Below are positions 1-64,000 of a DNA stretch of 64,000 nt, piece by piece. Source of the DNA: Bryoerythrophyllum caledonicum (lineage: Eukaryota; Streptophyta; Bryopsida; Pottiales; Pottiaceae); the NCBI GenBank assembly GCA_963971425.1, contig OZ020525.1, forward strand, positions 3,703,560 to 3,767,559. Reading direction: 5' to 3'. The notes below the pieces were generated by a model. The model worked only from the letters and a program-made list of their open reading frames with translations. It made no database searches and had not been told where the DNA came from. Each line of letters starts with the position of its first letter. Within the stretch, counting starts at the first letter, position 1. The translations under genes and the position numbers were made by a program.

Positions 1-816
1 TGGCTGTACTTCACGTCGTGCATCGTCTTCATGCCGAAGCTGTTCACCATCCCCGCGTTCCTGCCCGTGCTGGACGACCTCTTCCCGGACCGCATGGCCT
101 CCACGCACATGATCCGCTCCGTGATGCACCCCGCGGATCGCGTCTGGACGCGCGTCCGCAACGTCGAGGCCAAGTACCTGCGTGGCGCCGATCGCCGCCT
201 AGGCGTCCAAATCCGCTACCGTGACCTGAACCCGCAGTTCCAAGCTCTTCACACTATCGTTAACAACCGCGTGTTGCAATGCGCAACACAACACAACATC
301 CTCCCGGATCACAACACAACCACAACATCCTCCGCGACAACCATCTTCGTGACCTCCCTCTTTCCCGATCTGCGAGACTTTCTCTCCGAGCTCTACCCAC
401 CTGCAACCTCAGCCAACGTTGAGACCTTTCAGCTGAGCCAAGGCATGGTGCAGAAGTTTGGGCTCGAAGAAGACGTGCAAGCGCTCTCCGAGGTGATGTG
501 CTTGAGCTTCTCGGACGACTTGCTCGTGACGCCGTTGTCGACGTTCGGCAGCATGGCGCAGGCGTATGGCGCGTTAAGGCCGTATTTTCTCGAGTTTCGG
601 AACAACAAAACTGGCTTGCCGCCCTGCGAGCGCGGCGCAAGCGTGGATCCTTGCCACCAAGGTGTCCAGATGGCATATGTGTGTCCGCGTGATCGCGGCG
701 TGGACGGGAAGGTGATCACTGAGGTTGTCGATGCGATTCGGGCATGTCCTGTTATCGACACTCCGGGTGGAGTGCAGCTCGTCACCACTTCCGATGAGAA
801 CGCTTCGTCTCCATGA
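1..816 (+). CDS. GT37 xyloglucan-type fucosyltransferase, 3' part
   Basis: Open from the first base of the window in frame 1 to a TGA at 814-816 (271 codons), so the 5' part lies outside. The sequence is closely similar to the complete minus-strand gene at 2002-3726: both share PKLF-IPAF-PVL-DLFPD, the GT37 sugar-nucleotide motif (here GVQIRYRD, about residues 69-76) and a PLSTFGSMAQAYG block. Members of this family are Golgi type II membrane enzymes that add fucose from GDP-fucose to cell-wall glycans such as xyloglucan; the acceptor here is not known. It converges tail to tail with its paralogue, 1.2 kb away, so this is a local inverted duplicate pair. High confidence in family, low in acceptor. 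Confidence 0.85.
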   Translation, partial: WLYFTSCIVFMPKLFTIPAFLPVLDDLFPDRMASTHMIRSVMHPADRVWTRVRNVEAKYLRGADRRLGVQIRYRDLNPQFQALHTIVNNRVLQCATQHNILPDHNTTTTSSATTIFVTSLFPDLRDFLSELYPPATSANVETFQLSQGMVQKFGLEEDVQALSEVMCLSFSDDLLVTPLSTFGSMAQAYGALRPYFLEFRNNKTGLPPCERGASVDPCHQGVQMAYVCPRDRGVDGKVITEVVDAIRACPVIDTPGGVQLVTTSDENASSP

Positions 817-2001
817 TAAATATGTACAACAATCTTGAATGAATTTTTACAGAAAATGTTTCATCTCCTTACAACATGTGTGAGATTTTCGGATGGTTAC
901 GAGCTCGTCTGTACTTCACAACTTGGAATCTGATGCTTGAACGTCCGGTTCTTTTTACGAGCTTGATCTTAATAAGCAACATGTTCCATTTGCATAATAC
1001 GCTAGATGTGGATGAACTGTCACTATCTCTTTGATACGAGGACAATGAAAACACTGATGATACACCGTCCTTTACTGACACGTCTCAAGTGCATGGCATG
1101 TTGATGTCGAAGTGGCATTAATGTAATGGTATCTCCACATTTGGTGATGAACAAGCACGTGAAGTCGGTGACTGGAATGATCTTTATCAACAAATTCAGA
1201 CCTTGGATTCCAAAAATTTCAGAGGTGCTTACATGTCACTAAGGTGCCTTTCCAAGTGATATGCAGATGGCGTCACGGCTCAATGCACTACACTAGAATT
1301 GGTATTCAGTGTCAACCACACTAATAGATTTATAAATGCTCTAAGTTAAGGTGAAAATAGTTTAAACAGTTGCGCTCTTAGTACAAATATTCATCAACAC
1401 TAGGATTGGTACTTGTCGTCCCGACGGGGAGAGCGGAGGGTGGTGTGTTAAACTTACGTTTGTATGTTTTGTATTTTAAAACCTATAAGCTCAAATCGAA
1501 TCTAAATTGAATCAAGTACATTCCCCATTGTCATCAACTGACCGGGGCAATCCCAAGTTAAATAAAAATATGTAAATGCAAAAATAAAATTTACCCATTA
1601 TATATGCATTTTCACTTTAAATACCCATTATTTATTTCATATACGTGTTATTGCCTTAGATAACTATCATTTATTTTATGTACCCGAGGTAGTATATTGT
1701 GTAGTTTCAATATGTTGGAAATTATGGTTTTATTTTTCTATTTTTGATACATAATAAAATTTTAAAACTCAATAAGCCAAATTTGAATAAAAGGGCACTA
1801 TAAAGGATTCCTCCAAAGGGCACATATGGAGGATTCTTTCAAAGTTCACATTCAATTCAAAAGGCACATTTGATTCAAACGGCAATTCCAAAGGTCACGT
1901 GACCTAGAGCGGCGGACGGACAGACTGTCGCCTATTATAGAGGTAGATTCCGCCGATCATACTCTACAGATATGGTACACATGGACTCTTAATCTCGAGA
2001 C
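817..2001. other. Convergent intergenic spacer
   Basis: AT-rich spacer between the 3' ends of the two fucosyltransferase genes. I see no supported ORF, RNA gene or inverted repeat. It presumably holds both 3' UTRs. A short direct repeat of the form AAAGGGCAC / AAAGGCAC with GATTC occurs around 1,793-1,890. Confidence 0.5.
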
Positions 2002-3726
2002 CTAGTCGTCAGTGATCAACTGTATCCCATATTTCGCGTCCAGCTTCAGACAATCCTTCAAGTAAGGAAGCTTTGACAACACCCACTGCTTGTCCAACTC
2101 CGGATCATGGGGGCAATTGTACACAAAGTCCGGCAGCTGGTAACACACATCCCTCGTCTGCGCGCGCGCGCACGCCATCTCGCTCGCGGGCCTGATGTCG
2201 ATAAACCACGGCAACAGGCCGCCATAGCCCTGCGCCATTCCGCCAAACGTGGACAGCGGCGTCACAAACAAGTAATCCGCAAAACTGAGGCAGATGATCT
2301 CGGTGAGCGCCTGCTTGTCTTCCTCGATGTTGAAGTGCTGCTCCTTCCCGCGCGTGACCTGGATGATGGACACGTCCTCCATCTCAGGTGGGTTGCGGAT
2401 GTACGTTTCCCCCAGCGCGTCGTGGAGGCTGGGATACAGAGACGCGATGAAGACTGACGTTTGTGTTTTTCGCGTCTGGTTGACAGCTTTGGTCGCGCCG
2501 GGTTCGGGGAGGAGGTGATTCTCCAGCGCGCATTTCGTCACGCGGTCGATGATGAGCTGGTGCGTGACGTTGAACTCTTTCTCGCCGTCGCGGTAGCGCA
2601 CCTGGAGGCCGACGCGGCGGTCGGCGTGGCGGAGGTAGAGGGAGTGGACTTGGTCGATGCGGCGCCAGATCTCGTCCGAGGGGAGGAATGCGGAGCGGAG
2701 GAGGTGAGTCAGGGCGAGTTTGTCCGGGAAGAGATCCTCCAGGACGGGCCGGAACGCCGGGATGGCGAACAGCTTCGGCAGGAAGTAGAAGCAGCCATTA
2801 ATGTGCACCCAGGGGACGAGGTGGTAGAACGCTTGCTCCGTGGAGCAGAAGAAGCGTTGCCCTGGTTGGCACATCTGGTCGTTCGCGACCAGCGCATAGA
2901 TGGAGGATTGCACCGGGTGATGCGACGTCAGCGCGGCGTCGAGCTGAGCGTAGAATGCGTCCTTGGGAGCCCAGAAGCGTTTTCCTCCCGGGGCGTACTC
3001 GGGCGTCACCTTCGACTGCGGGTCAAACAGCCACGTAGAGCCCTCGAACGGCTCGCACAGAATGCCCGGGACCAGCACGTCCGCCGCGGTCAGGAACACG
3101 CGCTGCGTCAGAATCGCGTACAGCAGCGACGACACCATGGACAGCATCTTGTTGCCCAGCCCCGCGCCGGGGGCAGTCCCGGCCACCAAGAATCTGCACT
3201 TGGTGGTGTTCCCCCGGGACGTGAAATACTCCACCAGGTCGCCGCCCACGCTCTGCGTGCACACGCGGTGCAGGGTCTCGTACTCCCGGAAAACATCCTC
3301 CCATTGCGCGTTCGGGGCCGCGTCCGCAACGAGGCGCCGGAGCGCGTACAGCGGCTGGAGCTCCGTGCGCGCGCGGCAGGAGTGCTGCGCCTGCCACTGC
3401 TGCCTCGCCTTGCGACTGAACGTGGTGTCGCGTCCGTCGGCCGCGACCGCCGTGGCGCGCTGGAGCGCGGCCAGGAGCGCGGGCACGTCGGGGATAGAGA
3501 TATCAGGGGCTGTGGCGGGCAGCGTGAAGGTGGTGGCGTGCTCTTCTCGGTCTAGTGGCGACCAGAATGCGGAATACCTTGGAGCTGTGGAGAAGAGGAT
3601 GAGCGCCACCACCGCGGAGAGGAGCACGACGATGGAGACCACTTTCGCGGAGACGTACCGCGACGGCACTCCCGGCGGCGTCCATTTGAAGCCACTACGC
3701 AGCAATTCTAGCGCTCGGCGGCTCAT
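2002..3726 (-). CDS. GT37 xyloglucan-type fucosyltransferase, complete
   Basis: Single-exon gene of 574 aa starting at an ATG whose 5' end is 3726; no upstream in-frame ATG fits better. A short basic N-terminal tail is followed by one hydrophobic segment (about residues 29-46), as expected for a Golgi type II membrane protein. The catalytic part shows GTAPGAGLGNKMLSMVSSLL (183-202), CEPFEGSTWLF (224-234) and the GDP-fucose motif GLQVRYRD (373-380), all characteristic of plant GT37 (FUT1-like) enzymes. The length matches the family (about 500-600 aa). No frame break is seen. It is the inverted neighbour of the fragment at 1-816. The substrate could be xyloglucan, arabinogalactan or another wall glycan. 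Confidence 0.92.
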   Translation of the reverse strand: MSRRALELLRSGFKWTPPGVPSRYVSAKVVSIVVLLSAVVALILFSTAPRYSAFWSPLDREEHATTFTLPATAPDISIPDVPALLAALQRATAVAADGRDTTFSRKARQQWQAQHSCRARTELQPLYALRRLVADAAPNAQWEDVFREYETLHRVCTQSVGGDLVEYFTSRGNTTKCRFLVAGTAPGAGLGNKMLSMVSSLLYAILTQRVFLTAADVLVPGILCEPFEGSTWLFDPQSKVTPEYAPGGKRFWAPKDAFYAQLDAALTSHHPVQSSIYALVANDQMCQPGQRFFCSTEQAFYHLVPWVHINGCFYFLPKLFAIPAFRPVLEDLFPDKLALTHLLRSAFLPSDEIWRRIDQVHSLYLRHADRRVGLQVRYRDGEKEFNVTHQLIIDRVTKCALENHLLPEPGATKAVNQTRKTQTSVFIASLYPSLHDALGETYIRNPPEMEDVSIIQVTRGKEQHFNIEEDKQALTEIICLSFADYLFVTPLSTFGGMAQGYGGLLPWFIDIRPASEMACARAQTRDVCYQLPDFVYNCPHDPELDKQWVLSKLPYLKDCLKLDAKYGIQLITDD

Positions 3727-4330
3727 CTCGCACGCATGATCTCACAGAAAACTACCCTAAACGTCACCCAACCAAAATCAGCAAGAGCCTCTGAATTACA
3801 TCTCCCTAAACCCTAAACCTAAACCTACCACCCAAACCTTCCAGTCGTAACTTCTCTAGCAAACAGTCAATCCAACAAAGTACTCTACCCATCCACTACC
3901 CATCACTCGCGATGCTTAATCCAACTGAGCCCTACAAATTCGAGTTCGAAACCCGAGCCTAACTTGTCCATCGTCAATCTGAAACACTAGTCATAAGTCG
4001 GACGAAGAAGAAAACCTAAACTCATCCGAAATCCAAACACATCCTCCAACCTCACTGCAACAACAGAGCTCGCCTGCTAACTAAATCATCTCCTCTGAAG
4101 CGCCTCTAAACTTCCGCAATCCGCCACTAGCTGAATCCGCAATCCGCAATCTAAACTTCCGCAATCCGCAATCTAAACTTCCGCAATCCGCAAATCAAAG
4201 ATCTAACCCCGAAGCTAACTTGTCAATCGTCAATGCGAAACACTAGTCACAAGAACGATCGAAACCATGAATCCAAATACTAGAAAGCATGCATTCAAAC
4301 GTACTACTCACCTGATACGCGGCTCGCGCG
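3727..4330 (-). promoter_or_regulatory. 5' leader with telo-box and probable leader intron
   Basis: Upstream of the fucosyltransferase start. Two abutting CCCTAAA telo-boxes followed by degenerate copies lie at 3804-3826; such boxes are common in plant promoters and leaders. On the minus strand a consensus donor (CAG|GTGAGTAG) lies near 4,314 and an acceptor-like GCGAG lies directly before the ATG, so a leader intron of roughly 0.6 kb is likely. Inferred, not proven. Confidence 0.4.
4107..4193. repeat. 22-bp tandem repeat (AATCCGCAATCTAAACTTCCGC)
   Basis: About three to four imperfect copies of a 22-bp unit built on CTAAACTTCCGCAATCCGC, within the probable leader intron of the fucosyltransferase gene. 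Confidence 0.7.
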
Positions 4331-4696
4331 CGCACTGAAGCTCCCGCAGACCGCTCGGATAAGAACGAGACCAGGATTCATCGACGGTCCGATAGATTCA
4401 TCGCAGTGTTCTGAGGGGGGTTTTACACTATGTGGAGAACTCCACCGGCCGGTCAAGAAGTCTCAACCAAGACATGGTTATTTGAGGCGAGCGGTGGATG
4501 TTGGACAAGACAAAAAAAGAATAAAGTAATGTATGAAGAAGTCTTGACGGGTTAGTACAGTAGTGCAAACACTCAACGGTGAAGTCCACTGGCCAACTTC
4601 ATAAGGTGAAGACCCCGATGAACTTCACCGCCAAGAAAGTTTATGCTAGCCAATGGAAACCACAATTTCTAATGGTCCCCATGGACATATTATGTA

Positions 4697-7479
4697 CAAT
4701 AGGGTGACATTCAAATTGGCCGTTTAGTAGTTCCAGGGATAGTGTCCTACACTGCTGCCAACTTTGACACCCTCCCCAAAGCTAAGAAATTGTTATTTTA
4801 CCATGAAAATTTGGGGACAGCATCATCTTTATGTTGAAAACATGCATACCAAATTTCAAGTCCAGGAGACTCATACAAAAAAACTTATGCAAGATCTACC
4901 AACATGGCATAGCTGTGAGAAAAGTGTCACAGCTGCCAACTTTGACACCCTCCCAAGAATTGAGGAAATTTTTTTTGCCCATGAAATTTTTGGAGCAAAA
5001 ACATTTTTATGTTGTTTGCATGTGTGGAAAATTTCAAGTCCAAAAGACCCATACAAAAAATAATATTCCAAATCTACCAACATGTGTAGTTTTGAGAAAC
5101 AAAGGGGAAAACCATTTTACTACTTCCAACTTTGACGCCCTCCTTAGGATTGAGTTTTTGTTGATACATAATGAAATTTTTGGCACAAGATCATCTCTAC
5201 GCTGGTAACATGTGGGATAAATTTCAAAGCCAAAAGACATACATAAAAAAAGTTATTCCATATCTATCAACATGTGTAACTATGATAAACAATTTGAAGG
5301 TCATATTGAAAATGTCAAAATATCTTTGACACCTCATGCTTTTTCATTGAACTCAATCATGTGAGTAAGCCACCAAACATAAATGCTTCTCAAAAAGATC
5401 AATAACATCTAAATGAAGAAGTGAAGAGGTGTTCCATGCAGAAGAATCCACTTGGCCATAAAGTGTGCATTAGACACAATGTGACAAATTTTTTCTTCTA
5501 AATATCTATTGAACACTATGTAAAGGGAATGGTGTGTGTGATTTGTGATAGACTGAATGTTGAGACAATCCTCAAAACAGAGAGTGTTGTATTGTGGGAT
5601 GCATGAGTGTTGATTCACATTGGGCATACATGATGAGTGATTAAGAGCAAAACGATTTTTCATGTGTGCATATGGGCTTGTGTTTTGGCGACCCTTCTCT
5701 CTCCTCTCTGCTCCAGCGCCTTGACTCCCTTCTCTCCCCCTTGCTTTGCTCCAGCCCTGTTCTCCTTCCTCTGCCAATTGTCACGTGTCAATCCTGCAAC
5801 CCCCTTTGCTCTGCTCTAGCCCCTTGGCCCCCTTCTCTCCCCCTTGCTCTGCTCTAATCCCTACTCTACTGCTGTAGCTAGCATCACGCACTCTGTAAGT
5901 TTATGATGGCAATTTCAGATGAAATTCGTGCTCGCATCATAGGTTTGAGTGAGGGAGGATTTACAGGAGTTCAAATTGCAGCTACTATTGGAGTTCCTAT
6001 TAGAACAGTTACAAGGTTAGTAAAAACATTTAGAGAAGATGGAACCTACAAGCGCAAACCTTGCGGTGGAAGTCACGCTAAAAAGCTTAGTGATAGAGAT
6101 GTTCATAGTATTGTGCATTACTCAAAAATTCATCGTTGCTCTTCACTTTCAGAGATTACCTATGCATGTCCTACTCAAGTGTGTAGACGTACTATTCAAA
6201 GGGTCTTACATAAAAATGGCATTTTTAGTCGAATTGTAGTCAAAAAACCTTTTTTGACACCTCGTCACATGTCTCAACAATTAGCTTTTGCTCAGAAGTA
6301 CCATGGATGGAGTGCAAAAGAGTGGGAGCGTGTTGTTTGGACAGATGAATCTACTTTTGAAATTGGAAAAAATTCTCGGCAAATTCATGTTTGGAGAAGT
6401 GCATACGAGCGTTATTCATCAAGTTGTCTAGCTCCTACTTTTAAAAGTGGAAGGACTTCTTTAATGATTTGGGGCGCATTTGCCGGAGGACAAAAGTCAG
6501 AACTTGTCTTTATGCCTAAAGGTCAACGTTCTGCTAAAGATTTTATAGAAGTGGTTTACGATGCCAAATTGGTTCATTTCATGGGTCAAATTCCACAAGG
6601 AGTGCTTATGGAAGATGGGGCATCTGTCCATAGGAGCAAAATATGTGAAGAATGGAGACAAAGCCACCTTCTCGAAAAGCTCAACTGGCCTGCAAACTCT
6701 CCCGATCTCAATCCAATCGAGAACGTTTGGAGGATGTTAAAAGATGTTGTGCAACATGGCAATCAATGCCCTAGAAGCTTAGATGTGTTGAAGGTAGTTC
6801 TTGAAAGAGAGTGGAAGTTAGTCAATGGTACAAAGCTCCTTCAACTATGTCATTCTATGCCCTCTAGGTTACTAGCAGTGATTGATGCTAATGGAGGACA
6901 TACACGTTGGTAGATATGGAATAACTTTTTTGTGTCCATCTTTTGGCTTTGAAATTTATCTGACATGTTACCAGCGTAGAGATGATCTTGTGCCAAAAAT
7001 TTCACTATGTATCAACAAAAATTCAATCCTAAGGAGGGCGTCAAAGTTGGAAGTAGTAAAATGGTTTTCCCCTTTGTTTCTCAAAACTACACATGTTGGT
7101 AGATTTGGAATATTATTTTTTGCATGGGTCTTTTGGATTTGAAATTTTTTACACATGCAAACAACATAAAAATGTTTTTGCTCCAAAAATTTCATGGGCA
7201 AAAAAAATTTACTCAATTCTTGGGAGGGTGTCAAAGTTGGCAGCTGTGACACTTTTCTCACAGCTATGCCATGTTGGTAGATCTTGCATAAGTTTTTTTG
7301 TATGAGTCTCCTGGACTTGAAATTTGGTATGCATGTTTTCAACATAAAGATGATGCTGTCCCCAAATTTTCATGGTAAAATAACAATTTCTTAGCTTTGG
7401 GGAGGGTGTCAAAGTTGGCAGCAGTGTAGGACACTATCCCCGGAACTACTAAACGGCCAATTTGAATGTCACCTTATTG
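4697..7479 (+). mobile_element. Tc1-like transposon, copy 1
   Basis: 2,783 bp with TA target duplication at 4695-4696 and 7480-7481. The ends begin CAATA(A/G)GGTGACATTC. The TIRs are very long (about 580 bp: 4697-5278 and 6900-7479). Each TIR contains three spaced copies of a CCAACTTTGAC(A/G)CCCTCC box (near 4,757, 4,933 and 5,127 in the left arm), resembling the IR/DR arrangement of transposase-binding sites in Tc1 elements. A CT-rich stretch with repeated TTGCTCTGCTC (about 5,695-5,870) lies between the left TIR and the transposase gene. Confidence 0.93.
5903..6913 (+). CDS. Tc1-like DD34E transposase, copy 1
   Basis: 336 aa, uninterrupted. The N-terminus is a helix-turn-helix of the paired/HTH type (GFTGVQIAATIGVPIRTV, about residues 19-36) followed by a second DNA-binding half. 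The RNase H-like catalytic core shows VVWTDEST (D148), MEDGASVHRS (D238) and WPANSPDLNPIENVW (E273). Thirty-four residues lie between D238 and E273, giving the DD34E signature of the Tc1 group rather than the DD39D of ordinary plant mariners. The C-terminal codons run into the inner edge of the right TIR. It cuts and joins DNA at TA dinucleotides. It differs from copy 2 at a few residues (e.g. Tyr versus Cys at 87, Leu versus Ser at 187). Confidence 0.95.
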   Translation: MMAISDEIRARIIGLSEGGFTGVQIAATIGVPIRTVTRLVKTFREDGTYKRKPCGGSHAKKLSDRDVHSIVHYSKIHRCSSLSEITYACPTQVCRRTIQRVLHKNGIFSRIVVKKPFLTPRHMSQQLAFAQKYHGWSAKEWERVVWTDESTFEIGKNSRQIHVWRSAYERYSSSCLAPTFKSGRTSLMIWGAFAGGQKSELVFMPKGQRSAKDFIEVVYDAKLVHFMGQIPQGVLMEDGASVHRSKICEEWRQSHLLEKLNWPANSPDLNPIENVWRMLKDVVQHGNQCPRSLDVLKVVLEREWKLVNGTKLLQLCHSMPSRLLAVIDANGGHTRW

Positions 7480-7481
7480 TA

Positions 7482-9147
7482 CAGGCAGCGTGAGTTTTCC
7501 AATCATTGCAAAGAGAAAAGAAGAAACAAGCATGGAGCAGAACCTGGAAAGTTACTAACGCTTGCTAATTGCATTGGTCAGAATCTGCACGGGGGCGAAT
7601 CACTTGACATTCTTGGCCTACGGAGTTTAAATCCAACTCCGGCCAATGTCATCTCCCAACAAACTCTGACGCCAACCTACCAAATCCTGCCACTGGTATA
7701 CTTTCTACGCTCTATGTATCAAGATTTTCTTGCCACTAGTTTTTTAGAATGTGCTCACCCCACACGGTCCTTTATTGCTACTTATTATACTAATCAGTGA
7801 CATCTGGTCGGAGGTTAAGGTTGAACTCACGCAATATGTTGGCAATGACACTCGGAAGTTTTGCGCCACTTGGCACCATTCTTGAGTGCTTTAGAAGGCC
7901 TGTTCGATGATTCCCAACAGATGTCTCCTCCGTTCGACGAATAATTGACGAAAAATTAATCGAGGTTTTAATGTTTAGTCTATCAATCCGTATATTTTAT
8001 CTACAGTATCTAGATAGGCTGGTGGTCAATATTACAAACATTTAACTACAGTAGTTGCATAGTAATCTCACTTTGCAGTTTCAATTGCCATCTCGTATTT
8101 GTCAAAATAATAAGCAAGCTTTTGGATGCTTTTTGCTCGTAGCTTCTTCGAAGCCAAAATCGGGAAGTGCTGGAGGTGCGAATGCTGCATCTTCAAATGT
8201 AAGCGCATCTTTAGTTGGTGCCCCAGCGGGTGATGACCAAGACACCTCGTCTCTTCAGCGCGGTACATTTATCCTGTCCTTTCCCGAGTCTCGACGTCTA
8301 CTGAATGTTGGGAAATGATAAAATAAAATGCATCTTGGCTCATCTTAGATCTGTAAATTGGAACATATCACGTTTTACCGATCATTCATTCTACATTTGA
8401 TGGTGCAATTCTCAAGCTATATCCAGATTATGAGGATGAGAAAGTGTCGCACCTGTATTTAAACAGAGTTTTAACACTGAAACTCTTTTTGTGTATGTGT
8501 GGATGTAGACTGTATAATTAATAGTCGCAAAATCATCGAAGAACAAAAGCAAGAGATAGAGTGAGTAGTTTTTCAACTTCCATCTACCCAAACGTGCAGG
8601 TTGAGATATCACTGAAAGTTTGAATCTCTTCCATGGTATTTACTTTCGTGATGAGACTATACTTTACATTTACTTTGATCACGATCGATAATATTTACTT
8701 GAGTCCTGCACTGTACACACCCAACGCGTATCAGAAGTTTCTCATGTAGCTAAACAAGAAAAAAAGAAACGTGCAGAGCTTCCTTTGCTTGGAAAGGGAA
8801 GAAATCCTGTTCATGTTGGAAACTTGCAGACGAAGAAAGTAGCACCAGCCCCTCGTAAGATTCCAAAATCTAGTTCCTTCGCATTGCTAAATTTAGATGT
8901 TTCCTTTTTCTTCTTCAAAACATTGATCGTTAGTGCAAATCAAGGACTAATTCGTAAGGTTGTGAAACTTGTTCACCGAGAAACTCCGTGATGCAGTGCT
9001 AGAAGATTTAAATGATTGTGAAACGCGATTATTTATTTACTTCCAGTTGACGTTCTGGCAGAATTGAATCTTATGGACGCGATCACGAGTGAAGTTAAAG
9101 GTGATATCCGTGGTATAAAGAGATCTCCTTCGGAAGTCTATGCCGTC
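7482..9147 (+). repeat. Repeat copy A: 5' exons of the unrecognised gene
   Basis: Starts with CAGGCAGCGTGAGTTTT immediately after the TA of Tc1 copy 1 and ends at CTATGCCGTC. Near-identical copies lie at 15,364-17,030 (same direction) and 20,494-22,158 (inverted), with partial inverted copies at about 17,420-18,357 and 18,737-19,502. Confidence 0.85.
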
Positions 9148-12014
9148 TTCTCTCAAGATGGTGAGAGAAGTTGATTTGAAATGCCCCCTTTGCGACTTCA
9201 GTTATGATCGGGACACTTTCGATGTCGGTAGGAATTTTTTCGAGCGGAAGGAAAGTTCCAGTAGCCCCGGAAGCAATCCAGCCAGATGGGATTCCGACCC
9301 TCCGCTAATCACTTCATGGACGCCTGCATATTTTATGTCAGAGTAAGCTCCGAGTTGTGTTGGATCATCAAAACACAATTTTTGTCACTTGGAACTTATG
9401 ATAATATTCTAGACATACTTAAATTTTTCTATTCTGAACTTGAAATTTACCAGGGAGACGGCAACTATAAAACTCGACAGATTATGTCTGCCATTGGACG
9501 GCTTTAAGGACGAGGAACAGCCTGCTGCAGCGGATTTCTCTTTGCTTGATGACTCCTCTCCAAGACGGATGATGAACAATCGAAGCAAGAATGGAGCTTC
9601 CGACTGGGACGACGCCCTAGCAAGCAAGAAATGTACATATTCTGATGAGCGGAATTGCGGCCCTTCTGAGGCATGGGATACTCCACGGCGTCAGGTGAGT
9701 TCAAATATTGCCATACAAGCACGATCTGCCGTTGAATATGTGATACTCAGACGGGTACTAGATTATATCATGGTGTCGCGTTTGGACTCTGCATTGCGTA
9801 TCCTTGTCAGTCTGCGTTCACATGCATGACGAGGTATTGTTTCAATATTTCTCAGGAGAAAGTAGACCTCTCAGTAATTTATAGGAGATCTTGTGCAGGA
9901 AATTAATGATCCTGTTTATTCTCGAGGGAATTCTAGCCAAATGTGTAACCATGATGATGGCAACTCATGGTCGCAGACCGTAACTGGAGGGACGGCAGAA
10001 TACTTGTATGCATAACCTTTCAACCTAATGTTATTCGCAATCATGTAACTTTGTTAGAAGATTACCTAGAAAAGACCTTAATCCTATTCTCGTCGTGTAA
10101 GATATACGGAGGTCAATTAGAGAGCGAGTTGTGTATGTTCAGTTTTAGCGAAGGTACCTCAATGAGCATATTTATAGACTCTTCAGTCAATTTGGGTGAA
10201 AAGAGAGCCAAGCCTTGGCATTACATAGCGAAGTTTGGGTGAGCTTTCTAACATTTGATTTCACATTTGCAGCTCGGATTACCTGACTAGTGACATAGAT
10301 GTATTGCATAATACTTCGCCCCGATATGATGTGATGCAAGGTGATTCATACTCAATCATCTTGTCTAGCAGAAAATTTCATAGGCATGTTGAATTCTGTA
10401 GTAGTTTTCCAACTCTGGGTGGTTTGGTTCGACACGATCATGTTTCAGATAAAGATCAAAGAAGCCATGATATATAAATTGAATGAGTATGAGATATGAT
10501 TGTTTCGTGATGTATGTACAATAACAGCCTGTGTCTTGAACTTCACAAGAAAGGATCTTTCCAGCGAGACGCAAGCGATCATCTCGCCTGAAATTCTTCA
10601 AGACTCGAAGCTAACTTTCTTACCTCAGATTAACAATGGCAAGGAGGACTTCATCATCGTGTGTTTTTCTGACAGCAAGGAATCCCCTAATGTAGATGCG
10701 GATACCATCCATCTCCCGGTCCAGTCAATCAATTACCCTCTACAACTTTTAGGAGCTGTAGAATCTTCTTCAAAAACTGAACACGAAATCCACGGACTCT
10801 TATCCCCTGAGAATCCATTGAACAGGTACTGCTATCTTCCCATCGACTGCTGTAATAGGAATCGTGTTGAAATAGAGAACTCAATAGTTCAAAGTCTGAT
10901 TGAGAAGCTGAAATACTGCTTGCTTGGTGAAAAAAAGGTAGAGGGAGGAATCATGATAATTTGTTATTTTGACGAAGAATTGATACTCATTGAGAAAACA
11001 AAAAGGATGTGTGCAAACACAATCGGCCGAAAAGATATATTTAGTTACTTATTCAAATATTTATGATCATCCTCTAGAATCTCTCCAGATGTCGATGATT
11101 CACGAGCACTTGTGAACGTTTTTACAACAGGTACTCTATTCTAATTTTTCAGACTTCTCTTCAACTCAGGATGTAAATGCTATAGAAGAATCCTGTTACA
11201 TTCTCTCACGAGAAAAACGCTGGAAAATATGACATTTCTCGACTTTGTAGACGATAACATTACGTGTTGAAGACTGTGTAACCTTATAATGAAGTGTTTC
11301 TGATGTGCAGAGAAAACAACAACCACAACACACAACAATTTAACCTTGGGGCGAGAAGACTCACCTTGTGGTACAATTTTGACAAGTAGTCACCAATCTC
11401 GAAAAGAGTATCTTCCTCTTCTGAATTCGGTTAGCAGCCTTAAAAAGAGTACTGAAATTCAATCATGGCAAGCTAAAGAACCTCAGAGTGAAGCGTATCC
11501 TGAATTGCAATCGCCGAAAGCTAGAAGGCCATCTTCAGATTTGTTGTCATTAGAAGGAGAAAAATTTGAAGATAGTTTGGAGCATCATAGCTCGAACAGT
11601 GAGAAAGCAGTCCAATGCTTTTCCTCAAACGTTCTACACAACCATTGTGACGACCATGCCACGGTACAGCATGAAATCATGCACAATGTTGAGGAAAACT
11701 CGCTGGACGCCTGTTACAGTACCCCTTTGAAAGAAGCACCTCGGGAGAATACGAATGGTATGAGCACAACCAAAGAAAAAGTTACGCTACAGAAGCGATT
11801 GAAGTCAGGAGATGCACATGATTATGGGTGCCAAGCTTCTTTCTGTAGTCAGGAAGAGTGCTCGCCAGCATTTCAGCATTATATAGTCCAGGCGGTTCTT
11901 TCTAAACTTCAAAGGCCTGTCTGTTCTTGTGGCTCAAAGCAAGGCAAGTTTCCAGAACATGTGCCCAATAAGAATGTAGACACCGTTCTCTTAAAACTCC
12001 AAAGACCGACATAA
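7500..12014 (+). CDS. Unrecognised multi-exon gene
   Basis: A series of plus-strand coding blocks joined by plausible GT-AG introns. The blocks are about 8,078-8,330 (Ser/Ala-rich), about 9,048-9,158 (DVLAELNLMDAITSEVKG), about 9,175-9,228 (CPLCDFSYDRDTFDV, a CxxC motif), 9,252-9,340, 9,454-9,694 (acidic, Trp-containing), 9,900-10,010, 10,273-10,340, 10,550-10,825 and about 11,350-12,014, which ends in LQRPT and a stop. I do not recognise the protein and no catalytic motif is visible; most of it is polar and probably disordered. The 5' exons lie in the duplicated arm and are repeated elsewhere in the block, while exons after 9,148 occur once. It is either a host gene trapped in the block or one carried by it. 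Exact exon edges and the first exon are uncertain. Confidence 0.45.
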
Positions 12015-15000
12015 CCCTCCTGCCATGTACTAGGCCACCAAACTACAGTTCCTGGGAAGCAGGCTCAGCCAAAGGATATCGAACTAAAAGGTGACATCAA
12101 TCAAAAGAGGCACTTGTAGTTGGAAATCGAACCCACTGCTGAATGTGAACCAAGGTGAGCAATAATGTCAGATTTGGTGATAGAATAGTAGTCGGTTGCT
12201 ACTCATTTTGATAAACGTACTTTACTATTCAGCTCAAAGAGCGATACGACATCATTGTCTCGGAATACTCTTGATCTTATCAGCCCAAGACATCCATTAT
12301 GATTTTCTACCTTCAACTAACATGCTGCAATGGTTCGATGTTGTGGACAGGTCGCTTAAAACCCGCAGCAGCAGAGGATCGCTACCACTATCGAATGGAT
12401 AATAGTCGCCGTACCCCATTCCATTAGATAACGTAGAACTTAACACCTTGACATCTTTGTCGGTTTTATTAAAAACAAGGCATTCAGGTCTTGGTCGACT
12501 AAGCTAGTATGAAAAACCTGTCACAAATGGTGTAGGGACAAGTCACAAGCCTTCGTTTGCTACCTAGTGCCAATGTAGGTTTGATTTTGGAATTCTTCTA
12601 ATGAAATGTAATTGCTTACTTCAATAGCAATATGAGAATCCTAAAAAATTAGAGTTCTGGCCCATGGTTTGGCCAATAGAAGTATATCTTTCATTTCTAC
12701 ATACATGTCACGGGTATCTCAAATCAGACAAATATACTTTTTTTGAGAGTTTCAGGAGGTAAAATACTTCAAATTTTTTTGGAAGACATTCATACCATAA
12801 TGTGCTCCTACATTATAATTGAAAATTCTAGATCCAAAATTTAATTTGGCTTTTATCGGTAAAAAATAAACTCTTTTTTCAAGTAGCCTAAATAAGAAAT
12901 TGATGTTGATTTTTTCTCCAAATTCTTATCCAACCTTTATTAGTATACAAAAATCTATCTTGGTACATAATTTTTTTTCAAAAAAACTTTTTTCTTCCAT
13001 CATTTTCTTCAAAACCTAGTTTTTGGTGCCTTGATTCAACATATATACTGCGTGGTATATTTGGTATATTTTCAGTCTCTGTAGTATGCAATATACTCAT
13101 CTCGGGAAAGGGTTGGGCCACCTACAAAACGACATGTGTTATGACAACACAAAGTCCAAAAAATCAGCACTTTCTTCAAGATATTTTCTGTTCACCTAAC
13201 ATTTTATTGGCCATGATTTCTTCACACCTAATCAATGGACGGTTGGCATTCAACAACAATTTAACAAAGGGCTCTAAAACAAATATACTCTGTAGTATAT
13301 TTTTTTTGCCCAAAAGTGAGTAACCTTAGTGGACTTCTACCCATTCGCAACTTTGTAAAGAAAACTCGATTTGATTTAGTTGGTCACTCGTCTCATTAAT
13401 TGTTTTGATTTAGCTGGTCACTAGTCTCATTAATTGTTTGGCACTCCGGAACTTGCAAATCCAGAAAGACTGACTCCCAAACAACAAAAGCCTGCAACCA
13501 GCCTTATAACAAACAGAAGCAGACGGCGCTCAGATCGGCAAGAGCGCGCTGGCTCCCGGCGAGGACTGTAGCGTCGTGCAAATGTGGCGATCATTACAGA
13601 TCTAAGTACGGCGACGAGGTGACTTGCTAATTTCCATAAAGCAAGTGTACGGGATGTAAACATAAAGCAAATGTCAAAATCCCACACTCCCCGCCAGATT
13701 TTACTTGTGCCTGGATGTTACTGATTCGAATCCTTTGAGTAAGTACAGTTTGTCTCCCTTTTAGAATTCAGTTTTAGCATTGCATTCTGTTGGCTAGGGT
13801 TTATCTAGATTTTTAAGCATGAAATGTACACATACCGTAGACTAGGCAGTTTCTTCGGTACAATGAAAGGCATGTTTTGCTTGTCAAGGAGTTGTCTCCG
13901 CAGAGTAGTGCAGGTTTTTGTCTGAATTCCAAGCTTGGAACCGCCATAGCCAGGCCATGACCTCGGACCGTGATCTCCATTTTTACGAAGCAGCCAGGGT
14001 GCGATGAAGCGGAGCGGATCGAACAATCTGCAGCTGCACGATAAGCATCGCGGTCCTTTGTTTCAGCACTTCGGTGACCTCTTGGATCGTCCGGCTTGGA
14101 TTTTGTTACTGTTATCGCACTAGCGTTATTCCTTTTTTGAAAATCCATGTCGATGTTTCTGGCAAGAATTTGTTTGTTCATTGCTGCGATTGAGAACATC
14201 AAGTGTCGTTTCTATGTTGACGGTGGCTCTGTGAGGTAGCTCGTAGCGATTTCTGGTTCTTTTCAAGTGCGAAGTGTAGAGGAGTGTACACTTAGCTTTC
14301 TTGTATACGTCTTTTGAAATGCAACGATTCTTTTCGTGGAGCGGTCGTGCGAGTGCGTCGGATGGAAGTGATCGTGCGATGTGGTTTTTGCTGCGGTTGT
14401 TGTGATCACATTTGGACTGATCGCATTGTTTTCTTGGAAGCTTGTGTTGATGTACACTGCGAGAATTTGTTCGGCCGCGAATAACAACATGAAGTGCTGG
14501 CTATTGTGGTGACTTGTTGCTCTTTGCTGAACTTCATCGTGGATTGTTTGTTTGTGATTTGTACGGCGATTGAAGTGATAGCAGTGGAAAGGTCTTTGTT
14601 CCGCTTTCTTGCATTGTCGTTCGCGTTTTTCCGGCAGTGACTTCTTGCTGCATTAAGCGAGTGCGCGGCCTCGATCGACGGTAGTTTCTTTTAGCGCCTG
14701 CCAGGTCGTTCCGAAGTCGTAAGCCAGAGGTTCTTCCGACACATAGCTTCTTTAGTTTTTCAATTTTGGACCTATTTTCAATTCCAAACCTAGCCGCAAT
14801 TTCTCACAGATTAGAATAGTCGGGCGCCAGAGTCCCGCCCTGGGAACTCTAACAAGTATGGATGGGTTAAAGACCGCTTCCTGTATTGATTAATGCCTGA
14901 TTTCATGCATCAGTGCGGAATGGTGGAAGCACGTTAGTCAATGACGTGGTTCGCAAGGAGTAGCTGCGTTGCAAGAGAAGGCCTAAAATATCTCGCAACG

Positions 15001-15363
15001 TTGAGTACCTGAACTACGTAAACACCTAATCTTCTGCAATGTTGCAAAGGTCGGGAGGTGAGCGGCGTAAAATGAATTCAGTGAGAGCCTCAAAAATTTG
15101 TTGAGCTGCACGTTCTTCTGATTTGGACGAATGCGAGATCTACTTTGGATCTTTGATTCGCTTGCACTAATGTGTAAATTTAAGGTTTTATATTTAAACT
15201 AACCGGGAACCTCTGTTTGACGTTGAGCCTGCTCGAAATCTTCACCGAAGACCAAAGGTTCAAAACTAAAGAGGTGAACATTTTGTCTATCTCGTTCTTT
15301 CACCTTCCATTATTTTCAGTCAGCAAATTATATTGATATTCGACGATGACCTGGTATACTGTA
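12015..15363. other. Interior spacer of the block, no convincing gene
   Basis: AT-rich to 13.4 kb, then moderate GC. A 35-bp tandem duplication (GGTCACT-GTCTCATTAATTG) lies at about 13,370-13,440. Short ORFs on the minus strand at 13.4-14.5 kb lack recognisable motifs and could be leader exons or nothing. I see no RNA gene. Confidence 0.4.
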
Positions 15364-17387
15364 CAGGCAGCGTGAGTTTTCCGATCATCGCAAAGAGAAA
15401 AGAAGAAACAAGCATGGAGCAGAACCTGGAAAGTTACTAACGCTTGCTAATTGCATTGGTCAGAATCTGCACGGGGGCGAATCACTTGACATTCTTGGCC
15501 TACGGAGTTTAAATCCAACTCCGGCCAATGTCATCTCCCAACAAACTCTGATGCCAACCTACCAAATCCTGCCACTGGTATACTTTCTACGCTCTATGTA
15601 TCAAGATTTTCTTGCCACTAGTTTTTTAGAATGTGCTCACCCCACACGGTCCTTTATTGCTACTTATTATACTAATCAGTGACATCTGGTCGGAGGTCAA
15701 GGTTGAACTCACGCAATATGTTGGCAATGATACTCGGAAGTTTTGCGCCACTTGGCACCATTCTTGAGTGCTTTAGAAGGCCTGTTCGATGATTCTCAAC
15801 AGATGTCTCCTCCGTTCGACGAATAATTGACGAAAAATTAATCGAGGTTTTAATGTTTAGTCTATCAATCCGTATATTTTATCTACAGTATCTAGATAGG
15901 CTGGTGGTCAATATTACAAACATTTAACTACAGTAGTTGCATAGTAATCTCACTTTGCAGTTTCAATTGCCATCTCGTATTTGTCAAAATAATAAGCAAG
16001 CTTTTGGATGCTTTTTGCTCGTAGCTTCTTCGAAGCCAAAATCGGGAAGTGCTGGAGGTGCGAATGCTGCATCTTCAAATGTAAGCGCATCTTTAGTTGG
16101 TGCCCTAGCGGGTGATGACCAAGACACCTCGTCTCTTCAGCGCGGTACATTTATCCTGTCCTTTCCCGAGTCTCGACGTCTACTGAATGTTGGGAAATGA
16201 TAAAATAAAATGCATCTTGGCTCATCTTAGATCTGTAAATTGGAACATATCACGTTTTACCGATCATTCATTCTACATTTGATGGTGCAATTCTCAAGCT
16301 ATATCCAGATTATGAGGATGAGAAAGTGTCGCACCTGTATTTAAACAGAGTTTTAACACTGAAATTCTTTTTGTATATGTGTGGATATAGACTGTATGAT
16401 TAATAGTCGCAAAATCATCGAAGAGCAAAAGCAAGAGATAGAGTGAGTAGTTTTTCAACTTCCATCTACCCAAACGTGCAGGTTGAGATATCACTGAAAG
16501 TTTGAATCTCTTCCATGGTATTTACTTTCGTGATGAGACTATACTTTACATTTACTTTGATCACGATCGATAATATTTACTTGAGTCCTGCACTGTACAC
16601 ACCCAACGCGTACCAGAAGCTTCTCATGTAGCTAAGCAAGAAAAAAAGAAATGTGCAGAGCTTCCTTTGCTTGGAAAGGGAAGAAATCCTGTTCATGTTA
16701 GAAACTTGCAGACGAAGAAAGTAGCACCAGCCCCTCGTAAGATTCCAAAATCTAGTTCCTTCGCATTGCTAAATTTAGATGTTTTCTAATTTCTTCTTCA
16801 GAACATTGATCGTTAGTGCAAATCAAGGACTAATTCGTAAGGTTGTGAAACTTGTTCACCGAGAAACTCCGTGATGCAGTGCTAGAAGATTTAAATGATT
16901 GTGAAACGCGATTATTTATTTACTTCCAGTTGACGTTCTGGCAGAATTGAATCTTATGGACGCGATCACGAGTGAAGTTAAAGGTGATATCCGTGGTATA
17001 AAGAGATCTCCTTCGGAAGTCTATGCCGTCGCTTTTTAATCTCCATATTGGGCTTTCAAGGTCGGTTTTGGGTCACAGCTGGTGGGCGTCGCTGTGGTAA
17101 GGTTGGGTTGGGTTCGGTCGAGGATGGATGTGGTTGGGTTGAGTGCATCGTTGACGTCAATGGAAGAGGCCCAGAATATAGTCGCGTCCCTCTCAAGTGT
17201 GTTGAAGAATGTTGAAGATGAGAGTTCGGTCAAATTGAAGAATATTACAGAACAACATTGCATTGAGCTGAAGCGCGTTCAAGATGAATGTGAACGTGCG
17301 GTGAGGAATATTGAAGAGATGTGTGAAGATAGGGTCAAGGTTGTTCAGGACAAGCGACACTTTCTCATCCTCATAATCTGGATACAG
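15364..17387 (+). repeat. Repeat copy B with extra coiled-coil exon
   Basis: Same orientation as copy A and nearly identical to it up to 17,030. It then continues into a segment absent from copy A that encodes a coiled-coil-like stretch (about 17,150-17,345: SMEEAQNIVASLSSVL, then KLKNITEQHCIELKRV). It ends with a reversed piece of an earlier exon (ATCCAGATTATGAGGATGAG in inverse orientation). B and copy E (20,164-22,158) form an inner inverted repeat of about 2 kb. Its left edge is exactly the TA where Tc1 sits in copies A and E, but no Tc1 is present here. Confidence 0.8.
17130..17345 (+). pseudogene. Coiled-coil exon fragment
   Basis: Open stretch encoding a heptad-rich segment with SSVLKNVEDESSVKLKNI and ERAVRNIEEMCEDRVKVV. 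The same exon is present inverted at 18,419-18,536 (cut by the gap), 19,563-19,760 and 20,206-20,405, always next to pieces of the unrecognised gene. Family unknown. It is likely one exon of that gene or of a second duplicated gene; the function cannot be read. Confidence 0.5.
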
Positions 17388-18359
17388 CTCCAACACTTTC
17401 TCATCCTCATAAACTGGATATACCTCGAGAATTGCACCATCAAATGTAGAATGAATGATAGGTAAAACGTGATATGTTCCAATTTATAGATCTAAGATGA
17501 GCCAAGATGCATTATATTTTATCATTTCCTAACATTCAGTAGATGTCGAGACTCGGGCAGAGACAGGATAAATGTACTGCGCTGAAGAGACGAGGTGTCT
17601 TGGTCATCACCCGCTGGGGCACTCACTGAAGATGCGCTCACATTTGAAGATGCAGCATTCGCACCTCCAACACTTTCCGATTTTGGCTTCGAAGAAGCTA
17701 CGAGCAAAAAGCATCCAAAAGCTTGCTTAGTATTTTGACAGATACGAGATGGCAATTGAAAGTGCGAAGTGAGATTACTATGCAATTACCGTAGTTAAAT
17801 GTTTGTAATATTGACCACCAGCCTGTCTAGATACTGTAGATAAAATATACGGATTGATAGACTAAACATTAAAACCTCGATTAATTTTTCGTCAATTATT
17901 CGTCGAACGGAGGAGACATCTGTTGGGAATCATCGAACAGGCCTTCTAAAGCACTCAAGAATGGTGCCAAGTGGCGCAAAACTTCCGAGTGTCATTGCCA
18001 ACATATTGCGTAAGTTCAATCTTAACCTCCGACGAGATGTCACTGATTAGTATAATAAGTAGCAATAAAGGACCGTGTGGGGTGAGCACATTCTAAAAAA
18101 CTAGTGACAAGAAAATCTTGATACATAGAGCGTAGAAAGTACCAGTGGCAGGATTTGGTAGGTTGGCGTCAGAGTTTGTTAGGGAGATGACATTGGCCGG
18201 AGTTGGATTTAAACTCCGTAGGCCAAGAATGTCAAGTGATTCGCCCCCGTGCAGATTCTGACGAATGCTTTTAGCAAGCGTTAGTAACTTTCCAGATTCT
18301 GCTCCATGCTTGTTTCTTCTTTTCTCTTTGCGATGATTGGGAAACTCACGCTGCCTGTA

Positions 18360-18417
18360 CAATAAGGTGACATTCAAATTGGCCATTTAGTAGTTCTGGA
18401 GATAGTGTCCTACACTG
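18360..18417. repeat. 58-bp solo Tc1 TIR remnant (first tandem unit)
   Basis: Begins CAATAAGGTGACATTC after a TA and stops at CCTACACTG, where the coiled-coil exon sequence takes over. It is a terminal fragment of the same Tc1 element, left by internal deletion or rearrangement. Confidence 0.85.
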
Positions 18418-18536
18418 AACAACCTTGACCCTATCTTCACACATCTCGTCAATATTCCTCACCGCACGTTCACATTCATCTTGAACGCGCTTCAACTCAA
18501 TGCAATGTTGTTCTGTAATATTCTTCAATTTGACCG

Positions 18537-18736
18537 NNNNNNNNNNNNNNNNNNNNNNNNNNNNNNNNNNNNNNNNNNNNNNNNNNNNNNNNNNNNNNNN
18601 NNNNNNNNNNNNNNNNNNNNNNNNNNNNNNNNNNNNNNNNNNNNNNNNNNNNNNNNNNNNNNNNNNNNNNNNNNNNNNNNNNNNNNNNNNNNNNNNNNNN
18701 NNNNNNNNNNNNNNNNNNNNNNNNNNNNNNNNNNNN
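18537..18736. other. Assembly gap (200 N)
   Basis: Exactly 200 N, a placeholder size. The true length is unknown; it falls inside a tandem repeat. Confidence 1.
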
Positions 18737-19504
18737 GAGGTGTCTTGGTCATCACCCGCTGGGGCACTCACTGAAGATGCGCTCACATTTGAAGATGCAG
18801 CATTCGCACCTCCAACACTTTCCGATTTTGGCTTCGAAGAAGCTACGAGCAAAAAGCATCCAAAAGCTTGCTTAGTATTTTGACAGATACGAGATGGCAA
18901 TTGAAAGTGCGAAGTGAGATTACTATGCAATTACCGTAGTTAAATGTTTGTAATATTGACCACCAGCCTGTCTAGATACTGTAGATAAAATATACGGATT
19001 GATAGACTAAACATTAAAACCTCGATTAATTTTTCGTCAATTATTCGTCGAACGGAGGAGACATCTGTTGGGAATCATCGAACAGGCCTTCTAAAGCACT
19101 CAAGAATGGTGCCAAGTGGCGCAAAACTTCCGAGTGTCATTGCCAACATATTGCGTAAGTTCAATCTTAACCTCCGACGAGATGTCACTGATTAGTATAA
19201 TAAGTAGCAATAAAGGACCGTGTGGGGTGAGCACATTCTAAAAAACTAGTGACAAGAAAATCTTGATACATAGAGCGTAGAAAGTACCAGTGGCAGGATT
19301 TGGTAGGTTGGCGTCAGAGTTTGTTAGGGAGATGACATTGGCCGGAGTTGGATTTAAACTCCGTAGGCCAAGAATGTCAAGTGATTCGCCCCCGTGCAGA
19401 TTCTGACGAATGCTTTTAGCAAGCGTTAGTAACTTTCCAGATTCTGCTCCATGCTTGTTTCTTCTTTTCTCTTTGCGATGATTGGGAAACTCACGCTGCC
19501 TGTA

Positions 19505-19562
19505 CAATAAGGTGACATTCAAATTGGCCATTTAGTAGTTCTGGAGATAGTGTCCTACACTG
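19505..19562. repeat. 58-bp solo Tc1 TIR remnant (second tandem unit)
   Basis: Identical to the remnant at 18,360-18,417, offset by 1,145 bp. Confidence 0.85.
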
Positions 19563-20163
19563 AACAACCTTGACCCTATCTTCACACATCTCGTCAATAT
19601 TCCTCACCGCACGTTCACATTCATCTTGAACGCGCTTCAACTCAATGCAATGTTGTTCTGTAATATTCTTCAATTTGACCGAACTCTCATCTTCAACATT
19701 CTTCAACACACTTGAGAGGGACGCGACTATATTCTGGGCCTCTTCCATTGACGTCCACGATGCACTCAACCCAACCTTACCACAGCAACGCCCACCAGCT
19801 GTGACCCAAACCGACCTTGAAAGCCCAATATGGAGATTAAAAAGCGACGGCATAGACTTCCGAAGGAGATCTCTTTATACCACGGATATCACCTTTACTT
19901 CACTCGTGATCGCGTCCATAAGATTCAAATCTGCCAGAACGTCAACTGGAAGTAAATAAATAATCGCGTTTCACAATCATTTAAATCTTCTAGCACTGCA
20001 TCACGGAGTTTCTCGGTGAACAAGTTTCACAACCTTACGAAGTAGTCCTTGATTTGCACTAACGATCAATGTTCTGAAGAAGAAAATAGGAAACATCTAA
20101 ATTTAGCAATGCGAAGGAACTAGATTTTGGAATCTTACGAAGGGCTGGAGCTACTTTCTTCGC

Positions 20164-22158
20164 AGCTATATCCAGATTATGAGGATGAGAAAGTGTCGCT
20201 TGTCCTGAACAACCTTGACCCTATCTTCACACATCTCTTCAATATTCCTCACCGCACGTTCACATTCATCTTGAACGCGCTTCAGCTCAATGCAATGTTG
20301 TTCTGTAATATTCTTCAATTTGACCGAACTCTCATCTTCAACATTCTTCAACACACTTGAGAGGGACGCGACTATATTCTGGGCCTCTTCCATTGACGTC
20401 AACGATGCACTCAACCCAACCTTACCACAGCGACGCCCACCAGCTGTGACCCAAAACCGACCTTGAAAGCCCAATAATGGAGATTAAAAGCGATGGCATA
20501 GACTTCCGAAGGAGATCTCTTTATACCACGGATATCACCTTTAACTTCACTCGTGATCGCGTCCATAAGATTCAATTCTGCCAGAACGTCAACTGGAAGT
20601 AAATAAATAATCGCGTTTCACAATCATTTAAATCTTCTAGCACTGCATCACGGAGTTTCTCGGTGAACAAGTTTCACAACCTTACGAATTAGTCCTTGAT
20701 TTGCACTAACGATCAATGTTCTGAAGAAGAAATTAGAAAACATCTAAATTTAGCAATGCGAAGGAACTAGATTTTGGAATCTTACGAGGGGCTGGTGCTA
20801 CTTTCTTCGTCTGCAAGTTTCTAACATGAACAGGATTTCTTCCCTTTCCAAGCAAAGGAAGCTCTGCACATTTCTTTTTTTCTTGCTTAGCTACATGAGA
20901 AGCTTCTGGTACGCGTTGGGTGTGTACAGTGCAGGACTCAAGTAAATATTATCGATCGTGATCAAAGTAAATGTAAAGTATAGTCTCATCACGAAAGTAA
21001 ATACCATGGAAGAGATTCAAACTTTCAGTGATATCTCAACCTGCACGTTTGGGTAGATGGAAGTTGAAAAACTACTCACTCTATCTCTTGCTTTTGCTCT
21101 TCGATGATTTTGCGACTATTAATCATACAGTCTATATCCACACATATACAAAAAGAATTTCAGTGTTAAAACTCTGTTTAAATACAGGTGCGACACTTTC
21201 TCATCCTCATAATCTGGATATAGCTTGAGAATTGCACCATCAAATGTAGAATGAATGATCGGTAAAACGTGATATGTTCCAATTTACAGATCTAAGATGA
21301 GCCAAGATGCATTTTATTTTATCATTTCCCAACATTCAGTAGACGTCGAGACTCGGGAAAGGACAGGATAAATGTACCGCGCTGAAGAGACGAGGTGTCT
21401 TGGTCATCACCCGCTAGGGCACCAACTAAAGATGCGCTTACATTTGAAGATGCAGCATTCGCACCTCCAGCACTTCCCGATTTTGGCTTCGAAGAAGCTA
21501 CGAGCAAAAAGCATCCAAAAGCTTGCTTATTATTTTGACAAATACGAGATGGCAATTGAAACTGCAAAGTGAGATTACTATGCAACTACTGTAGTTAAAT
21601 GTTTGTAATATTGACCACCAGCCTATCTAGATACTGTAGATAAAATATACGGATTGATAGACTAAACATTAAAACCTCGATTAATTTTTCGTCAATTATT
21701 CGTCGAACGGAGGAGACATCTGTTGGGAATCATCGAACAGGCCTTCTAAAGCACTCAAGAATGGTGCCAAGTGGCGCAAAACTTCCGAGTGTCATTGCCA
21801 ACATATTGCGTGAGTTCAACCTTAACCTCCGACCAGATGTCACTGATTAGTATAATAAGTAGCAATAAAGGACCGTGTGGGGTGAGCACATTCTAAAAAA
21901 CTAGTGGCAAGAAAATCTTGATACATAGAGCGTAGAAAGTATACCAGTGGCAGGATTTGGTAGGTTGGCGTCAGAGTTTGTTGGGAGATGACATTGGCCG
22001 GAGTTGGATTTAAACTCCGTAGGCCAAGAATGTCAAGTGATTCGCCCCCGTGCAGATTCTGACCAATGCAATTAGCAAGCGTTAGTAACTTTCCAGGTTC
22101 TGCTCCATGCTTGTTTCTTCTTTTCTCTTTGCAATGATTGGAAAACTCACGCTGCCTG
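20164..22158 (-). repeat. Repeat copy E (inverted)
   Basis: Inverted relative to copies A and B. It ends at CTGCCTG directly before the TA of Tc1 copy 2. It carries the coiled-coil exon (20,206-20,405) like copy B and the 5' exon set like copy A. Confidence 0.85.
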
Positions 22159-22160
22159 TA

Positions 22161-24943
22161 CAATAAGGTGACATTCAAATTGGCCGTTTAGTAGTTCCGG
22201 GGATAGTGTCCTACACTGCTGCCAACTTTGACACCCTCCCCAAAGCTAAGAAATTGTTATTTTACCATGAAAATTTGGGGACAGCATCATCTTTATGTTG
22301 AAAACATGCATACCAAATTTCAAGTCCAGGAGACTCATACAAAAAAACTTATGCAAGATCTACCAACATGGCATAGCTGTGAGAAAAGTGTCACAGCTGC
22401 CAACTTTGACACCCTCCCAAGAATTGAGTAAATTTTTTTTGCCCATGAAATTTTTGGAGCAAAAACATTTTTATGTTGTTTGCATGTGTAAAAAATTTCA
22501 AATCCAAAAGACCCATGCAAAAAATAATATTCCAAATCTACCAACATGTGTAGTTTTGAGAAACAAAGGGGAAAACCATTTTACTACTTCCAACTTTGAC
22601 GCCCTCCTTAGGATTGAATTTTTGTTGATACATAGTGAAATTTTTGGCACAAGATCATCTCTACGCTGGTAACATGTCAGATAAATTTCAAAGCCAAAAG
22701 ATGGACACAAAAAAGTTATTCCATATCTACCAACGTGTATGTCCTCCATTAGCATCAATCACTGCTAGTAACCTAGAGGGCATAGAATGACATAGTTGAA
22801 GGAGCTTTGTACCATTGACTAACTTCCACTCTCTTTCAAGAACTACCTTCAACACATCTAAGCTTCTAGGGCATTGATTGCCATGTTGCACAACATCTTT
22901 TAACATCCTCCAAACGTTCTCGATTGGATTGAGATCGGGAGAGTTTGCAGGCCAGTTGAGCTTTTCGAGAAGGTGGCTTTGTCTCCATTCTTCACATATT
23001 TTGCTCCTATGGACAGATGCCCCATCTTCCATAAGCACTCCTTGTGGAATTTGACCCATGAAATGAACCAATTTGGCATCGTAAACCACTTCTATAAAAT
23101 CTTTAGCAGAACGTTGACCTTTAGGCATAAAGACAAGTTCTGACTTTTGTCCTCCGGCAAATGCGCCCCAAATCATTGAAGAAGTCCTTCCACTTTTAAA
23201 AGTAGGAGCTAGACAACTTGATGAATAACGCTCGTATGCACTTCTCCAAACATGAATTTGCCGAGAATTTTTTCCAATTTCAAAAGTAGATTCATCTGTC
23301 CAAACAACACGCTCCCACTCTTTTGCACTCCATCCATGGTACTTCTGAGCAAAAGCTAATTGTTGAGACATGTGACGAGGTGTCAAAAAAGGTTTTTTGA
23401 CTACAATTCGACTAAAAATGCCATTTTTATGTAAGACCCTTTGAATAGTACGTCTACACACTTGAGTAGGACATGCACAGGTAATCTCTGAAAGTGAAGA
23501 GCAACGATGAATTTTTGAGTAATGCACAATACTATGAACATCTCTATCACTAAGCTTTTTAGCGTGACTTCCACCGCAAGGTTTGCGCTTGTAGGTTCCA
23601 TCTTCTCTAAATGTTTTTACTAACCTTGTAACTGTTCTAATAGGAACTCCAATAGTAGCTGCAATTTGAACTCCTGTAAATCCTCCCTCACTCAAACCTA
23701 TGATGCGAGCACGAATTTCATCTGAAATTGCCATCATAAACTTACAGAGTGCGTGATGCTAGCTACAGCAGTAAAGTAGGGATTAGAGCAGAGCAAGGGG
23801 GAGAGAAGGGGGCCAAGGGGCTAGAGCAGAGCAAAGGGGGTTGCAGGATTGACACGTGACAATTGGCAGAGGAAGGAGAACAGGGCTGGAGCAAAGCAAG
23901 GGGGAGAGAAGGGAGCCAAGGCGCTGGAGCAGAGAGGAGAGAGAAGGGTCGCCAAAACACAAGCCCATATGCATACATGAAAAATCGTTTTGCTCTTAAT
24001 CACTCATCATGTATGCCCAATGTGAATCAACACTCATGCATCCCACAATACAACACTCTCTGTTTTGAGGATTGTCTCAACATTCAGTCTATCACAAATC
24101 ACACACACCATTCCCTTTACATAGTGTTCAATAGATATTTAGAAGAAAAAATTTGTCACATTGTGTCTAATGCACACTTTATGGCCAAGTGGATTCTTCT
24201 GCATGGAACACCTCTTCACTTCTTCATTTAGATGTTATTGATCTTTTTGAGAAGCATTTATGTTTGGTGGCTTACTCACATGATTGAGTTCAATGAAAAA
24301 GCATGAGGTGTCAAAGATATTTTGACATTTTCAATATGACCTTCAAATTGTTTATCATAGTTACACATGTTGATAGATATGGAATAACTTTTTTTATGTA
24401 TGTCTTTTGGCTTTGAAATTTATCCCACATGTTACCAGCGTAGAGATGATCTTGTGCCAAAAATTTCATTATGTATCAACAAAAACTCAATCCTAAGGAG
24501 GGCGTCAAAGTTGGAAGTAGTAAAATGGTTTTCCCCTTTGTTTCTCAAAACTACACATGTTGGTAGATTTGGAATATTATTTTTTGTATGGGTCTTTTGG
24601 ACTTGAAATTTTCCACACATGCAAACAACATAAAAATGTTTTTGCTCCAAAAATTTCATGGGCAAAAAAAATTTCCTCAATTCTTGGGAGGGTGTCAAAG
24701 TTGGCAGCTGTGACACTTTTCTCACAGCTATGCCATGTTGGTAGATCTTGCATAAGTTTTTTTGTATGAGTCTCCTGGACTTGAAATTTGGTATGCATGT
24801 TTTCAACATAAAGATGATGCTGTCCCCAAATTTTCATGGTAAAATAACAATTTCTTAGCTTTGGGGAGGGTGTCAAAGTTGGCAGCAGTGTAGGACACTA
24901 TCCCTGGAACTACTAAACGGCCAATTTGAATGTCACCCTATTG
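22161..24943 (-). mobile_element. Tc1-like transposon, copy 2
   Basis: 2,783 bp, the same length as copy 1, in inverted orientation, with TA at 22,159-22,160 and 24,944-24,945. It has the same long TIRs and internal boxes. Only scattered substitutions separate it from copy 1. Confidence 0.93.
22727..23737 (-). CDS. Tc1-like DD34E transposase, copy 2
   Basis: 336 aa, intact, with the same helix-turn-helix and catalytic residues D148, D238 and E273 as copy 1. It starts at ATG 23,737 in the same context as copy 1. Substitutions relative to copy 1 are few and outside the catalytic motifs, so both copies could be active or have been kept alike by gene conversion. Confidence 0.95.
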   Translation of the reverse strand: MMAISDEIRARIIGLSEGGFTGVQIAATIGVPIRTVTRLVKTFREDGTYKRKPCGGSHAKKLSDRDVHSIVHYSKIHRCSSLSEITCACPTQVCRRTIQRVLHKNGIFSRIVVKKPFLTPRHMSQQLAFAQKYHGWSAKEWERVVWTDESTFEIGKNSRQIHVWRSAYERYSSSCLAPTFKSGRTSSMIWGAFAGGQKSELVFMPKGQRSAKDFIEVVYDAKLVHFMGQIPQGVLMEDGASVHRSKICEEWRQSHLLEKLNWPANSPDLNPIENVWRMLKDVVQHGNQCPRSLDVLKVVLEREWKLVNGTKLLQLCHSMPSRLLAVIDANGGHTRW

Positions 24944-24945
24944 TA

Positions 24946-26558
24946 CATTATGGGCTCCGTTGAACTACAGAAATTTATATCTTTTGCATGAAATGTCCAA
25001 ATGTAGTAACAGTTGTTGGGAAAAAAGCCCCTACTTGTCTAGTTGGTGTGGAATTTTTTTCACATGAATACAATATACATGATGTTAGCTCGCACTACCA
25101 TGTTATAATTGGTCTCTTTCAAACCTTTTAATTATTTGCTTGCCTTTTCTTTTCTTCAATTACCACATAAGGCTTGTTGATGCTGACATTAGTTTAAGTA
25201 ACAACACATCTATGTGCTTACTCTGGGTTGTACTTTATAATTTCTATACTACCAAAAAAAGAATCGATTCAGTTGTTCAAAATTTATTTACCAAAATTAC
25301 ATCAGGAAAATAGAAGGCACTTTTGTTCATATGTAGATTCATATATCAGAGATATATGTTTCTTATGGTCATATAGATTCCATATGGGTCATAATTGCAT
25401 TCCATATCAATATTGACATAAAATCAATATTGTTTCAAAATTCAATCCTTCTTGAGATCATATTGTAAAAAGACGATATGAAGTTGGTATACAATGTTTT
25501 CAATACAATAATTATCAAAATGAAATATGAAAAATAACTCACAATTTGAAAAAAAGTAGTATGAAACTTTGGACATTTTTTTTTTATGTGGACAATAATT
25601 GACCCAACTAATAGAAATGAAATAATTTTTGCACATTGGAAGAGTGTGAAAAAGAAATCTCAAAAGATTTCAATGTAAAAATCAAAATAAAGAGAAGATA
25701 TGCCTTGACAACGGTTGATGTCCAAATATAAGGTAAAACTCAAAAGGAACTATTCTAAATAAAACATGTACCATCAGTATAAGTTTTTTTAAATTTCCAT
25801 CTGGCTTTTTGCCAATGTCATTTTGTCTTTTCCTTTTAATTTCTTCAATGCGCCAACTCTTTGTAGATGAAAAATCATTTTCCAAATTGGCTTTTGATTT
25901 TTTTGAACAAAGGATGGATATCTCCCATCTACTTAATGATATAAGGTCCCCCATGCATTTTTGGCCCCTATCACCTTTCAAAATCTATACATTTCATATC
26001 AAGTGTAAAAATGTAGTAAAACTTGTTGGAAAACTTGGTCCAGCGTTCAAAACTGACCCTGAATTATTTGGCAGAACCCCCTTCCACTAAAATGCACGTA
26101 ACACACTCAATACTAATTGAACTGACTTGAAATTTGTACCACACAAACTAGACAAAAATGCGCATCTCTGAAAGAAACAAATGTTGGAAAAGGATCTTCC
26201 ACCAAGAAGTTACAACACGCCGAAGTAGCAGTGTTCAAAACTGACCCTGATTTTCTTGGCAGAACCCCCCTTCCACTAAAAGAGTTACATTAACCTCTAA
26301 AGGACCGAGTCGTTTTAGAAGAACCTCTTCTTCGTTGATTAAAAACTACCATATGAACTTTCTAAGAAGATAATCATAGGATCTTCTTCTAAACATACAT
26401 GAGATGATGTGGTAAAAAAGAAGTGAAGTTTGATATACGAATTGAAAGATAATAGCAGTCAAAGTTAGTGTGCATTTTTCCCAACGTTTAGGTCATGGTT
26501 TGAGTCCAATTTTGTAAAGTTAGATACTAAAATTAGGCATTATATTTCCATCAAAGTT
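24946..26558. other. AT-rich intergenic region
   Basis: I see no supported gene. Two direct repeats of about 50 bp (TTCAAAACTGACCCTGA then GGCAGAACCCC) lie at 26,046-26,094 and 26,231-26,281. Confidence 0.5.
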
Positions 26559-26563
26559 AGTTC

Positions 26564-26945
26564 TGTTGAGAGATGGGAAGCAAACAAACCAGATGAACAA
26601 CAAGAATGAACTGTGTCTATGAGCACAGGCCTTGGTTTATTTATCTCGAGGCATTATTGCCTCGGGATTAACGGTAGGTTCAGCTAGTTGTGAGTTAACT
26701 GTAGGTAGCTGGTGGTTAATGCCTCGGTATTAACGGTAGCTGGTAGTTAATGCCTCGGGATTAACGGTAGCTGATAGTTAATGCCTCGGGATTAACGGTA
26801 GCTGATAGTTAATGCCTCGGGATTAACGGTGGCTGGTGGTTAACTGCGTGTTAACTAGAAAGTCTACCTAATCCGGGTAGGTGAGCTGAATGCTCCTGAT
26901 TAAGAACCCCGGAGTGAATGGATGTATATTCATCCTATTTTAACA
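26564..26945 (-). repeat. 3' LTR of the copia element (382 bp)
   Basis: Starts TGTTGAGAGATG and ends TTTTAACA. It contains a 31-bp internal tandem unit (TTAACGGTAGCTGATAG core) with one more copy than the 5' LTR, which accounts for the 31-bp length difference. Confidence 0.93.
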
Positions 26946-27011
26946 CTCCTCTTCGAACGATGATCTTCCTCATTAAAAAAACTTCAAAAATATGAAGGAA
27001 AAAGAGTAAAG

Positions 27012-29702
27012 TCATTGTTCGGAATCTAATTCACTCAGGGTTCTCATACTTGCTGCTGTGATTAATTTCCGGTGTTGGGGAGCGGGTAATGCCTTCATCA
27101 GATCATCGGCAATGTTGTCAACCGATGGGATCTTTTTTACTTGAATCTGATTAGTTTCGGTGAGGTCTTGTGTGTAACCAAAGATGTGGGGGCTGATGTA
27201 TTTGACACGGTCAGCCTTGATGAATCCCGAAGACACTTGCTCGATACATGCTGCGTTGTCTTCGAATATGATGGTTGCGTTGTTTCTAGGTGGGAGTCCG
27301 CTCATCTGAAGAATAGCTTCTTACATGGTGCGGAGCCATACTGCTTCGCGTGATGCTTCGTGGAAGGCAAGCAGCTCGGCGTGGTTGGTGGAGGTGGCGG
27401 TGACCGTTTGCTTGGTTGATCGCCATGATATCGGTGCACCGTTCTTGATGAAGATATAGCCAGTCTGGGACTTGCTGGTCAAGGGATCGGTCTTGAATCC
27501 AGAGTCGGCGTATCCGACTATGTCGTTCGGTGTTTGTTTTCGGTAGTGAAGTCCGAGATCCTCTGTCCCGTGGAGGTATCGGAGGAGGTGCTTGATGCCT
27601 TGCCAATGTCGGGCCGTGGGCTTCTGGCTGTGCCGTGCAAGTACACTGACTAAGAACGAGATGTCCGGCCTCGTGTTGGTGGCGAGGTATAGTAGGGCTC
27701 CGACGGCCGCTAGGTAGTGGGATTTGTCGAGCTCCTCCTCGTTGTCTTCGGTTGGTCGATATGGATCGTCTTTGGTGCGACTCTTGCCAATCATGGGGGC
27801 GGACAACGCGTTAGCATTCTCCATGTTGAATGCACGTAGCATCTTCTTGACGTAGGTCTGTTGATGAAGAAGCAAATTGCCGTCCTCGAAGTGTTTGATC
27901 TGTAGACCCAAGCAGTAGGATGTGCGACCGGATTGAGGTGTGATGGGACCACACCAATCGCCATGGAGGCGGTGTAAGGCGACTGGCATCTCTGTCGGGA
28001 GCTTCCACCTCGACGGCTGTCTTATCAGCTTCCCTTGTATGCATGCGAGGCACTCATCCACGCGCTCCGTGTCGTTGGTGCACAGGTCATGGCCTGTGAG
28101 CTGAGGGATCATCTTCCTCATCATCGTCATTCCCGGATGGCCTAGCCGGCGGTGCCATAGGTTGGCCTTGCTGCTGGTGGCTTGGAACGATGATATCATG
28201 TCCCTAGGGGGTAGGCCCTGATGACACGCTCGAAGGCGTCCATCGGCCTCTTTCTCACCTTTGCAGGGGGGCTCGACTTGCTTGATAGCAAGCTCGTATA
28301 GGCTGTTGGCTCCCGTGTGTGCGGTGGCCAGGATCGTCAGCCCTCGCCTGAGCTCCAGCACCTCTTCATCGTTCTCACGCGCAGTGGAGACGTGGATATT
28401 GTTGGCCCGTAAGTCACGATAGCTGGTCAGGCTACGGGGGGCGCCAGGGGCATACATAGCCCATTCGCAAGTGAGGGGGGCTCCCCCGGGCAGCACTAGG
28501 TGTGCCCGGCCCTCACGAAATCGGAAACTATGTTTCCCTGCGATTGTGACTAGGTCACAAATTTGCCAAGGCTCGTTCCGAGTTTTGAACTCAAAGAACG
28601 CTTGGTCTTGAAGAATGGTGTGGGTGGAGGCACTGTCAAGCAAGGCAATATTGGCCTGATTGGCGGTTTCTCCACTGTTTACCATGTAATTCTCTGGATC
28701 TATCTCACTTAGTATGAGGGAGGGGGCATCGAGAGTGTGAGATTCTCTCTTTGTCCCCTTCAGAGCTTGCAACTCCTCGTACATGTTAGTGATGTATTCG
28801 GATGCACGGCAATCCCTGGCATAATGCCCGGGTCTGCCACATTTACGACACATGCCTTTGACTGTCCTAATGGATGATTGAAAAGATGTTTCGTTTTTGG
28901 GTTTATACGCATACCTCGGGTTTCGGAGATTCTGATTCCACTCTTACTTCGGCTTCCAGCTGCCCTTCGGTTTTCGGCGTGGTGCATCAGAAATGTGTGA
29001 CTCCCGGCTGCCGTTGCCTTATGCTGGCTTGGAATTGTGTGTTTTTGCCGGGTTCGAGGTCTGCGGTTGATGCTGTACTTCGCTTGTATGGATCTCCTTG
29101 GCTGGTCGCGATTCGGCGTTCTTCAATAGCAGTTGTTGTTGCTTCTCAGCCAAGAGCAAGTAAGACATGAGTTCGGCATGCGTTGTGAACCTCATGTTGC
29201 GGTATTGCTGGGCTAAGATCGCGCATATAGGTGGAAACGTTGACAGCGTCTTGTCAATGAGCTCGGTGTCTGCTACTGTGTCGCCGCAAAGTCGGAGTTG
29301 TGCAACGATCTTGTGGAGCTCCGAGTTGAACGCAAGAAAGTTGGGGAAGTCCATGACACGAAGAGGGATCCACTCGCTACGGGCTTGAGGTAAAAATATG
29401 GTCTCCTCGTGTTTGAATCGGGCCTCCAAAGCTGTCCACAGTGCGGTGGGGTCTTCTACCTGGATATACTGCTGTCGCAGTGAAGGATCAAGGTGACGTC
29501 GAAGGAGAAGAAGTATCTGCCATTTGTATGTAGTTGGAATCTCCTCCTCGGGTGTTGGGTTTAACGTGACGTCTAGTTCCTCAGCGCATAAGTATGTCCG
29601 CATGTCTATGTTCCAACCTAAGTAGTTCGATCCATCGGGTTCTAAAGGTTCAAAGATGAGAGGTTGTATGCGGCTATCGCGGGGTGGGCGATGTGCTGCC
29701 AT
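27012..29702 (-). pseudogene. Copia gag-pol, internally deleted with three stops
   Basis: One continuous minus-strand frame of 897 codons from ATG 29,702, broken by three TAA codons (29,019-29,021, 28,944-28,946 and 27,321-27,323). The order is a gag domain (GSNYLGWNIDMRTYL), a CCHC zinc knuckle (CRKCGRPGHYARDC), an aspartic protease (ALLDSASTHTIL), a GAG-pre-integrase domain (LWHRRLGHPG) and the very start of integrase (HGDWCGPIT). It then passes directly, in frame, into the C-terminal reverse transcriptase (LGLQIKHFEDGN) and RNase H (VGYADSGFKTDPLTSKS, EDNAACIEQV). The integrase catalytic triad and the RT YxDD motif are absent. It is a non-autonomous copy with late stop codons; the gag-pol single-frame layout is typical of copia. 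Confidence 0.9.
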
Positions 29703-30120
29703 AGCTATGACTTCTATGGTTTCTACAACAGGTTTGGCTTCAGGTGTCTCTGACTATAAAACTGGCTGTCTAAACAACAAAAGAGAGAAAAAGAAAACTT
29801 CATGTATGTCTACACAAGCGGAGGATGATGAAGAGAGCAAAATAAAATAAAATTGAAAGACATGAGCGAAAGTGTTGGCTGCTCTCGAGACTGCTCGGGC
29901 GATTGCACTCACGAACTTAAACCATCAATCCTCAACAAAGTTGCCGGGTCAGGGAGCCCGGTAAGTTCCCTGCATGACAGCCTCGTGTATTGGACGTGAT
30001 TGGGTTCGTGAAGCACCCCTTCACCGTTCCTCACTCCCTACTGCGATCACTACTACGTGATTGAAGGAAGAGAGAAAAGTAAAAAATCAGCAAGAGAACG
30101 TGAGATACGTGCTGATAACG

Positions 30121-30471
30121 TGTTGAGAGATGTGAAGCAAACAAACCAGATGAACAACAAGAATGAACTGTGTCTATGAGCACATGCCTTGGTTTATTTA
30201 TCTCGAGGCATTATTGCCTCGGGATTAATGGTAGGTTCAGCTAGTTGTGAGTTAACTGTAGGTAGCTGGTGGTTAATGCCTCGGTATTAACGGTAGCTGG
30301 TAGTTAATGCCTCGGGATTAACGGTAGCTGATAGTTAATGCCTCGGGATTAACGGTGGCTGGTGGTTAGCTGCGTGTTAACTAGAAGGTCTACCTAATCC
30401 GGGTAGGTGAGTTGAATGCTCCTGATTAAGAACCCCGGAGTGAATGGATGTATATTCATCCTATTTTAACA
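30121..30471 (-). repeat. 5' LTR of the copia element (351 bp)
   Basis: Near-identical to the LTR at 26,564-26,945 apart from a few substitutions and one missing 31-bp unit. Confidence 0.93.
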
Positions 30472-30476
30472 AGTTC

Positions 30477-30871
30477 AAAGAAAAAAATGAGGACAAATCT
30501 TGGTTTTGTAGAAACATGCACTAGGCTCCAAAAAGATTAATACTTCTTCCATGTCACCTTGAACCATTTGGCTAATATTATTGTTTTCCAGTTTCCTTAC
30601 GTTATTATTTGAAAACATCTACAACCCAATTTTACAAAAAGAAACCCCATGTACTTAAAACATATTCAAATGAAATCATTATAATCGAATAAAAATATAA
30701 ACTAAAAAACAGATACAATCTTCTTTGCAAATAAGATTTTAGAGCAAGTGATAGGAATCCTTGAAAAAGAAGATTTCTAAATAGAGATATTTTAAGCACT
30801 ACAAAAACTCTTGGTTACAATTGTTAGATGGAAAAAATATGGATTTTGATTGGTGGCAGAGATGCTAGATG
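30477..30871. other. AT-rich spacer
   Basis: No supported feature; presumably the 3' flank of the following minus-strand gene. Confidence 0.4.
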
Positions 30872-32305
30872 CTAATGCAATTGGCTGAGTACGCCCTCTG
30901 ATTCTTCTTCATAGCCAGAGTCCAAGTCGTTGCCTCCGAAAGAGGGGAGCTTCACTCCTTCGCCACACTGCACATCAAAAGATGGTCTCATAATCACAAT
31001 CTTCTTATAAATCCCAAAGTATGAACATGACACCCTCTCTAATCAGTTCTACATAACTCTCAATCAATTTAAAATCGGCTCAAAAAAGAGAAAGGTGGCT
31101 AATATTCTCATGCAAACCCTACGACTACCCTGACTTAATTTTAGTGACCACCAAGTTCTTCTATTGATTTGATAATTGTTTAGAGTTAGGAAAAAATAGT
31201 ATAATACATCCAAATAAAGGTGAGTCACTACAAGCAACCTCACTAAAAAAGTGTCACCCTTCACTCACGCAGAACGTGAAAAAGGATGTTTTTTTTTTTT
31301 TTTTTTTCTATTTTGTGACCTAAGTTGCTTGAAATAGTAAGTGAGGAGTGACAGAGTACTAGCAGGAAGTGTAGAAAGAACTCTACCAGTATCATGAAAA
31401 CATCATTCTATTGCTCTAACGATTCTTTTATTCTTACCTTTGGAACTACAACAGGTTTGATTGTCTCTTCTCCATCCGCTTCATAGCCTGTTCCCAGCTC
31501 ACTGCTTCCAATGCCTTTCTCTGTCGGTGGAAGCATTTCCTCATCAAACTGCATGCAAAAAGAGGTTAACCATTTACAACCTAAGGGCTTGGGACATTTT
31601 ACAAGCGTAATAGATTATGTAGAACATCATATACAGAGTGGATATATTTCATCACAACCCCACTCCATGGAAATCACTGCAGCTCGCCAATGCCTACATT
31701 GATCGGATTGGAAAGCTAACTTGCTCAAAGTGCACATTGAAGACCACGACAACAACGGCCAAGTGTGGAAAAAGTTAAAATACCAAGAGCACCAAAATCA
31801 ACGCTCAGAGGCGTTAAAGGGTTAAACAATTGTAACATGGGGAAGGCAGTCGGATCTAGGTAAATCAGTCACCTTCATGAGAGGAGCTGCATCGGCATTG
31901 GCATCGGCATTCTTCTTGGCTTCCTCTTGTTGTGGCCCTCCCTTTTTGGAGAAGAATTCACCCAGAGAATGATTCTTAAACCCTGAAATCAACAAAGTTC
32001 CATGGGAGAAGAGATGAGAATCTGCACGCAACATGATGAAAGACGAAGAGGTGTTGTTTTTCGAAGTATACAGTGAGTTACCTCCATGGCCATGATGGTC
32101 AAGTGTGGTCGTGTCCGGACGCGTCTCATCGTCTGCAATGTAGCCTGCATGTTTTTCTACGATAAACTCAGTCGACCATGTGCATGTTCTTAAAGCCCTA
32201 CTACTCTCTTTAAAGTATTCAAACCACAGTAAAAGATCCACAAACCAACAAAGAAACCAGGAAGAAACCTTCGGATTCAGAGTACGTTCCCTTCTGCTCC
32301 GCCAT
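30872..32305 (-). CDS. Small acidic disordered protein, five exons (138 aa)
   Basis: Five exons at 32,305-32,269, 32,144-32,082, 31,982-31,873, 31,548-31,438 and 30,967-30,872, all with GT-AG borders. They sum to 417 nt and keep one open frame from ATG to TAG. I do not recognise the protein. It is acidic, rich in Gly, Glu and Asp, with no hydrophobic segment. A loosely repeated Gly-Tyr-acidic motif occurs three times (GYIADDE, GYEADGEE, GYEEESEG), each beginning at or near the start or end of an exon. It also has a KNADANADAA stretch. It looks like an intrinsically disordered protein. The consistent phase across four introns argues for a real gene. Confidence 0.7.
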
Positions 32306-32778
32306 TTCCATCGATATTAGATTCAATCCTCCACTTCACCAGCAGCTTAGCCCTGAGAGAAAGCACCCAATCAAAGCGCCCCAACCTTCAAGATATGCTG
32401 CAATAAAGAACCATGTCCAATTCTACAACAAAGTTAATTCTCAAATAGTGAGTAGATTCAACCCTTCACTTCACCAACACCTCAACCCTAGAAGAAAAAG
32501 CATGCACATTCCCAACCTTCAACATATACTGCAACAAAGAACGATGTCCAATCCTATAACAAAGTTGACTCACTTTTGAGCATCTTCTTGATACCCACCA
32601 GGCTGTTTTCTTGACAGCTATTTGCAAAAGTGTGGCCAGGTGTAGCGCCCACCACACAGCACTTGTGAGGCCCGGAACTCATCATGGACCACACCTCATC
32701 ATGTATACTCACATTGACAGAGATTTAGTGTCAGTTTTGTCTAGAGTTAGTGACTTTTTCCAGTTGAGGATTTGGGAG

Positions 32779-33074
32779 ATGGAGTCGAAAGGTTCGCAGC
32801 AAGAGTTCACTGCTCCAACCCCGCAGGTGAGAAAGTTAGCTTCTTTCATGTGTAGGTTTGGTGCAACTAAAGTTGTCTGACATGTGAGTGTCTTTGGAGA
32901 CGCGTCAAGAGTGTGGATGAGGGAGTCGAGTCGCACGGTCGGAGGGAGGATTTGACGGCGGACACGACGGACGTGAAGGCTCCAGGAATCGTGCAGCGCG
33001 TGGTGGAGGAGGTGGAAGCCGTCGCTTCCGAACTGTGGGCTGCCATCACTCCTGGCTCATCGACTCACAAGTGA
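32779..33074 (+). CDS. Small two-exon protein (77 aa)
   Basis: Exon 1 is 32,779-32,826 (MESKGSQQEFTAPTPQ), followed by a 62-nt GT-AG intron and exon 2 at 32,889-33,074 ending in TGA. Exon 2 encodes VKSVDEGVESHGRRED and a helical VVEEVEAVASELWAAI segment. The family is not recognised. It converges with the GH79 gene, 171 bp away. Without splicing the first exon would stop within 35 codons. Support comes from intron size, splice consensus and a coding-like composition only. Confidence 0.45.
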
Positions 33075-33245
33075 TGGAGAAGAAGAAGGAAGTGTTTTTT
33101 TGTTGCGAAGCTTTGTGTACTGATTGGAATGAATTTCTAATGTGAAAAAACCTTTTGAAAGAGCTCAGCAAGCTTGAGCATGAATTTTCCTGGTTTATTT
33201 CATGGTTTGATCAATGAATGGTAGGTAGGAGTACAAGAGATGATG

Positions 33246-36200
33246 CTACCTGACACAGATGGGGACCTGTGCATCCGGCACGACCACGAAGACGATAGAC
33301 AAACCTTTCACCGACACCGCGCCAGAATTCTCCTTGACGATGGCTAGAACATCCAGATCGGGAAGCTCCCCTGACTCCGTCACTTCCAGCGGCGCCCCAT
33401 TCAGCAGCGCGGTCTGGCTGTGAAGCTCCCCAGCAGATAAGTGATACTCATGCCTCACCCCTTCCTTGGACTTGTGCGAGGGAATCAGCTTCACTTTCTT
33501 GTGCGTCTCTGTCAGCTTCACGTTCACGGTGGAGTTGGAGAGGTTGAAGAGGAGGACGGTGAGGCCACCTCCGGAGCTGATGCTGTGCGCTTGGCAGTGC
33601 GTGTAGGCTCTTAGTTGTGACCGGTGTTCGCTGGGGACCGTTGTGGCCAGGACTGTGGCTCCCATCAGTCTCTTCCAGAGAATAGCGCTGTGGAAAACAC
33701 TGGTTACTAGTCTCCACAGAAGAGAATTAAGGTAGATCAATCCAGATAAAACCTTAGTTTACAGATCTCTTAGTTTGAAAACTCCTTAGTTTTACCTGTA
33801 GAGATCTGGGTTGGGCCGAAAAGTGGAGGAATTGAGGAGGCCATAGTTACCGCCGATGAGAGTTTGTCGGCAGTACGCTTTGACGTTGAACGTTGCCGCC
33901 ATTGCGAGCTGATCCAAGTACCTGCACAGAACCTTGACACAGATTTCTCACTGACTTATGGAGTTACATGGATAGTCGTTCTTTGGTTAGTTGATATACG
34001 AACCAGAAGCTGTTGACAAAAGCATTGCTGACGAGGTGTTTGCCGCTGTTGTAAGCTCCACCTGCTTCGCCCACCCACGCCACCGCCCACGGAGCGGTGC
34101 TCTGGAGGATGTTCTGTATGGCGCGGTAGTTGTCTAGATCGTTGTCCAACACAGACGAGTTCAGGATCCTCTCCACCAAGTCCTCACTATTACCTGCACA
34201 CACAACAATAGGAGGTGTCAGATGCAATGATCCTGTTCCTGCAGGTGGCATGATCATGGTTTCTGACCTGGGCCGAGGTTGTAGATGTGGCGGGTGACGG
34301 CGTCGACCACACCGGGCCCGGACTCATTCAACAAGGTGACATAGAAGGTGTACTCATTCCCCGCAACATTTCCAGTTCCGTCCGGTGCCACCACCAACGG
34401 CCTCTGATCGGTGTCTTTGTACAGCGCGTCGACAACAGAGCGCAGCTGCTTCATGTCTAGTGCGTATCGCGTCCCGGGAATGCTCGTCACGACGCGGTTC
34501 ATGGTCAGCTCGTTCCCTGCACACACACAAACAATCAGCAGCTTCAGTGTGCTCGGCTTCAACTAAGGTAGAGGTACCTTAACCAGCAAACTAAATAAAT
34601 GTCATGCACATGTCACATGTCATGTGATAACTCATTTTCTGCATGCCCGTGTCATGTGATACTAAATTGAATACACATTTACATGTCATATGACATGGAC
34701 ATGCAGAAAATGATAACATGGACATGCAGGAAAATGACAATTTGTTGAGAAACAATGTGTCTTTCAGTTTCTTCCACAGAATTTGTATTTTGGAAAAGCT
34801 CATCCTCTGCAAGCTCACCAAACTGTTGGGGGCAAACTTTGTAGGGTAAGGGTTAGGGCCCCGAGCTCACCAAGCTCCCACGCCTCCACGACGATCCCCT
34901 GCTCAACCGTGAACTTGATGAAATTCCGCGCGTTGGAGGGATCCCAAGGCCCCCACTCCCCAGACTCAAGACGCGACCGGTTGAAGAGCGCATTCAACCC
35001 AAACGCCACCAAAACCCTGCAGCACACAACCACCAAATAACACTCAACCTCCAACCTCTCCACAGCAATCAGAAAACAAATCCTCTTACCCCGTTTCGGC
35101 AAAGAGATCGTTGAGCGCGACCCAGCGCTCCATCAACAGGCACCCTCCTTGGTAATCCGAGATGAAGGAGTCGTCCTTCACTAGCGGCAGACATGGCTGA
35201 TCCGCACTTAATCCAATGTCGTAAATAATCTGGTCCTGCACTGTGCCTCCCAGACGAAGCCGCAACGGAGACAACGCTGCATGTGCAGATGCATATTCAT
35301 CAAACTACAACAACAAGAAGACCGTCACATAAGCTAGCTGCGAATCCAACAACAGCAAAAGCTGGCTCCTTGCCTCCCAAACACAACTCTCTCAGTCCCA
35401 AAGTCCATACACGGCACTTTGCGAGCCAGCTGCATGTGCACTTGGGACATGTGAGAGACAAATCATGTGACATGATCACTGCTGCAAGTAACTAACTGGC
35501 ATCATGGTGCATTTGCGGAGGGGATGATCAATTGTGTGTACCTTGCAGAGACTGCTTGAGGAGTGGATGAGAGAGATTCTGCACAGAACATGCACAATTT
35601 ATGGTCAGCAATTAATCTAATCTTATCTACCCGGGCGGCTCCAGATACAGATTGTGTTGTTGTTTTATTTTCTGTACTTAGAGTGACCAACTCATGCTGT
35701 CATGTCCCTGGCGCTAGCTGCTCTTCATGATGGATGCAGTGGTACTGGCAATTCAATCCACTTTGTGTGAATGTATGATGCTCAAGCACAGGGTCATGCT
35801 CATCAAGGCCATTAACACTGAAGCGCTTCACGACCATTAACACACTGATTAGCTGGTCTCCTTCTACTGGTAAACCATCATTCAGTGTCAATAATCTCAG
35901 TAATTGGACGTATTAGGAAGTGATCAAACCCAGAGTTTGATCAAAACTACCTCCTACCACCAAAAATAAATAATATGAAGGCTCTGGCCAATCTCAAATA
36001 GAAGCAGCTTCATGCCAAATCAAGCAAATTTCAGCCACTTTGCGGATAATATCTCTATCATGTGACATTAGTCAGAGATATGTTATGAACAATTGAATTC
36101 CAGCACATGCAACTTCTTGCCATGAATCTGACACAAATTTGGAAATCTTGCCATGGAGATGTGATGACTCATTAACATGGTATCACGTCAGTTGGGATCA

Positions 36201-36537
36201 TGGAATCTAGTCTTGCACATGATAAACACATGTATTTCAGAAGGAAACAAGAGAACACATGTTTGAATAATATTGACCAGGTCGAGTGGAGTCTACTCAC
36301 GAGATTGAGGATGGAGGCGTGGTCCCAGGAGCAGCTGCCGTAGCTGCACCGATCCTCCGGATACCAGTCCAACGTCGCACACAGGAACGCCATGTCGACG
36401 GTGGCCATGACAGCACCTGCATCCACTTCCACTTCGCAATGTTGGGTGCCATCATCTTTGTGACTCTCGAGGCTCACTGCTGCCGTGTAAACATACAGAG
36501 ATAGGAGCAGTGTTACTAGCAATCCAGCAGCCTCCAT
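33246..36537 (-). CDS. Heparanase-like protein (GH79 beta-glucuronidase family)
   Basis: Eight exons: 36,537-36,301, 35,578-35,542, 35,276-35,090, 35,016-34,871, 34,516-34,268, 34,193-34,004, 33,921-33,796 and 33,687-33,246. All have GT-AG borders. Together they give 1,614 nt, an intact 537-aa protein, the usual length for plant heparanase-like enzymes. A signal peptide covers the first 25 or so residues. The acid/base glutamate lies in WELGNELT (E205) and the nucleophile in AWVGEAGGAY (about E328). LRLGGTVQDQIIYDIG and VSNAFVNSFWYLDQL are further family blocks. Secreted enzymes of this family remove glucuronic acid from wall arabinogalactan or flavonoid glucuronides; which applies here is unknown. 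Confidence 0.95.
34517..34870 (-). other. GH79 intron 4 with reiterated CATGTCAcatG motif
   Basis: This intron (354 nt) holds a cluster of ACATGTCA / CATGTGAT / GACATGGACATG words at about 34,600-34,730 that can pair with one another on the opposite strand. It is a short palindrome-rich tract with no coding potential. The function is unknown and may be nothing. Confidence 0.5.
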
Positions 36538-36807
36538 GGTATGAATAATATCCGTGCACTTCTTTGCCGGGGGCGTTTTTAAGGCGGATGACAGACAGAC
36601 AATGTTCAACCACTTCATTGAAGTGGAGCCTTGGACGTCCCATGAGCTGGGTCGGAGACATGTACGCCAAGCTGGGATTGATGTGAACAATATTGCTTGC
36701 ATTAAGTGCCACGGTACGTGATTGGATTGTACAAGCACATGCACTTAGAGTGACTTGCACATGAACCCGCCAAAACTGGAGCTTTTCCGCATGTTTTACT
36801 ATCCATC

Positions 36808-36893
36808 AACAACTTTTGGATCAATGCTTTGTGTCGTGTTTCCTACACCAACAACTTTTGGATCAATGCTTTGTGTTGTGTTTCCTGGATCTC
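36808..36893. repeat. 43-bp tandem duplication
   Basis: Two copies of ACAACTTTTGGATCAATGCT then TTGTGT-GTGTTTCC, in the upstream region of the GH79 gene, differing at a few bases. Confidence 0.8.
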
Positions 36894-37202
36894 TTGATGA
36901 TCTCAATTTGCATTTTCACCTGTCAAAGTCAGAGGAGTCCACAAAGACACATCTACGGTCAATGACACCCATGTTTGCTGCATTTGAAACCTAGTATATT
37001 GTTGGCACAAAATCCTAGGTTTGTTGTTGACGTACCAAATTAAGAAATTGTGTTGTTGACGTACCAAAGTAAATAATTTAAAGATACTTGTCAATTTACT
37101 ATTTTCTTCAGATTTTATAAAGAATAAAATAACTCATTTGGTTGATGTTTGTTGGCTCAATCATTTTATGCATGTCTTATCAAATTTAATTTTTGTAAAA
37201 AT

Positions 37203-37474
37203 TCATTTTGTTTGGATCACTGTAACTCTAAAAATGATGTTTTAAAGTGTATCCACACTAACTGATTTATGAGTGCCACAAGTTTTTACTCTTGCTGAAT
37301 ATTTTTACCAACTTTGTCTACAATGATCCATCTCTTTGAGTAGTATAGATAGATGTGCTTTTGGTAAAAATCTTCATCAAATGTAAAAAACTAGAGCACT
37401 TCCAAATCATATACGGTAGTGTGGATACACTAAACATCATTTTCGGTGCATCACTTTTGATTCCAAATGTGTTG
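37203..37474. repeat. Foldback element, about 270 bp
   Basis: Two imperfect inverted arms of about 105 bp. The core ATGATGTTT(TAA)AGTGTATCCAC at 37,233-37,258 pairs with its reverse complement at 37,416-37,444. Matching continues outward (GTGAT-CA) and inward (ATTTTTACC). The transcript would form a long hairpin. It is a MITE-like foldback or a young inverted repeat; I could not define a target duplication. Confidence 0.65.
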
Positions 37475-38357
37475 CTTCAAAACCAGGAAAAGGTCACAAG
37501 ACCAACTTCACTCACACTCTTTGCAAAACCTCAGAATAATAAGTGAAAAACGACAGGTTCCCTACTACAGTAATGAATGAGTTGCACTTGTGAGTTTCAT
37601 TGACATCATTTTCAACTCTATGCCATTGCTATAGTGCCAGGTCTATGTCAAACTCTACTTTGCTGCATCACATCCAAAAATGACTCACATGATATTATGC
37701 ACGACTAGTAAGTTAGCTAACTGGCTTTCCTGTGTTGATGTGACCCATGCTTCTTGGAGTTTTTCACGTTGCACATTAGCAGTTGGTCTAGTAATCTCCG
37801 TAATTATGGTGGTCAAACCACTTTCTTGGAAGAAATACATCACCTTAGTTCCCATGCTCGTGTAGCCAAGATTTATTGTAATTTTTAAAAATCCTAAAAA
37901 TATATGGAAATGATTTAGGGGGAAAAAGAAAGTAACCCTCAAACTTCAAATTTATATATAGAACTTTTTCGGTTTTTTTTTTTAACCTCTACATATGGAA
38001 ATAAAATAAATCATGATTTTCACCATACATTCAAAAATTCTTGAAAGAAAAATTCAAAATTAATTATTCATAGTTAGGTAATAGGTTTTGATGATGAACG
38101 TGAGTTTGAAAATTAAAAATCTAGCATTGATGATTTAAGGTTAAGAGTGGTAAAAGATGTTTTTTTGCAAATTTTGGAGATATTAGAATAGAAGTTGATT
38201 CAAAATCATATATTCATTGTTAGAATTATTAGTTGTTAGGCTTGGGCGCAGGAATGCGCTTGGGCACCGTGATGGGCGTGGGGTGGGCAGGAAGAATAAT
38301 GTTAGGGTATTGGTAGGAGGAATTTTCTATCTAACCATTAGATTGTAGTATCAGTTG

Positions 38358-38633
38358 GCCCAAGGCGAATTGACCCCCTCGTTGGTACTTACCCGAGGTG
38401 GGCCCCATCTTGATTGCATGGGGTCATTTTTCTGGCCCTCTTATCTTGGGGGGTCCAGAGGATTTTTTTGGATTTGTTGGACAAATTTGGAGCCGACGGC
38501 CACTGTTAACCCCAGATGGCCCTCCCTTGCTATAAATAGGTCCCCATCCAAAATCAAAATAGGGGCCAGGTTTGGCCCACCACCTCGTGACCCCCTCGGG
38601 TAAGTACCAACGAGGGGGTCAATTCGCTTGGGC
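38358..38633. mobile_element. MITE with 9-bp target duplication, probably Mutator-type
   Basis: 276 bp. Terminal inverted repeats of about 40 bp begin GCCCAAG(G)CGAATTGACC and run through CTCGTTGGTACTTACCCGAG. They are flanked by the perfect 9-bp duplication TATCAGTTG (38,349-38,357 and 38,634-38,642). A 9-bp duplication is usual for Mutator-like elements. There is no coding capacity. A TATAAATA sequence sits inside at about 38,531. Confidence 0.85.
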
Positions 38634-39345
38634 TATCAGTTGGCCGTGGTTATGTGGCGAAATTAGTAGTGCTCTAGAACTCCGACAAAGTTTGGAACTT
38701 ATCAGAGTTCATAGATTCAATAAAATACCCTTTTGTTTTACATTAAATCAGCTCTATAGACTTCTCTCAATTGATTCAAAATCATATGAATGGAAAGAAA
38801 GGTGGTTATATTCATCAGGGTTAATGTTATGCAAACTCACTTCCAACAATGGCTATAACTTGAGATTAGAGACTACCAAGCTCTTGAACTGAAGCATCAT
38901 ACCACGAAGCTCTTCTATTGATCTAATAACTATTTAGAGTAAGGGGAGAGTAAGGGGCATCCTCATGTTGATATCTTGCATGGACTTTTGACTGTGTTGA
39001 AAACATATACTGCAAGACAACACAATTTGAGGGACTGCAATGAAAAGGATATCCACATCTCAAGCGGTTCCACTAGCCATAATGCTTACAAGGTCATTCT
39101 TCACTTGATAAACCAAGACTAGCGAAATCCACCAAAACACAAAAGTGAGAACACAAGCATGTCATAAAATGACCCAAACATTTGAAGAGTGATAAATCCA
39201 TCCAAAGGTCCAGGTTGGAGGAAGATGGTATGATGAATCCATCCAGAAGTAAGGTTGGTCCATCCAGGATGGATGAAAGTCACTTGCGGTGGATGGATGA
39301 TACATCGATGAAACCCCACACGGAGTAATCACGAGGTGTTGCAGG

Positions 39346-39925
39346 GTCTGTGCGAGAGGAGAACACGGAAGTGGCAGTGAGGAGAGTAGCGGGGAGCGTT
39401 GTCACAGCGGCAGCTAGGGTTTCAAAGGCAAGAGGGAAGGGTAGGATCGAGGTGGAGGAGAGCAAGGCAGCGGGTACTGATGTTAGGGTTTCTCCATCTG
39501 TGAAGGAGGTCGCGGTGGAGGCGAGCCATCAAGTTGCAGTGGAAGCGGAGCTGCAGGTGCACGTTACCAAAGTTCACACCGACGGTGAAGACACCGTTGC
39601 TGCAGATCAGGTTGACGCCGAAAGAGGGGGCACCGAGGAAGGCACTTCTGAGGCGGTGGAGGGCACAATTACGACGGACGCTGCAGCCAACAGGAAGAAG
39701 TCCGACAAGGCGGAAGCTACAGTAGCTGGGGCGATCGGGAGCAAAACCACCGAGGAGCACCAGGCCGCGGTTGAACCGGAGCAGCAGATCGCGGTGGAGG
39801 CGGAGCATAAAGTTGCAGTTACGGCGGAACACCAGGCCGTGGTTGAGGCAGAACAGCCAGTGAACGTCACCGAGGCTCACACCGAGGGTGAGGGAGCCGC
39901 CACTGCAGATCGAGTTGACGCCACG
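39346..39925 (+). CDS. Low-complexity Ala/Val/Glu-rich coding exon
   Basis: A long open stretch running from an acceptor-like GTTGCAG to a donor GTGAGTG at about 39,926 (the frame would close at 39,967). The translation is dominated by reiterated HQVAVEAE-like units and imperfect repeats of V(H/N)VT(K/E)(V/A)HT(D/E)GE. There is no ATG at the front, so it would be an internal exon. I recognise no family. It could be a disordered repeat protein or chance opening of a GC-rich repeat. Confidence 0.35.
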
Positions 39926-40196
39926 GGTGAGTGTAAGTCTGTACACAAAAGTCTGCTTGGACATTGATACCGATACTTGACAAATAAACACAAATTAAGA
40001 CCAGAGTTCTTCTTTTTATTTAAAAGTCTAAGGATTTGTCTGCAGTAAATGCCAGACCTTCAGTATTATCGGATAAAATAGCGTTAAAAATCTGCAGATT
40101 GGCCTACACGCGTTGGTAAAAATAGCAGACTCATGTCTGCAACAGCGCTTTCCATACCGTAATCTTGTGAAAGCGTCTGAGTTTTATAATTTCATT

Positions 40197-40243
40197 ACAA
40201 CACTACAATGAGACCGTTTAACAGCGTCTCATTGTAGTGTTGT
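40197..40243. repeat. Perfect 18-bp stem hairpin
   Basis: The arm ACAACACTACAATGAGAC (40,197-40,214) pairs perfectly with 40,226-40,243 across an 11-nt loop. A smaller palindrome, GCAGAC-TCAT-GTCTGC, lies about 60 bp upstream. It may be the end of a MITE; it has no T-tract typical of a bacterial terminator. Confidence 0.8.
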
Positions 40244-41058
40244 ACACTGTGTCTGCACACATTTTGAATTAAAGGAACTTACAAGGATCGTCCCCTACTC
40301 CGCAACTTCAACAGGAACCAACTTAGTCGGGGCAACCACCAATATGTCAGCATGAAGATGAACATGAAGTGATGATCTTACGTTTTCAGTGTCTGATACT
40401 GTTTGGGTGTCGTGAGTTGTAAGAAGACAATTGTTGAGTGACATCAATCAAAATGGATATTTTATCCAGATCCAAAGTTGACCAAAGTTCTAGTTTGACA
40501 GTCACCAAAAGTCCATCTGTGATATAAAGTGGCCCATGGTTTCAATGAGATACCCCGTCTTTTTTCATAGTTCTCAATTAATCTAAAAAAATGAAAGGCG
40601 GCTAACATTTATGATATTTCATACGATCTCTCTGTTTTCACACTCAAAGGCAGTTTAAACTACTTTGACATGAGTTCAAGCCCTTCCATGCTCACTTCTA
40701 ATTGAAGGACCACCAAGCTCTTGTATATCTAATTACTGAATAAAAAGAGGGGGTATCTTAATGAAACTATGAGTGACTTCACACATCAATCTACTGTACT
40801 GTTCCTGTACGTAATTAAAAAAATGAAGGATCATTGATAGGCCATGCTGTCACTTTCTCTTATACGATAACAGCAGTCTAAAAAAATTACATCATCCTTA
40901 AGCAGGTTGACACAGATGGCTACTGTACTGTACAGAAGAGGGAACATCTTGTTTGGGACGCTTAGGGGCAACCATCAGGTTTGGAGATCACGAATAATTG
41001 TCAGGGCACATTCTGTAAAAAGTAATGAATAAAGTTATACCTTATTCGAATCACACAA

Positions 41059-41322
41059 TCACTTGAAGGTCGTGTGCTCAAACCACTGTCGAAGGATAAC
41101 CTGAAGCAACAAAAGTAAATGGTGTTATGATCAAATCTTATCACAACAGATGCATTATCAGAAGGGGAGGGGACATACTGGGCAAACAGGATTGATATCT
41201 AGGCCCTCTTGGAGCTCAAGGTTGTCCACCAGAAGTTGCACCGGCCGGAACTCAATAGCATCACTGCGACCTCTGAAGTCCGCAGAGACAATCAATTCTC
41301 TTTCCAACAAATGCTCAAAAGC
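41059..41322 (-). CDS. ORC4: Origin recognition complex subunit 4, last two exons
   Basis: Exon 41,322-41,179 (48 codons: AFEHLLERELIVSADFRGRS, then IEFRPVQLLVDN and LELQEGL) and exon 41,100-41,059 (VILRQWFEHTTFK, stop) are joined by a 78-nt GT-AG intron in phase 0. This is the C-terminal winged-helix end of ORC4, a subunit of the origin-binding complex that loads the replicative helicase. An acceptor (TTTGTAG) precedes the first exon. No upstream ORC4 exon is visible in the next 200 bp, where copia-like sequence begins, nor in the rest of the window. Upstream exons must lie beyond 64,000 across a giant intron, or this is a severed fragment. Confidence 0.8.
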
Positions 41323-41399
41323 CTACAAATGTTGAGAAACAACGAGTGATATCGTCGACGTTCACAGATTAAGAGAGAGCTCAACACAAAGCCCGCTAC

Positions 41400-41560
41400 A
41401 AGTACACAGTGAATAATACTAAATATGGGTAGTAATCTAGTTTACCAGTAATGTTCCTATCTATCTATTCAGCTATTGGAGGATGAATCCTTCTGTACAT
41501 TTGGTTTCTGTCGAGTGTTTCAACAGCCCCTCTCAAGACTTGAAACCTAATTACAATTTT
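41400..41560 (-). repeat. Copia-type LTR boundary remnant
   Basis: On the minus strand a purine tract (CTTGAGAGGGGC) is followed by TGTTGAAACACTCG, which resembles the canonical polypurine tract and LTR start of plant copia elements, with a short pol-like tail before it. The LTR end is not defined. Old debris. Confidence 0.4.
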
Positions 41561-41615
41561 TGAGAAGAGAAGTGCCGAGCAGCAGGTGTCACTCTGGCCA
41601 TACAGCTTGTAATTC

Positions 41616-41805
41616 GCAGTCTGATCTTTCAAGAGAAATATTCCTGACCACGTTCGTGTGTTGTCGCAGGTTGAGATATGGTGGCTTAGTGTGCGGTACA
41701 TTTGTATGTTGCAGTCTGATCTTTCAAGAGAAATATTATTGACCACGTTTGTGTGTTGTCGCAGGTAGAGATATGGTGGCTTAGTGTGCGGTACATTTGT
41801 ATGTT
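41616..41805. repeat. 95-bp tandem duplication
   Basis: Two adjacent 95-bp copies starting GCAGTCTGATCTTTCAAGAG, differing at a few bases, each containing an acceptor-like GTGTGTTGTCGCAGGT. They lie just outside the left end of the giant transposon. Confidence 0.9.
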
Positions 41806-41900
41806 GTTGTTGAGAGCTTTTGGAGCAGTTTCGGAGCTGGCTGGTTTGTTTGCCAGGAATGGTGAGTTAGCTGGTGACCTTGAGTTCAGGTGTAGTAGAG

Positions 41901-43215
41901 TATGGAATACTAAACGGGTGGCGACCTCCTCCCCTGACGTCGACTTCGTCCTGGTGCAGGACGACCTAAACCCATAGGTCGGCAATGGAAACCTATGGCA
42001 CTGCGACGAAAACCCATAGGACAGCGATGATAACCTATAGGGTGGCAACGTGGACGTATAGGTCGTCGACGAAAACATATGTCACGGCGACGTAGACAAT
42101 TGGGTGAAAACGGTGACGTTCTGCGTAAGCACAGAGACTTATTCAAAGAGGATGCTATGTGAAATTGAGGGACATACACCAAAACCTTCATATTTTTCCA
42201 CTTCTGGGCAGTTTTTTCACTTCTGGGCAGATCCCCAAATTTTTGGGATGCTCCGAACTCAACTCCGAACCCAACTCCGAACCAAAAAAATGTCTTTTTA
42301 ATTGGCGTGAACGAACAAATTGGTTGTACAGGTCTGGAGGCCTCCCGACAGGGTTTTGGTATCTCTGGGAAGGGTTTACGTTGCCGTGCTATTGGTTTAC
42401 GTTGCCGTGGAGGTGGACAACGTGGGAGTGGACGAGGTCGACGTCGACGTCGTCGGAAATTAGTGGAACTGGTGTATGCAGCATACAACAACAATTGGAA
42501 CGTTAATGATCATTCACCAACAATTGGAACGTTAATGAAAAAATGGGTAGAACTATTGGGTTGCAATTGTTATCATATACACACACCAATTGTTATCGTA
42601 TGTACACACCAATTGTTATATATGCACACACCAATTGTAGATCAAAACCAGACCAGGTCAATCACATGCACTCATATGCACACACAGTAGATGTGGATCA
42701 AATTTCCAATTGAATTCTACAAGCAACTAGCCGCTCAATCATTCCACACATACAATTCAGGATTCAATGTATACATTGCGCAGGACAAGTGTAGACATTA
42801 CACAGGACCAAAGGCTCTCTACATAGAAATTTAACCCCGCATCACACCAATCTTCCACGGATATTTCAAAACAGAATTCGCCGGTCATTCCAAAACAGAA
42901 TTTCAATCTAATTTCAAGCAGATTTCCCAACATTCATTGTATTGCTCAAGGCAAACGAACATCAACACAGTTGTTTTACTTCGGACGGGAAAGACTGTGT
43001 GCTCCGCTGTAAAAGACGACTGAACTACCAATTGGAAAACCAGCAGCCTAAGTGGCACATGAAAATGGGAACTACCAATCGGCTAAACCAATTGAAATAG
43101 CTCCAACTTGCTGGTCCCATACCCAATTCCCAACTACTCTGTATATGCCTGAATACTACTCTTCCAATCGGACAGAACTACCACTTCACCCCCAAACACT
43201 CACCAATTGGCTAAA
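41901..43215 (+). repeat. Left terminal inverted repeat of the giant transposon
   Basis: Matches the reverse complement of 60,262-61,431 in blocks, with indels. Identity is highest in the outer 110 bp and around the CCAATTG-rich inner part (42,480-43,210). It contains GA/GT-rich stretches that translate to Arg/Gly runs but look non-coding. Confidence 0.85.
41970..42095. repeat. Six exact-length 21-bp subterminal repeats (left end)
   Basis: Six head-to-tail units of exactly 21 bp with consensus ACC(C/T)ATAGG-C-GCGACGAAA, starting at 41,970, 41,991, 42,012, 42,033, 42,054 and 42,075. The right end has three clear units and one degenerate one (61,279-61,362, inverted). Twenty-one bp is two turns of B-DNA, so they would present binding sites on one face. 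Confidence 0.85.
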
Positions 43216-43261
43216 CTATAAATGCCAATTAAGGAGCAACATGTTCAAGCAATTTAACAAT

Positions 43262-46200
43262 TTACGCTTTCCCATACTCTGTATGGACACAGGCATAATT
43301 TAACTTAGCAGCCATCACCACATCGCTAGAGTAGTTCGGGATTGTCATCGTTCGAAAGCAAGTGGAAGCTTTAGGCAATCGGTCGTCCGACAACGTCGGT
43401 GGGCCTCCAACAATTGTAACAGGTTCATATGCAAAGAAATCCGAGTCGGTGATGAACTTGTTGAGCTTGTACCTTTGCGAATAGGTCATGTTCGAGACGA
43501 CTCTCTTGAAGCGGTCTACTGCATTGTCGTCCATGTCTTGAAAGTGGCACATCTTACAAAATGTCTGCGCATCAACTCAAGTTTCTGCTCCAAAAATCCC
43601 CTCTATATTCTCTGGTACAATCTGAGACAATGTCTACTGATGCTCTTGGCAGTTTGCTTGGAAATGAACGCATTGGATACTGTGCACGATGCCATGGAAA
43701 ATCTAAATCCGAAACGCAAGCTCTGGGCAGCATGCTGAGTTGAGCGGAAAACATGCTCTAAGATCTGAGACCGTAATAGGGCAGTTGCCTTCTCCGAGAA
43801 GAATTTGATGTCCTCCTGGGACCCAGCCACTTTCAACTTTGAAACTTGGATCAGAATATCCGATAGTTCAATATCACCAAGGACAGATTCCCTTGCAGCC
43901 ACTTGCTGCTCAATGTCCTTTGCAGTGATCAACGATTTGATGGCGACCCAGTGCGATGGTTTGATTGCACGATAGTCGGATTCGTACTTGTCAATGGATG
44001 ATCGATCCCACTCTTCAGGAACACATCCGATAGCCAGGGCCAAAGAAGACACTGTCATTGGTCGATTCACTTGTTGCCCATACATTGGTAGCAGGAACAT
44101 GAGAAGCCCAAACAACTCCAAGTTCTCCGTTCTGAAGTTGTCAGACAATTGGGTTCGCGATAATGGCCTCAAGTACCGCATGTGCCCTCCATCGCTCATT
44201 GAAAATATAGATCCATAGGTCTGCACAATTTAGCAACACTGCTTATTCAACAAGTAGCACATTGAAGAATGGGTACATTCCATTGAGGCGAGAGCACATG
44301 CCTCCATGAAGTTCTACCCCCAATGACCCCCCGATTGGTCCATGAAGTTCCAAACGACAGACAGACACCCTGATTGGTTCATGAAGTTTCAGCCGGCATA
44401 TGCCCCAATTGACATAACTACTAATCAATGCGACCACAATTCCTAATAACAAAGACATCAATTGCTAAAAAGAGAGACCCTAATTAGATAGATTGCCATT
44501 GGGGTCCAATTTACTTACCCAGGAATCATTCCAAAACTGATTCCAGCATGAGCACATGAAGCTGCGGATGGGACCTCCACAATCAATAGTGCCTCTCTCA
44601 TGGAAGTCTTCGGTTTCATCGGAAAGCCCAGTGCCATCCAGATTGAATTTGTAGGTCACTGACAGTAGTGGGAATGGGTTTCCTTTGACCTTCGCATTCC
44701 GATAGACATTCCGAAGCTCACGCAGTTCTTCGCCTGGACGGACCTACCAATTGGAATTTCCACAGCTATTACATGAATAAAGGCATATTGGGACAGTATT
44801 TGGCAAAACAAAGTGGGAGGATGTGATATACCAATGGGGAGGACGTGATATACCAATAAAGGCATACTGGGACAATATTAACGATTAGAAGAAGTCCTAT
44901 ATAAAAACCAACATTAAATGCAGATAGAAATGACACCAACCCATTCGTTGAAAATTCTTACCAATAGTTTATGAGGTCTATACTGCCATAGAGCATTTCG
45001 GTACTCAGCGAGAAGGATCAATCGGAAGTTGCAATTCTGGTATGAACGCCACAACTCTTCTTTCCGCCAATAGGCGTTCACGATCTCTGCTTGAACGATA
45101 TCTGTCTTTTTGCGGTTCTCTTCAACCTGCCACTTCCGATAGCGTTCAACCATGGGTGCAATTGATTCCAATGGTACTGCACCATCCATCTCTGCTTCAA
45201 CAACTCTTCCACGGATTTGTTCTTCCGGAAGCTCAATAGCAGACACACCAAGGAAGTGATCCAATCGGTCCCAAGTTCTCCAATCAGGGTGCGCTTTGTC
45301 TCGGAAGAAGCTCTCCACTTGCGAAACTGTCCACATAGAAAACTCGTTGTCACTCAATAGAGTGGGCACTGCGGTTTCCATGTCTACGCTCAACAATCCT
45401 CTTCGCAGCAATCGTCTTGAATTCAGCGCATCCCATGCTGTCCGCACATTCTCGTCCGCAAAACGGTTTGGATCAGTGGTTGTGAAAGTGCTCCAGAATG
45501 TATCTTTCGAGTTCTCTTCAGGACTTCGTTCTTGTGCCATGCTCGCTATGATTGCATCTGGAAATTCGTCTATGCATAAGGAATTGTATTCTTTGGTAGC
45601 CTTTGTCCAAGCGTCGTCAAGTGCGATGATTGTTTCTTCTTCCAATTGCAAGAGACTCCGACCAGATAATTCAGTCACATCATCGTCCAATTGGACTGGA
45701 TTGGAGGATGATGCACCGTGAAAATTGCCAACCACCGGACCCGCTGGTAATCGGCAGTTGCGAGGAGAGGGATTGCTATCGACGTTATGGGGAGTTTGCG
45801 ACCTAGGCAGAAGGTCCTCTGTTTCATTCACAGTTGTAGCGCAGTCAACAGTAGAATGCTGCTGCGGTACAGGTTCCGAACAAGGGACACTTGATGCGTA
45901 TTGGAGCCTCGGCCTCACTACACGTCCACCGACGTTACTTCGGGAAGACCATGTGACAGGAAGAGGAGCATACGGCTGTTGTCTATCCAAAATGTTCCCG
46001 CTGCCGGGCGTTGCTTGTGCAGAGAATGTGGGCTCTAGTGACCGCTGGGTCCCATCCAGGTCCTCGTCACTCTCCTCGAATGTTGTGTCCTCTGAGGGCA
46101 TAGGGGCCGGAATAGGTAAGTTGATGGTTAGAGCCCCCTCCGCAGTTGAGATGTAGGCAGAAACCTCCCATGGCTGCAGCTGTTTCAGTGGATCGGCAAT

Positions 46201-47087
46201 GTAGACGGCAGGGCCATATTGCCCTCGCTTTGGAATACACTTCCATGTAGCATTCCGCAATAGTATGAAAGGCCTCGACATGTTTGCGAAACCCTTCCCC
46301 ACGGTCCTCTAGAAAACCAAGCAACAATTGGATATTGAGTTAGAAGCCTTCAAAATAGCAATACACATTCGTGAAGCCAATTGATAAGCTGATATATTGA
46401 GTAAGGCAGAGTACTTACACGCTCCTTTGAATTGTACAGGTGATAGAAATATCCCCCTTTCTGAGCCAAATCGGGTTGGTCATATATCTCAACCGCCATC
46501 TCAGCAATTGCGCGTTGACCAGTTCCCTCTCGAAAGGGTTCCAAAAAATAGTGATCTCCCCATGGAAGGTTAGGGGGCCTTCGTAAATATATCATTGTCG
46601 TCCTCACACTCGTCACTAGAGTCTACACAAAATGAACAACCAGCAATAGTAGGAAGTCAAAAACATTCTAACCAATTGGAGGAAAAACAGAGTTGCGAAT
46701 TGCCCAATTCTAAGAACAATGTCTCCTGAAGATGGCAAATAGAAAACAATCACCACGGCAAAATACAAATTCCCAATTGTACCTCAACAACTCCTGTCCT
46801 CCGAGCTACAATCTCCATCCCATCGGGAATACAAAAGGTCTTTGTGTGCCACCCAGCTTGCCCCGGGGAGGGTGCTGCAGCAGATCGATGTCGGGGCCGC
46901 TGATACCGACTCCCAATAGTAGCCGAACGCCTGCCGGTAGTCCAGACTGCGTAGGACCAAAAGTAGAATTCGCAATGAAGTTCCCCAATGGATCACCTCC
47001 ACCAATGGGGGTTGCTGGCGGTGTACCAACTGGAGGTCGAAGGTAAGATGGATTAGACTGGGAGTACGTATGTTCAGCCATTGTCAA
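43262..47087 (-). pseudogene. HECT-type E3 ubiquitin ligase carried by the transposon
   Basis: Exons in phase: 46,622-46,419, 46,308-44,962, 44,743-44,519 and 44,220 to about 43,640, then a last block to TAG/TGA near 43,262. A Pro/Gly-rich 5' block (47,087 to about 46,791) probably joins upstream after a frame change near 46,815. The C-terminal part is a HECT domain. The N-lobe has the GG-(P)-R motif (GTIDCGGPIRSFM, about 44,580) and LELFGLLMFLLPMYG. The C-lobe has LPKASTCFRTMTIPNYSS with the catalytic Cys codon at 43,358-43,360, followed by KLNYAC. HECT enzymes pass ubiquitin from E2 to substrate through this Cys. Upstream is a long acidic, poorly conserved region. Defects: a frameshift near 43,640 and a TGA at 43,577-43,579. 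Confidence 0.78.
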
Positions 47088-47296
47088 GCCCGCACCTCGA
47101 ATCCCCGATAATATTCAGTCTGCCAAAAATCCAGCCAGGTTGAATCAGAATGGCAGAGTTGACACAGTTGAAAACCAGTTTTGCTAAGGCCCATGACACC
47201 CTGCCTCAACTGACAGCCCCATTGGTCACTTCAAATTAACAATTGCATTTTAGGTAAGGAGTGAGCGTAGAATGTAGACATGTTCAAAAGATCAGG

Positions 47297-47660
47297 TTAA
47301 AACAACAAGCAGGAGATGTGCGTAGTGGTGACGAACCGAATTGACGCGGTGCAAAAGCGATATACGATGAGAAAGAAAACCATTGGCAGCAAGTTCAGCA
47401 GCCACAAGAAGCACACATCAGTTGATGAGCGCCAAGAGAGCCTAGGTAGATCCCTGCTGGCTTCGCAAGTACTCTCGTTTTGGTGTTCGACAGCGACGAC
47501 CACGAAGTCCACCATTGGTACCGTTGTTCTAAGAGGCACTCGATGAACTGAATGGGTGCCGTCTACCATTGGTACCATTGTCCTCAGAGGCACAACATGA
47601 ACTGAATGGTTGTTGTCTACCATTGGTACCACGCGCCCAATAGGCAATCAATGAACGGAA
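47297..47660. repeat. 54-bp tandem repeat between the two minus-strand genes
   Basis: About 2.6 copies of a 54-bp unit starting ACCATTGGTACC-TTGT (47,513-47,647). A related inverted segment lies at 59,293-59,390 upstream of the plus-strand ORF. It could be promoter or transposase-binding DNA. Confidence 0.7.
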
Positions 47661-47959
47661 TGGCACCGGCACAATGTCCTCCATTGTGCAGGGACGATAT
47701 ACCCAGGTTTAGGTACCATGCTTGTGAAAGAATACATAATTACATATCAGTCTCACAAACAATTGGTAGTTCACACTTGTGTTTGCCAAAACAGACTCAA
47801 AAACACTATAAATTGATTCACTTTTGATGGTCCCATCTACGCTGGGGACAAAGGAACGATAAATTGGAAAACATCGAGCATATATGCTCCATGAAAATTG
47901 TAACTACCTACTGACTAATTTCCTCATGAAAATGGTAACTACCTATTGACTAATTTCCT

Positions 47960-48165
47960 CATGAAAATGGGGACTACCTGCTCGGCTGAACCAATTGAAA
48001 AAGCTCCAACCTTACATCCCATACCCATTTGGCAACTACTGTGAATAAGCCTGAGTACTACTCTCCCAATCGGGAAGAAGTACGGAGTCAACACCAAAAC
48101 TCACCAACTGGTTAAAATAGAAATGCCAATTCAGCAGTAGCATGATCAAGCAATGTACAACCGGT
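47960..48165. repeat. Internal copy of the inner TIR segment after the integrase gene
   Basis: A diverged copy of the inner TIR sequence (CTCGGCTGAACCAATTGAAA ... AACTCACCAACTGGTTAAA), lying just 3' of the integrase stop. The same sequence follows the HECT gene (43,060-43,260) and the 59,561-60,253 ORF (60,262-60,420). Confidence 0.75.
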
Positions 48166-48221
48166 CGTTGGAGCCTGGATTGAGACTAATGGTGCGGCAT
48201 TTTGCTGTAAACCCCACGTGG

Positions 48222-50042
48222 TCAATGCAGCGCAGCATTGGCTAAAAGCTGACAAACCTCCCGTTGTTGCCCAATGGAATGGTCTAAAGAACGTCTCTGG
48301 AAAAACTCCAAGAAGCTCAGGTGTGGAGATGCTAAAGCTGCAGCACATTCCACTCTCATGTTCAAGTGCAATAAATATTTGTTGGTGTCATCAAAACGAT
48401 CGCAATTTAGATTGTATGCTTTGTCCCGTAATGCAACAATCGCATCACTCAAAATATTTTGTGGTGCACTAAAGTCCTCGTGAGCTTGCAATCCGACAAC
48501 CTCCTCTACCTCGGTTGGTAGTACATTGGTAGCTTCTTCTGCTTGCGGGTCTAATCCATTGCTTTCCAAGCCATTGTCCTCACGAGCGAGGAAACGTGCA
48601 TTGTGTTCCTCAGATACTATCGGAGGCTGCAGCCCATAGTAGAGACATTCATTCAATCGGAATGCAGCTTCAGGAACATGCCCTGCAATAGAACGTCCAT
48701 TTTCGTTGATACTCCTCACACGGTGATTGTTCCAGGCCTGTACAAAACAATCTAGATCTTGTTGTATGCGTGGCACAAAGACCAACTTCAAAGAACTCAA
48801 GTGCCAGTCGTTTGATAAGTCCACCAACCCTTCGTTGCACAAATAGGTGAACAGGTGTCTGTAGTACCATACCACTTTCGTCCACACTTGACCCCACCAA
48901 TGCTCAATTCTCTACATTTGCACCAAGATCTCAAGATTAGAAACCACTTCACCCTAAACCCTCATACAGAAGTCTGGAAACACATTGCTCACCCTATAAC
49001 ATGCAAACTTAGCTTCAACCGATTGGATGTTGGTTATGCTAGAAAAAACCTGATTGTGAATGGAAGACCCTGTCAAAAATGGGGTCCGAACATTTTGTCT
49101 AGCTTGCTGAATGTCGTCTCGCACAAGAGAGTGTTCAGATGCGTAGTCTGATCGAATCCGGATTGGATGACCGTAGAGATCAATCGCTGACTTGTATGCA
49201 GAGAAGATAGTTTCGGCCTTCTTATCTGTAGCAACCACAGCCCATAATACAAAGTGCATCCCTCCATCAATTGCCCCATGGATTTTGATTTTCCATTTTG
49301 CCAACTTGTCATATGCTGGAAACAGTGGAAAATAGTAGCCAATCAGTTTAATATGGGGGTATACTAAGATCCAACTGAAAATTAGAGGCTAATACAATAA
49401 GTGCTAACAAATTGAATTGGGATAACCGTAGCAGCGCACATAGCTGGGAGCTAATAAAATTCATTCCCACTTACAGTCCATGTGCTAGAGAATCATAGGC
49501 TCCGTGATGTCGTACTGCCCTCGAAAAAGAGCCCTCACTTGCCTTCTCTGCATGTGTTCTGGTTGCATAGATACGAGGGCGTTTCGCACTACTTCCCGAG
49601 GAACACGAAGTCCCAAGGAGCTGCGAAGACTAGCAGCAACCGTTCGTATACCCCAATTGCAACCACCACGCGATATTGGTACATGAGAATTGATTGCAGT
49701 CACAAGTTCATCAAAACCAATAGAGTGATACACTCCACCCCATCCCATTCCCTTCAACTGCCGTGACAGAGAATTTCGAGTCATGCAGAGTGAATCTGCG
49801 ATTGCATTGAACTTCTCCCCACAATTTAAGGCATCCTCCACATAGGCCAACCGCTCTGCATCAGAGAAACCAGTTGGGTTCAAATGTGGTCCCAGCGCTT
49901 CCAATTGAGGAGCACCATGATCGGCCGAAACGTCATCTCCAGAAATTGAATTGTTCTCGCTGGAACTTTCATTGCCATCTCTGCTATAATCCGAATCTGA
50001 ATCCGACTGGGCATCCAAATCCAAATCCCGATGAGATGCCAT
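48222..50042 (-). pseudogene. Integrase-core (DDE) transposase of the giant element
   Basis: Three exons, 50,042-49,475, 49,315-49,050 and 48,911-48,222, with GT-AG introns of 159 and 138 nt. They sum to 508 codons in one frame. The N-terminus is acidic and disordered, followed by a helix-turn-helix (FNAIADSLCMTRNSLSRQL). The RNase H-fold integrase core follows: HMD (Asp 49,476-49,478), IHGAIDGGMHFVLW, RIRSDYASEHS (Asp 49,146-49,148), RIEHWWGQVW (Glu 48,903-48,905) and FVQAWNNHRVRS. This layout matches the large integrase-core protein family abundant in fish, cnidarian and mushroom genomes. A TAG at 49,485-49,487 replaces the conserved Trp just before HMD, so this copy is truncated. The C-terminus beyond the core is unrecognised. 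Confidence 0.85.
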
Positions 50043-50494
50043 TGGTGATATCGATCAGGTTAGAGCACTGCAATGAACATGCAAGCTAAAAATCGTCAGT
50101 AAACACGGTAACCATACTCATTGAAGATCTCACTTCTCCAAAACTCACGCCTTGCAATTGGTGCTAAGAACACAAAATCAGTGTTGACATACCGATTGCA
50201 GTGATCATCTACCACGTCCCAACCTTTGAAGTCCAGCGTCGAACCTCCTCAACTGAGCTTCAATCCATTGGCCGCAAGTCCACCTTCCACATGCTTCAAC
50301 AGTTGGTTTAGGAATTCCAATTGGTGAGCAATTGCAGTTGGTGTGCACCAACCAATTGGCGAGCACGCGCAACCTATTGAAACAGTACTTGTATGTGATG
50401 GTTAATGATCCCAATTGGCAATCAATAAACGGAATGGGCAGCCACCGCTGGCAACGTCCCAATCAGCGACCAATTTCCGGAATGGCACTTTTCT
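50043..50494. other. Upstream region of the integrase gene
   Basis: Non-coding, rich in CCAATTG/CAATTGG words. Likely the promoter side of the integrase gene; no clear TATA element. Confidence 0.4.
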
Positions 50495-50722
50495 AATATT
50501 GAATGGCAAAATAATGGATTTACTGTTTTACGGTGGAGTTACCTGAATGTGACAGTCGTCTTTTGACCGATAATTCAGTACGATGTGTCATGGCCAAAGA
50601 GAAACCAATGGGCTTCACATACCAATATTGAATGGCAAAATAATGGATTTACTGTTTTACGGTGGAGTCACCTGAATGTGACACTCGTCTTTTGATGGAT
50701 AATTCAGTACAATGTGTCATGG
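50495..50722. repeat. 99-bp direct repeat, two copies
   Basis: Copies at 50,495-50,593 and 50,624-50,722 start AATATTGAATGGCAAAATAA and differ at a few bases; a 30-bp spacer separates them. Confidence 0.9.
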
Positions 50723-50723
50723 G

Positions 50724-50772
50724 TTTTCAGGGTTTAGGATTTAGGGTTTTGGGTTTGGGGTTTAGGGTTCAA
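50724..50772. repeat. Degenerate telomere-like TTTAGGG tract
   Basis: Contains GGGTTTAGGATTTAGGGTTT and GGGGTTTAGGGTTC. It is an interstitial plant-type telomere-like tract marking the edge between the CCAATTG-rich part and the GC-rich/AT-rich core. Confidence 0.8.
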
Positions 50773-50939
50773 TGTCATGATGTAGGGGATTTATACAAAT
50801 TCTAATATCATGGGTGGGTTTGGGAATGAAACGCAAAGACTCGAAATATGTTTCAATATTATTTCAATACGCATTTGAATTCTCAAATGGGTTTGGTTCT
50901 ATTTTCTAGTGCATGTGGCAGGAAACGCAAAAAATCACC

Positions 50940-51490
50940 ATCTGTGAGGCTAGCAAAACCGGATTTCTTCCCTGGCTCAGCGAGGCTGCCAACAGTGGGG
51001 CGGCATCGGGCGGGAGGCTCTGGCAGACACCCGGCGGGAGGCTGCGGCTACGACCGGCTACGACGACCATGGACAGGAGGGCGGAGGGCCACGGGCATGA
51101 GGGCCACGGCCTCTACACATGAGAGGCACGGCCACGGCGACTCGTCACGGCCTACGGCCACCGGGGGAGGGCNNNNNNNNNNNNNNNNNNNNNNNNNNNN
51201 NNNNNNNNNNNNNNNNNNNNNNNNNNNNNNNNNNNNNNNNNNNNNNNNNNNNNNNNNNNNNNNNNNNNNNNNNNNNNNNNNNNNNNNNNNNNNNNNNNNN
51301 NNNNNNNNNNNNNNNNNNNNNNNNNNNNNNNNNNNNNNNNNNNNNNNNNNNNNNNNNNNNNNNNNNNNNNNNAATTGGAACGCGCCCGGCCCTTCATGAA
51401 CGCGCCCGGTCCAGATTGGTACGCGCCCGGCCCCAAATGCTGCGCGCGCGGTCCGAAGGCACGCGCCCGCCCTTGATGTGACGTGGAAAG
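50940..51490. repeat. GC-rich degenerate minisatellite around a gap
   Basis: Left of the gap are ACGGC/GGGAGGCTG words. Right of it are about five units of roughly 24 bp on ACGCGCCCGGCCC (51,380-51,475). Base composition is far from that of the neighbours. The sequencing gap is probably caused by this tract. Confidence 0.65.
51173..51372. other. Assembly gap (200 N)
   Basis: Exactly 200 N, a placeholder; real size unknown. Confidence 1.
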
Positions 51491-52169
51491 CCGTCTGACG
51501 TGTCGTGCACACGTGTTTTACCAGGGGGTAAGTTGAAAATTTGATTTAGGGTTCGTAATTTTTTTTACACGCAACTGTCCGCCAAAAAGTGCTGTCCGTC
51601 CTGTCCGTCCATCCTACTGTCCGTCCGTCCGCTGTCTTTGGGCCCCTGTCCGTCTATGTAGACAACCCTGCTTTTGTGGAACTTGAAAAGACTTGTCCTT
51701 CTAGAAAAGAATCTGTCAGGGTTCTTCCAGCAGTATCTTGACGGGCATCGCAAGCCATATTCGAGGAGGATATCACAAGCCACATAGTGAGTTTTTTTTT
51801 GTTTTTTTTTGGTGTGGTTGTTTGCCGCATGCAAGAGGCATGCCGTCGACCCCATCATGGATGCATGGCCTCTTAGGCTAAGGTTTGATTGTTGGTGGTG
51901 ACTAGTTTTTTTTATTTTTTATATATATTAAAAACCTTCCAAATGGGTGTATGCCTCATCAGCTTTCACTTTTATCTTCAGACCTAAAACATAGCGATGT
52001 TATGAATGCTCATGAGTTCATAAACTATGAGGTAGACTTTGATTTATCAACATCATTCAAATAGTTTCACGGGAGTGAAAGGAACAAATATTTAAATTAT
52101 TTTTTTAAAGATCAGTTCTTCTAAACTGGGTTGCATATTAAATTCCATACTATGCCCCATCCGCACTAA

Positions 52170-52489
52170 TTGGGACCTCAACAACAATAATTAGGGTCCC
52201 CAACAACAGCTAGAGGGACCCCAACAACAATGGTTGGGGCCCCCAGCAATAGCTCCTGGGGCCCCAACAACAGCCGTTGGGGCCCCAGCAACAGTTGCTG
52301 GGGTCCCCAGCAATAGCCTCTGGGGCCCCAACAACAATCGTTGGGGCCCCGAGCAATAGCCTCTGGGGCCCCAGCAACAGTCGCTGGGGCCCCCAGCAGC
52401 AGTCGCTGGGACCTCCAGTAGCAGTCGCTGGGGTCCCCAGCAATAGCTTCTGGGGTCTCAACAACAACTGTTGGGGCTCCTACAACAAT
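52170..52489. repeat. 21/22-bp minisatellite, about 15 units
   Basis: Head-to-tail units of 21 or 22 bp on TGGGGCCCC(A)(A/G)CAACAGTCG, each holding the palindrome GGGGCCCC. The alternation of 21 and 22 bp shifts the frame, so it is not coding. Confidence 0.93.
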
Positions 52490-52776
52490 GTCTTCGTCTT
52501 TTTGTCTTTGTCTTTTTATCTTTGTGTTTTTCTATTTTACTTTCAACACGAAATTGAACATACTTTTACTTTATAATAATTTTAGACAATTTTTTTTATT
52601 TTTATAAATTCAAACTGATACTTACATTGTAAATTTATTATTATAGCAAAAAAAAGTAAAAGCTTGTAGAAGTTAGCTATAAATACTATTTACAAAAAAA
52701 TATATTGTTATTGTATAGAGTAAACATATATAATTATCAAAATATATCGAGATATTTATTGCCTTATATTCTGAAG

Positions 52777-54324
52777 ATGGCTGAGCTTGTGCAACCTAGT
52801 GCAAAAAAACCTAGAGTAGGACAAGTTATTGCCCTAAATTTTATAGAAGATCAGCAAATCCTGGAGTTGGTATATGATTCAAAGAGTAGAGGTAGTAAAA
52901 CTGTAGGGCACACCAACAAAACATTTGACCACTTATATGCCATACCTTGTAGAAAAATCCTAACATGGCCGTATTTCAAAAATATATTTACCAATCCTTC
53001 ATCTAGGGTAGACATGACCATAACAAAACAATAGATTTACGTCCATTATTGCCACAAACTATGCCATGATTGTGCGCAAAAATCTTTACGTTGCTCTATA
53101 TGTGAACCGACACTAGATCCTGATTTTGCAAAGCATACAAGATTTATTTTTGATATGTCTATTACCAGAGACATTGAAATAACTAGTCTTGAAGACTTCC
53201 ATCAAACATTTCTCTGTTTGGAGAAATTTTTGAAAGAAAAAAGTAAAAAAAAGAAAAAGAAAAAGGAACATGTTCCATACAAAATTTTCCAATGTTTATT
53301 GGCGAGAAAAGGATTGTTAGAACTATCCATTCTTGAGGCATTCAACATAAATATAGATATGCAGGTAATCGTTAGCTACACGAACATTCTAGCTGATATC
53401 ACAAATGAAGAAAAGCCATATTGGAAGAACAAAAAGTTTGAAAAAAGTTGGGAAAATGTATATGAAAATAATCATTTGCAACCAATAACATCAACTGCTG
53501 TATTATTGAAAGATGGAAATACTATAATCAACAATAAAATATTGGATCCAAAAAATATATCACTGAAAGAGATTTTATTTATTTACATCCCAAAAATATG
53601 GGACAATGATGTTGAATATCAAAGAACATTAGAGGCCGCAGATATATATTATCAGACCGCTCCGTTTGTAGGAAAATCTAATCAAAAAGACCCAAAACGA
53701 GGTATTTATAAGTCTGTAGGCCACGGCTATGTTGCCCATACAGGAGAAAAGTCAAAAGGAGATATCGTTAAGTATGATCGTAAAAACATGTCTGAAGACA
53801 CAAAACGTTCCTTGAGGGGCACAGGAAATTCTATTGCAACGGCAATGTGGAAGGCGTTAGATTTATTTGGAGCCCCTGTAAAAGAATTTTTTGCTCATCA
53901 ATTTCAACATATGGATTGTATTGCAATTGGGTTGAAAGCATATCCAACAAAAGTGCACCAATTGCACTTGTCAAAGAATTCTTTTATAAAGCCACATATT
54001 GATAAGAACGACTTGGATTGTTCATTTATATGCTGGTTTACAGAAGGACATCCGCAAGGAGGCGAATTCAGAATCTTTCAACACTGCATGAAACTTCAAA
54101 ATAATAATGGAGCAGGTATATTTGTATTTAGCAAATATGTTAGCCACGGAATGCTACGGTTCGATGCCAATTCACTATCAACTAATAATTTCAAATTGAG
54201 CCTAGCCCTTGTTAACAAATCAGCAATTTGTGAAAGGCTATCAAATCAACTAACAAGTGGAACACCTATCACTTGGATAGATTATATTGATCATCTAGAT
54301 AGTGAAAGTCAACAGGAAAAATGA
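52777..54324 (+). pseudogene. TET/JBP-like 2-oxoglutarate/Fe(II) dioxygenase
   Basis: An AT-rich single-exon frame from ATG 52,777 to TGA 54,324 (515 aa) with one in-frame TAG at 53,032-53,034. The N-terminal part has a basic start (KKPRVGQVIA) and a Cys cluster (CHKLCHDC ... CSIC). The C-terminal double-stranded beta-helix shows FIKPHIDKNDLD (His 53,995, Asp two codons on), GGEFRIF and VSHGM (distal His 54,145-54,147), the 2-His-1-Asp iron triad. The basic residue expected to bind 2-oxoglutarate would be the Lys in NFKLSLAL. Spacing and the LHLSKN-HIDKND context resemble the TET/JBP dioxygenases that oxidise 5-methylpyrimidines in DNA. The substrate is inferred. Codon use is strongly AT-biased compared with the integrase and HECT genes. 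Confidence 0.65.
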
Positions 54325-54815
54325 ATAATTGATTTGTAAAGTGCAATTTTTGACCTCCATGCATGGATAGATGCATGAATCAGACTCTTTACAATTTTTA
54401 AGCTTTCAAACATAGGATCTTTTATCTAAATCTATCTAGAAGTATTGTTGTACATTTCATCTACAGGATGTGCATTATTTTTGAGATTATAACATTTGAA
54501 AATTGTCCTCAAGAATTTATTGTGCTCTTAGAAGCTTGAAATTACAAAACTACAATTTTCTACCACTATGTGTTCATTGAAGCATGGATCATATATTTTT
54601 TTTTTTTTGTAATTTGAACTATATGATCTCAAAGATGATTATAACAAAAAAATATTGATTCAAATTTCAACCCTAACATGTGCACCAGATTTGAGATCAT
54701 AACCCAGAAAATGACAGACATTCAAAAATTTATTCCCCAAATTTCTGCAAACCAGCCAATATGGTTTTCTCTTATCAGTTTCATCCATTCAAATTTTTTC
54801 ATCCAACATGAAAAT
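54325..54815. other. AT-rich 3' flank of the dioxygenase gene
   Basis: No supported feature; a poly-T run occurs at 54,596-54,609. Confidence 0.4.
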
Positions 54816-55042
54816 CTCATCCTTTATTGCCGGATACATCCATCTCATCCTTCACTGCCGGATACATCCATCTCATCCTTCACTGCCGAATACATCCATC
54901 TCATCCTTCGCTGCCGGATACATCCATCTCATCCTTCACTGCCGGATACATCCATCTCATCCTTCACTGCCGAATACATCCATCTCATCCTTCGCTACCG
55001 GATACATCCATCTCATCCTTCACTGCCGAATACATCCATCTG
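54816..55042. repeat. 28-bp minisatellite, eight units
   Basis: Head-to-tail 28-bp units reading ATACATCCATCTCATCCTTC then (A/G)CTGCCG(G/A). There are no unique spacers, so it is not a CRISPR-type array. Confidence 0.95.
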
Positions 55043-58000
55043 AGACGTCCAATTTTCATCCAACAGTTGAAAAACATCCACAGAACCTATTTCATCCACG
55101 CAAATTTGTCATCCGAAATAATTTTCATCGACTGTATCATTTCATCCAGATTTTCTATGTCATCCAAAGTGTATGACGTGGCAAGGGGTCCATCCCCACA
55201 ACCCTTTATTTTGAAAACTGCCCATCTAAAATTCAGTGAAATTTATTTTGTCAACTTCAAAAAATTCCCAAAATTCGAGATTGCGTTGAAATTTGTTTTG
55301 GTGATACTTCTCATTTACCTCAACATATCTACGGTTTGGATTTCCAATTGGACACATTTAGATTACCCTTTTCATAGTTTCTATTCTGGAGAATGAAAGG
55401 CAATTTCAGCACACCCCCTTTCACAAAATCAAGGATTTGTTCCACTTCCAAAGCCCGTATGAGGCTCAAACTTTGTGAGCTTATACCTTACTTCCATACC
55501 TAAAGGAAATGATGATCCTCCATGGATCAAATGTGTTTACAAATTATACTTTTTGGGCATCAAAACTTAGGTATACCCTCGGGGCAGTGTCAAAAAAAAC
55601 TTTTACAATGACTTCAAACGTTATAATCTTGCAATTCGTACGGTGGATTGTTCTCAAATTTTGTATACACCTTTTTGGGTAAGGTAGTTACAAGATCCTA
55701 TGGTTTCATATTCAATATCATGTCTAAATTTAGAAAACAGTAGGTTTCTATCAGTAGGGGTATGTTTTTGGCAGTTTTGGCTCCAAAAACACCATGGTTA
55801 GTTAGGGGTTAAACAACTGTGTTGGGCACCCCAATTAAAATATTAAATGAATTTATAAGGTATAAATATTTTATGATAATTACAAATTAAAAAAATCAAT
55901 TCCTAATTGAAGCCTCAAATCTGGGCACACAATCGTGAGACCACGGGTAAATGAACCAGGTTTTCCAATGGGAAGTGATATACCAATGGGAAGTGATTTA
56001 AAAAAGTATTAAAAATAATGAACATTAATGTCATTCCATTATGAACCATGCTACAAAATATCAGTGGCACTGTGAGTCCTAAAATTCCTTGATCATTTCT
56101 CACCAAATTCACTCCAGAACTGCTCTTTCCAAAGAAAAGAGCAAAAGAATCCAAAAAAAAAATTCTTTGCATCTCGAACCATTTTAAAAAAATTGTAAAA
56201 AAAAATAAAAAATGTATTTTTTATGTGATAAAGAATTATTTTTAAAGGAGATGATAAGTGAATCTTTTATGCTTTGTTTCATATTGAAGTTATTCACGAA
56301 AAATTCAAATAATTTTAGTTTAAAAATGCCCATGATAAACTCATAAAATCAAGTAATTAAAAATTTTACGTGTCTAACATAGTGGTCTGTAATGATTAAT
56401 TTACGTGTCTAACATAGTGGTCTGTAATGATTAATTTTCACGTCTTCACAAAATCAGTTCTATTTTATTAAAGACAAAAAAACCAAGGCATTTTTCCATC
56501 CAAACCAACAATCGGAACCCACCTTCTCGGCTCACTGCGCAGATTGCGCGTGGCAGCATATCAGACCTGTGCAACCATGTCCACACCATCAAGAACCAAG
56601 ACGACAGAAGTGATATAATAAACAAGGATCATGAGGTGGAAGGCGGTGAATCATACCACATGGAGGACTGAGGGAGAATGGAGTGGGAATCTACGATGTC
56701 AATGTTTGGTAGTTGCTGCAACTCTTAGAGCAGCCCTTGGAAAAAAATTCTCCAACCTTAACCCCTGCTAGACAAACAGTTCCCTCCAAGCCGAAAAAGG
56801 AGCCAACATTCAATCAAAGCAGGCGTACCAATTACCCAATGCCGACGCAGTTATGCGCACAAGGTTCCCAATCCTCACACGGGTGTAGGTAAGTAAGGAT
56901 TCTGAAATTTGTTTGAGCAAATGCATTTGTAACTCTACGGGGGCTGCTGTGTTCCGTTGTTTCGTGTGGCAGTCCATATGCTTGCTTCTGATTTTACACG
57001 GTTCCGTCATATGAAGTTAATCCCCCATAATCGTCAAGTTCAGGAATGTGCATACACGTGGAGAGGGGATAATTATACTGTTATTTTACAGTGATAGCTA
57101 ATAGAATTTCAATTCCAACGCAAGTGATTTCATATTTTCCGCTGAAGAATGTACAAGTCCTGAATTTTCAAATTGTGTGGCCATTGTTAGTGGCTGGCCA
57201 TCAATACGTATCCTCCATAATCAACAACAAAAAATAAGGGTCCAACTAAAAGCATACCTCTATTTGGTTTTGAGTTGGTGGTAGTCCAATGAAAGGGGGT
57301 TGGATACTCCCCATATATATAAGCGCTCGATATAGATTTAAGTTAGTTTCAGAGAAGCTTATCTTACTATTACACCAAACTCTACACAAATTGTTCATTC
57401 ATGGTTGAGGTAGACCATCCACATCAAATTTGCATCAAGCACATGCATGTCATGCACATACATGCCTGCCTCCTCTTCTATTATAGTCTAAATCTGAAAC
57501 ATCTTTAACAAACAATATAGGACAAACTATCCTTCAATTATAGTATCAAACATTAAGCCCTAAAAGCCCAACGAACCTACGGGGTCATATTTGGATTCTA
57601 GACAGGTACCTAAAATTTGAAAAAATATTATTTGTTTTTGAAATTTTAGGTGTAGATTTTCCCTGGTAAGAGCTACGTGGAAATATTTTAAATATTATTT
57701 TTGGATTCACAGTTCAAAAGTTATTACCATTCAAAGGACAATATGGGGAGTCCGGGCAATTTGGGTAGTTTGCCAAAAGGTTCTATTGACATTGAGCTTT
57801 TTTTAAAATATAGAGAATATTTTTCTACTATGAGATTGAAAAAAAACTTATTGACTTCTGTATAAAAAGAACATTTTCACCTAAGTCAAAACTTTTCACA
57901 CAAGGGAGAAAAAAAAACTTTATTTTCTACAAAAAACCTAGAGATCTTCAAAATTTTCACTTTTTATTTTTTTGACCACAACATGTGTTGAAAAACTTAT

Positions 58001-58900
58001 GATTAACCATTTGGATCATCAATCTATAGCATCTTGAGTTCACAAAACAATGAAACTAGAAATGGAAAATTTTCTTGAGTTGAAATACTATAATCTTTCA
58101 ATCTGTGCAGTATATTGCAACCTAAAAGATATAGTGACTTCATATAGATGTCTAGTTCAAGATCCTATGGTTAAATGTTGCAATCCTATTTTCTAAATAT
58201 TGCATGAATCTTTTATCTCTATGTTCTACCTTGTGTTAGGTCATTGGACGCAATGAATTACAAGTATATGGAGTTGTTCACAATATTATAAAAAATTGCA
58301 ATGACAGAGGGTATAGAAAGTAGCCATTTACCTAGGCAAAGCAATTATAATTTTTAGTTGAATGTCGGATCTAGAATCCAAACAATAAATAGAGTTATCA
58401 TGCCTTCTTTCATCAATAGCAAAAATATTCATAGAAACAAGACGTAAGGAGAAGAGAGCAGGAGAATATTCTTTAAGGAATGGAATGCAATAAGACGATA
58501 GAATTTGACACTGTCTGAGCTAGGCTTATTTCAGATTTTTTTATCTTTAAGATGTTGGATTTTATTTTTTTGTAATCATGTTATCTCGTCACTGTCGGTC
58601 GTTTGTTTGGTACATGTAATTCTTGGTATGAAAGATGTAGGACTAGAGGAATACCATCTTTGATTAGAAGTGTCACGGAAGTAGAGGAAGTAATGGAATG
58701 CAATGCATGGACGGGAATGTACGATTACGGAGTTCTTGTTGGAAGAAAAAGAATAACAATGATTTGTATTCAATAATTTGAATTTATATGCTTGTCCGGC
58801 TATTATTAGGTGAATAACAACGACATATAACCCTAAATCACAACGACTTTGTCCGATTGCCACATTTTGCCCTCTAAAATGTCAGTCATTATTACTGTAC
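55043..58900. other. AT-rich core without recognisable gene
   Basis: About 3.9 kb, low GC, no ORF with a recognisable motif on either strand. A 27-bp direct repeat (ACGTGTCTAACATAGTGGTC...) lies at about 56,370-56,430. A TATATATAAG box lies at about 57,313. It could be a nested, decayed insertion or spacer. Confidence 0.4.
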
Positions 58901-59292
58901 ATTAGTTACAATGAATTGAACCTCGGTGAAATAAGTCCACTTTCCATTGCTGAAGATTAACCTTGGAACTTAAATAGGATAAAGTGCACAAAGTTTGTAA
59001 GTAGTGACCAAAGGGAGCAACGTCGGGAGTGGCGCCGCGGGAGCTGGCTGGCCATCTCCCCAGACAGTTCCCAAAGTCCCGGTTTTGGACTAGTGTTCGT
59101 ATGCTGCAGTGAGTAATAATTTCAGTACTTCCCGCCAAATTCCTCATTGGTTCGACAATGAGACTATGACTACGATATTGACATACGATTGAGATATTAG
59201 CTGAATTTGTGATTATTCTATTACCTGAGTTGTCTACGTATGCAGTGCTTCTGTCGTACCTGGTGAATTCCAATAGTCACTACGTTAGTTGA

Positions 59293-59560
59293 TTGCCTAT
59301 TCGGACCATGGTACCAATGGTAGACGGTAGCCATTCAACCTATCGGTTTCGTGTCGGGACAATGATACAGATGGTGGACTTGGTGGCTGTCGTTGTCGCC
59401 TTCATACGAGTTGTACACGATGCCAATGGAGATCCCGATGGGCTGCACAGAGAAACTTTGAATTACTTTCCAGCTCCAACACTTCTTTTGGAGGCTGGGC
59501 TTGCGGCTAGTTTGCTCTGTTTTGCAGATTTGACAACCCAATTGGAGGTTTAGTGATAGA
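59293..59560 (+). promoter_or_regulatory. Upstream region of the 230-aa ORF
   Basis: Contains GGTACCAATGGTAGACGGTAG, related in inverse orientation to the 54-bp repeats at 47,513-47,647. CCAATTGG words resume here after the AT-rich core. Confidence 0.4.
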
Positions 59561-60253
59561 TTGGAGGTTTGTGTGTTCAGTGCAGTTTTTGTGACACCCA
59601 CATTTATAATGGCTGCGCTTCGAGGTGAATTTCTTTGGGAGGGGTGTTCCGACCTCCAGCGTATCCTACGCTTTGGAGACATTTTAGTTACCTTAGTAGA
59701 CAGTGATGTGGTCCGCATTAAGTTTTGGGAGCACTGTGACTCCGGCCCACTTCTGTCTTCGTTTCGTGGTGCATGGATTCTTGCAACTTCTGACATGCGC
59801 ACAGTTTGTTTGGAGAATGCTGGTGTGGACAATGGTATAAACTTGCCAAATTCTTACAGGGCATTATGTGTGTACAAGTGGGAGCGGCAAAGGGATGCCT
59901 GGATGTGCGGTGGGTGTCCCAAATTGGTATCTCTCCCTTCCCATGGTGGACTTGGATGCCTTGGTCGGACTGAACCATCATGTCACAACGTCTGCCTATT
60001 TCAGAGGAATGACGGACCGACATGTGATCCGGCTTTGGAGGTTAGTTGGTGGGATCCTACCATGCCTATTGACGATGCTGTGATTCTGGGTGTCTGGGAC
60101 AAAGTTGGCTTGAGTTCCGACCTGATCAGAAGGAGACTCTCTAAATGGGTAGTTGGCCGAGGTGTTCCGTGGATGAAAGAGGGTCCTACATACCAGTGCC
60201 TCATGCGGAAGACGTCGTTTGACAATCGACTTGAATTTGGCCCAGTAATGTAA
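59561..60253 (+). CDS. Unrecognised 230-aa protein of the giant transposon
   Basis: Single open frame to TAA 60,251-60,253. An ATG at 59,609 (MAALRGEFLW) may be the true start. The middle holds Cys/His pairs (WMCGGCPKL, SCHNVC, PTCDPA) that could bind a metal. Trp-rich segments (KFWEHCDSG, SWWDPTMP, GVWDKVG) suggest a globular fold. I do not recognise the family. It stops 9 bp before the inner end of the right TIR, mirroring the position of the HECT gene at the left, so it is probably a genuine gene of the element. Confidence 0.5.
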   Translation: MEVCVFSAVFVTPTFIMAALRGEFLWEGCSDLQRILRFGDILVTLVDSDVVRIKFWEHCDSGPLLSSFRGAWILATSDMRTVCLENAGVDNGINLPNSYRALCVYKWERQRDAWMCGGCPKLVSLPSHGGLGCLGRTEPSCHNVCLFQRNDGPTCDPALEVSWWDPTMPIDDAVILGVWDKVGLSSDLIRRRLSKWVVGRGVPWMKEGPTYQCLMRKTSFDNRLEFGPVM

Positions 60254-60261
60254 GTAAGATT

Positions 60262-61431
60262 GGTGAGTGTTTGGGGTGAAGTGGTAGTTTTTTCTGATTG
60301 GGAGAGTAGTATTCAGGCATATACAAAGTAGTTGGGAATTGGGTATGGGACCAGCAGGTTGGAGCTATTTCAATTGGTTCAGCCGATTGGTAGTTCCCAT
60401 TTTCATATGCCATTTAGGCTGCTCGTTTTCTAATTCGTAGTTCAGTCGTCTTTTACAGCAGAGCACATAGTCTTTCCCGTCCAAGGTAAAACAACTGTGT
60501 TGATGTACTTTTGCCTTGAGCAATACAATGAATGTTGCTAAATCTGCTTGAAATTAAATGTATACACTGAATCCTGCGCAATGAATACACTGAATCCTGA
60601 ATTGTATGTGTAGAATGATTGAGCGGCTTGTTGCTTGTAGAATTCAATTGGAAATTTGATCGACATCTACTGTGTGTGCATATGAGTGCATGTGATGGAC
60701 CTGGTCTGGATTTGATCTACAATTGGTGTGTGCATATATAACAATTGGTGTGTGCATATATAACAATTGGTGTGTACATACGATAACAATTGGTGTGTGT
60801 ATATGATAACAATTGCAACCCAATAGTTCTACCCATTTTTTCATTAACGTTCCAATTGTTGTTGTATGCTTCCAGCAATTTCCGACGTCGTCGACGTCGA
60901 CCTTGTCCACTCCAACGTTGTCCACCTCCAATTGTTGTTGTATGCTTCCAGCAATCTCCGACGACGTCGACCTCGTCCACTCCCACGTTGTCCACCTCCA
61001 CGGCAACGTAAACCAATAGCACGTCAACTGAAACATGTTGGGAGGCCAAGCAACCTGTACAACCAATTTGTTCGTTCACGCCAATTAAAAAGACATTTTT
61101 TGGTTCGGAGTTCGGTTCGGAGCATCCCAAAAATTTGGGGATCTGCCCAAAAATTTGGGGATCTGCCCAGAAGTTTTTCTTGAAACTCATCGGTGTGCAA
61201 CGTCACGCTCTGGGAAATTGTTCAAGTTCAAGGGACGTCCAGGTAAACCTAAATCGGCGTCAAAATCCTTATAACCCTGTATTGGAGGGTGCCGCAGGTT
61301 ATCGTTGCTGTCCTATGGGTTTTCGTCGCAGTGCCATAGGTTTCCATTGCCGACCTATGGGTTTAGGTCGTCCTGCGCCAGGACGAAGTCGACGTCAGGG
61401 GAGGAGGTCGCCACCCGTTTAGTATTCCATA
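60262..61431 (-). repeat. Right terminal inverted repeat of the giant transposon
   Basis: Inverted match to 41,901-43,215. It holds a local duplication of the GTCGACGTCG-rich block with GCTTCCAGCAAT (60,865-60,980) that is single in the left TIR, and fewer 21-bp units. Confidence 0.85.
61279..61362. repeat. 21-bp subterminal repeats (right end)
   Basis: Units at 61,342-61,362, 61,321-61,341 and 61,300-61,320 are inverted matches of the first three left-end units; 61,279-61,299 is degenerate. Confidence 0.85.
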
Positions 61432-61492
61432 GTAGAGATCAAGGTAATCTTCGTCCCTGAAGAAACTCTAGGATTCATAACCGAAAAAAATT

Positions 61493-61843
61493 GTGCTAAT
61501 CTTGGTCGTTCTTGTCGCAGGATTCTCTGACGCCCTGGATTTCTTCATCGATGCGGGTTTCAATGGAGTCGGGGATCTTAATGAAGTCAGAGGTTTCGTA
61601 CATGAAGGTAGTGGAATTTTTCTAGGGGAAAGACGAGCAGTAGAAGCTCAAACTATGATGAGTAAGTCTAAATTAGGTTTTCGATCAAGGTTCAGAGTGT
61701 ATGCCGTGCGGAAGGGTTTTTCGCGCGGATTGTTCTTCTCATGGCCAGAGTGTGAGCGGCAGGTTAAAGGTTTGAGGGGAGCTCAATTTTGCGGTTTCCA
61801 AAGTGTGGAGGCTGCTACAGAATATCTGAACTTCGCCTCTTAG
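61493..61843 (+). pseudogene. RNase H1-type hybrid-binding domain ORF at the insertion site
   Basis: Open frame ending in TAG. An acceptor-like TTCTTGTCGCAG at about 61,508-61,520 may start an exon. The last 50 residues (YAVRKGFSRGLFFSWPECER, then KGLRGAQFCGF and ATEYL) match the N-terminal RNA/DNA-hybrid-binding domain of RNase H1, also found in plant pararetrovirus-derived proteins. No RNase H catalytic domain follows; the frame ends where antisense copia pol begins. A fragment of a host gene or of an older mobile element. Confidence 0.5.
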
Positions 61844-61856
61844 TGTTGTCAGACTG

Positions 61857-64000
61857 ATAATTCCTAGAGATCCCCTGTGAGTCTTGAATTTAGATCGGAA
61901 AAGGGGCTTAGTGAAAATATCAGCTGGTTGTTCGTCAGTTGAGATGTAATCTAATAGAATTTCCCCCCGGAGACCCTTTCACAAATAAAGTGATGATGGA
62001 CTTCCACATGCTTCGTGCGTGCATGAAATATCGGGTTTTTGCCATTTGGGTAGTTTAATAGCCGATTGATTGTCACAGAACACTAAAATAGGAGGTGTAT
62101 CTTACAGATCAGTTTTAACCTGGGTGCTTGACTAATGTAGAGGAACTGGTTGAGATGAGTGCAGATCAAAGTGGATTTCCCTCAAGAGATGTCGTAGCCA
62201 CAACGCTTCTGAAGTTCCAAGCGACAAGCTTACATACTCCGATTCTATTGAAGACTTTGCAATTGTGGGCTGCCGTTTCGATTGCCATGTAATCGCCGCA
62301 CCTGCAAGTAGAAAGGTGTAACCGCCTGTTGATCGCCTTGTTTCTCGACATGCCGCCCAATCGACGTCCGTGAAACCATGCGTGGAGGTATGATTTTTAT
62401 TGTCGTAAAATAGACCGAAATTAGAGGTTTTCTTGACATATCTTAAGATATGCATTGCAGCGTCTAGATGAGCCCTTAAGGTGCTGCCATAAATCGAGAG
62501 ATAGTGCTGATGGCATAAGCCAAATCGGGTCTTGTCATAGTTAAGAAAATTAATTTTCCTACGAGTGTACTATAGTAAGTGGAATCAACTAAAGGCGATG
62601 TCATATCTGATAAGAGTTGTGTTCTAGCAGGTAGAGGTACGTGAGCAATACGGCAATCTTCCATGCCGAAGTCACGTAATATTTCCAGCGCTTACTGATG
62701 CTGAGTTAAGAAGATAGTGCGAGGTAATTTAATAAATTGTACACCAAGATACCTGTTGATAGATCCCATGTCTGTAATATCAAATTCAGAGTGTAGTTTG
62801 GCTTTGAGTTGCTTGATTGCATGGTCATCACCTCCTGTAATAAACAAGTCGTCCACATATATGACAACAATGGTTTGTTTACGGCCGCTTCTCTTATAAT
62901 ATAGGTTATGATCACAATAGTTGCAGTTGAAGCCTTGAGAGATGAGGTAGTGATTTATCCTGCCATACCAAACTCGCGGACTCTGTTTGAGTCCATAGAG
63001 TGCCCTATTTAGCTTACACACTACATGTTCTTGTCCAGGTTGTGCGAAGCCAGGAGGCTGCTCCATATACACTTTGTCTTGGAGGATGCCATTCAGAAAG
63101 GCGGTCTTAACGTCCAAGTGATGAATTGTCTGACCGAGGCGTGACCCACGAGCTGTGAGTGTCCTAATTGTCAACCATTTAAGGACAGGAGCGAAGACCT
63201 CGTCAAAGTCCACACCATGTTGCTGTTGAAAACCGCGGGCGACAAGCCAAACTTTCAAGCGTGGCGGTTGGCCGAGTAATGGAGGCTTCGTTTTAAATAC
63301 CCATTTCGTTGTTATTGCTTTTTTGCCTGGTGGGAGCTCCATTAGATCCCAGGTGCAATTTCTATGAATAGAGTCCATATCATAGCTTTTGTCCAACCAG
63401 AATGATGAAGAGCCTCTTGATATGTCAGGCTATCATCAGGAGACGAGGGATCTGCATCTGCCATGCAGATATCAAAGTTTTCTGGGGTAACTTGTAGTAC
63501 ATAATCTTCTAATCTGATGCTTTGCTTCCTGAACCTGCTGGAACGACGAGGTGCATTGTGAGGCTCTGATGGTGGCGATGTGATGTCTAGGGTGTCCACA
63601 CGGGGAGACGTGACGGAGTGTGGAGGCTCTTGTAAGGCAGAATCAGGGACGTGGCACTTATTGGCTGAGATTTGTGCTTTGGTTTCTAATGTGACCGAGG
63701 GGAAGATGAAGGGACAGTTAACTGAGAGTCTTCCGAATTTGGAAGACTGAGATCGTCACTGTCAAGAGAAAATCTGGTAGGTAGATCAGTGTGGGATACT
63801 AAAGTAGGAGAGCCAGCAGGGTTTGGTTCAGTAAGATGTCTAGCTGGAGAGTGTGATGAGAGTAAGGTTTTCTTGTGATGGAGTTCGTTGAGGCGCAAAA
63901 ACTCACTAAGTAGTGTGTCGCTTGCTGCAGATGGTTCTGACTGGGATCGGATTCCAAGCATCTTTTCGTTGAAAGTCACGTCTCTAGAAATGAGAATTTT
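61857..64000 (-). pseudogene. Decayed copia pol (RT and RNase H), runs off the window
   Basis: Minus-strand fragments in order: a Ser/Pro-rich linker (63,979-63,400, frame changes), RT N-terminus (TWDLMELPPGKKAI, then LVARGFQQQHGVDFDEVFAP), RT core with YVDD (VVIYVDDLFITGG, about 62,850), linker, RNase H (GFTDVDWAACRETRRSTGGY) and the pol C-terminus to about 61,900. Breaks: a frameshift near 63,360, a TAA at 62,692-62,694, a frameshift near 62,478 and further stops below 62,132. No 3' LTR is recognisable at the 61.85-kb end. It is older than the 26.6-30.5 kb element. Confidence 0.9.

Follow-up and report, generated by a model that had tools for sequence, protein, structure and literature searches.

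Introduction

Plants methylate transposons. The active demethylation described in plants, in the terms of one review (PMC11065753), is that by ROS1-type glycosylases, and in Chlamydomonas the enzyme CMD1 is reported to convert 5-methylcytosine (5mC) into 5-glyceryl-methylcytosine in a vitamin C-dependent reaction (PMC7854593). The IS3EU/GingerRoot transposons, as characterised by Kojima and Bao (2023, PMC10045372), have TA..TA termini, 6-bp target duplications and a DDE transposase similar to those of IS3 and IS481, in which the first aspartate lies 100-300 residues from the N terminus; by the same account IS3EU has been in Repbase since 2013, and the source of GingerRoot is Selaginella lepidophylla. 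Fungal IS3EU elements that carry TET genes (TET+), as outlined by Kojima (2025, PMC12730594), have TAYGG..CCRTA ends and 6-bp duplications, and the 11 TET+ transposon lineages in that paper's list do not include piggyBac.

Here we analyse a 64,000-nucleotide stretch of the genome of Bryoerythrophyllum caledonicum (the window), containing an element which we read, with a probability of roughly 85%, as a giant composite member of IS3EU/GingerRoot with piggyBac-derived, CMD1/TET-JBP-like cargo.

The element and its copies

The element measures 19,531 bp (41901-61431) and has GTAGAG on either side (Table 1), in agreement with the 19.5-kb size, the inverted ends and the perfect flanking repeats proposed in an earlier note on this DNA; the plant genome proposed there fits with a xyloglucan fucosyltransferase in the flank. 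The terminal inverted repeat (TIR) arms of the window copy are identical at 133 of the outermost 136 bp, and inverted homology with breaks reaches 1.2-1.3 kb inward from either end, close to the 1.2 kb originally given. A search of the genome for further copies yielded two in the same assembly, C7 (17.5 kb) and C4 (19.0 kb). All three copies share the same 16-bp ends, with termini TATGG..CCATA, and each has its own 6-bp duplication: GTAGAG in the window, CAAATC in C7 and ATCATG in C4, whilst the flanks of the three insertion sites, compared over 300-600 bp, exhibit no mutual similarity. Given the same ends, different duplications and unrelated flanks in three copies, the window element is a real mobile transposon, beyond chance. 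C7 is without two stretches, of 1,482 and 324 bp, within or beside the AT-rich remainder. Positions 51173-51372 of the window copy are 200 bp of N.

The four gene regions that had been proposed as one set all exist (HECT, integrase-core transposase, a dioxygenase-like gene and a 214-codon gene of no recognised family), but the dioxygenase belongs to a nested piggyBac fragment. The backbone is proposed to run TIR, HECT ligase (-), transposase (-), 214-aa gene (+), TIR.

Table 1. Features of the window element and its target site, in window coordinates.
Feature	Position	Strand	Remarks
Target site duplication GTAGAG, left	41895..41900	.	sequence
Left terminal inverted repeat region	41901..43207	+	broken homology to about 1.3 kb
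HECT E3 ligase gene	43262..46622	-	proposed exons 46419-46622, 44962-46308, 44519-44743, 43262-44220
IS3EU-type DDE transposase	48222..50042	-	proposed exons 49475-50042, 49050-49315, 48222-48911
Right part of piggyBac transposon, nested	51901..55812	+	end TTAGGGGTTAA, transposase part absent
CMD1/TET-JBP-like dioxygenase gene	52777..54324	+	inside piggyBac fragment; in-frame stop 53032-53034 (window copy)
AT-rich remainder, no recognised gene	55813..58900	.	common to the copies
Gene of no recognised family, 214 aa	59609..60253	+	open in 3/3 copies
Right terminal inverted repeat region	60259..61431	-	pairs with left arm
Target site duplication GTAGAG, right	61432..61437	.	sequence

Transposase and backbone genes

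The integrase-core assignment of the transposase was borne out by a match to PF24764 in a Pfam scan of its ORFs; the same general scan found no zinc domain on them, which bears on the HHCC domain that IS3EU/GingerRoot transposases lack ahead of the core. The window copy has a premature in-frame stop, and in C7 the protein is 507 aa long with the acidic triad D189, D246 and E281. Ranked against NCBIfam models, the transposase is nearest to IS481 (4.7e-7), then IS3 (0.0016) and ISNCY (0.0044); none of the three matches reaches its model's curated cut-off. A dN/dS of 0.157 against a 74%-identical relative points to constraint. This IS481/IS3-like, PF24764-matching transposase, together with the TATGG..CCATA ends and the 6-bp duplications, fits IS3EU/GingerRoot, of which the window element is probably a giant composite variant; the idea of an undescribed lineage, and with it that of a categorically new superfamily, was rejected because these features are already published for IS3EU/GingerRoot, in the descriptions given in PMC10045372 and PMC12730594. 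The proposed placement fits by published features and general family models rather than by Repbase sequences.

Size, long TIRs and a 6-bp duplication would suit a Polinton/Maverick, or another giant element of virus-like kind, a reading which we reject as extremely improbable: Pfam, run on 8 of the 30 listed ORFs, gave PF24764 as the sole match, no PolB, packaging ATPase, protease or capsid was detected by Pfam in those eight (none of these hallmark genes had been visible in the earlier note either), and both the IS481/IS3-like transposase and the TATGG..CCATA ends argue against it.

The HECT gene, modelled with its N-terminal limit left unset, matches PF00632 at E 9.5e-13 in the spliced model of the C7 copy, which supports the ligase originally suggested. 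Its frame is open throughout in C7; a frameshift and a stop interrupt that of the window copy. Of the four exons, exon 3 was not located by motif in C4, where the remaining three are open. A literature search returned no paper joining HECT with IS3EU, or ubiquitin ligases with DNA transposons. The 214-aa gene has a relative, at 47-49% at the amino-acid level, in a second IS3EU element, the left end of which was not found within the 500 bp examined.

A nested piggyBac fragment

We take a TTAA target, TTAACCCC..GGGGTTAA (GGGG/CCCC) ends and PF13843 to be the marks of piggyBac. Homology of the segment at 51901-55812 stops at TTAA, the point of divergence among the window and four further loci (L027-L030), and the piggyBac right end is seen in the window and in these four. 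Both ends are seen only in a free copy at C14:9635891-9644449, an 8.6-kb piggyBac of the same genome which holds the dioxygenase gene and an 841-codon transposase ORF, matched by PF13843 in two parts (E 3.4e-27 and 3.2e-47). The PF13843 transposase is missing from the window piece, homology beginning at 51901, beyond the transposase, and no piggyBac end was found at this left junction.

In a DNA tree of the dioxygenase genes (without L039, L040 and L041, and after removal of BLAST pieces no longer than 150 bp) those of the three giant copies fall into a single clade (100/99), next to free piggyBac copies. Separate nested insertions had been named in the earlier note as what would refute a single element, and the piggyBac piece is indeed nested, but it is present in all three giant copies; its shared position and the tree indicate that it was nested before they spread. 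Divergence among the copies is 1.8-2.0% in the piggyBac fragment versus 1.0-1.2% in the left backbone, a gap for which a single shared insertion is by itself an insufficient explanation. We reject the view that the dioxygenase is native to the window element, because its segment lies within the piggyBac fragment and clusters with piggyBac copies.

The dioxygenase gene

The gene that the earlier note called a 2OG dioxygenase is CMD1/TET-JBP-like by weak matches and kept iron ligands; it has no Pfam match and did not originate in the giant element. Neither the window gene nor P0019-P0021 nor L039-L041 matched a Pfam dioxygenase family. Phmmer with the window gene gave a single implausible match (0.018), a first profile gave none, and paralogue L039 had an implausible match (0.87). 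In the PDB, paralogue L040 matched CMD1 and nothing else (E 0.0027), and so did two dioxygenase profiles (E 0.17 and 0.083). The AF2 models were unusable (mean pLDDT 31 and 35), and Foldseek with the second, poor model returned no match at E<=0.001. At these weak E-values CMD1, an algal TET homologue, appears to be the family's only plausible relative of solved structure.

The HxD...H iron ligands and the D350-type cytosine contact are present in all 10 rows of alignment A5 (without P0024-P0026; A4 is without P0025 and P0026), and among 17 genome copies, three of which are also A5 rows, HxD and D350 are kept in all and the distal H in 16. The equivalent of CMD1 W358 is found in 10/10 A5 rows and 15/17 genome copies, that of F371 in 10/10 and 17/17, that of T399 in 9/10 (the window has M) and 17/17, and that of I356 in 9/10 A5 rows; V342 has its equivalent in 0/10 A5 rows, in a vitamin-C pocket comparison that leaves aside R244, H249, S335, T337 and S414. 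The family does not conserve R410 either. L044 (internal stop) and L046 (P0028) were translated and kept out of the alignment. Viral contigs and phages searched with the dioxygenase, and plasmids searched with the DNA of 41901-45900, yielded no relatives; in PHROGs, three unnamed families were each matched by one of seven dioxygenase members (best E 0.021).

Dioxygenase loci across the genome

Genome-wide there are at least 99 dioxygenase matches in about 79 loci, 99 being a lower bound because 98 of 148 candidates were scored. Surroundings were obtained for 15 of the loci beyond the giant copies, and in part for three more; some loci lie near piggyBac, Helitron, DDE_1 or IS3EU genes. Of the 36 loci with an IS3EU transposase, seven lie 2.3-6.9 kb from a dioxygenase match; at a limit of 15 kb, 0.2 would be expected and the maximum was 4 in 20,000 uniform placements, under a model that ignores transposon clustering in repeat-rich regions. 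A single insertion, present in three copies, accounts for three of these loci, and three of the seven (C9, C12 and C14:20.25 Mb) hold diverged dioxygenase genes (36-53% identity). In the second IS3EU element there is a separate dioxygenase copy, facing the opposite way.

This nearness and the diverged genes would suit a dioxygenase that is a native, long-standing IS3EU passenger, taken by piggyBac from IS3EU, as would the fungal TET+ IS3EU elements, which by the account in PMC12730594 hold TET between the transposase and an alpha-kinase. We consider this unlikely: the window segment ends exactly at the piggyBac terminus and groups with piggyBac copies, the copy in the second IS3EU element lies outside that clade, and the count of seven loci includes the three that share one insertion, set against a uniform placement that ignores clustering.

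In each giant copy the gene is disrupted, by lesions that differ among the three, so that it may no longer act there. These lesions, and the many donors that about 79 loci represent, favour a piggyBac piece that inserted by chance, without benefit to the giant element, and whose gene is decaying, to which we give slightly less than even odds. Against this stand the proximity of IS3EU and dioxygenase beyond uniform expectation, constraint on the gene in other carriers (dN/dS 0.24-0.40 in 13/15 pairs; 0.50 and 0.53 in the remaining two) and the lack of any stop in four full-length matches from outside the window (one, L027, without the distal iron ligand).

Discussion

In the composite IS3EU/GingerRoot element that we favour, the DDE transposase would act on the TIRs in cut-and-paste transposition with a 6-bp stagger, as the ends and duplications suggest. 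The right part of a piggyBac, with its dioxygenase, would have lodged between the transposase and the 214-aa gene before the split of the three copies, and has presumably been carried as cargo since, consistent with the shared position and the tree. The dioxygenase probably modifies 5mC in transposon DNA, which would weaken methylation-based silencing, and the HECT protein may lift some restraint imposed by the host.

More tentatively, and with greater doubt than confidence, we suggest that a CMD1-like, possibly vitamin-C-dependent 5mC modifier is a shared weapon of unrelated plant DNA transposons (piggyBac, IS3EU and probably Helitron and DDE_1), which turns transposon methylcytosine into a modified base and allows escape from silencing, and that IS3EU has repeatedly acquired it, as a parallel to fungal TET+ transposons. 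If this is true, plant transposons come equipped with an enzyme for editing methylcytosine, just as those of fungi come with TET. We found no published description of a transposon-borne CMD1-like family, here a predicted enzyme, in a plant. The analysis also adds a giant, HECT-bearing family to IS3EU, and the window element illustrates one transposon's gene turning into another transposon's cargo.

The nested piece resembles the piggyBac superfamily in its TTAA target and terminal sequence and, in the free copy, its PF13843 transposase, and differs from it in having a CMD1-like gene aboard and in being represented in the window by the right part alone. Like CMD1, the transposon family keeps the aligned Fe ligands H345, D347 and H397, the cytosine contact D350 and the vitamin-C contacts W358, F371 and T399; unlike CMD1 it is borne on transposons, the similarity spans about 65-75 residues with weak E-values, the V342 and R410 positions differ, and CMD1's essential R244, F245, H249 and R418 fall outside the alignment. 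The giant element shares with IS3EU/GingerRoot the TA..TA termini, the 6-bp duplication and an IS481/IS3-like DDE transposase with its first Asp at D189, yet differs from the published elements in its size (17.5-19.5 kb), its broken 1.2-1.3-kb TIRs, its HECT gene, its fourth gene of no recognised family and its nested piggyBac cargo. With the fungal TET+ IS3EU elements, as described in PMC12730594, it shares the ends, the 6-bp duplications and a dioxygenase placed between the transposase and an oppositely facing gene, the 214-aa gene occupying the alpha-kinase position; unlike them it resides in a plant host, has a HECT gene, and carries a dioxygenase that is CMD1-like and arrived on a piece of piggyBac.

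Copies of the giant element

The perfect GTAGAG duplication that the earlier note had read on both flanks of the giant element was confirmed, and the two arms are identical at 133 of the outermost 136 bp, with inverted homology that continues, broken, for 1.2-1.3 kb. When the first 500 bp of the element were compared with the window's assembly (437.4 Mb, 894 contigs), 11 matches came back, among them both ends of two more elements, on contigs C7 (C7:30191671-30209156) and C4 (C4:23890471-23909499), whose 16-bp ends are identical to those in the window and whose target duplications are CAAATC and ATCATG, respectively. The earlier note had staked its reading on a second copy with the same ends, and two are present. 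Flanks of the three insertion sites have no similarity over 300-600 bp, so these are separate insertions; aligned bases are 98.1-98.7% identical among the three giant copies, and this high identity suggests that the element moved recently. Two additional ends, at C174 and C14:19.37 Mb (75% and 83% identity), are by their sequence those of related families.

Features of the window
Feature	Position	Strand	Remark
Giant element	41901-61431		GTAGAG on both sides
Nested piggyBac piece	51901-55812		right part of piggyBac
Dioxygenase gene	52777-54324	+	within nested piece
Tandem repeat	54814-55041		28 bp, 8 copies; all three + frames open
Fourth gene	59609-60253	+	214 aa
N run	51173-51372		in GC-rich stretch; C7 and C4 copies shorter there
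N run	inside 18346-18930
Tc1/mariner-type transposase ORF	5882-6913	+	open, 343 codons; DDE_3 (the one scanned)
Tc1/mariner-type transposase ORF	22727-23758	-	open, 343 codons; almost identical to the former, opposite orientation, ~16 kb apart
Copia-type retrotransposon pieces	27321-29753	-	gag, zinc knuckle, GAG-pre-integrase
Xyloglucan fucosyltransferase match	2002-3741	-	579-codon GC-rich frame; PF03254, 3e-55

Genes of the backbone

Transposase ORFs matched PF24764 in Pfam, and the spliced model has three exons (507 aa in C7), with the frame open in C7 and C4 and a premature stop in the window copy. Its acidic residues are D189, D246 and E281, the second and third separated by 34 residues. 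IS481 was the nearest NCBIfam model (4.7e-7), followed by IS3 (0.0016) and ISNCY (0.0044), all below the models' cut-offs; PDB gave no match. Scoring of the 7,993 candidates with most words in common found at least 18 protein relatives at E ≤ 0.001, every one with PF24764, those named coming from the liverwort Calypogeia fissa, two fungi, one insect and one fish. The liverwort relatives and, chiefly, the xyloglucan fucosyltransferase frame in the flank point to a plant host.

The HECT gene of the C7 copy is a spliced 911-codon open frame whose C-terminal part matches the HECT domain (PF00632, 9.5e-13); in the window this frame is interrupted by a frameshift and a stop, and in C4, where the check covered part of the gene, the third exon was not located by the motif used. 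The fourth gene is open in all three giant copies and had no match in Pfam, PDB or NCBIfam, and a relative at 47-49% identity lies in an IS3EU element at C14:19.36 Mb. Against that element dN/dS is 0.369 for the fourth gene and 0.157 for the transposase, at a synonymous distance of ~1.1 for each. The backbone (41901-50720 and 58900-61431) contains CAATTGG, a candidate binding motif, 45 times versus 3 in the flanks; CAATTG is dense across the backbone, most strongly in the TIRs (11 in the left TIR versus 0.9 in shuffles), whereas at 51.9-58.9 kb it falls to shuffle level (3 seen, 4.6 expected).

A nested piggyBac piece carries the dioxygenase gene

GC content drops to 29-45% across ~52.4-58.9 kb (500-bp steps). 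The dioxygenase ORF has at least 99 genome matches with 98 of 148 candidates scored, or ~79 loci once matches no more than 6 kb apart are merged, and 16 stretches were fetched around 15 of these loci (labelled L027 and so on). Homology to the closest copies stops at 55812-55815 in TTAGGGGTTAA, which is a piggyBac terminus; beyond it, the sequence of the window and that of four other loci differ. Both piggyBac ends, TTAACCCCTAA / TTAGGGGTTAA, are found at C14:9635891-9644449 (8,559 bp), together with an 841-codon ORF with PF13843 in its two parts and an open dioxygenase frame. The window piece begins within piggyBac and is without transposase. Among the giant copies it diverges by 1.8-2.0%, versus 1.0-1.2% in the left backbone, possibly through gene conversion from free copies.

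PiggyBac transposase similarity occurs at 5 of the 15 loci (L027, L028, L029, L030 and L038). L042, in reverse complement, has a piggyBac-type left end at 6043 and dioxygenase-region homology ~1.2 kb on (7238-9678), and is perhaps a derivative lacking transposase. The gene lies near Helitron and PIF1 domains at L041 and near DDE_1 at L040, a nearness that does not imply a shared element, and near an IS3EU transposase at L034.

A tree built from 15 DNA rows groups the three giant copies in a single clade (100/99); L027-L029 lie beside this clade and L030 follows. One piggyBac insertion therefore predates the spread of the giant family. The C14:19.36 Mb element falls outside this supported group, therefore a second IS3EU element gained the dioxygenase gene separately. 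The stretch C14:19352401-19372300 (L034/L035), a second IS3EU family, has the gene in the opposite relative orientation, is flanked by a 1.25-kb inverted repeat (95.8% identity) and has no HECT match.

Genome-wide, the last transposase exon has 41 matches at 36 loci, seven of them with a dioxygenase match 2.3-6.9 kb away. Uniform placement with an analyst-set 15-kb limit, a model that takes no account of transposon clustering, gave a mean of 0.2 and a maximum of 4 in 20,000 trials. Since the giant copies, which make up three of these loci, go back to a single insertion event, the seven reduce to five cases; the dioxygenase genes of three of them (C9, C12, C14:20.25 Mb) are diverged, at 36-53% identity.

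Identity of the dioxygenase

No Pfam dioxygenase model fits the gene. Against PDB (177,635 sequences) the window protein (phmmer) and L039 each gave a single implausible match and a 4-row profile none, whilst the sole match of more diverse profiles was CMD1, the Chlamydomonas TET homologue writing 5-glyceryl-methylcytosine (E 0.17 and 0.083), and paralogue L040 matched CMD1 alone (E 0.0027), all of these being weak values. The CMD1 iron ligands H345, D347 and H397 (chain positions 719, 721 and 771, a hand-derived offset of 374) have H, D and H as their counterparts in the alignment; H345A and D347N abolish CMD1 activity, D350 contacts N4 of 5mC, and W358 contacts vitamin C and also hinders 2-oxoglutarate, according to PMC7854593. 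In a 10-row family alignment D350, W358 and F371 are conserved throughout, and T399 (M in the window copy) and I356 in 9 of 10 rows. Seventeen genome copies (BLAST alignments; three also in the 10-row set) show exceptions at the distal H in one (L027) and at the W in two, one a stop.

Open dioxygenase frames have dN/dS of 0.24-0.40 in 13 of 15 pairs, the others being L027-L028 (0.50) and L039-L040 (0.53); estimates for the nine pairs that involve L039 or L040 are rough, at synonymous distances >1. The gene is broken in all three giant copies.

We judge the dioxygenase to be very likely a TET/JBP-family member and closer to CMD1 than to TET, with putative substrate and cosubstrate. It differs from CMD1 in having I or T at the V342 position and never R at that of R410 (13 after the distal H). 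The comparison spans the aligned part, outside which R244, F245, H249 and R418 of CMD1 lie.

Proposed mechanism and comparison with known systems

This is a multi-copy element with 6-bp duplications and nested cargo, with constraint on transposase and dioxygenase. The DDE transposase would move it by cut-and-paste, the HECT protein might eliminate a host factor, and the dioxygenase may counteract methylation silencing, as proposed for fungal TET-carrying transposons (PMC12730594). Counting against this reading are the broken dioxygenase gene of all three giant copies, the higher divergence of the nested piece and the weak E-values for CMD1. Among the open-licence papers listed, titles and abstract starts show no report linking HECT with IS3EU, piggyBac with a TET/JBP cargo gene or CMD1-like genes with plant transposons; surveys of TET/JBP in early land plants may exist beyond these.

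As described by Kojima and Bao 2023 (PMC10045372), IS3EU/GingerRoot elements, the latter from a Selaginella, have TA..TA ends, usually 6-bp duplications and a first Asp 100-300 residues into the transposase, and rust IS3EU ends are TAYGG..CCRTA (Kojima 2025, PMC12730594). The window element agrees with these published features, a placement made by descriptions rather than Repbase sequences.
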